From positions 1 to 30,388 of IMG/VR virus record IMGVR_UViG_3300031654_000214: a DNA stretch of 30,388 nucleotides; one strand, 5' to 3'. A model generated the notes under the pieces. The model saw only the letters and a list, made by a program, of their open reading frames with translations, did no database searches and was not told where the DNA came from. Of this stretch, positions 1 to 30,388 are shown piece after piece; the stretch's first letter is position 1, and every line of letters starts with the position of its first letter. The position numbers were made by a program, and so were the translations under genes. This DNA is from a virus.

Positions 1-1003
1 CTACGTATTCGATCAGCCGCTTCGGCTGCACGCCCCAGTCTTGCCCGTAGTCTTCGTGATGCAAGTGCTTGCAGTAGGTGTCCCGTGGGTCACAACCGAT
101 GAACCGCACAAGAGCCTCGGAGGTGTTCCAAGCCCTCATGCCATCGAGGACCGTGTGCCTGCAATCCTTCACCACCACGCCTACAGGCATCGGGCTGTCC
201 ACCGTCTGCCAATGGGAGAGCCGCGAGATTCGGGCCTGATCCGTGTTCTGGACCAACAGGTGAGAGGTGCCCTTGTTCTCCTCGGTGATGTAGCCGGACA
301 CAGAACCCGCCCAGAAACTTTCCAGCAGCACGACCGGGTTCTTTCCCGCGTCGCAGTTTTCGATCCCAAGTTGCCTCACGTCCGCACAGCCGCTGATCCG
401 CACGATCGGTCCGTTGTTCTCGCAGTGCACGATCGAAAGCATGTCCAGGATGCCCGCCGAAAATCCGGAGAGGTAGACGGGTTGGCAGTCGTGACAGTAG
501 GCGACGCGGATATTTCGGGCTAGAAGCACCCAGCCCTCCAACACCTTCAGCCCTGTCCCCCGGCAACGGTAAAACCGCAGACCGGACAACTCGGCCCGAT
601 GTACGTTCTTGACAAGCAAGCCACTGGAGCCGTTTTGCCCGCCATCAAACCACAGATTAGAGACCGAGGGTTGAATCCAGGCACCGTCAACCCCCGTAAC
701 CGTAAGAATGAAGTCCTTACTTTTCTTTCCGTCCCAGCGAAACCGGGCCGCACCCTCGCCGCGAATCGAACAATAGGCGTGTAGAGGCGTGGTGACCGAG
801 TAGGCGCCCGTGTGCATTACCACGTCGTCCTCGTCCTTCCAGGCGTCGTCGAGCGCCGCCTGAATCTCGTCGGTCGTCTTGCACACCCGCACGCCAGGCC
901 GCTGCTTGATTCGATCGGGCGTGTTGGGTGCAGCGACGTAGATTTCCGCACGGGCGAATCCGGCGAAGAACGTCAGCAGCAGGAAAGCTAGGATGTGTTT
1001 CAT
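1..1003 (-). CDS. Exported parallel beta-helix protein, 3' end beyond the window
   Basis: This reading frame starts at ATG 1003 and stays open to the left edge, giving at least 334 residues. The N-terminus is a classical signal peptide: MKH, a hydrophobic run (ILAFLLLTFFAGF), then a likely ARA cleavage site. The rest has short repeats of the type found in right-handed beta-helices, such as VLLARNIRVAYC, ILDMLSIVHCENN and VRQLGIENCDA, where each turn is about 20-25 residues. Such folds occur in pectate lyases, phage tailspikes and depolymerases. The start lies 3 bases after the stop of the GH43-like gene, so the two are one operon. The signal peptide is unusual for a virion protein, which normally assembles in the cytoplasm, so this may be an exported enzyme rather than a tailspike. 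No catalytic residues can be assigned. The fold is supported by the repeat pattern; the substrate is unknown. Confidence 0.75.
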   Translation of the reverse strand, partial: MKHILAFLLLTFFAGFARAEIYVAAPNTPDRIKQRPGVRVCKTTDEIQAALDDAWKDEDDVVMHTGAYSVTTPLHAYCSIRGEGAARFRWDGKKSKDFILTVTGVDGAWIQPSVSNLWFDGGQNGSSGLLVKNVHRAELSGLRFYRCRGTGLKVLEGWVLLARNIRVAYCHDCQPVYLSGFSAGILDMLSIVHCENNGPIVRISGCADVRQLGIENCDAGKNPVVLLESFWAGSVSGYITEENKGTSHLLVQNTDQARISRLSHWQTVDSPMPVGVVVKDCRHTVLDGMRAWNTSEALVRFIGCDPRDTYCKHLHHEDYGQDWGVQPKRLIEYV

Positions 1004-1006
1004 GGT

Positions 1007-2605
1007 CTAGTCCGGCGTGCAGACGGCCGTCTCCTGAAACCACTTGGGGTCGCTCGTCCCTGGAGCGTTGTAATAACGAAAGCGGACGGACGCATATTGG
1101 GCCAGGGTAATCGACTCGCCAACAACGGTCTGCACATCAGCTGCATCCGCAATAGTAACGTTATTCGCAATGCCGTTGCGAATAACAATCGTCATCCCGT
1201 CCCGAATGCCAGTCTCACCTAGAGTCAGTGTAAGGCCGTCTGAATCATAAGTACCGATCCGGTTGTACTTAACTGTAGGCGTAAGGGTATAGGTGGCCGG
1301 ACCGCCGTTCCCGTTGTCTGCCACCGTATGAGTGAAAATATGCTCAGCGTGAACCACCTCGCCCGTCGTGCTCTGGAGGATCAGATTCGTGCCGTCACTG
1401 TAAATGGCCTGATTGGCGTTCGGACCGAGAATCAGCTCGTGGCGCACGCCGAGCCCACTACCCACGCGACCGACTATCGCCGTCTGGTCGATGGTGGCGT
1501 AACCGATCCGGGCGAGGTACGACGATGTATTCCGAACGCCAAAGTAGAGCATTCCAACTGACGACGTGCCGAAGTCATCGCCGAATAGACAGGGTCCTTC
1601 AATCCGGCACTTTTCCCAATGATTGGCTTGACTCACTCTCGGGACCAAGACCGGATTCCCCGGGTAGCGCGTCCAGCTTGTAAGGTTTGAGGACTTGGCA
1701 AAACCGATGCTGAACTCGGAGCCATCTGTGGCGCTTCCGTTGTAGCCTAAGAGATATTCACCAGAGGCAAACTGGTAAAGGTAGGGATTGGCTACTCCAT
1801 AACCCTCCCACGTGCTGGTGACCTCGCTGAGCAGGGCAGCTCCCGAATTGAGCGCAGTAAACGTGATCCCGTCCGCGGAAGTCGCCCCGAAGATCCGGTA
1901 GTGAGTGCCTACTAGCGACTCGAATAATAGGATGTAGTTACCAGCATTGTTGATAATACAATATGGAATCCCCATGCTGTTTGTAGCACCGATGCCAGCA
2001 AAATCGGCCGCAGTCAATATCGGCCCACCGTCTGTATCGTACTTCGTCCAACTAATCCCATCCGTGCTCGTCGCCCGCCCAACCCCGTACGTTGTGCCGG
2101 TGTGGCTACAATAGAACATCACGTAGCTTTTTGCGCCTAACTTAATCACGCAGCAACCCAATGTGCCGTTTGCATCCCATTCGCCGCCAGCACCTTCCAG
2201 AATCGGATTGCCAGCGTCTTTGGCCCAAGTAACCCGATCACTACTGGTCGCTCGACCGATGGCGCGGGTGCTGGAGTCGGCGTAGCCGGTGTAGTAAAGG
2301 ATGTACTTGTCGGATTCCGTTACGGGATCACCGCTAGTGTCGATCATCAGCCGTGGATCCCTGACGCCCTGATCGTCCCACTCGGCTCCGGCCCCCCAGT
2401 CCAGCACGGGATTGTTGGCCGTATCCCTGACAACCGGGGCCACGCGCACGCCACCGGCAAAGGCCTGCACCTGGAACTGGTCGGTCTGCACGGCTTCGGT
2501 GGTCACCAGCTTGGATTGACCACCCTGGTAGTATCTTGCGCCCAACAGCCCCACGGCCGTCAGGGCGAGGGCCAGTAGCACGCAGAAGATTGCAATCCGT
2601 TTCAT
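1007..2605 (-). CDS. GH43-like five-bladed beta-propeller protein with export signal and fibre-like C-terminus
   Basis: The 532-residue protein begins with a signal peptide or membrane anchor (MKRIAIFCVLLALALTAVGL). Residues about 60-375 hold repeated propeller-blade motifs: YILYYTGY, GRATSSDRVTWAKD, YVMFYCSHTG, GRATSTDGISWTKYD, FGATSADGITF and GFAKSSNLTSWTRY. This pattern is typical of GH43/GH32 glycoside hydrolases. The family's acidic pair appears to be present as Asp83 in VRDPRL and Glu336 in RIEGPCL, so activity on a glycan is plausible. From about residue 380 the sequence changes to a low-complexity beta-rich region like phage fibre or appendage domains. The stop precedes the next start by 3 bases. 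It could be a receptor-glycan depolymerase or a secreted host-modifying enzyme. The propeller call is firm; the substrate is not known. Confidence 0.72.
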   Translation of the reverse strand: MKRIAIFCVLLALALTAVGLLGARYYQGGQSKLVTTEAVQTDQFQVQAFAGGVRVAPVVRDTANNPVLDWGAGAEWDDQGVRDPRLMIDTSGDPVTESDKYILYYTGYADSSTRAIGRATSSDRVTWAKDAGNPILEGAGGEWDANGTLGCCVIKLGAKSYVMFYCSHTGTTYGVGRATSTDGISWTKYDTDGGPILTAADFAGIGATNSMGIPYCIINNAGNYILLFESLVGTHYRIFGATSADGITFTALNSGAALLSEVTSTWEGYGVANPYLYQFASGEYLLGYNGSATDGSEFSIGFAKSSNLTSWTRYPGNPVLVPRVSQANHWEKCRIEGPCLFGDDFGTSSVGMLYFGVRNTSSYLARIGYATIDQTAIVGRVGSGLGVRHELILGPNANQAIYSDGTNLILQSTTGEVVHAEHIFTHTVADNGNGGPATYTLTPTVKYNRIGTYDSDGLTLTLGETGIRDGMTIVIRNGIANNVTIADAADVQTVVGESITLAQYASVRFRYYNAPGTSDPKWFQETAVCTPD

Positions 2606-2607
2606 GG

Positions 2608-2985
2608 TCAGAACCCGTAGTAGAGGATGTTCACTTTGGCCGACGCGGCCTCCTCGATCAACCGGACCTTCCGCAGGTCCCCGTCATACTCAAGCACATC
2701 GCCGGCCGCTATCCGAAGTCCCGTCGTGGCCGTGGGCGCCGTGCCGTCCGGATCGTCTGACAGCCGGATGCTTTGGTTCTCCGCTTGGATCAGGGCCGAG
2801 TGGCTGTTCGTCGGGATCGTCAGCGAGGTGGCCGACGACAGCGACGTGATCTGCTGGTACCCCCGCGGATACGGCGGGGGCGGCCGGTTCGTCGAGTCGC
2901 TCGCCCCGAGCAGGATTGCAGCGAGCATTGCCGTACTCGCTATCGCGGCGTAGACGCCGAGCCACTCTTTCACGTGTTTGCTCAT
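2608..2985 (-). CDS. Membrane-anchored small protein of the fibre operon
   Basis: The 125-residue protein has one hydrophobic segment near the N-terminus (residues about 9-28, VYAAIASTAMLAAILLGA), then a proline-rich linker (NRPPPPYPRG) and a beta-rich, serine/threonine-rich domain ending LYYGF. A single N-terminal segment suggests a signal anchor with the bulk outside the cytoplasm. AAGGGA lies about 8 bases before the ATG. The gene sits 2 bases before the GH43-like gene and is surely co-transcribed. The C-terminal part resembles small phage appendage or decoration proteins in composition, but I recognise no family. Confidence 0.65.
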   Translation of the reverse strand: MSKHVKEWLGVYAAIASTAMLAAILLGASDSTNRPPPPYPRGYQQITSLSSATSLTIPTNSHSALIQAENQSIRLSDDPDGTAPTATTGLRIAAGDVLEYDGDLRKVRLIEEAASAKVNILYYGF

Positions 2986-2989
2986 CGGA

Positions 2990-3289
2990 TCATTCCCTTT
3001 GTTTGGGTTCGCGTTCCGCAGGCTTGCACCCGCGCGTCTCTCGCCATCGCTCCAATTGGCTTAGCCTCCCGTTCAAGGCCACGCCCGCCTTGCCCATGGC
3101 GACACACTCGGCCGTCAACTGTTCGAGCTTCGCCGCCAGGTGGGGCAGGTCGTTCTTCTTGATCTGCTCCAGGCAGGTCGCCAGCTTGGTCAGCTTTATG
3201 TGCAGCGACACCTGGCTCGCGGCCACCGACGCCAGGAATACGATGCCGCCCACCGCGACGCCCACCCATGCCGCTATCTCGCCGCCCAT
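2990..3289 (-). CDS. Small membrane protein with coiled coil (holin or spanin-like candidate)
   Basis: I chose the start at 3289 because AGGAAAGG lies 8 bases upstream; an ATG 48 bases earlier has no such site. The 99-residue product begins MGGEIAAWVG, has one transmembrane segment (about residues 5-25), then a helical, probably coiled-coil stretch (LTKLATCLEQIKKN, LAAKLEQLTAEC) and a charged C-terminal tail. One N-terminal membrane segment plus a coiled coil is common among small phage lysis accessory proteins, but no endolysin is visible next to it, so the lysis role is only a guess from size and shape. Confidence 0.6.
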   Translation of the reverse strand: MGGEIAAWVGVAVGGIVFLASVAASQVSLHIKLTKLATCLEQIKKNDLPHLAAKLEQLTAECVAMGKAGVALNGRLSQLERWRETRGCKPAEREPKQRE

Positions 3290-3309
3290 GCCGGCTACCT
3301 TTCCTGATA

Positions 3310-3414
3310 CTATGGTTTGGAATCGTTCAGGAAACACATGCGCAACTGCCCTATGATCGAGACCTGGCAGGAACCCGTCTTCACCTCGCGCAAGAAAGAC
3401 TGATAAATCCTCAC
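3310..3414 (-). CDS. Possible small gene, start uncertain
   Basis: The frame ending at 3310 reads like real protein over about 43 codons (TPDELRRIVRIYQSFLREV to CFLNDSKP), faintly like the short helical phage proteins that precede terminase or head genes. No good start codon exists. GTG at 3414 gives 34 residues but cuts into the plausible sequence and lacks a ribosome binding site. The AGGAG upstream sits before an ATG in another frame. A lost start, a frameshift or chance are all possible. Confidence 0.3.
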   Translation of the reverse strand: MRIYQSFLREVKTGSCQVSIIGQLRMCFLNDSKP

Positions 3415-3454
3415 TATCCGACGCAGTTCGTCAGGCGTCGCCTCGGCATCGCTC

Positions 3455-3751
3455 CTAACGCAAGCGGCTTTTCGCGCGCACGTACTCCACCGCGATCCGC
3501 CACTCCTCGCCAGCCCAGGACCAGACGACCGCAACCTCCATGCCCTCCGGAGGTTCGGTTTCCATCACTTCCTTGACCTTAGCCAGCACGGTTTTGATGT
3601 ATTCCTTGTCGTACCTTTCGCCGGCAGTGATCGGCACGCGAAGAGAATCTTTAGGCAAACTGTTGTTCGCCTCTGCCCGTTTACCAAATAAGCTTGCTAT
3701 CAACGCTGCCCCGAGAGCAACGAAGCGTCCAGTGAAATGTCGCCGATTCAT
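3455..3751 (-). CDS. Small exported protein with twin-arginine signal
   Basis: The 98-residue protein starts MNRRHFTGRF, followed by a hydrophobic run (VALGAALIASLF) and an AEA cleavage-type site. The Arg-Arg-x-Phe order matches Tat signal peptides, which export folded proteins. The mature part (about 70 residues) is charged and ends in a motif with three tryptophans (VVWSWAGEEW); I do not recognise it. AGGAGG precedes the ATG by 7 bases. Two further small genes at 10352-10854 have the same kind of signal with unrelated mature parts. The Tat assignment rests on motif reading only. Confidence 0.7.
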   Translation of the reverse strand: MNRRHFTGRFVALGAALIASLFGKRAEANNSLPKDSLRVPITAGERYDKEYIKTVLAKVKEVMETEPPEGMEVAVVWSWAGEEWRIAVEYVRAKSRLR

Positions 3752-3815
3752 AACGACCCTCCTGTGAAAGAAAGACGAAAAACAAACTCTTGCCGCGGTC
3801 CGTTGGAGGACCCCT

Positions 3816-3956
3816 TCACTTCGTGGCGTAGCCCTTGCCGGTGCCTCCGCACGCAGGGCACGGCCGTGTGTACTTTTTCCCCGTCCGCCTCACTACGGCC
3901 GCGATCACGCCTCGGCCGCCGCAGGTGCGGCACTTCCCCTTGTCTGGTGTCCGCAT
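3816..3956 (-). CDS. Small zinc-binding protein with two CxxCxG motifs
   Basis: This 46-residue protein starts at ATG 3956 behind GGGAG. It has two CxxCGG knuckles, CRTCGGRG and CPACGGTG, separated by 20 residues, the pattern of the DnaJ central zinc domain. It probably binds one zinc ion. Its first 52 bases overlap the end of the glycosyltransferase gene in another frame, and I considered it a shadow, but the paired motifs and the ribosome binding site argue for a real gene. Its role is unknown. Confidence 0.6.
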   Translation of the reverse strand: MRTPDKGKCRTCGGRGVIAAVVRRTGKKYTRPCPACGGTGKGYATK

Positions 3957-4918
3957 CGCTCGATCTCCCTCAGCATCTCTCGGCAACGATGCTCGTAGGT
4001 GTGGTTGGCCATGACCCAGTCGCGGCAAGCCTCCCCATATTCCTCTCGATCGGTGTGGGCTCGCCCCAGCAGGATACCGACATGATGATCCAACTGTGCC
4101 TCAGTGGCGTATCGAGAGAAGCCGCAGTGGCACGGGAGGCCGGGCGATTCTCGCCGAACAACGCACGCCCCCATGCCGAGGGCCAGCCAGAGCCGGTCGC
4201 TCCAGTAGCCGTCGAGATTGTGCTGCTGGTCGACGCACAGGGTCACGGCCGCCCGCGACGCTAGGGCCGGCAGGTCCTCGGGCCGGACGAACGGAATGGC
4301 CCGGACCCCGGGCGGTGGATCGCCGCCCGGATGCCCGGCCCACACGATGCTGCGGCTGCACCGAAGGAGATTCGCAACGTCCCCCCGCCTCTGCCTGGCC
4401 GCCGTCGTGAAGTTAGCGAACAGGCACACATCGAACTCCGGCCGCTCAGAATGCTCGCACCGGCCCATCCACGACGGGCAGCCCTGGTCCAGCCAGCGGG
4501 CGTTCACGCCCAGCTCGGCGTACTCGCCCAGCAGCGACCGCTCCTTGACGAACACCACGTCCATCAGCCGCATCATCCGCAGCGTGTCGGTCGCCTCCAG
4601 GGTCTTGCTGGTCGTCCAATGACCCAGGTTCGGCTGCTCGACCAGCGGCAGCCCGGGCTCCGTCGCCATCAGGTCGAACGTCCACTGCGCCCAGGTCGCG
4701 TGCCTTCCCGGAGCTATCTCGGCCACGTCGGCATAGTTCAGTCCAGCGCACCGCTGCTCGAAGAGGACCAGGTCGCACTCGACAGACGCCGCGTGCAGCC
4801 CGCCCACGCTGTGGCAGCCGACCACCTCGTGATCGCAGTTGCACAGCGCCTCGGCGACCCACTCCATCTTCGGCCACGCCGAACGCCGCGGGTAGACGAT
4901 TGCTATTCGCACGGCCAA
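3905..4918 (-). CDS. CgeB-like glycosyltransferase
   Basis: The 337-residue protein opens with a Rossmann-type strand (VRIAIVYPRR). The C-terminal half matches the Glyco_trans_1_2/CgeB type: IVWAGHPGGD, FVRPEDLPAL, then SDRLWLALGMGACVV where the family has its nucleotide-sugar site, and NHTYEHRCREML, the family's HTYxxR signature near the end. Enzymes of this type transfer a sugar from an activated donor; in phages they modify DNA, virion proteins or host surface glycans. It lies between capsid-block genes and exported propeller and helix proteins, so a role in surface or virion glycosylation is inferred. The last 52 bases overlap the small zinc gene. Confidence 0.68.
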   Translation of the reverse strand: MAVRIAIVYPRRSAWPKMEWVAEALCNCDHEVVGCHSVGGLHAASVECDLVLFEQRCAGLNYADVAEIAPGRHATWAQWTFDLMATEPGLPLVEQPNLGHWTTSKTLEATDTLRMMRLMDVVFVKERSLLGEYAELGVNARWLDQGCPSWMGRCEHSERPEFDVCLFANFTTAARQRRGDVANLLRCSRSIVWAGHPGGDPPPGVRAIPFVRPEDLPALASRAAVTLCVDQQHNLDGYWSDRLWLALGMGACVVRRESPGLPCHCGFSRYATEAQLDHHVGILLGRAHTDREEYGEACRDWVMANHTYEHRCREMLREIERCGHQTRGSAAPAAAEA

Positions 4919-4924
4919 CCTCCG

Positions 4925-5485
4925 TCACTTGGCGTCTGCGGCCCCCGGCTTCCACTTGCCGGCCCGCCACCGCTCCATCTCGGACAGCGTCCTCGGGACA
5001 TGCGGGTCCACGGTGTAGTAGTCGATCTTCGGGTCGCCGGGCGGCTGCTTGCCGAATGAGCCGGCGACCAGCTTGGCCACCTTCCGCACCGCGACCAACT
5101 GGTGCATCCAGTACCACCAGCTCGCCAGATCATCCTCCTGCATGTGCTCCTTCACTTGCTCCGGGACGGGCTGGCTGCCCCTGTGCATCACATCCTTGGC
5201 CCGCACGATCGAGTCAAACAGCTCCAGGGCCGGCTTGTTCTCCGGCTCGCTCAGCGGGTCGAACACGCGGCCCCGCCGGTTGCCCATGTCCAGCGCGATG
5301 CACTGGCCGGGCATCTCCAACTGGCAGACCGCGCTTCCCTTCGACATGCTCTGTGGCACCATGCCGGCCGGCGCCCACCGGCCGCGGAACCAGTCCATCA
5401 GGGGCGGGAACTCGATGTTGCTGTTGTGCCCGTCGTCCAGCTCGATCACGATCTCGCCGGGCTTGCCTAAACTCGCCTTGCTCAT
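4925..5485 (-). CDS. Unknown protein next to the capsid gene
   Basis: The 186-residue protein begins MSKASLGKPGEIVIELDDG behind AGGGAG. The middle holds a tryptophan-rich helical stretch (LASWWYWMHQLVAV) and the C-terminus is basic and hydrophilic. No signal peptide or membrane segment is evident. It is the first gene after the capsid terminator, and it precedes the glycosyltransferase by 6 bases. I do not recognise a family. A head or connector accessory role would fit the position only. Confidence 0.65.
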   Translation of the reverse strand: MSKASLGKPGEIVIELDDGHNSNIEFPPLMDWFRGRWAPAGMVPQSMSKGSAVCQLEMPGQCIALDMGNRRGRVFDPLSEPENKPALELFDSIVRAKDVMHRGSQPVPEQVKEHMQEDDLASWWYWMHQLVAVRKVAKLVAGSFGKQPPGDPKIDYYTVDPHVPRTLSEMERWRAGKWKPGAADAK

Positions 5486-5525
5486 CTTGGAACTCCCTTC
5501 GTGCTTGCCGCAGCACTCGTAAGGT

Positions 5526-5579
5526 TAAGAAGAAAACAGGGTGGCGGCCGGGCTCCCGCATGTCGGCAGCCCGGCCGCC
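5526..5579 (-). terminator. Intrinsic terminator after the major capsid gene
   Basis: A perfect 12-bp stem (GGCGGCCGGGCT with AGCCCGGCCGCC) encloses a 13-base loop and is followed on the minus strand by TGTTTTCTTCTT. It begins 8 bases after the capsid stop, as expected for ending a highly expressed head transcript. Confidence 0.85.
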
Positions 5580-5587
5580 GGGGGACA

Positions 5588-7321
5588 TTAGTTCCCGTAG
5601 CTCTTCGGACCGTCGGTCATCTTGCAGATCGACGCCCCGAGCGTCGGCTGGCCGCCGTACCGAGCGCGGACGACGATCAGCCTGGTGTTCTTCAACGCGA
5701 GGGTCTGGCCCTCGACCACGTTCCGGATCTGAATCCCGAGCCGCCGGAACATCTGGTAGTAGCTCAGGTTAACGAACGCGATCGACCCGGTCGGGATCGA
5801 GTCCTGGATCTTGCACGGGTGCTCCAGGAGCGTGTACGACTGGTGGTTCATGCCCAGTAGCCGTCGGGCGTCGGTCGTGTAGACCGGCACGCCCCTCGCC
5901 TGGCGGTACATGTAGTCGCTGGTGACGTACACGCACGCCCTCGGGTTACTGTTGCGCATGGCCTTCGTCAGGCCGAACGCCAGCTTCTCGAAGTCGCCCA
6001 GGGTGAATGGGCCGGTGGTCCCGTTGCTGGAGCTGGACGTGCCCACGCCCGTCGCCGTGAAGATCCCGGTCGGCTCGGTCGTCCCGTCGCCGATCGCTAT
6101 CTGCTCGTCCATCCACTCCTTGAGCTTCATGCCGAGCCTCTGCACGATGTACGTGCCGAAGTTGATCGGCGTGTCCGACTCCCAGTCGAGGCCCAGCTCA
6201 ATCGCCGCCACCGCGGCAAAGATCGATGTGTCGAGGTTGCCGATCAGGCCGGCCGTGCTGACCACGCTGAACGTGGTGCCCTCGGTCTGGGGGCCGAAGC
6301 TCGGGTCGGTCCACGTGCTCCCATCGACCACCGAGCCCCTCGTGAGGTTCTTCATGTCGACCAGCGGGGCCAGCTCGCCGAATAGGATCGGGGCGGCGGC
6401 GATCGCCTCGTCGAACACGCGGGGGATGGCGTAGCTGCCGCCGCTCGTCGTGTCGTCGAGGATCGCCTTCCGCTCCGGCGGCGTCAGCTTCCGGTCGTTC
6501 ACCTCCGTTCCGCTCAGGTCCACGCGGGCCTCCTGTCCGCCGAGCACCCCGACCACGCCCGTCCACTCCATCTCGTGCAGGGCGTGGAGGATCAGTTGGC
6601 GCTCGTGCTCGTTTAGCAGGGCCTCGCAGGCGCTGGGACCGACCGTGCCGCGTAGCAACTGGTACTTCGCGAACGCTCCGCAGACCGCCATGTCCGCCTC
6701 GCTCGGCTCTTGCAGCGGCGGGCCGGATGGCCCGAACCGCCTGGCCGGCTGGCCGGCGAGCGGGTGACCCTTCGTCCCGTCGATCGTCTGCGGACAGACG
6801 AGCGTCTTGCGCTGCATCGAGTACCGCTCGACCGGGGCCTTCAGCCGCGGGTTGCTCTTGCCTGCCGCGGCCTTCGCCATGAACGCGGCGGCGAAGTCGG
6901 CCCGCGTCTCGCCCTCCGCGGCCTTTTCGCGGCCGGCCATGATCTCGTCGACCCGCTTCTCGACCCGCTCGTTGAACTGGTCGGCGGCCTCATCGGCCGA
7001 TCTCGGGACGGCGGCCTCCTCGCCGTCATCCGTGCCGGCAGGCTTCGGCGGCCTCTCGCCGATCTTCTCGGCTAGCGTGCCGATCGCCTGCGTCATCTCG
7101 CCCAGCCCCACGATCATCGGGGCGTTGGCCTCGGCCAGCAGCTTGCCCAGCTCCTCCTTCACATCCGGGTCCTCCGCCATCAGCTCGGCGTACTTCCCGG
7201 CCACCAGCGTGCCATCGCTGATCGCCTTCGTGATCGCCGACTTGTACTCGTCATCGGAGGCATCGGCGGCCACGTCGAGATTCTCGACGGCCCACTTCTT
7301 CAACGCTTCTGTAAGTTCCAT
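5588..7321 (-). CDS. Major capsid protein, HK97 fold, with N-terminal scaffold-like region
   Basis: The start at 7321 has a near-perfect AAAGGAG 8 bases upstream; the longer frame lacks one. The 577-residue protein has a helical, charged N-terminal region (about residues 1-150) that looks like the delta/scaffold domain removed during maturation, then an Ala/Pro-rich linker, then the HK97 capsid core. Core signs are SGGSYAIPRVFDEAI, FGELAPLVDMKN, the E-loop/P-domain stretch KLKEWMDEQIAIGDG followed by PTGIFTATG, and the late A-domain strand LKNTRLIVVRARYGG. The protein is long for the family (about 300-400 residues), which fits a large N-terminal prodomain or extra domain. It follows the protease-AAA+ gene by 47 bases and ends before a strong terminator. 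Confidence 0.93.
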   Translation of the reverse strand: MELTEALKKWAVENLDVAADASDDEYKSAITKAISDGTLVAGKYAELMAEDPDVKEELGKLLAEANAPMIVGLGEMTQAIGTLAEKIGERPPKPAGTDDGEEAAVPRSADEAADQFNERVEKRVDEIMAGREKAAEGETRADFAAAFMAKAAAGKSNPRLKAPVERYSMQRKTLVCPQTIDGTKGHPLAGQPARRFGPSGPPLQEPSEADMAVCGAFAKYQLLRGTVGPSACEALLNEHERQLILHALHEMEWTGVVGVLGGQEARVDLSGTEVNDRKLTPPERKAILDDTTSGGSYAIPRVFDEAIAAAPILFGELAPLVDMKNLTRGSVVDGSTWTDPSFGPQTEGTTFSVVSTAGLIGNLDTSIFAAVAAIELGLDWESDTPINFGTYIVQRLGMKLKEWMDEQIAIGDGTTEPTGIFTATGVGTSSSSNGTTGPFTLGDFEKLAFGLTKAMRNSNPRACVYVTSDYMYRQARGVPVYTTDARRLLGMNHQSYTLLEHPCKIQDSIPTGSIAFVNLSYYQMFRRLGIQIRNVVEGQTLALKNTRLIVVRARYGGQPTLGASICKMTDGPKSYGN

Positions 7322-7352
7322 TTCGGAACTCCTTTCTGAAAAAGCACATTGC

Positions 7353-7368
7353 CGGAGTCGCCTCCGAC
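7353..7368 (-). other. Small hairpin in the protease-capsid spacer
   Basis: Just after the protease stop, the minus strand can form a 6-bp stem GAGTCG/CGACTC with a GAGG loop; CTTTTT follows about 12 bases later, just before the capsid ribosome binding site. It could stabilise the capsid mRNA or act as a weak attenuator. Evidence is base-pairing only. Confidence 0.35.
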
Positions 7369-10191
7369 TCACTTCAGGCCGAGCAGCCTCCGCCAGCTCC
7401 GGTTGCGTTTCTGCCGCAACCTACCATCGATTACCGCCTTGGCCTGCCTCAACTCCTCCTGCGTCGCCGCAGCCGCCAACCAGGCGAAGATGACCTCCGG
7501 CCCCTTGCCCGTTGATTTCTCGTCCCCCTCGATACATACCTCGATGCTCCGTAGCACCTCGTTCAACCTTGAGGCGGCCCCTACCGCCAGCTCCCGCACT
7601 CGGCGAGGCACATCCTCTGTACCGACAATCGCGGCCATATCGTCCCGGCTCCACCGTATTCGCTGGTCATTCCTCCCTCGCGTTACGAGGCCCTTCTCCG
7701 GCAGGTGAGCCCGCAGGTGCTCCATCACCCGCTCCAGGTCGTCGCCGATCCCGTCTACCTGGTTAGCCCTCGCCAGGGCGTTGCGAACGCCGTTCAGGCT
7801 CGCCTTGCCCGCGTCGTCGCTCCCCGGCGGGAAGTGGTGCCCGAGCTTCAGGTCGTCGAACGTCTCGACGGTGCCCGGGTGCCAGGCGAAGTACCGCTTG
7901 ATCTTGCCCTTCTCTGCGGCCGACAGCTCGCCCCACTGCTTGTCGGTGAAGTCGCTGAGCCGCAGTTTCCGCCATATGCCCTCGGCTCCCTCGCCCGATC
8001 CGCCGGGCGGGTTGCCGGGGACCATCCCCTTGACCTCCGCGGCGGAGCCAACCGCTCCCTCTGTTTTGTTTCCGAAGGCGACCGTCTTCGACCGTAACAC
8101 CATGGAGCGAGTAGGCTTGTAGCGGCTGCCTTCGAGCTGCACGCCGTTAATCAGCTCCCGCTGCTCCTCGATCTTGTCAATCGCCTTGACCAGGGCCTCG
8201 CCGATCAGTAGGTCCTCCTCCTCTCGGACCGCCCTCGCATACTGCACCAACTCGGAAATGTGGGCACCGCTGTATCCGTCCATCTTCTCGACGGCTCTCT
8301 TCCGGTCCTTTTCCGCCGCCTCCGGCAGCCACGATGCCAGCATGGCCGCTCTCGTTTTTGCATCTGGCAGGTCGAACAGGAGCACGTCATGGAACCGCCC
8401 AGGCCGGTCGATCAATGAGTCCGGGATTAGTTCCGGGTAGTTCGTGGTCAGCAGCGTGACGATGCCGGATGACCGCCCCATGCCGTCCATCTCACTCTTG
8501 AGCAGGTCCTCGGTGCCGCCCCTGCCCATCCAGTTGTCGACATCCTCGAAGCAGACTATCGACGGGGCTAATTCGCGGGCGAGATCGAAGGCGTGCGTTA
8601 AGGCCCCGTATACGCCCACCTGCCAGAAGTCCCTCGCTGCGACCCAGATGAACGTGGCCTCCGCCTGGTTCCGCATGATCCGGGCGGAGAGCGTTTTTCC
8701 GGTTCCCGGAGGGCCCATTAGGACCATGCCGCGGTTCGGTGCAGCGGCCCGCGTCTCGTTGAGTGAGCCGACTGCCCGCATGACCGGGGCCTTGTTCCGT
8801 GCCGGCAGGAACAGGCCGTCCCATTGCTCATCCGTCTTCGGCAGGAACCCGCCCGTCAGGCTGAATGCCTGTCCCTTAAGGAAGTTGTTCTGCCGTGACC
8901 ACTGCCACGTCTTGTCGATCACGTCGCGTGCGAACTGCCGATCCTCCTCCTTATCCGACGTGTAGAACGTCACCTCTAACATGCCGTAGTACGGCTCGAA
9001 CCCGACGACGAACTTCCGCCGGGTGCCGCAGCGGAACTGCAAGCCCTGGACAAGGAAGTCCTCTGTCTTCTCCGGCGTGAGCTGGATGATCTCGTATTTC
9101 GGCGGCAGCTCGTCGCCGCCGTGCGTTATGTGCCTCGTGTCCTCGACATCGTACTCGGCCAGGATCTCCCGTAGTCCGGTCAGCCAGGACCCGACGCGGG
9201 CCCGGGGGACAGCCGTGTGCACCCAGAACAGGTGCTTGACCTGGCAGCCGATGTAGCGGCTCACCCAGTCATACTCCAGGCTGGCCGGCTCCAGGTGTTC
9301 CCGCCACACATCGAACGTCGAACTGGTCGATTTGGCTGCGGCGGGTTGTCGGATCAATTGCGCTTCCGGCCTGAAGCCCCGCCCAATCACGGGCCTCGCC
9401 TCATAGACGCTCTTGAGCCAGCCCTTCACCCGATTGTCCTGGAAGCCCTTCTCGCCCAGCAGGTTCCACGCCTCGATGATCGCCCCGCGGTTGCTCGCCA
9501 CCGAGACCACAGACCGCTCCATGATCTCGTACTCCAGGATGTGCCAGCCGAGAGCCCCGTCCTCCTCGTCGCCCTTCTTCGGTCTGCGCTCCTCATACTT
9601 CGTCGGCAGGAAGCCGTGCGACATCCGCCGGAGCACCTGGAACTCGACCATCTGTGCCACATCGCGGCCGAACGGGAAGTCCATGATCGCCGACTGCTCG
9701 GCGAGCCGCTTGCTGTTCCGCTTGAGGATCTTCATGAACTTGCCGATCGGCTGGATCGAGACGTGGTTGAACAGCAGCGGGCCCAGCTCGTCGACCGTCG
9801 CGCCCTTCGGCTCCAGGATGTCGAAGTCCCGGTCCTCGTCCACCGTCGTCAAGGTGTAGTCGAACACCAGAACGAACCCATCGAGTCCCGCCGGCTTCTT
9901 CGCCGCCTTGACAGGCAGCAGCTCCATGTTGCGGCCGAGCCGCTGGCGGCCCTCCTCCCCCAGGACGCTCCATGGCAGCGGCTCGATGGTCGCTCCTTGC
10001 TCGCAGTAGGTCAGCGTGCCGCCAGCCTTCTCCATGACCGCCTGCCATTCCGAAGGCGAGACACCGAAGAGGTTCGGCGGCGTCGCGTCCAGGTAGCTCC
10101 TGGCCGTGCCGATGCCCCACCTCCCGTCCGGCCTCCGGCCCCGTAGGCTGTCCAGGATCGGGCCAGCCGTGTCTAGCTCTGCCGTCGCCAT
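7369..10191 (-). CDS. Capsid maturation protease (U35-like) with an internal AAA+ ATPase domain
   Basis: The start at 10191 is preferred because the longer frame runs through a terminator hairpin; GGGAG precedes this ATG. The 940-residue protein has three parts. Residues about 105-240 resemble HK97-type prohead protease: LLFNHVSIQPIGK with His143, RMSHGFLPTKYE with Ser191, and MERSVVSVASNRGA, which takes the place of the family's LFEVSLVTFPAN-type motif. Residues about 480-660 are a classical AAA+ module: Walker A GPPGTGKT (493-500), Walker B IVCFED (545-550), sensor TTN (582-584) and arginine finger DRPGRF (595-600). Residues about 745-835 (LKLGHHFPPG, GVRNALARANQ) resemble the tail domain that normally follows the protease, so the ATPase looks inserted rather than appended. 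Position before the capsid gene fits head maturation. An unfoldase role is inference. Confidence 0.8.
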   Translation of the reverse strand: MATAELDTAGPILDSLRGRRPDGRWGIGTARSYLDATPPNLFGVSPSEWQAVMEKAGGTLTYCEQGATIEPLPWSVLGEEGRQRLGRNMELLPVKAAKKPAGLDGFVLVFDYTLTTVDEDRDFDILEPKGATVDELGPLLFNHVSIQPIGKFMKILKRNSKRLAEQSAIMDFPFGRDVAQMVEFQVLRRMSHGFLPTKYEERRPKKGDEEDGALGWHILEYEIMERSVVSVASNRGAIIEAWNLLGEKGFQDNRVKGWLKSVYEARPVIGRGFRPEAQLIRQPAAAKSTSSTFDVWREHLEPASLEYDWVSRYIGCQVKHLFWVHTAVPRARVGSWLTGLREILAEYDVEDTRHITHGGDELPPKYEIIQLTPEKTEDFLVQGLQFRCGTRRKFVVGFEPYYGMLEVTFYTSDKEEDRQFARDVIDKTWQWSRQNNFLKGQAFSLTGGFLPKTDEQWDGLFLPARNKAPVMRAVGSLNETRAAAPNRGMVLMGPPGTGKTLSARIMRNQAEATFIWVAARDFWQVGVYGALTHAFDLARELAPSIVCFEDVDNWMGRGGTEDLLKSEMDGMGRSSGIVTLLTTNYPELIPDSLIDRPGRFHDVLLFDLPDAKTRAAMLASWLPEAAEKDRKRAVEKMDGYSGAHISELVQYARAVREEEDLLIGEALVKAIDKIEEQRELINGVQLEGSRYKPTRSMVLRSKTVAFGNKTEGAVGSAAEVKGMVPGNPPGGSGEGAEGIWRKLRLSDFTDKQWGELSAAEKGKIKRYFAWHPGTVETFDDLKLGHHFPPGSDDAGKASLNGVRNALARANQVDGIGDDLERVMEHLRAHLPEKGLVTRGRNDQRIRWSRDDMAAIVGTEDVPRRVRELAVGAASRLNEVLRSIEVCIEGDEKSTGKGPEVIFAWLAAAATQEELRQAKAVIDGRLRQKRNRSWRRLLGLK

Positions 10192-10204
10192 GATTCGCTC
10201 CCGC

Positions 10205-10243
10205 AAAAGAAAAAGGCCCGCAACCTGCGTGAGGTTACGGGCC
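10205..10243 (-). terminator. Strong intrinsic terminator 13 bases upstream of the protease-AAA+ start
   Basis: On the minus strand a 12-bp stem (GGCCCGTAACCT with AGGTTGCGGGCC, one G-U pair) has a CACGC loop and is followed by a run of T with one C. It lies between the small exported genes and the protease start. No promoter fits between it and the ATG, so it is more likely a leaky terminator or attenuator than a transcript boundary. Confidence 0.8.
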
Positions 10244-10351
10244 CGGTGTTTCCGATACCCAGTTGTGTCAAGTGGCCGGCCCTGGAATTGCACCAGGATT
10301 CTCAGCGTATGAAACTGAGGAGGCGACTACGCCTTCCCGCCGGCTCTAGCG

Positions 10352-10522
10352 TTATTGAATGCTCCGTATTTTGATGCGACGATACCGACGCCAATGTCGG
10401 CGGTCTGCGAAAACCAAATCACCCATCGGTTCGACGCTGACGCTTCTGCCCGCGACCGCCAATGGCGATAACGCCGCCGCAGCCAAACCGAGCACCGTTC
10501 GGAGAAAGCCGCGTCGCTTCAT
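10352..10522 (-). CDS. Small exported protein with twin-arginine signal (56 residues)
   Basis: This short gene starts at ATG 10522 and overlaps the stop of the upstream gene as ATGA, which indicates translational coupling. The product begins MKRRGFLRTVLGLAAAALSP, a close match to the Tat consensus (RRxFL plus a hydrophobic run), then LAVAG as a possible cleavage region. The mature part is short, basic and unrecognised (ADRRHWRRYRRIK). The signal occupies nearly half the protein. The coupling makes it likely to be expressed despite its size. Confidence 0.6.
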   Translation of the reverse strand: MKRRGFLRTVLGLAAAALSPLAVAGRSVSVEPMGDLVFADRRHWRRYRRIKIRSIQ

Positions 10523-10854
10523 CGCTCCATCTTCACCATGATCCTGCCCAGCGATTCATAGCTGGCCGTCCATATCTGTTTTCCGTCGTCCGCCCCTGAG
10601 ACACCGACTCGTGTAATCCTCGCCCGGAATCGCCATTTCCACCTGTTGGACTGCAAGTGTAGCGAAACTAACTGGCCCGAATCGAATCCCGGCGAGCCTT
10701 CCCCGCTCATCGTACCCCGTACCTTCTGCGACCCACGCGACACGTCTGCGGCAAAGCACTGAGGAACCAGTTCAGTTGCTTCAGATTTCCGCCACGGCAG
10801 TGCGGCTCCGGCGGCTATGGCCGCGATCCATCCGAAGAAGTTCCGGCGATTCAT
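10519..10854 (-). CDS. Small exported protein with twin-arginine signal (111 residues)
   Basis: The protein begins MNRRNFFGWIAAIAAGAALP and reaches an SEA site near residue 26, again a Tat-type signal. The mature part (about 85 residues) is beta-rich: LVSLHLQSNRWKWRFRARIT and IWTASYESLGRIMVKMER. I recognise no family. It is linked by ATGA overlaps both to the gene before it and to the next Tat-signal gene, forming a tightly coupled trio. Secretion to the periplasm or cell surface is inferred from the signal. Confidence 0.7.
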   Translation of the reverse strand: MNRRNFFGWIAAIAAGAALPWRKSEATELVPQCFAADVSRGSQKVRGTMSGEGSPGFDSGQLVSLHLQSNRWKWRFRARITRVGVSGADDGKQIWTASYESLGRIMVKMER

Positions 10855-11048
10855 CGCTCCGTCCTTTCCACCCTCGCCCTGACCACGGTTATCTGCCCGG
10901 CCTCCCAGAGCACCTCGACCGCCGTCCGCCCGAAGAAGTCCCGCCCGGCTACCCGCTGGATCTGCTCGCTCAAACTCGCCACCGCCCGTCCCGCCCGGTA
11001 CTCCGTCGCGTCGAGCAGCTTGTTCTTCGGCGGCCCCAGGTCAATCAT
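10851..11048 (-). CDS. Small unknown protein heading the Tat-signal trio
   Basis: The 65-residue protein (MIDLGPPKNKLLDATEY to VVRARVERTER) ends in an ATGA overlap with the next gene. It has no signal peptide; a helix and two beta strands seem likely. Its ATG lies only 1 base from a good -10 hexamer (11050-11055), so if that promoter is used the transcript would start within or after this ATG. No family is recognised. Confidence 0.55.
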   Translation of the reverse strand: MIDLGPPKNKLLDATEYRAGRAVASLSEQIQRVAGRDFFGRTAVEVLWEAGQITVVRARVERTER

Positions 11049-11049
11049 T

Positions 11050-11079
11050 ATTCTACGTCCCTGGTCGGGGCGGTGTCAA
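11050..11079 (-). promoter_or_regulatory. Sigma70-type promoter, possibly part of a direct repeat
   Basis: A perfect TTGACA (11074-11079) lies 18 bases before TAGAAT (11050-11055) on the minus strand. The segment from the -35 box (GTTGACACCGCCCCGACCAGGG) is repeated nearly exactly about 78 bases upstream at 11136-11158, without a -10 box. The repeat could be an operator or a recent duplication. Confidence 0.5.
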
Positions 11080-11153
11080 CAGGCGTTTCGCCAGGCAACA
11101 GGCGGTCCCCAAGTGGTTGCGGCCCTTCCGAGGCACCCCCTGGCGGGGTGGTG

Positions 11154-11684
11154 TCAACTGGCATCTTCCCGCCAAGACGCGAGCATCTCTTCGTCCAGTG
11201 GCTCGACGTAACAATCAGCGTCGCGGGTTACGCCCCCGCCGATAGCCAAGGTGGCCCCGTCCTCGAACTCGATCGCCACGATGGAGCTGCCGCCCGGTGC
11301 CTTAATCTCCTCGATCCGGGACACCGTCTTGCCGACCGCATCCTCCCAGTGTTCGAAGTGAGCCCGCCGTTTCAACAGCTTCGCGGCCTCTTCGCGCGTC
11401 AAAAGTCGATCACTTTCAACTCCGATGCTCATTTCAGTCTCTTCGTCCGCAGCAAGTTCCGCGTGTACCTTAGCGTCAACTTGCCGCTCGTACTCCGCCT
11501 TGTCTATCACTCTACCCCGCCAGAGCGTGTACACGTCGGGGGCCTCTATCGGATCACCCTCGACCACCACGTACGACCCGTCCTCGAATCGAATTATGAC
11601 CTCCGGGGGGACCTCCGTGACTCGGACCACCACCCTACTATACACCTGGTGCCATCGCGTCAACAGCTTCGGTTCCGTGGCCAT
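11154..11684 (-). CDS. Unknown head-block protein with two copies of a small beta domain
   Basis: The start at 11684 has AGAGGGG 5 bases upstream; the longer frame does not. The 176-residue product holds two related segments: VVVRVTEVPPEVIIRFEDG with YVVVEG near the N-terminus, and VSRIEEIKAPGGSSIVAIEF with EDGATLAIGGG near the C-terminus. Each reads as a small beta barrel-like unit, so an internal duplication is likely. A charged helical middle joins them. It lies between the portal/Mu-F gene and the Tat-signal trio. The family is unknown; a head-connector accessory role is only suggested by position. Confidence 0.65.
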   Translation of the reverse strand: MATEPKLLTRWHQVYSRVVVRVTEVPPEVIIRFEDGSYVVVEGDPIEAPDVYTLWRGRVIDKAEYERQVDAKVHAELAADEETEMSIGVESDRLLTREEAAKLLKRRAHFEHWEDAVGKTVSRIEEIKAPGGSSIVAIEFEDGATLAIGGGVTRDADCYVEPLDEEMLASWREDAS

Positions 11685-11704
11685 GAGTCCCCTCTTTCCC
11701 GGCC

Positions 11705-11833
11705 TCAGTCCGGATTGTGCAAGGTGAGTCGTCCGCATTCACCGCACCAGTCAAGATGCGGGCCGCCCCAACCAACCGTCCAGCGGGTGCAGCCGCAAAC
11801 CGAACACGGATAACGACAGGGTCCTGCTATGAT
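11705..11833 (-). other. Zinc-ribbon reading frame directly in frame after the portal amber stop
   Basis: After the portal/Mu-F stop TAG, the same frame stays open for 42 codons and encodes a convincing zinc ribbon: CSVCGC, then 15 residues on CGECGRL, ending HNPD. There is no ATG, GTG or TTG start in this stretch. Either the amber codon is read through to give a C-terminal zinc ribbon, or the start was lost, or a rare start is used. The paired Cys motifs suggest it is or was translated. Confidence 0.45.
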
Positions 11834-14800
11834 CTACTCCACTACGGGAGCCAATGTACATCGGCAGTTGCTTATGCCGATGCCTTCTGTTATAATGAGG
11901 CCGTTCACAGATTGGAGGTCGTACACATGTCCCGTGAAATTCCGATTCCGAACCTCGACGACCTCGTCGAGCAGTACCAGGCCGGGAAGTCGCTCAAGAA
12001 GATCAGCGACGAGACCGGCTACGGCCGCAACGTCCTCTTTAATCGCTTCAGGAAATGCGGCGTCAAGATGCGAGGCCGATCCGAAGCTGAACTCGTCAAG
12101 TGGCAGGCACTCAAGGGCGACCGTTCTGCTGTCCTTCGCCAATGCGGTGCTGCTTGGAAGGCCAAGGCCAAGCTGCCCGATCCCGGCAATGCAAGCACCT
12201 CTCGCGTCGCTGGCGATTCTGCCGTCGCCAACCGAGCAGCTGGCAGATACGCGGCCCAGACCCAAATCTACCCCTGGGAAGATGTCTTCCACGCCTTTCT
12301 CAATGGGGCGGGGTATCCCTTCGAGAAGCAACGAGCCGTCGGCCCATACAACCTCGACCTCTCCACGAAGTCCCCGCCCGTCGCCGTGGAAGTCGTCCGG
12401 CAGCCCGCGGCGTCTTTCAACAAGCCCCTTGTCGGACACGTCAGCAGCCAATCGCAACGCCTCAAATACATCCTCGATCAGGGCTGGTTCGTGATATATC
12501 TGATCGCGACCTACAGAAATGAATCCCGGACCTTCAGCCTGGACGTTGTAGGCCAGCAACTTCTCGCCCTGGTGCAGCGAGCCGGCAGCGACGAATCCGT
12601 CTTCGGTAAGTATGCGGTGCTGTGGGGTCACGGTGAGCCGCCGGCCGCCTCTCGTTATGATTTCGCAGACCTGCCCGCCGTAATAGGCTTTGGTGCCAGC
12701 GATGAATCGCCCTTCGACTAGCTGGCCGGGCAAGATACAGTTGCATCGTTCGGCCGCCGGCAGCGAGTGATGGCCGGGGTACGGCGCTACGTGCCCGCCC
12801 ACGTCCCACTTGCCCACCGGGTAGTCGCCCGGGGCCCTCGCCCCGTTTAGGGCCGCGTGGCTGCCCCGCGTGTACTGGTCGATGATCGCCATCCACTCCA
12901 TGCCGTCCGTCACGCCGTCGTTGAATAGTTGTTCTTGTTGGGCCGCTTGACCGCAATTCAGAGCGCCTGTGACCTCTGTCCTGGCTATCAGCAGGGCCCG
13001 CCGCCGCGACGCCTCGCTGCCTAGCACGGCATTCGTGCCGAACACCGTCCCCGGCGGGAACACCCCCGGGTCGACCACCGGCACCGTCGGGGCGTCGCCT
13101 ACCCTCGCGGCCAAGTAGTGCAGCGACTCGCCGTTCTGCACGCCCTCGGATAGCGTCGCGGCCAGCTTCGCCCGCGTCGTCTGCTGCACGTCCGGCCAGT
13201 AGGGCCGCGACAGCAATGTCTCCAGCTCGCCGTCGATCTTGGCCCGCACGGCTGGCGTCAACTCGACCATCAGCTCCTCGGCGCTCGGCCCGGCCTTCGT
13301 CGCCTTGACCTGCTCCATCGTCCGCACCGCCCCGACGGCCGCGGCCCGCTCCAGGTGCGGCCGGCAGACCTCCACCAGCCGCTCCTCCCACTCGTCCGGG
13401 TCGAATATCACCTCGACCAGCCCGCCGGCGTCCCCCGCCGCCTTCTCCAGCTCCCCCAGCACCTCGTACAGCCGGGCCGTCACCGAGTCCCGCTGCTCTA
13501 AGAATAATGTATGCACCGCCTCCAGCAGCCCCGCCTCGTGCCGGCTGTGGGCCTTCAGCCACGCCTTGACCCGCGCCTCCTGGTCAAGTGCCATGGAAAT
13601 GTCCGGCGGCTCGTCCGCCGACTTCCCTGACGACACTACAGCCGGCAGGGGCATCGGCGGGGCGGCCACCGCGTCGCCGCCGTCCATCGGCTCCAGGTTG
13701 AGGTGGGTCAGCGCGCCCCTCAGCTCGTCCTTCGTCACGCTGCCGTACTTCGCCGCCAGGTCAAGGTCCCGCCGCCGCTCGTCCCGGTCGTCAGGCACGT
13801 ACGGCTCGATCCACACCCGCAGCCGCTCGCCCTCGACGGCCACGATCGGGCCCAGGCTTCGGGTCAGCACCTCGCTGACCAGCTCGATCTTCGGGTTCAC
13901 GGTGTGGTCGGCGAAGTGCCTCCGGGCGGCATAGCTCGACGCCCGGTTCACCTTCTCGATCTCGCCCGCGATCACCGGGTTCGTCCCGTGCCCCAGAAAG
14001 ATGCGGTCCTTCGTCACCTTGCCGCTGTCGGTGAAATCCATCTCGTTCGGCTTGTTCGAGAGCGGCTTGATGTCATGGATCAGCCGGTCGAGGATGATCG
14101 GCAGGCCATACTGGGCCGTCTGCGTGTAGAGCCGCTTGAACTCCGCGTAGAGCTGCTGCCTCTGCCCGTGCTCCAGCACGGGCCGCCCCAGGTTCTCGCC
14201 ATCCTCGGTCACGTCGCCGACGACCAGGGCGTGCTTCGGGAACGGGGCGTTGAGGAAGGTGTTAGCCTGCGCGTCCTGCATCGCCTCGTCCGCCGACATC
14301 GCCCTCGATTGCGTCATGGCCGGCGAGGTGCAGCCCAGTGGGTCGGCCAGGTCAGGGTAATGGAAGTAGACCACCTCATCGTTCGGGATCTCCTCCGGCT
14401 CGCCCTGGCCGCCAGGCGTGATCGACCACGCGGCGAACGGCTTGCGGTCCCTGTGTACCGGCTCGAACCACAGCGACGGAACCGGCCAGATCACCGGCCC
14501 GTCCTCGCCCGCCACGATCCACCATAGGTGCTCGCCGGCGATCTCCAGCGACGCGATCAGGATGTACAGCAGGTGCCACCTCGTCATCACCGGGTTCGGG
14601 TTCGCGATCGCGTCCAACAACGGGTGCGTCTCGTATTGCTCGACCTCGGCCTGCTTCAACCAACCCGGCAGCGATGCCTTCGTCGCCAGCCTGCCTGACC
14701 GCGGCCTCTCCATCGGGCCCAGCTCCCGGCCCACCCCTACCGGCTGCCCGGCGATCGTCTGGGCTATCGGCCGGATCGCGGCGTAGGTCCAGCCACGGTA

Positions 14801-14986
14801 GTGGCCGTACATCTCCCGCTCCACGGCGCCCTCCCCGAACAGGCCCGTCGATAGCTGCGACTCGCCGAGCACGACGCCGCCGCCCGCCATCAGCGACTGC
14901 CTCGACGGGACCGCCGCCCGGTGCCGGAACACGGCCTGTTCGGTCCTGTCCCGGCTCTCCCTCAGCGTGTCAGCGATGGCTCCCAT
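11834..14986 (-). CDS. Portal protein fused to Mu-F-type head morphogenesis protein, interrupted by an intein
   Basis: GGGAGGA precedes the ATG by 7 bases. Residues about 40-430 are a phage portal: YRGWTYAAIRPIAQTIAG, VEQYETHPLLDAIANPNP, then PMTQSR- and KTSNK-like portal motifs including DDRDERRRDLDLAAKYG. Residues about 460-759 match the Mu F/SPP1 gp7 family: IARTEVTGALN, WMAIIDQYTRGSHAALNG and the closing ERCNCRCTLAPVVE. The precursor is 1050 residues. Residues 750-1040 are an intein placed inside the ERCN/CRC motif; splicing would give a 759-residue product. Portal forms the DNA entry ring and Mu-F proteins act in head assembly or are ejected. Natural portal-Mu-F fusions occur, but the intein with an antisense nuclease is special. 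Confidence 0.88.
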   Translation of the reverse strand: MGAIADTLRESRDRTEQAVFRHRAAVPSRQSLMAGGGVVLGESQLSTGLFGEGAVEREMYGHYRGWTYAAIRPIAQTIAGQPVGVGRELGPMERPRSGRLATKASLPGWLKQAEVEQYETHPLLDAIANPNPVMTRWHLLYILIASLEIAGEHLWWIVAGEDGPVIWPVPSLWFEPVHRDRKPFAAWSITPGGQGEPEEIPNDEVVYFHYPDLADPLGCTSPAMTQSRAMSADEAMQDAQANTFLNAPFPKHALVVGDVTEDGENLGRPVLEHGQRQQLYAEFKRLYTQTAQYGLPIILDRLIHDIKPLSNKPNEMDFTDSGKVTKDRIFLGHGTNPVIAGEIEKVNRASSYAARRHFADHTVNPKIELVSEVLTRSLGPIVAVEGERLRVWIEPYVPDDRDERRRDLDLAAKYGSVTKDELRGALTHLNLEPMDGGDAVAAPPMPLPAVVSSGKSADEPPDISMALDQEARVKAWLKAHSRHEAGLLEAVHTLFLEQRDSVTARLYEVLGELEKAAGDAGGLVEVIFDPDEWEERLVEVCRPHLERAAAVGAVRTMEQVKATKAGPSAEELMVELTPAVRAKIDGELETLLSRPYWPDVQQTTRAKLAATLSEGVQNGESLHYLAARVGDAPTVPVVDPGVFPPGTVFGTNAVLGSEASRRRALLIARTEVTGALNCGQAAQQEQLFNDGVTDGMEWMAIIDQYTRGSHAALNGARAPGDYPVGKWDVGGHVAPYPGHHSLPAAERCNCILPGQLVEGRFIAGTKAYYGGQVCEIITRGGRRLTVTPQHRILTEDGFVAAGSLHQGEKLLAYNVQAEGPGFISVGRDQIYHEPALIEDVFEALRLAADVSDKGLVERRRGLPDDFHGDGRGLRGEVEVVWADGSLLLEGIPRPIEKGVEDIFPGVDLGLGRVSASCSVGDGRIASDARGACIAGIGQLGLGLPSSTALAKDSRTVALECLPLDEFSFGSASHLDAAFPEAIKEDVAAVAGLVADLLERLPGLVLLDEVVEVRNRNFTGHVYDLQSVNGLIITEGIGISNCRCTLAPVVE
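11868..11896 (+). promoter_or_regulatory. Promoter of the antisense homing endonuclease
   Basis: TTGCTT (11868-11873), a 17-base spacer and a perfect TATAAT (11891-11896) with an extended TG lie 30 bases before the endonuclease start, all inside the DNA coding for the last codons of the intein. The stretch TTCTGTTATAATGA nearly matches the other plus-strand promoter at 26001-26028. Confidence 0.75.
11927..12721 (+). CDS. EDxHD/Vsr-like homing endonuclease encoded antisense inside the intein
   Basis: This is the only plus-strand gene. GGAGG lies 8 bases before ATG 11927, and a sigma70 promoter precedes it. The 264-residue product has an N-terminal DNA-binding part (DDLVEQYQAGKSLKKISDE, then GYGRNVLFNRFRKCGVK, a helix-turn-helix with a following basic patch). 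The nuclease core follows: WEDVFHAFLNGAGYPFEKQ, GPYNLDLSTK, PPVAVEVV, QRLKYILDQGWFVIYL. This order is that of phage EDxHD endonucleases of the Vsr fold (I-Bth0305I type), with Glu133, Asp144 and Glu155 as likely metal or core acids. The gene lies entirely inside the intein: endonuclease residue i is antisense to intein residue 272-i. It probably cuts intein-less alleles to spread the unit. Frame, promoter and family are seen; activity is inferred. Confidence 0.85.
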   Translation: MSREIPIPNLDDLVEQYQAGKSLKKISDETGYGRNVLFNRFRKCGVKMRGRSEAELVKWQALKGDRSAVLRQCGAAWKAKAKLPDPGNASTSRVAGDSAVANRAAGRYAAQTQIYPWEDVFHAFLNGAGYPFEKQRAVGPYNLDLSTKSPPVAVEVVRQPAASFNKPLVGHVSSQSQRLKYILDQGWFVIYLIATYRNESRTFSLDVVGQQLLALVQRAGSDESVFGKYAVLWGHGEPPAASRYDFADLPAVIGFGASDESPFD

Positions 14987-15002
14987 CGGCTCGTCCTCCC
15001 GT

Positions 15003-15299
15003 TCAGGGCTTGCCCCCCTCCGCGATACGCTTGGCCGCCGCGGAGATGTCGGCCTCGTAGTGACTGCGAATTCGCTCCACCGCTGTCGATAGCACCTTTC
15101 GCTCCATCACCGCCGCGTCGGCCTCCGCCACCGCCTCCCTCGCCCGCGTCTCGGCGGCCTCGACCCGCGTCTCCGCCTCGGCCCGTGCCTCGTCCAGGGC
15201 GGCCTCCAGCCGGCCCACCTCGCGGGCCAGACGCCTTTCCCCGGACGAGGCGCGTCGCCGGTTCAGCCACCGCAGCATCGTCGCCCACAAATGCCTCAT
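15003..15299 (-). CDS. Small coiled-coil protein before the portal gene
   Basis: The 98-residue protein has a basic N-terminus (MLRWLNRRRASSGERR) and a long alanine/glutamate/arginine-rich helix (residues about 24-65, for example VGRLEAALDEARAEAETRVE), almost surely a coiled coil. It ends 16 bases before the portal start. No family is recognised. Possible jobs are a scaffold or assembly factor for the portal, from position only. The ATG lies exactly where transcription from the -10 box at 15306-15311 would start, so the mRNA may be leaderless. Confidence 0.65.
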   Translation of the reverse strand: MRHLWATMLRWLNRRRASSGERRLAREVGRLEAALDEARAEAETRVEAAETRAREAVAEADAAVMERKVLSTAVERIRSHYEADISAAAKRIAEGGKP

Positions 15300-15305
15300 G
15301 CGCTA

Positions 15306-15335
15306 AGTTTACCCATCCGCGACGGAGCTGGTCAA
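15306..15335 (-). promoter_or_regulatory. Possible promoter for the portal operon
   Basis: TTGACC, 18 bases, TAAACT on the minus strand; 6 bases after the -10 box comes the ATG of the coiled-coil gene. The 15300-15440 spacer holds nothing else I can identify. Confidence 0.4.
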
Positions 15336-15440
15336 GTGGAGTTCCGAAGTTCAGTGCCACTCGACCAGTCCGGCGCCAGCCCCCTACGGAAAGGGGATAA
15401 GCAAAACGGACCGCTCAGCCTTGCCGCTCGACCGGGCTGT

Positions 15441-16299
15441 TCATTCCGGGACCTCGTCCCACGTCCGACCGTCCAGCTTGCGACCAGCACGCTTGCGGCC
15501 GACGCGAAAACTTGACCTGGCAATGTTGTGCCAGTAGTGTCGGTCGTAGTCTGCCAGAACAACGGCGGTCTCTATGTCCAAAGCATTCACGGGTGCCCAT
15601 TCGCCCCATTGCTTAAAGAAGAAGGGCACATGCGCGCGCCGGCAGGCGTCACGGATTCGGCGAGCCCAGTCAGGCCGCATCGGCCGGGCCTGCGGACCGG
15701 ACTCGCCACCCACGATCACCCAGTTAATCCAATCCCCCAGGCAGGACAGCTCGACGGGCCCCAGCAGCGGCTCGACGGACACGAATCGCAGCGCCGCCTT
15801 CGTGTCGATCAGATGTGCGATGCGGGGGTAGCAGATCGCGTCTTCGACGCTGACCCCGGCCCAGACGTTGGGTGGCAGGCCCCGGGGCCGATAACGCCGC
15901 TGCCAGCTCCTCATCGTGCTAGGCCGCTTCGTCAGGATCAGCCAGTCCAGCCAGGGCGTCCTCGCCCACAGTTTGGCCACCCGCTGAGCCGCGGCATCTT
16001 GCCTCCACGCAATCTCGTCGCGCCGGCTCCGCTCGAAGAAGTCCCCTAGCGACATCAGAAAGACCCGCCGACGCTGGCCCGCTTCCTCGGCCTTGCGGTT
16101 CCACGACAGCGGCTGCCTCCAGGTCGACTCGGCCGCGAAGACCCGTTCGCCGTAAGGCCCCATGGTGCCGAACTTCGCGGGCTGCCGGATGCAGTAGCGC
16201 TCGGCGTAGCAGTGGTCACAGCCAGCCGTCAGTTTGGCACAGCCTCTCCAGGGATTGAAACGTGTGGTGCGCCCATTGGATCTTCGTCTCTGCGCCCAT
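15441..16299 (-). CDS. Phage Gp37/Gp68 family (DUF5131) protein with a one-base frameshift near the start
   Basis: The family is clear: NPWRGCAKLTAGCDHCYAER, WLDWLILTKRPSTMR, PNVWAGVSVED, LRFVSVEPLLGPVEL, WVIVGGESGPQARPM, and VPFFFKQWGEWAP. The cysteine cluster in GCAKLTAGCDHCYA is the family's hallmark and resembles radical-SAM-type metal sites; the reaction is not established. The true N-terminus reads MGAETKIQWAHHT from ATG 16299, behind AAAGGAGG, but one extra T in the TTT at 16258-16260 (minus strand) throws this out of frame with FNPWRG. With the T removed the protein is 285 residues and begins like its relatives. The shift could be a homopolymer sequencing error, a recent mutation or a programmed shift. 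A weak alternative start in the downstream frame is GTG 16307. Confidence 0.8.
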
Positions 16300-16318
16300 G
16301 ACCACACCCTCCTTTCTG

Positions 16319-16360
16319 TTAAAGCACGGCGGGCCGAATTCCACTGATCGTCTTAATCAC
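16319..16360 (-). CDS. Possible 13-residue leader peptide
   Basis: GTG 16360 lies 5 bases after GGAGGAG and reads 13 codons (VIKTISGIRPAVL) before TAA, 19 bases upstream of the Gp37/Gp68 start. Its last codons coincide with the arm CGGCCCGCCGTGC found at the spacers E1-E4. It may be a leader peptide or chance. Confidence 0.25.
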   Translation of the reverse strand: MIKTISGIRPAVL

Positions 16361-16362
16361 AC

Positions 16363-16386
16363 TCTCCTCCCACCGCCTCAGCGGCA
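16363..16386 (-). repeat. Leader motif, copy 1 (CCGCTGAGGCGGTGGGAGG)
   Basis: GCCGCTGAGGCGGTGGGAGG forms a short CCGC/GCGG hairpin directly in front of a ribosome binding site. A near-identical copy with a compensating loop change lies at 19940-19963 before another small gene. It sits between the large terminase and the Gp37/Gp68 gene, followed by the E-type 3' arm at 16324-16335. Confidence 0.5.
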
Positions 16387-16419
16387 ATTTCGTGCGACGC
16401 TCACAACAACCGCCCTCTA

Positions 16420-18213
16420 TTATACCTCGTCGTCGCCCCAGAACTCGTCCCTCGTCCACGGCCTCTCCTCCCGGCCCCCGCCCCCCGGGCCGAATATCCG
16501 CTTCACGAGGTCCGACCGCTCCGGCTCCTCGCCGCCCGGCTCCGGCTTCGGCTCCGTCAGGACCAGGGGGCGGCCTACCGTCGGGGACAGCGGCCCGCCC
16601 CGCATCGCCCAGACCGCCAGGACCGCGCCGTCGCTCCGGTCCGGGGAGTGGCCCAGGATCTCCATCAGCGTCTGCTCCTTCGACTCCGGGGTTCGCTTGG
16701 TCTTCGGCGGCAGGTATAGCTTCCCCTCCCTGTCGTACCGCTTGGGGATCATCGGCAGCTCCTCGGCCAGGGCCTTGCACTGGTCATCCGATGGCATCGC
16801 CCAGCACCGCTCCCAGCGTCCGCCCTCCTCCACCCGCCGCCAGTTTGACGGGTTGCACACGCCCGAGAGGAGCCCGTACATCTCGGCCCGCCGGTTCTTG
16901 TACTGCCGCTTACGCCGCCTAGAGGCCGCCGCCCCGAAGTCCACTAGCTGCACCACCTGCCCGGCCCGCCGCATCGGGTCGCCCACGGCGTCCTGCCCGC
17001 CGCCCCCCGCGTCCACCGCCACCCGGCCCGGTGGGATATTGTGCAGCGTCATCAGCTCCCGCGTGATCTCCAGCATCTTTACCGTGTCCGGCAGACCGTA
17101 CTTGTCCCGCATGATCTCCGGGTCCGCCACTCTCACTTCGACGATACCCATGGCGTCGATCACCACCCAGCAGACCAGGTCGCCGCGGCCGTGCGAGGCG
17201 TCCACCCCGAGCCAGCGGGGCAGGTTCTCCCGCCGCCAGTCGTGGTCGATCTCGTGCCACGCCTTGAATCCCTCCGCCAGCCACGCCTCCGGCACCCATA
17301 CGGTGGCCTCGTCGCCCTCCGGCAGCAGCCCGCGCAGCCGCGTCCTCTTGTTGTACTCATCCCACTCGGCATCGTAGGCCACGTAGCTCGCGTAGGACAT
17401 GATCCCCGGCAGCGGCGGTCGCGGCAGCGGCCCCTTGCGGCCCCGCTTCTCCCACTTGCGGCCGGCGGAGACGTTCGGCGTCTTCGCCCCGTCGATGTGG
17501 ATCACCTTCCACCGCAGCCGGCCGGGATGGAGCCGGTCCGGCTCATCACCCGCCCGGATCTTGCGCGCAAAATAGCCCGCCATGTTCAGCGGGTTACCTA
17601 CCACCAGCATCCGGTGGGCCTGCCCCTCCAGACCCTCGATGAACTTGTCCGAGATGCCGCTGGCCTCGTCCAATACCGCGAGCACCGTTGGCCCTCCGTC
17701 GTCCATCGGCGGCAGGTGTATCCCGTGCATCCCCTCCACATCGCGGGCCACCCGCAGCCTCACCCAGTCGTTACCATGCGGGCGTCTGTTCTCGTCGAGC
17801 CGCCGAAGCTCCATGTGGACCACGTCGATCCCCAGCAGCTCCCGGACCAGCATCGGGTCGCCGTTCGCGTTGGTAACCTGCTCGCCGTCCGGCCCTACCG
17901 CCGGCTCACGCAGCGCCGCGTCGATCTCCCCCCACAGCGAGTCCCTTAGCTGCGGCTGGGTAATCGAGGTCCCGATAACCTTGCACGGGAACCGCGTGGC
18001 GTAGAATGACAGGATGAACCTCGCGGCAATCCAGCCCTTGCCGCTCTCGATCGACGAGTGGACGATCGTCCCGTAGTTCCGGGCCACCGACTCGGCGATC
18101 TCCCGCTGCTTCTGCCAGACCTTGATCCCCGGCCACAGCCGCCGCATGAACTCCAGGGGCTCGTAGCGGTACCGGGTTAGCGACGCGGACCGCTGTTGGA
18201 TCGACTCAGACAT
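16420..18213 (-). CDS. terL: Terminase large subunit
   Basis: The 597-residue protein is the packaging motor that cuts and pumps DNA into the prohead. The ATPase half has a Walker A-like HSSIESGKGW (residues 52-61), Walker B TVLAVLDEA (176-184) and a coupling-type GNPLN (206-210). The nuclease half shows the RNase H-like acids in WLGVDASHGRGD (Asp338) and VAVDAGGGGQD (Asp401). Length and layout are normal for TerL. Odd is the Walker A: Lys is followed by Gly where Ser or Thr normally binds magnesium. It lies downstream of the small terminase and two small genes and upstream of portal, the standard order. The stop codon overlaps a TATAAT on the minus strand (16419-16424), a possible weak promoter. 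Confidence 0.92.
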   Translation of the reverse strand: MSESIQQRSASLTRYRYEPLEFMRRLWPGIKVWQKQREIAESVARNYGTIVHSSIESGKGWIAARFILSFYATRFPCKVIGTSITQPQLRDSLWGEIDAALREPAVGPDGEQVTNANGDPMLVRELLGIDVVHMELRRLDENRRPHGNDWVRLRVARDVEGMHGIHLPPMDDGGPTVLAVLDEASGISDKFIEGLEGQAHRMLVVGNPLNMAGYFARKIRAGDEPDRLHPGRLRWKVIHIDGAKTPNVSAGRKWEKRGRKGPLPRPPLPGIMSYASYVAYDAEWDEYNKRTRLRGLLPEGDEATVWVPEAWLAEGFKAWHEIDHDWRRENLPRWLGVDASHGRGDLVCWVVIDAMGIVEVRVADPEIMRDKYGLPDTVKMLEITRELMTLHNIPPGRVAVDAGGGGQDAVGDPMRRAGQVVQLVDFGAAASRRRKRQYKNRRAEMYGLLSGVCNPSNWRRVEEGGRWERCWAMPSDDQCKALAEELPMIPKRYDREGKLYLPPKTKRTPESKEQTLMEILGHSPDRSDGAVLAVWAMRGGPLSPTVGRPLVLTEPKPEPGGEEPERSDLVKRIFGPGGGGREERPWTRDEFWGDDEV

Positions 18214-18215
18214 TC

Positions 18216-18401
18216 CTATCTACGCCACAAGTACATATGCCACAAGTACAGCGGCCACAAGATGGCTGCCAGGGCAACGACCAACATCTGGGGGACCGGG
18301 CCGAAATGCCACCGCCGGGTCATCCCATACAGAAACACGACGACAACCCCGCCAACGTAGACGGAAACTATCCCCAACAAAATATACAGCAAGGTTACCA
18401 T
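18216..18401 (-). CDS. Small two-helix membrane protein
   Basis: The 61-residue protein is almost all membrane: TLLYILLGIVSVYVGGVVVV and QMLVVALAAILWPLYLW, with a basic loop (GMTRRW) between and a basic end. GGGAGG lies about 10 bases before the ATG. Its stop is 2 bases before the large terminase start. Size and topology would allow a holin, but this position is uncommon for one and no lysin is near. Confidence 0.65.
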   Translation of the reverse strand: MVTLLYILLGIVSVYVGGVVVVFLYGMTRRWHFGPVPQMLVVALAAILWPLYLWHMYLWRR

Positions 18402-18444
18402 AGCTCACTTTCCTCCCAACGATGCGGCTAGTTGCTGGATCGAC

Positions 18445-18732
18445 TCAGAACCTCTTCTTTTTCCGGGCCACCTGGCGATGGGCGGTACGCTGCAACACGA
18501 TGGGCCGCGGCCAGCCGTGGTGTGGGCTCGCCGTAGGCAGAGGTTGGAACTTGGGCGGGGCCTCGGGCAAGATCCTTTCGCCGCAGGCCAGCATGGCTTC
18601 CGCAGCGACCATCGCGGCCTCCCGATACTTTACGCGACTGGCACAGGTCGCCGAGCACGTCCCCGTCGAGGTGCCTTCCGGCAAATCCCGGCAGGACGAA
18701 CAATAAGTCTCGGGTTCTGGTGAAGCTATCAT
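18445..18732 (-). CDS. Small cysteine-rich protein
   Basis: The 95-residue protein starts MIASPEPETYCSSCRDL behind GAGGG, has a second Cys pair (CSATCAS) and ends basic (RQVARKKKRF). The CxxC and CxxxC pairs could bind zinc. The C-terminal half is proline-rich and probably disordered. It begins 10 bases after the small terminase stop. I recognise no family. Confidence 0.6.
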   Translation of the reverse strand: MIASPEPETYCSSCRDLPEGTSTGTCSATCASRVKYREAAMVAAEAMLACGERILPEAPPKFQPLPTASPHHGWPRPIVLQRTAHRQVARKKKRF

Positions 18733-18742
18733 GGCCGATCCC

Positions 18743-19411
18743 TCACAGGTCCTCGAATCCCTCACCGTTCCCGTCGCCTCCGTCGGGCCCAGGCAGCAAC
18801 GGTGTGGACGACGCCTCGATGACGTGCTCCTCGCCATCCTCGCCGATCTCCACGGCTGGCCCCCTCGGGGCCTGCAAGAGCAGTTGGAAGAGGTTGACCG
18901 GCTGGCCATCCTTGCCTGTAATCTCATGTTTCTGCGGGGCATCCAACGCATCGAGCCTGGCCAGGGCGTTCAGTTGCTTGTCCGCCTCGGCCAGGAACCG
19001 CGGGTCGCCCAGCAGCTTCTTGACCTCGATCTCCTCCTCAGTCCACTCGACTACGTTCGGCTCGTCGCCCTCCCCTGCCTTGGCAGGGCCCTGCCGCTTC
19101 CTCGCCCGCCTCCGCTCCTGCTCGACCTGCGACCGCCGCCACGCCGCGATCGCCTCCCGGTACAGAAACTCCCGCTTCGCCCGGTACGCCGCAGCCCTCG
19201 CGTCGTGGGCCTCGGCTGCCCGCTCCTTATACCGCTCGATCGCGTCCCGATACCTGGCGTGAGCGACGGCGACGGCCATCCCCAGGCGGAGCCCGATCTC
19301 GCGGAAGGTCAGGCCCTCAAGGTGCAGCTCGGCGACCTGGGCGATGTCCTTCTCCCGTTTAATCAGGGCCGTCGACCGCTTGTGCTGCCACTGGTTCGGC
19401 TTCTTCGGCAT
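18743..19411 (-). CDS. terS: Terminase small subunit-like DNA-binding protein
   Basis: The 222-residue protein starts MPKKPNQWQHKRS, then LHLEGLTFREIGLRLGMAVA as a helix-turn-helix, followed by long charged helices (residues about 60-130, rich in Arg, Ala and Glu) that would form an oligomer core. The C-terminus is acidic and flexible (GPDGGDGNGEGFEDL), as in small terminases that contact the large subunit. Two genes separate it from the large terminase. HTH, helical core and position support the call; sequence alone does not prove it, and another HTH regulator is possible. Confidence 0.7.
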   Translation of the reverse strand: MPKKPNQWQHKRSTALIKREKDIAQVAELHLEGLTFREIGLRLGMAVAVAHARYRDAIERYKERAAEAHDARAAAYRAKREFLYREAIAAWRRSQVEQERRRARKRQGPAKAGEGDEPNVVEWTEEEIEVKKLLGDPRFLAEADKQLNALARLDALDAPQKHEITGKDGQPVNLFQLLLQAPRGPAVEIGEDGEEHVIEASSTPLLPGPDGGDGNGEGFEDL

Positions 19412-19449
19412 GTTCGTCTAGCCTACGATAGTTCAAGGCCGCCCCTCAT

Positions 19450-19580
19450 TCAGGGGCACTGGGCCTCGTCTATCAACCGCCTGATCAACCGCCCCGCCCG
19501 CCGCCTGTTCTCCGGGTCATTCTACCACCTATTCAGGCGACCGTCTCGGTCAGGAACTCGCCCTGTGTTCGCTTCGCCAT
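19450..19580 (-). pseudogene. Possible broken small gene
   Basis: ATG 19580 reads MAKRTQGEFLTETVA and stops. In another frame, after a shift and one TAG, the DNA reads GRLNRW, stop, NDPENRRRAGRLIRRLIDEA. Joined, these would make one natural-looking helical protein of about 45 residues. One frameshift and one nonsense change would have to be assumed, so it may be coincidence. Nothing else is visible between 19412 and 19583. Confidence 0.25.
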
Positions 19581-19583
19581 GTG

Positions 19584-19763
19584 TCAGCCTCCGTCCCCAG
19601 TATAGCCCAACAAACACGACACCGCAAGGCCCCAGCCTTCCGTCGGACCTTCCCCCGCCTCGGTGGCGTCGCTCTTCGGCTCCAGCAAGGCACCGACAAT
19701 TGTCCCCCCCACATCCTCGACCGCGGCCTTCAGAAACGGCCGGATCAACTGGGACGAAGTCAT
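19584..19763 (-). CDS. Small unknown protein (59 residues)
   Basis: ATG 19763 gives MTSSQLIRPFLKAAVEDVGG, continuing through GWGLAVSCLLGYTGDGG. The composition is protein-like, better than the overlapping frame from GTG 19779. It follows the next small gene by 12 bases. No signal, no family. Confidence 0.5.
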   Translation of the reverse strand: MTSSQLIRPFLKAAVEDVGGTIVGALLEPKSDATEAGEGPTEGWGLAVSCLLGYTGDGG

Positions 19764-19775
19764 GACAGGGTTTTT

Positions 19776-19931
19776 TCACATGAGGCTCCCGATCGACAGC
19801 AGGCAGGCGTCTACCGAGCGGGGCTCCGCGTGGAGCCCATCTACCAGGGCCCAGAGCTGGTCGTGGTCGGGCCTGCCCAGCCCGTACTGTTCTATCTTCT
19901 CGATCGTAAATTTTAGGTCGGCCTCGGTCAT
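19776..19931 (-). CDS. Small unknown protein (51 residues)
   Basis: ATG 19931 stands 9 bases after GGAGGGG, which belongs to leader motif copy 2. The product (MTEADLKFTIEKIEQYGLGR to LLSIGSLM) looks like a small helical phage protein. No family recognised. Confidence 0.55.
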   Translation of the reverse strand: MTEADLKFTIEKIEQYGLGRPDHDQLWALVDGLHAEPRSVDACLLSIGSLM

Positions 19932-19939
19932 GTCGTCAG

Positions 19940-19963
19940 TCCCCTCCCACCGCCTCGGCGGTC
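19940..19963 (-). repeat. Leader motif, copy 2 (CCGCCGAGGCGGTGGGAGG)
   Basis: The second copy of the hairpin plus ribosome-binding motif described at 16363-16386, flanked by ACTGAC on both sides. It supplies the ribosome binding site of the 51-residue gene. Confidence 0.5.
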
Positions 19964-19982
19964 AGTTTGGTTGGTTGCGATC

Positions 19983-20906
19983 TTAGCGTCCAGCCACGCC
20001 GACCATCGCCGGCGGGTCAAAGTCCTCCAGCTCCACGTCCACCGCGTCGGGGTTCGCCGCCGTCCAAGCCCGCACGTCCTTCGTGCCCAGCGGCGTCAGC
20101 CACCACGTTACGCTCCGCCCCAGCCGCCGCGAGAGCATCTCGGCGACCACCCTCGCCCCGTACAGCCCCGGCCAGCACGCCTGGCATCCGTGGCACCCGG
20201 GCAGGCAGCCCGGCCGCTCGCCCGCCGGTTTGCGGTCCGCCTCGCCCATCACCACGATTTCCCGCCCGCGGTACGGCCGCAGCAGCTCGGGCAACCATGG
20301 GGCCGCCACGTTGCTCGGACGCCCGACCGTCGACTTCCCCAATTGTACCATGGTTGCCGCGTCGCTAGCCCCCTCCGGCAGGTAGATCGTGTCCGACAAT
20401 TTGTGCCAGCCGTGGCTGTAAAAAAGGCCGGGGGTGCCGCCGCGCATCGTCAACTTCTTCCCGTCCCTCCCCCGCAACGCTATGCCGACCACTGTCCCGC
20501 TCGCGTCCCTCATCGGCCACGTCGAGTACTCGCAGCCGAAGTCCCGCCTCCACTGCTGCCACGTCCAGCCGACCCGGAACCGCTCCAGAACCTCGACCGA
20601 CAGGGCCAGTGTCTCGGCCATGAACTCCCGCATCCCCGGAGCCTCGTGGTGGCAGTAGCACCGCTTGGCCTCCGCCGTCCAGTCGCGGATCACCTTCGGC
20701 TCCTCCCGCCTCGGCGGAGGTAGGTCGATCTTGTCGCCGTCGAGCTTGTGCAGCCAGCCGCCGGCCGGGCCAGGCCAGGGGTGGTCGCTCTCCAGCCTCA
20801 TGCAGTGGGCCATCATCCCGTCCGCCGACACGCGGCACCAGTCTGGCTTCCCACACACCCTGCAAGGATGTGCCCGCGTCACTCGTACCCATTGTGATTT
20901 GCCCAC
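19983..20906 (-). CDS. Zinc-finger/TOPRIM primase-like protein
   Basis: The start is GTG 20906, 9 bases after AAAAGG. The 307-residue protein opens with a zinc-binding region: HPCRVCGKPDWCRV, then ADGMMAHCMR, as in the N-terminus of DnaG/gp4-type primases and related phage proteins. The middle has SVEVLERFRVGW and IYLPEGASDAATM, resembling the primase TOPRIM catalytic motif (EGxxD), and REIVVMGEADRK as a second acidic TOPRIM-like motif. Then comes a second Cys cluster, CLPGCHGCQACW. No helicase is fused. It probably makes RNA primers for phage replication. The four E spacers end just upstream, and E4 forms its leader. Confidence 0.7.
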   Translation of the reverse strand: MGKSQWVRVTRAHPCRVCGKPDWCRVSADGMMAHCMRLESDHPWPGPAGGWLHKLDGDKIDLPPPRREEPKVIRDWTAEAKRCYCHHEAPGMREFMAETLALSVEVLERFRVGWTWQQWRRDFGCEYSTWPMRDASGTVVGIALRGRDGKKLTMRGGTPGLFYSHGWHKLSDTIYLPEGASDAATMVQLGKSTVGRPSNVAAPWLPELLRPYRGREIVVMGEADRKPAGERPGCLPGCHGCQACWPGLYGARVVAEMLSRRLGRSVTWWLTPLGTKDVRAWTAANPDAVDVELEDFDPPAMVGVAGR

Positions 20907-20932
20907 GCGGCGTTACCTTTTCGTAATGAAAA

Positions 20933-21079
20933 GCACGGCGGGCCGGGTTTCCCATTTCTCCCTACACCGGCAACCGGGGGCTCCGTGATGTACTCGCTTC
21001 CTCGCCGTGCCAGCCCTATATCCTGCTGACAACTCAGCTCCACGTCCCTTGTAGGGGCATTTGCACGCCGCCGCCGTGC
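20933..21079 (-). ncRNA. Structured spacer E4 (leader of the primase gene)
   Basis: The minus strand starts GCACGGCGGCGGCGTGC, sharing its first base with the preceding stop codon, and ends GGCCCGCCGTGC followed by TTTTC. The ends can pair over about 9 bp; the 5' end can instead fold on itself (GCACG/CGTGC). The inner 110 bases have further hairpins (for example CCCCTACAAGGG). See E1-E3. Confidence 0.55.
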
Positions 21080-21300
21080 TAGTTTCGCTTTTGGTCCAAT
21101 TCCAACTCGGTTTGGTTGGCGACAATTGCAGTGCCCTCGAACTTGTAGCACCCAACCACGATCCGCTCGTCCTTTTCGGCAATCTCCTTTATCTCCTCTT
21201 CGGCCAAAAGAACGGGCTTGCCATCCCAAGAGTCATCGCTCCATTTGGCCCATATAACTTCGGGAAACCTCTGCTTGCAGGACTTCTGTTTCTTTGCCAC
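21079..21300 (-). CDS. Small unknown protein (73 residues)
   Basis: GTG 21300 follows AAAAGGAG by 7 bases. The product (MAKKQKSCKQRFPEVIWAKW to LELDQKRN) has an acidic middle (LLAEEEIKEIAEKDE) and beta-like end (IVVGCYKFEGTAIVA). No family is recognised. It sits between spacers E3 and E4. Confidence 0.65.
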   Translation of the reverse strand: MAKKQKSCKQRFPEVIWAKWSDDSWDGKPVLLAEEEIKEIAEKDERIVVGCYKFEGTAIVANQTELELDQKRN

Positions 21301-21331
21301 GATCTTCTCCTTTTGGTAAGCGTTTCAAAAA

Positions 21332-21419
21332 ACACGGCTGGCCGGCCTCTGGATATTCGTGGCCGTTCGCAGCCGATACCTGCCACGCTTAGGCATCATG
21401 TTTCCACGCCGCCGCCATG
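21332..21419 (-). ncRNA. Structured spacer E3
   Basis: It begins CATGGCGGCGGCGTGG just after the zinc gene's stop and ends GCCAGCCGTG followed by six T. Relative to the other copies, C to T in the 5' arm keeps a G-U pair. CATCATG and CATGATG at the 5' end form an extra 7-bp stem. It precedes the 73-residue gene. Confidence 0.5.
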
Positions 21420-21426
21420 ATGTCTT

Positions 21427-21648
21427 TTAGGTTTCACCTGGTAGTTTGTTCGCAAGCGATCCTGCCGGTATTGCCGTTGCCGACAAGACGCCTTTTTGGT
21501 AGATCACACAGTTCGGACACAATTGAAGTCGCCCGTCACAAGGCACGGCCCAGCCCAAAGCCCGTGCCTGCACCCACTTCTCGACGATTACTTCGGCCTT
21601 GCAATTCTGGCAAGTCACCCTACAGGCTTGAATCGTTTCGATTCCCAT
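21427..21648 (-). CDS. Small zinc-ribbon protein (73 residues)
   Basis: ATG 21648 lies 6 bases after AAAGGAG. CQNCKAEVIVEKWV and LCPNC, 25 residues apart, form a four-Cys zinc ribbon. The C-terminus is hydrophobic and unmarked. It is one of several small zinc-ribbon proteins in the window. It lies between spacers E2 and E3. Confidence 0.65.
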   Translation of the reverse strand: MGIETIQACRVTCQNCKAEVIVEKWVQARALGWAVPCDGRLQLCPNCVIYQKGVLSATAIPAGSLANKLPGET

Positions 21649-21672
21649 GATTGCTCCTTTGTCGCTCAAAAA

Positions 21673-21779
21673 GCACGGCGGGCCGGGTAGTCCTGTTCGC
21701 TGCCATAGGGTCAGGTATGTCGCGGACAACCGGCGCTTGCAACGACATTCTCGCCAGCGCTGGCACGCCGCCGCCGTGC
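21673..21779 (-). ncRNA. Structured spacer E2
   Basis: It begins GCACGGCGGCGGCGTGCC right after the stop of the ExoX-C-like gene and ends GGCCCGCCGTGC followed by five T. Inside are a perfect palindrome GCCAGCGCTGGC and a 6-bp stem ATGTCG/CGACAT. It is followed by the ribosome binding site of the zinc-ribbon gene. Confidence 0.55.
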
Positions 21780-21974
21780 TCATTCTCCACATACAGTGTT
21801 CGCATACTCAACTAAATCCGGCCATTCATCGCACCAATCCTGCCGCAGAAACCAACGCCAGTACGAATCGGGTACGTCACCCAACCGCGACCTCTTATAC
21901 TTGCCGAATGGCATTGCGCTGTCGTCATGGAGTCTGCTGCGATTACTATATTGCTTAGCTAATTCGTCCATCAT
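21780..21974 (-). CDS. Small ExoX C-terminal-like domain protein
   Basis: The double ATG at 21974 follows GAGGAACAAA. The 64-residue product has MPFGKYKRSRLGDVPDSYWR and WFLRQDW, the FGKYKG...VPDxYLRW motif found at the C-terminus of ExoX-like exonucleases and as stand-alone phage proteins. A diverged copy of this motif is in the gene at 24996-25343. The domain may bind DNA ends or partners; its function is not established. It lies between spacers E1 and E2. Confidence 0.68.
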   Translation of the reverse strand: MMDELAKQYSNRSRLHDDSAMPFGKYKRSRLGDVPDSYWRWFLRQDWCDEWPDLVEYANTVCGE

Positions 21975-21989
21975 TTTGTTCCTCAAAAA

Positions 21990-22108
21990 GCACGGCGGGC
22001 CGGAATCGAACCGGCCAGGTCAGGGACCGCTTTTCAGGGTTACTACACCCTGTTGCTTTTCACCCATCAACGGTATCTGTGCGTGCCACCGTCCACGCCG
22101 CCGCCGTG
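21990..22108 (-). ncRNA. Structured spacer E1 with a tRNA T-arm-like hairpin
   Basis: It begins CACGGCGGCGGCGTGG right after a stop codon and ends GGCCCGCCGTGC plus five T; the ends pair over 8 bp. Inside is a T-arm-like hairpin, GCCGG-TTCGATT-CCGGC (22000-22016), next to the closing stem, and a hairpin CAGGGTGTAGTAACCCTG. The order of a 7-bp end stem, a D-arm-like GCGT/ACGC stem and a T-arm recalls a tRNA, but no proper anticodon arm exists. Confidence 0.55.
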
Positions 22109-22435
22109 TCATTGCTCTTCTGAAAATTCATGCCGGCCCCTCGCATCCCGCTGTTGTTGACACCATCGAATCAGCTTGTTGGCGTCGTCTTGGTATGCTT
22201 CTATTAGCGTCAACAGCCCTTCTTCCGCGGATTCGTGCATCGCCTCCATCGCTAACTCGATCTCCTTCCGCGTGGCCCGCATGTTCATTCCGTCTAGCTG
22301 GTCCCACAATCGCCTCCCCTCGACGGTCAGGGTCGGACTCGGATTCTTACGCGCAATTAGACCCAGGGTCGCCAACCTGTCCAGTACGCCCGTCAGCCAA
22401 AGCACCACGGCCAGCTCGCGACCAAGTCCCGTCAT
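22109..22435 (-). CDS. Small helical unknown protein (108 residues)
   Basis: I prefer ATG 22435, 9 bases after GAGGGA, over GTG 22480. The protein (MTGLGRELAVVLWLTGVLDR) has a winged-helix look at the start (LATLGLIA, PTLTVEGRRLWDQL) and then charged helices. It could be a small DNA-binding protein, but I recognise no family. E1 follows its stop directly. Confidence 0.6.
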   Translation of the reverse strand: MTGLGRELAVVLWLTGVLDRLATLGLIARKNPSPTLTVEGRRLWDQLDGMNMRATRKEIELAMEAMHESAEEGLLTLIEAYQDDANKLIRWCQQQRDARGRHEFSEEQ

Positions 22436-22499
22436 GTTTATGTTTCCCTCACCCCTCTTTCCCGCGTTTGCCACGGACACTTCATCGGCCTCTGCTTCG

Positions 22500-22937
22500 C
22501 TACAGAAGATCCCTCGACACGAAACACGTACGACCCGCCTTCGGACCGCTCAACACTCGCACTTCATTGCGGAAGAAGCCCAGCCCGATCTTACGGCACC
22601 GCGTCCCTGGTTGAAGCATGAAGGCTTCGCCCCGCAGGACCATCTGGTTCAGCCCCTCGTGGTCCCTGGCCGCGGCGAGTTGCGCCATGCGGCTGAAAGA
22701 GCTGGCACTTGTCGCGGCCGGAGTCTGCTGCGCGAGAGTCACCACGTCACTCAGCTCCACGTGCCGACTACGGTCAAGCCTACCCTCCCGCCATCGCTCA
22801 GCCTTCGTCGGCTGGCGGCCAACTTTACCCAGCGGTGCCAGGACCATCGCGGCCACCACGAACAACATGATCAGAAATCCGCCCACCATGATCCCTCGCA
22901 GCACCACGTCAGCAATAGATGTCTGTTTCTCAGCCAT
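22500..22937 (-). CDS. Membrane-anchored protein with SH3-like C-terminus
   Basis: ATG 22937 follows GGGAGAG by 6 bases. The 145-residue protein has one transmembrane segment (VLRGIMVGGFLIMLFVVAAM), a charged middle, and a beta-rich end (AFMLQPGTRCRKIGLGF, EVRVLSGPKAGRTCFV) like a small SH3 barrel. Topology with the C-terminus outside is likely. No family is assigned. Confidence 0.62.
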   Translation of the reverse strand: MAEKQTSIADVVLRGIMVGGFLIMLFVVAAMVLAPLGKVGRQPTKAERWREGRLDRSRHVELSDVVTLAQQTPAATSASSFSRMAQLAAARDHEGLNQMVLRGEAFMLQPGTRCRKIGLGFFRNEVRVLSGPKAGRTCFVSRDLL

Positions 22938-22983
22938 CGGTAGCTCTCCCTTCGGTGAAATCAAGTTGCGAAACGAACTACGC

Positions 22984-23226
22984 CTACTTATTGTCCCTTA
23001 CCCCGAATCCGTAGAACCTACCGCACAGCCGGCATTCCCGGCGAAACCAGTTACCATTCGGGTCGGGCTTCGCGTTCAGTTGCCTGCTCGCCACCGGCAC
23101 GTCCCGCCAGTCGCACGGCCCGGAGTGCGGCAACCTCTGGATCGGCGGCCGGTGCTTATCGATCCACTCCAGCTTCTCCTCCAGCCGGGCGTCCGGGCCG
23201 GGCTTCATGTCGTCAAGGTCAAGCAT
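22984..23226 (-). CDS. Small zinc-knuckle protein (80 residues)
   Basis: The product starts MLDLDDMKPGPDARLEEKLE and ends with a CxxC knuckle in RRECRLCGRFYGFG; an earlier Cys and His (HSGPCDW) might complete a zinc site. It overlaps the preceding gene's stop by 8 bases. The family is unknown. Confidence 0.6.
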   Translation of the reverse strand: MLDLDDMKPGPDARLEEKLEWIDKHRPPIQRLPHSGPCDWRDVPVASRQLNAKPDPNGNWFRRECRLCGRFYGFGVRDNK

Positions 23227-23416
23227 CGAACAACCTCATCTGCCTCTCCCGCTCGATCTCCGGCTGCCTCGCCCCCGCCAGCATTTCAGCGAAGTAGCCG
23301 CCGATTACCCGGGCGAGTGCGTCAAGGCTCATCCCCGTTTCGTTCACTAGACGATCGGTGACCAGGTCGGCACCCCGGATCGTCGATTCGTAGTTAAGGC
23401 GTTTCATTATGCCCAT
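23219..23416 (-). CDS. Small unknown helical protein (65 residues)
   Basis: The ATG at 23416 abuts the stop of the nuclease gene (TGAATG); ATG 23407 is an alternative. The product (ADLVTDRLVNETGMSLDALA, VIGGYFAEMLAGARQPE) is helical and acidic. The context suggests a partner of the nuclease/methyltransferase set. No family. Confidence 0.6.
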   Translation of the reverse strand: MGIMKRLNYESTIRGADLVTDRLVNETGMSLDALARVIGGYFAEMLAGARQPEIERERQMRLFDA

Positions 23417-24004
23417 TCAGCCTTGGCCATCTTCCTCAAACTCACTAAGCGGACCCAATTCCTTCAGGCTCGCGGCACTCCAGTATACCATGCCATACCG
23501 CCCCCACTTGGGCGATTCGTGGTTGACGCATTTTGCCAGCCTCTCTAGGGTATCGCCAAACAAACCGACTGGACAACTCTCGGGACAGCCGTGCGTCAAG
23601 TCGCGTGCATCCGGCTGCGAGCTGCGGTGAAGAAACAGAAGCCAAACGGGCCAGTCAATCCTGTTCTGAATCCGCAAGTATCCCTGATAATGATTCCGAT
23701 CAATCCCCGTCGTCCAGCAGGGCGGCTTGCTGATCCGGTGCCACGTAAAAACAGTCTTGTGCTTCGCCTCAATCCAGAGAACTTGCTTGTGTTTGTTTAT
23801 GACGAGCAAATCAGGCGCGATATATTCACCGTCCCTATCAAACAGCCGGGGGCCCTTGCCAGTGTCATATTCTATGTCATAGATCGGCAGCACCAGACTT
23901 CCGCGGCGCATCACCCACTTGGCTATCGCCGTCTCGGCCTGCTGGCCAAACGCCAGTTGCTTCTGAAATTCGGCGTTGCTCAGCCGTCGCGTTGGGCTGC
24001 TCAC
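23417..24004 (-). CDS. PD-(D/E)XK-type nuclease coupled to the methyltransferase
   Basis: The start GTG 24004 overlaps the methyltransferase stop (GTGA), giving 195 residues; longer starts would lie inside the methyltransferase. The core motif is APDLLVINKHKQVLWIEAKH: Asp, a spacer and E-A-K, the PD-(D/E)XK signature, preceded by a helix with conserved Glu (FGQQAETAIAKW). WPVWLLFLHR follows, as in related phage proteins. It may be a recombination or anti-host nuclease; the coupling to a methyltransferase also allows a small restriction-modification pair. Family fold is well supported; role is open. Confidence 0.7.
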   Translation of the reverse strand: MSSPTRRLSNAEFQKQLAFGQQAETAIAKWVMRRGSLVLPIYDIEYDTGKGPRLFDRDGEYIAPDLLVINKHKQVLWIEAKHKTVFTWHRISKPPCWTTGIDRNHYQGYLRIQNRIDWPVWLLFLHRSSQPDARDLTHGCPESCPVGLFGDTLERLAKCVNHESPKWGRYGMVYWSAASLKELGPLSEFEEDGQG

Positions 24005-24975
24005 TTCCTCACCATCACCGTACCGATTGCCGCAAACGACTTGGCGAATCTCGCGTCGCGTCGCCCGAAGTAGAAGAACGTCTGCCCGTTCGTCGGCTGG
24101 GCTATTTCTCCGGCGGGGCTGCTGAAGTTCACCCGACCCCTCGTAAAGCACACCCCGGCCGCCCGCCCAGCCGCCTGGTGCCACCAGCCGGTGTCCGTGT
24201 TGTTGTTCGTCAAAAGGACGGCCTGCTGCACGTCGCCCGCCTCGTACGACTCGCATAGCTTTTCGACAAACGCCTGCATTAGGGCGGCCTGAAAGGGTGG
24301 ATTCAAAAACACATTGCCCTTCCACTGCCGCGAGAGCCCGTCGTTTTTCTTGTCGAAGAATCGCCTTGCCTTCACGACCGCGTTGGCCTTCTTATTGGAC
24401 GCCGGATCCAGGTCGATGCCGCCCATCACCTCGCGGGCTAAGTCCACGTACCTCGCGGGCGTGAACCATTCGATCACCCCCTTGTTTTGATTGCTCTTGA
24501 TATTGCCATCCGAGCCCACGAAACGGATGAACGCGGCCGTACTGATCTCCGGTACATCGGGGCTATTCTTGTCCGCCTCTTCCGTTGCCTTATCGATTCT
24601 GTCGCGATAGCTCTCAAGCTCGCCGGCGTGCTCGGCTACCTTACGGTAGGTGGCGATGGTGTGAGACGAAAAGCCTGTACCGGGTACAGACTTTTTCTCG
24701 TCGGCCTTCTTCGGCCGCCCTCCCGTCGTCGGCATCAGCTCCCCCAGCTTGGCCTGAATTAGCAGCTTGCCGTACTGGATGGCGTTGATAACCTCCGTGT
24801 CCACCCGTACCCGTCGGGCGTAGTGGGCCATTGTCTCCGCCTTGGCCAGCATCTCCGCCGCAACCTCCGGGTCATCCAGCAACGCGAGGGCCTGAGTGAT
24901 CTTCTTGGGAAAACTCAGGGCCGTGTTGCGAAATGAGTCCGGCACCGCCAACAGCTTGCTCGGGCTTGTCTTCAT
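24001..24975 (-). CDS. Phage DNA N6-adenine methyltransferase
   Basis: The 324-residue protein has an N-terminal helical part (residues about 30-150, YARRVRVDTEVINAIQYGKL and similar) and a C-terminal methyltransferase domain with GVIEWFTPARYVDLAREVMG, GIDLDPASN (acidic AdoMet-site loop), VFLNPPF (the NPPY-type catalytic motif), and LLTNNNTDTGWW. This matches the phage Dam/PF05869 type. Its target sequence is not readable from the protein. GGAG lies 6 bases before the ATG, and an extended -10 TGGTATAAT lies about 20 bases upstream. It is coupled to the downstream nuclease. Confidence 0.82.
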   Translation of the reverse strand: MKTSPSKLLAVPDSFRNTALSFPKKITQALALLDDPEVAAEMLAKAETMAHYARRVRVDTEVINAIQYGKLLIQAKLGELMPTTGGRPKKADEKKSVPGTGFSSHTIATYRKVAEHAGELESYRDRIDKATEEADKNSPDVPEISTAAFIRFVGSDGNIKSNQNKGVIEWFTPARYVDLAREVMGGIDLDPASNKKANAVVKARRFFDKKNDGLSRQWKGNVFLNPPFQAALMQAFVEKLCESYEAGDVQQAVLLTNNNTDTGWWHQAAGRAAGVCFTRGRVNFSSPAGEIAQPTNGQTFFYFGRRDARFAKSFAAIGTVMVRK

Positions 24976-24994
24976 TTGCGTCTCCTATACTCCC

Positions 24995-25003
24995 ATTATA
25001 CCA
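24995..25003 (-). promoter_or_regulatory. Extended -10 promoter for the methyltransferase
   Basis: TGGTATAAT on the minus strand, overlapping the stop codon of the gene before it. No clear -35 box; extended -10 promoters often lack one. Confidence 0.5.
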
Positions 25004-25343
25004 CAGCCCTCCGTTTCAGTTCCTCGCGGGCCCTCTGCTGAAACTTCCAGAAGCCCTTCGTTTCCGGCACGATCCCGGCGGCCCATCTCAGGTAATCGTC
25101 CGGCGCGTCTCTGAGCTTAGCGCCCTCGTGCTTTTCGAACGGTACCTCCCATCCGCCCGAGCCCTCGACCGCAGCCAGCAGCTCTGGATACCGCTCGGCC
25201 GAATCCTTGACTTCGCCCAGTTCGCAGTCGACGATCCCCAGGAAGGCCATCATCCGGTCGCCTTCTGGTATCGTTGCAGCCTGTAATCGCTGCGGACCGC
25301 TGATTCGTTGCTCCTGCTGTTTTTTACGTTTCCGGTAGCCCAT
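24996..25343 (-). CDS. ExoX C-terminal-like domain protein
   Basis: The 115-residue protein starts MGYRKRKKQQEQR behind AGGTGAG. The last 50 residues (VPFEKHEGAKLRDAPDDYLR, WAAG) are a diverged form of the FGKYKG...PDDYLRW motif of the gene at 21780-21974. The N-terminal part is unrecognised. Two such proteins in one phage suggest a duplicated function around DNA-end processing, which is inferred. Confidence 0.62.
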   Translation of the reverse strand: MGYRKRKKQQEQRISGPQRLQAATIPEGDRMMAFLGIVDCELGEVKDSAERYPELLAAVEGSGGWEVPFEKHEGAKLRDAPDDYLRWAAGIVPETKGFWKFQQRAREELKRRAVV

Positions 25344-25347
25344 TAAC

Positions 25348-25656
25348 TCACCTGTCGTTTGGCGTTTCTCCGGTAATCACATCCGCCGGCGCCTTCCGCG
25401 TCACTCTGCGAGCGACGCGGCACGCGCCGCCGGACCCCGGGCAACCGGACTGGATTTTACGTCGCACCATCGCTAGCCTTTCGACGTGCCGCCCAGCCCT
25501 CCATTTTACTCCGTCTTCCGGCTGCGGCGACAAATTATCTCCGTACACGGTCACCTCCAGTGTGCCGGCCTGACCGCTTGTAACGTCGTCTCGACGGTTT
25601 CCGCAGCCTCTCGGCTTCCATGACATTGTAATGAGCTGATCTAACCCATCGGCCAT
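25348..25656 (-). CDS. Small unknown protein (102 residues)
   Basis: The frame reads plausibly in its middle and end (LEVTVYGDNLSPQPEDGVKW, ADVITGETPNDR) with a Cys-containing basic region between. The ribosome binding site is poor; internal starts at MSWKPRG and MVRRK are alternatives. It is the first gene left of the large gap. No family. Confidence 0.45.
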   Translation of the reverse strand: MADGLDQLITMSWKPRGCGNRRDDVTSGQAGTLEVTVYGDNLSPQPEDGVKWRAGRHVERLAMVRRKIQSGCPGSGGACRVARRVTRKAPADVITGETPNDR

Positions 25657-25926
25657 GACTCACACAACGGAAGGCTCAGTATTCCATGGCCTGGCGGCTC
25701 CGTCCGGGCCGCAATCGTCAATTGTCTCCGGCAAAGTTCGAGGGTTCTCCCCGCAGTTGCCGGCAAGCACCCCGGCCGGTCGCGAACCCGGATACGCTTG
25801 CGGGGCGGAAAAATAGTGGCGGCCAGCCGCGTCCGTCGCGGGCGGGTCTCGCGTTACCGCTTCTGCTGGCCGCCGAGAGGGCCGGCGGGGGAGCGCCCCC
25901 GCGTGCTGCGCTATCCCGGCCCGGGC

Positions 25927-25967
25927 GCAAAAAGAATGCGGGCCACCCCTATGGAGAGGCGGCCCGC
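25927..25967 (-). terminator. Intrinsic terminator closing the right-arm transcript
   Basis: GCGGGCCGCC pairs with GGTGGCCCGC (10 bp, one G-T) around a 10-base loop, followed on the minus strand by ATTCTTTTTG. It lies downstream of the gene at 26203. Confidence 0.75.
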
Positions 25968-26000
25968 GATCCGAAAGAGATTTTCTGTCCGACAGGGCCA

Positions 26001-26028
26001 TTGCTGCCGGGGGGATTTCTGCTATAAT
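26001..26028 (+). promoter_or_regulatory. Plus-strand promoter
   Basis: TTGCTG, 16 bases, TATAAT with an extended TG; TTCTGCTATAATGA matches the endonuclease promoter at 11883-11898 except one base. Confidence 0.7.
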
Positions 26029-26034
26029 GATTGG

Positions 26035-26143
26035 TAATAGAGGCATGTCGCAAGTTCACTTTGCGTGGTGCCTGACCGGCAAGCGTGTCGTGCCGCTGCC
26101 GGTCACTCGGGGCCCGCCCTCCACGGTCGGGCCTCTCTTCTTG
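26035..26143 (+). ncRNA. Probable small RNA
   Basis: A transcript from the promoter at 26001-26028 would be about 110 bases. It contains a strong 12-bp hairpin (TGACCGGC(A)AGCG with CGCTGCCGGTCA, 26073-26105) and ends in a GC hairpin (GGCCCG/CGGGCC, 26111-26133) followed by TCTCTTCTT, a fair terminator. A 53-codon frame starts at ATG 26045 but has no ribosome binding site. The RNA is antisense to the 3' side of the right-arm transcript. Function unknown. Confidence 0.5.
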
Positions 26144-26202
26144 GGTCAAGGATCAACTGCCCCAACCATAGCACCTCCGCCCGGATCTGTAAACCCCAGT
26201 TT

Positions 26203-26475
26203 CTAGCCCGCCGCTCGAACCAACTCCCTGGCCCTTTCGGCCACCGCGGGCCAGTCGATCCGCAGCCCGCCCGTGCCCGAGTCGTAGTGGGCCACCTGCC
26301 TGCCCCGCCACCAGGCGAAGTACCGGCCGTCGGCCAACGTCACCACGTCGTGCGGGGCCCCGGCCGACCGGATGGCCGCGCTGGCCGGGCCCCACCACGG
26401 GAACGGGCCGAGGTTGGCCGAGGGTCGTCTGTCGGCCAGCTCAAAGGCCGTCTTCGGTGTCAGCGAAAGCTCCAT
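26203..26475 (-). CDS. Small unknown protein (90 residues)
   Basis: The protein (MELSLTPKTAFELADRRPSA, with PFPWWGPASAAIRS and VVTLADGRYFAWWRGRQVAH) has a beta-hairpin-like middle and a helical end. GGAGG lies about 6 bases before the ATG. It ends the right-arm run of genes. No family. Confidence 0.6.
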   Translation of the reverse strand: MELSLTPKTAFELADRRPSANLGPFPWWGPASAAIRSAGAPHDVVTLADGRYFAWWRGRQVAHYDSGTGGLRIDWPAVAERARELVRAAG

Positions 26476-26511
26476 CCTCGGCCTCCAGAGAGTAAGGCGG
26501 ATAAGCTCAAA

Positions 26512-26748
26512 TCAGTATCCCGCTTCCTGTAGACGGCGCATCAGGATCTTCCTCTTGCGCATTTTCTTCCGGGCGGACTTCATGCCCCGGCCGAACCCTT
26601 GAAGCCCTGGCCGGTACACAGTCGTCATGTAGTTTCCCGTGTACCGAGTGCGCTTCGCCGCACGTTTTTTCGCGCGGATGATTGCGCGCGTCGTGTAGCG
26701 GGCTGATCTTGTCAGTCCAATCCCCGGGGGGCGCAGTATCTTTCCCAT
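26512..26748 (-). CDS. Small highly basic protein (78 residues)
   Basis: About one residue in three is Arg or Lys (RAIIRAKKRAAKRTRYTGN, MKSARKKMRKRKILMRRLQE). The ribosome binding site GGGAG overlaps the stop of the preceding gene. It is likely to bind nucleic acid or the virion interior. No family. Confidence 0.58.
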   Translation of the reverse strand: MGKILRPPGIGLTRSARYTTRAIIRAKKRAAKRTRYTGNYMTTVYRPGLQGFGRGMKSARKKMRKRKILMRRLQEAGY

Positions 26749-26751
26749 CGT

Positions 26752-27468
26752 CTACTCCCGTTGAAGTTGGCGGACCACCGCCTGGATTCCCTTGCTTGCT
26801 GCCTCACGTATCCACGGGAGCATACGGGCAACCTCCGGCCACAACCGGCGCCGCTTGTGGACGTAGGGAGCGTAAGGCACATCAGTGCCCAGCACCAACT
26901 TACCGTGATATTCCTCGTACCGCTGCTCGGGTGAGGGCACGTAGCCGCCTGCCGATCGGCGGCCGGGCGCCAGGCTCTTCTTGAGCCGGCCCGAGATCCA
27001 GTTCATCGGCGGCCGGCGGCCCCGAAACTGTTCTTTGCGGGTCCGAGCACCCGCAGCCTTGACCGTGGCCCAGGCCATCCGGGCGGCTCGCTCGCCCGCC
27101 TCACGCTCGCCCACGCGAACGGCCAGCCGCGCGAAGTTTTGGGCGAACACCCGCCGCCACAGCTTGTCGTGCTGCTCGCTGAGTCCCCGCTTGCCACGCT
27201 TGGGTTCCCGCCGCGACTCGCGGGCTACGATCGTTGCCTCTTTGAGCGGTTCCCACCGGTCTCCGAACTCGTCGGAGCCCCACATCGACTTGGCGAAGAA
27301 GCTGCGGCTGATCTTATCGAAGATGTGATAGGCGAAGTGACTGCGCCACGTCGAGGCCAGGTGGCGGGCGTCGTACATCCGACCCGACAGCAGGGCAGGG
27401 AGCTTCCGCAGCTCGGCACGGATCTCGCCCCGGGTCTTACGGGTTCGGATTGTGATGGTTTCGGGCAT
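26752..27468 (-). CDS. Tail-completion/virion-morphogenesis-like protein
   Basis: The 238-residue protein has the motif order of Mu gpG/HK97 gp10-like tail completion proteins: FGDRWEPLKEATIVARESRR (W..L...T), WISGRLKKSL (TGRL..S), and LVLGTDVPYAPYVHKRRRLW, the conserved VGTxVPYAxxHxxG-type end. Such proteins cap the tail or join it to the head. The family is usually close to portal and capsid genes, whereas here it lies 8 kb upstream of the terminase among small unknown genes. The call rests on motif order; an unrelated protein is possible. Confidence 0.5.
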   Translation of the reverse strand: MPETITIRTRKTRGEIRAELRKLPALLSGRMYDARHLASTWRSHFAYHIFDKISRSFFAKSMWGSDEFGDRWEPLKEATIVARESRREPKRGKRGLSEQHDKLWRRVFAQNFARLAVRVGEREAGERAARMAWATVKAAGARTRKEQFRGRRPPMNWISGRLKKSLAPGRRSAGGYVPSPEQRYEEYHGKLVLGTDVPYAPYVHKRRRLWPEVARMLPWIREAASKGIQAVVRQLQRE

Positions 27469-27473
27469 GGATA

Positions 27474-27683
27474 CTACTTAAAACCTCCCAGTGGATGTTT
27501 CAACATCCAGGGCTGAATTCGACGAATGTGGATAGCTTCACAGCGCCCCCCGGCAGTTCTGCGGAGTTTCTTTAACACCCCGGCAACATGCTTACGGTAC
27601 GGCGATCCACGCCGATGCCTTCTTGCTTTCAGCAGACTCCTCGAATGTACATTCAACATTCCACGGGGGAGTCGGCCAGACAT
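27474..27683 (-). CDS. Small basic protein (69 residues)
   Basis: ATG 27683 follows AAGGGAG by 7 bases. The product is rich in Arg, Lys and His (LLKARRHRRGSPYRKHVAGV). The gene holds a perfect palindrome GAATGTACATTC (near 27645-27656). No family. Confidence 0.5.
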   Translation of the reverse strand: MSGRLPRGMLNVHSRSLLKARRHRRGSPYRKHVAGVLKKLRRTAGGRCEAIHIRRIQPWMLKHPLGGFK

Positions 27684-27684
27684 T

Positions 27685-27756
27685 TCATTCTCCCTTACAG
27701 ATACCCCTCATAACCCGGATAAGGATCCAGGCGTCCTGCCGCTTCTCGTCGGTCAG
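27685..27756 (-). CDS. Possible tiny gene or frameshifted tail of the upstream gene
   Basis: From CTG 27756 the frame reads LTDEKRQDAWILIRVMRGIC and stops just before the next ATG. It looks like real protein but has no standard start. It overlaps the stop of the gene at 27753, so a frameshifted extension is an alternative. Confidence 0.25.
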   Translation of the reverse strand: MTDEKRQDAWILIRVMRGICKGE

Positions 27757-28118
27757 CTCATCCTCGCGGGGAGGATCGACGTTCTAATCGGGTAGATTCT
27801 CAAGGTAACGGGCAGCCCCTTCCGGTTGACTTCGGCAATCATTTGCCGGACCGTGGCCGCTTCCAACGGGGTCAAAGCCAGCTCTTGAGTAATTGTCTCG
27901 ACCGGAACCATCGGCGGCAACGACGAGGACTGCGACTCTGTTGAGCACACGCCGGCATCGAACGCGGCGTCGATCAGTTCCCAGTAGAACTCGACTTCTC
28001 TGGGCATGTAGGAGGAGGCTGGGTCTCTGGCCAGATGCCCCGCAAAGTCATGGCTATTTTTGCTCTCCCGGTACGCCCGGACTAGCTTGGCGGCCGGTTC
28101 GATAAACTCAGACATCAT
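27753..28118 (-). CDS. Small unknown protein (121 residues)
   Basis: The ATG at 28118 follows GGAGAGCAAA; ATG 28130 abuts the stop before it. The product (MMSEFIEPAAKLVRAYRESK) has a helical first half (REVEFYWELIDAAFDAG) and a second half with LTPLEAATVRQMIAEVNRKG. No family. Confidence 0.6.
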   Translation of the reverse strand: MMSEFIEPAAKLVRAYRESKNSHDFAGHLARDPASSYMPREVEFYWELIDAAFDAGVCSTESQSSSLPPMVPVETITQELALTPLEAATVRQMIAEVNRKGLPVTLRIYPIRTSILPARMS

Positions 28119-28130
28119 TTTGCTCTCCAT

Positions 28131-28562
28131 TCATCGCTTTTCATTGTACCACGAAGGCGGTTTCGGCTCCGGTAGAAAATGGCCCAGCAGCACCGCAAGC
28201 CGAACCCAGTCGGTGTTCTCCTGGTCGGTCCGCTGCTTGGCCCACAGGGCGGCCGGGAGCATCACGCTCCAGCTCTCATCGTGGCAGCCGCACTCGAATG
28301 CTCCCCCGACTCGCAGCAGGTTCGCCTCCTCGTCGCTCCTGCCTGCCCCTCCGATGATGTGATGCACCTCCCCGTCTCTTGTCAACGGCAGCGACAGGCC
28401 GCATACCTGACACCTCAGCCAGTTGTAGCGGTAGGACTCAACGGTCCGCGGGCATCGCACGATCCTCGCCCGCGGGAAGTCCGCCGCACATTCGGGCAGC
28501 AGCGATCGGTAATCGCGGAACCGCACGCCGAGGCCGTCGATCAGGTCATCTCCCTCAGCCAC
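28131..28562 (-). CDS. HNH-like nuclease-fold protein
   Basis: The start GTG 28562 overlaps the preceding gene by 22 bases. The 143-residue protein has CQVCGLSL, then DGEVHHIIGGAGRSDEEANL and CGCHDES: a CxxC pair, the HH of the beta-beta-alpha-metal fold and a closing Cys-His, an HNH layout. It may cut or nick DNA, as many phage HNH proteins do near packaging or as homing enzymes. Residue roles are inferred from the motif order. Confidence 0.62.
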   Translation of the reverse strand: MAEGDDLIDGLGVRFRDYRSLLPECAADFPRARIVRCPRTVESYRYNWLRCQVCGLSLPLTRDGEVHHIIGGAGRSDEEANLLRVGGAFECGCHDESWSVMLPAALWAKQRTDQENTDWVRLAVLLGHFLPEPKPPSWYNEKR

Positions 28563-28999
28563 TTGATTTTGTCCTTGGATTCCGTGAACAGCCGTCCATA
28601 CTCAGCCAGCTCCCTCGCCGAGATCCCGACAATTTGACACATGCGCATGATCGTGAGGAGCGTCAGCCTGACCCCTTCTAAGTCGAGCGGCTTCCCTAGG
28701 TTGTCGCGCAAATTGAGGAGCATTACCGTCGGGGCCGCCGTCCCCAGCAGCCTGGCCCGGTCAGAATCCGCCAGCCGCCCGCTGAGTAACTCGCCGCAAT
28801 AGTAGCACTCGTTATCCCCCGCGTCCAGGAGGATGTAGTTGCCGCAGCTCGGGCAGCGGGCGAGCCGCGTGTCGTCCAGCGGTTTCTCCGCCGCGAGCCT
28901 ATCGATCTCCCCCAGCAATGCACGGAGGTGGTCCATGGCCGGAATGTATATCGAGCGGCCCTCGACTATCTCGCGGGCCTGTTGGATTAAGTCGTGCAT
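28541..28999 (-). CDS. Zinc-ribbon protein (152 residues)
   Basis: ATG 28999 follows GGAG by 9 bases. An N-terminal helix (HDLIQQAREIVEGRS) leads to a four-Cys ribbon, CPSCGNY and CYYCGEL, and a long helical C-terminal half (MLLNLRDNLGKPLDLEGVRL). The ribbon could bind DNA or a partner. No family. Confidence 0.62.
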   Translation of the reverse strand: MHDLIQQAREIVEGRSIYIPAMDHLRALLGEIDRLAAEKPLDDTRLARCPSCGNYILLDAGDNECYYCGELLSGRLADSDRARLLGTAAPTVMLLNLRDNLGKPLDLEGVRLTLLTIMRMCQIVGISARELAEYGRLFTESKDKIKWLREMT

Positions 29000-29256
29000 G
29001 ACGTGGGTCTCCAATTAGTTAACAGCCAGTCGTGTTCCGCCGCCAGGGCGTCCTGGCGGCGACGGTAGCTTCCCAGCATGGGCCCGCCGACGGGCGAGAG
29101 ATCCGCCCTCCAGCCCGTGCCATCCCACTCGACGTGCGAGGCGCGCTCGACGCGGCACTCGCCCAGCTCGGCCAGCTCAGCCAGGGCGTCGTCCCAGATG
29201 GCAGACACCCGGCCGGATGGGTCGATCATCAGCTCGATGGTCTCAGTGCTTGACAC
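28987..29256 (-). CDS. Small unknown protein (89 residues)
   Basis: Starts at GTG 29256, overlapping the DUF2997-like gene by 14 bases. It opens with TIELMIDPSGRVSAIWDD, recalling the strand-turn-strand start of its neighbour, and continues with a beta-rich middle (HVEWDGTGWRADLSPVGG) and a helical end (RRRQDALAAEHDWLL). The pair may be related small proteins. It overlaps the zinc-ribbon gene by 13 bases. Confidence 0.58.
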   Translation of the reverse strand: MSSTETIELMIDPSGRVSAIWDDALAELAELGECRVERASHVEWDGTGWRADLSPVGGPMLGSYRRRQDALAAEHDWLLTNWRPTSCTT

Positions 29257-29425
29257 GGGTCAGCTCCGACCGCTGATGGTACTCGGCCGTCAGCCGGTCC
29301 GATCGGACCTCGCCGAGGGCTTTTTCTAGATCCGCCGTAGCCTCGCGGCAGGCTGGCCCGGGGACGCCCTCTACGTGGATCTGTGGCTGGCCCGACGTGT
29401 CGATGGTGATCGTTACCTTCTGCAT
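29243..29425 (-). CDS. DUF2997-like small protein
   Basis: ATG 29425 follows GAGGAGGCG. The 60-residue product (MQKVTITIDTSGQPQIHVEG, then GPACREATADLEKALGEV) fits DUF2997: a beta hairpin, a G-x-x-C motif before a helix, and a closing EYH. In bacteria DUF2997 genes are found beside DUF1257 and a MoxR-type AAA+ ATPase. A DUF1257-like gene lies 0.7 kb away here; the ATPase would be outside the window, if present. Function not established. Confidence 0.62.
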   Translation of the reverse strand: MQKVTITIDTSGQPQIHVEGVPGPACREATADLEKALGEVRSDRLTAEYHQRSELTRVKH

Positions 29426-29709
29426 GATTCCGCCTCCTCTCGCCGTTTGCGGCACTCAGCCAGGTGGGCGTCGACCTTCGCCTCGCTGCCCCAGACGCCC
29501 ATCGGCAGGGCATCCAGCACTGCGGCCCAGCCAAACAGGGCGTGCTGGTTATTGTCGTCTGCGCGGCAGGCGGCCCGGTGCAGGTCGTTCTCTAGCACCG
29601 CCCGCAGGAAGTCGCCGGGCGGCCGACCCTCGAACAGGTAGGCCAACAAAGGTTCCCGCCCGTATTCCGGCACGCGGGCCAATGCTCTATCGAGACAAGC
29701 ACGGTCCAT
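29413..29709 (-). CDS. Small unknown protein (98 residues)
   Basis: ATG 29709 follows GGAG by 9 bases. The protein (MDRACLDRALARVPEYGREP, LLAYLFEGRPPGDFLRAVLE) is mostly helical and ends with a Lys/Arg/Glu-rich tail. It overlaps the start of the DUF2997-like gene. No family recognised. Confidence 0.6.
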   Translation of the reverse strand: MDRACLDRALARVPEYGREPLLAYLFEGRPPGDFLRAVLENDLHRAACRADDNNQHALFGWAAVLDALPMGVWGSEAKVDAHLAECRKRREEAESCRR

Positions 29710-29806
29710 GGTATCAGTCTCCTGTTAAGTGGTTTTTAGCGGCCGCTCAATCAATGTCCTTGCGAACTGGCACACCATAAGGGTAACGGCCTTCTTTCTG
29801 CTGCCA

Positions 29807-30082
29807 CTATGAAGCATAAGGCACATCTTTGAAAAGGGGGAACAGTGCTCTTGCCGCAGCCTCTGGTATCTGGCAGCCAGTGTCCCAAACCTCCTGCCAT
29901 TCTTGATCGTGATTCCTTCCTGGAACCGCATCACAATACGCCTTCCAGGTACCCTCGAGCCGGGTGCCGGCGACAGCTAGAACGCGACTGCCCAGAGCAT
30001 GCCACCTAATAGTCGGTCGCCATGCCACACAGGCGACCTGATCTCCCTGATCTGGGAAAGCAAACTCCCCGATGATTGTCAT
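29807..30082 (-). CDS. Small unknown protein (91 residues)
   Basis: ATG 30082 follows AAAGGAA by 8 bases and is preferred over ATG 30136. The product (MTIIGEFAFPDQGDQVACVA) is beta-rich with a tryptophan/charged middle (EGTWKAYCDAVPGRNHD). It lies between the DUF1257-like and DUF2997-like genes. No family. Confidence 0.58.
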   Translation of the reverse strand: MTIIGEFAFPDQGDQVACVAWRPTIRWHALGSRVLAVAGTRLEGTWKAYCDAVPGRNHDQEWQEVWDTGCQIPEAAARALFPLFKDVPYAS

Positions 30083-30104
30083 CGCTTCGGTTCCTTTCTG
30101 TTGC

Positions 30105-30388
30105 TTATCTTGTGTAGACGAGGCGAAGTTGCCCATCGTCCTGCTTCTTCTCGGCGACCCTCCAGCCGGCCCGCCGCATCACCTTCTTGCTCCGCTCGGC
30201 GGCGTACCGCTGCTTGAGCAGACCGAGGCCGGGGCCGCACTTCGCATGCAGGCCTTTGCCCTCGCTGAAGTTGTCGTAGACCAGTCGGTAGCGGCCCGGC
30301 TGGCCCGGCGCCTGGTAGACGCCGACCTCGTATTGGGCTCCGGGGACACGGATCACGCCCGCGTCGGACGTGCCGTATCTCTTGACCG
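30105..30388 (-). CDS. DUF1257/Ycf35-like protein, 5' end beyond the window
   Basis: The frame is open to the right edge. The visible 94 codons read VKRYGTSDAGVIRVPGAQYE, then GRYRLVYDNF, LGLLKQRYAAERSKKVMRRA and DDGQLRLVYTR. The sequence G-Q-Y-E-x-G-V followed by L-x-Q-R-Y-A, a helix with A-G-W and closing dG-x-x-RLV matches the C-terminal two thirds of DUF1257. Such proteins pair with DUF2997. The rest of the protein, perhaps 20-40 residues, lies outside. Confidence 0.62.
   Translation of the reverse strand, partial: VKRYGTSDAGVIRVPGAQYEVGVYQAPGQPGRYRLVYDNFSEGKGLHAKCGPGLGLLKQRYAAERSKKVMRRAGWRVAEKKQDDGQLRLVYTR

Follow-up and report, generated by a model that had tools for sequence, protein, structure and literature searches.

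A conserved three-hairpin small RNA facing an opposing promoter and leader terminator in uncultivated phages: a candidate for convergent antisense control

ColE1 RNA I is about 106 nt long and folds into three stem-loops. Plasmids already provide well-known examples of terminated leaders under convergent antisense control, and antisense RNAs are also known from phages. RNA I is described as binding the 5′ end of RNA II (PMC5415839), and for plasmid pIP501 it is reported that the 136-nt RNAIII makes transcription of the repR leader stop prematurely and that convergent transcription itself matters (PMC4981023). Among phages, examples are lambda OOP, aQ, P22 sar and the antisense RNAs of PAK_P3 (PMC4933390, PMC12197685); OOP is a phage-coded antisense RNA with its own promoter (PMC12197685, PMC5415839), and for the virulent phage PAK_P3 early antisense transcription is proposed to silence late genes early (PMC4933390).

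The locus described here lies in a 30,388-nt stretch of DNA (the window) taken from an IMG/VR virus record, the minus strand of which codes for a portal–MuF fusion, a major capsid protein, a large terminase subunit and a Dam methylase. The Dam methylase, a Pfam match, lies downstream of the RNA locus within 23417–25343, and a 29-base direct repeat (93%) occurs at 21658–21686 and 21975–22003, 317 bases apart. In the first-pass annotation a plus-strand small RNA with a promoter, two hairpins and a terminator had been proposed, and these elements were present as described. As a predicted antisense RNA it resembles ColE1 RNA I in its length of about 106 nt, its three stem-loops and its complementarity to the 5′ region of a longer RNA; it spans 26035–26141 (plus strand), with start and end estimated to ±3 nt. 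Its promoter (26001–26028, plus) consists of a −35 box TTGCTG at 26001–26006, a 16-nt spacer and a −10 box TATAAT at 26023–26028 preceded by the extended −10 element TGC. Downstream follow hairpin 1 (26041–26073), hairpin 2 (26074–26104) and a terminator with a U-rich tail (26110–26142, with its hairpin at 26110–26134), all on the plus strand.

Using a promoter score written for this purpose, with thresholds of 11 and 10, the small-RNA promoter scored 11, and four sites in the window reached at least 11, compared with a mean of 0.4 and a maximum of 2 in 40 shuffles. These four are a convergent pair to which the small-RNA promoter belongs, an endonuclease promoter at 11891, and a site at 11050; the last is a promoter-like sequence on the minus strand (TTGACA-18-TAGAAT) just ahead of a small minus-strand frame at 10851–11048. 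The 111-nt RNA folded at −56 kcal/mol (z −4.17), with one of 200 shuffles as good, and none of 674 tiles over both strands of the window (30 shuffles each) was as extreme by z-score; the RNA interval had been picked beforehand and the tiles had not. The lowest z-score among all tiles belonged to the minus-strand tile at 5500, which marks a possible terminator, a 37-base self-complementary stretch (89%) at 5543–5579 just after the capsid gene.

Other measures would fit a chance origin, in which GC-rich DNA between genes happens to form hairpins and to contain hexamers resembling promoters. Because the sequence is rich in GC, 14 of the 674 tiles were at least as stable as the small RNA in raw energy. 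A stock consensus scan listed neither the small-RNA promoter, the −35 box of which matches at 3 of 6 positions, nor the small-RNA terminator, and the stock promoter and terminator scans of 20000–30388 gave no excess over shuffles (2 vs 2.3; 7 vs 8.5). Against such a chance origin, which we consider extremely improbable, the comparison of lineages speaks strongly, through covariation, a covariance search and a convergent geometry conserved in three lineages.

The RNA recurs in two further IMG/VR phage lineages, with position and strand unchanged, so that three lineages were compared: the window, G002 and G004. G002 (21,492 bp) matches window 25725–26474 at 75%, and its contig end falls inside the terminase gene. 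G004 (92,947 bp) matches 25989–26143 at 72% and further segments of the block at 77–82%; it was counted as one lineage with G003 since the two are identical across the 10,258 bases compared, and it looks like a whole genome because the genes at both its ends adjoin each other in G001, a 38,490-bp sequence that is identical to window 1–21014 and stops short of the RNA locus. The genes flanking the block vary by lineage, and the RNA block remains together with its upstream neighbour, a 90-aa protein gene (26203–26475, minus) that stays beside the RNA locus with 74% identity in G002 and 68% in G004. At 9215–11858 of L021, G002 instead has, as judged by eye, a nuclease-like, a ParB/methylase-like and another nuclease-like protein in contrast to the Dam methylase of the window.

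Alignments of the 90-aa protein gave only G002, G003 and G004, an alignment of a TOPRIM-like protein gave G001, G002, G003 and G004 (the TOPRIM identity is our reading, and Pfam gave no match), and a single-sequence terminase scan gave G001 and G002; a terminase alignment gave 29 loci, 27 of them distant (23–32%), and the gene at 26752–27468, used as a query for relatives, found none. The 90-aa protein had no match in Pfam, in PHROG or among annotated phages, and 84,980 bacterial and archaeal genomes scanned for two neighbour proteins gave no match. Among annotated phages, window 14000–24000 had no near match, and the portal protein matched 126 phage records, each at less than 60% identity. 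A 181-base query of the small-RNA region met four annotated phage records (best E 0.2), all of them short matches judged to be chance: two Vibrio phage copies with a 32-base stretch across the promoter and RNA start, and two Mycobacterium phage copies at E 0.6. A 501-base query of the region found none among annotated phages and one plasmid record at E 0.04, likewise judged to be chance. The exact promoter 17-mer occurred in eight IMG/VR stretches, with the RNA in G002 only and the other seven contexts looking unrelated by eye.

Comparison of the lineages indicated that the small RNA is conserved as a structure. All three sequences fold into three like hairpins at −55 to −59 kcal/mol, the best folds of G002 and G004 adding a closing stem, and the consensus fold reached z −6.9 for the plus and −5.7 for the minus strand, with none of 300 shuffles as good on either. 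The first-pass annotation had named unconserved hairpins as a result that would speak against its proposal, and the hairpins proved to be conserved: in the unadjusted alignment, 6 of 32 pairs were changed on both sides, a count as high in only 1 of 500 shuffles, and 87.5% of cells were paired vs 27–46% with partners slid. Four of the 12 pairs of hairpin 1, which in G004 differs largely in sequence and is alike in architecture, and two of the 11 pairs of hairpin 2 were changed on both sides between lineages, and the seven lower pairs of the terminator hairpin form in all three lineages, the G004 copy terminating in GUCUUUUUGUC. Furthermore, the covariance search that had been suggested as a check was borne out: a model built from the window and G002 picked out the G004 copy, its only match across the 92,947 bases of that sequence (62.8 bits, E 2.8e-21), and the same search ignoring base pairs gave a best match of 31.9 bits covering part of the RNA. 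The 31 bits gained from structure flatter the model somewhat, since the 32-pair structure of this two-lineage model (R2) was written after G004 had been seen (e.g. pair 19–39), and more generally some choices of alignment and structure were made with knowledge of all three sequences. A three-lineage model run against the window and 37 loci returned the known copies only, with the next best at E 0.15. None of the 4227 families of Rfam 15 reached its gathering score in the window, and a permissive search of 25600–26250 gave only tfoR (17.7, needing 70) and Pxr (17.2, needing 80), on the opposite strand. Collectively, we regard the small RNA as very probably a selected RNA.

The promoter of the small RNA is conserved as well, with −35 and −10 boxes kept in the same place in G002 (TTGCTG/TATAAT, score 11) and in G004 (TTGCTG/TATACT with TG kept, score 10). 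It had also been proposed that a motif common to this promoter and the endonuclease promoter points to one regulator or polymerase for both. The motif does recur, as TTCTGYTATAATGA is found twice in the window at two mismatches or fewer, with 0.04 occurrences expected; the common part, however, is mainly the sigma-70 extended −10 TGnTATAAT, and the −35 boxes (TTGCTG, TTGCTT) and spacers (16 and 17 nt) are ordinary. Because the shared motif is mostly ordinary, a special common regulator is unsupported and also unnecessary. TTC and GA, the further letters that the two promoters have in common, recur where the small RNA is preceded by its promoter in G002 and G004 (TTCTGCTATAATGA; TTCTGGTATACTGA); the endonuclease side of the comparison covers the window only, as the G004 portal has no endonuclease-bearing intein and G002 ends inside the terminase gene.

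Around the endonuclease promoter, the portal–MuF gene (11834–14986, minus) carries an intein, with a Pfam Intein_splicing match below cut-off, and the G004 portal aligns without the insert. Inside the intein-coding stretch, and antisense to it, runs a 264-aa gene (11927–12721, plus) that has its own promoter and the ribosome site GGAGGT; GC by codon position is coding-like in both frames. No credible PDB match was found for the 264-aa protein, and the longer ORF that holds it (11717–12721) had no Pfam or PHROG match. This antisense gene inside an intein merits separate study.

Structure-adjusted counting, for which one gap was placed by hand and one G002 base was dropped, showed 88 of 96 cells pairing, with seven G–U and no A–C cells, so that the plus-strand RNA is the favoured fold. 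This strand preference, together with the strong sequence conservation of the hairpin 2 loop and the 3′ half of the RNA, would suit a free-standing small RNA that acts in trans on targets elsewhere (host or phage mRNA, or a protein) and overlaps a minus-strand RNA incidentally; two intergenic RNAs of about 100 nt are abundant in the virulent phage PAK_P3, and its authors proposed that they act in trans (PMC4933390). We hold such an RNA to be a possible but rather unlikely alternative, as it would leave unexplained a conserved opposing promoter, a terminator and the spacing between the two promoters.

The opposing promoter and its terminator had been missed in the first-pass annotation, and as read from the DNA they would turn a lone small RNA into a convergent antisense pair. 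The promoter (26165–26193, minus; TTTACA-17-TATGGT with extended −10 TGC) was listed by two different scans and has a predicted start at about 26158; it reads TTTACA-17-TATAGT in G002 and TTTACG-17-TATAAT, without TG and scoring 10, in G004. The distance between the −10 boxes of the two convergent promoters is 143, 143 and 140 bases in the three lineages. In G002 (21.5 kb) the convergent pair makes up the only two sites scoring at least 11 (shuffle mean 0.15, maximum 2), and in G004 (93 kb) it is among 16 sites scoring at least 10, each of the pair at 10. The predicted leader RNA, about 230 nt long, runs from 26158 to 25928 on the minus strand, and its nucleotides 18–125 are the perfect complement of the small RNA; the same was computed in all three lineages, with starts set by rule 7 nt past each −10 box and the small RNA fixed at 108 nt. 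Promoter-like sites on both strands and full complementarity, by which a cis-encoded antisense RNA is recognised, are present in all three lineages. The leader would end at an intrinsic terminator (25928–25967, minus), also listed by the stock scan, in which a 13-pair stem at 25967–25938 is followed by ATTCTTTTTG; all three lineages retain it (consensus z −5.4 on the minus strand and −4.7 on the other), and it finishes in CTCTTTTTTTAC in G004.

The stretch between the 90-aa gene and the first ORF downstream of the leader, a 102-aa frame (25348–25656, minus), appears by reading to be non-coding (25657–26202). Compared with G002, codon periodicity is absent in 26160–25938, where mismatches by codon position are 10/9/8 and single-base indels are present, in contrast to a neighbouring gene with 14/14/27. 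A protein-coding reading of 26046–25660 on the minus strand was rejected, as codon periodicity is absent and indels break the frame. Beyond the terminator lies a second conserved structured element (25818–25874, listed on the minus strand; GGCGGYYRGC..GCYRGCCGCC), a three-way junction in the model, which folds alike in all three lineages with consensus z −4.8 on the minus and −5.2 on the plus strand and so with no clear strand preference. The segment at 25723–25811 is also non-coding and conserved in sequence; it holds TTGCCGG repeats, and its consensus fold was not significant. A 19-mer of the distal element occurred in five stretches, two of them unrelated.

The position of the pair also bears on two further explanations. 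Transcription continuing past the stop codon of the 90-aa gene at 26203 would cross the full small-RNA complement before reaching the terminator at 25967, so the small RNA might act on the untranslated 3′ region of the operon upstream, exposing read-through mRNA of the 90-aa gene to RNase III in the manner of lambda OOP on cII; OOP acts near the cII 3′ end (PMC5415839). The small RNA resembles OOP as a phage-coded antisense RNA with its own, here predicted, promoter, but OOP acts at the end of the cII coding sequence whereas the small RNA is wholly non-coding, ends at about 26141, some 60 nt short of the 90-aa gene, and faces a dedicated promoter. As that conserved promoter stands between the small RNA and the 90-aa gene, the locus has its own partner RNA, and we consider antisense action on the upstream operon improbable. 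Alternatively, a three-hairpin antisense RNA of about 106 nt near the 5′ end of another RNA, with structured sequence beyond, might belong to a ColE1-like primer system in which the minus-strand RNA is the primer precursor and the plus-strand RNA its inhibitor. Unlike ColE1 RNA II, however, the leader is interrupted by a terminator at about 230 nt, and the GC skew of G004 does not change sign across the locus, giving no hint of an origin of replication there; a primer system seems to us very unlikely. The PAK_P3 antisense RNAs share with the small RNA the setting of antisense transcription in a phage, predicted in the present case, but 19 of the 20 lie within genes, whereas the small RNA is intergenic, structured and conserved with a partner promoter.

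The arrangement agrees best with the convergent plasmid systems, and we lean, by a modest degree, towards convergent cis-antisense control of the leader by the small RNA. As in pIP501 RNAIII/repR, and also pT181, the promoters converge, the predicted antisense RNA is of similar size (136 nt in pIP501, PMC4981023), and a leader terminator lies downstream of the antisense target, here in all three lineages. Unlike pIP501, the first downstream frame has no Pfam match, so that no replication protein is recognised and the leader is not recognisably that of a replication initiator gene, and no CopR-like repressor is shown here; 27 residues of this 102-aa frame match G004 at 93%, and G002 has no match to it. 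Refolding of the pIP501 attenuator type appeared in silico in one of the three lineages. With the small-RNA region unmasked and masked, the probability of the terminator stem was 0.76 and 0.76 in the window, 0.91 and 0.91 in G002, and 0.08 and 0.94 in G004, computed on the terminator stem alone, and a version counting more pairs gave the same picture. The model results are therefore mixed, with attenuator-like refolding predicted for G004 only; an attenuator with strong refolding is unsupported in the window and G002, where the stem probability is flat.

Under convergent antisense control, two overlapping non-coding RNAs would be made from convergent sigma-70-type promoters. The minus-strand promoter would produce a leader RNA that ends at the intrinsic terminator after about 230 nt, before the long minus-strand gene block, and the plus-strand promoter a stable three-hairpin RNA of about 106 nt. 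The small RNA would act in cis, pairing with the nascent leader through exposed loops, and this pairing would decide between termination of the leader and read-through into the downstream genes, which would be kept low when the small RNA is abundant. The conservation, covariation and strand preference of the small RNA, the convergent geometry and, by sequence, both terminators are read from the three lineages; from them we infer transcription, pairing in the cell, the effect on read-through and the genes affected. Polymerase collision at the convergent promoters without RNA pairing, or cleavage of the duplex, could also fit this anatomy. Furthermore, four other minus-strand promoter-like sites scoring at least 10 are found in the downstream block (24995, 23530, 19519 and 11050), so that the block need not depend on the leader.

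A more specific version, to which we give little credence, would have a plasmid copy-control circuit serve as a phage timer: the antisense RNA would rise with genome number and set read-through of the leader terminator into the 25-kb packaging and structural block. If this were true, late expression would depend on replication, with no late sigma factor or Q-like protein setting it, and both RNAs would come from host-type promoters.

What stands out against the known systems is that the small RNA is conserved and covaries, and that the promoter opposing it and the terminator of the leader are conserved too, all in phages without a PF00589 or PF00239 match; these integrase families were searched in G000, G001, G002 and G004, of which only G004 looks complete, and neither was found. 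At the least, the locus provides a structured RNA of uncultivated phages outside every Rfam family, and its three natural variants make the proposed control directly testable in a reporter plasmid. If control works as proposed, the small RNA and its leader would form a protein-free gate for a phage gene block.
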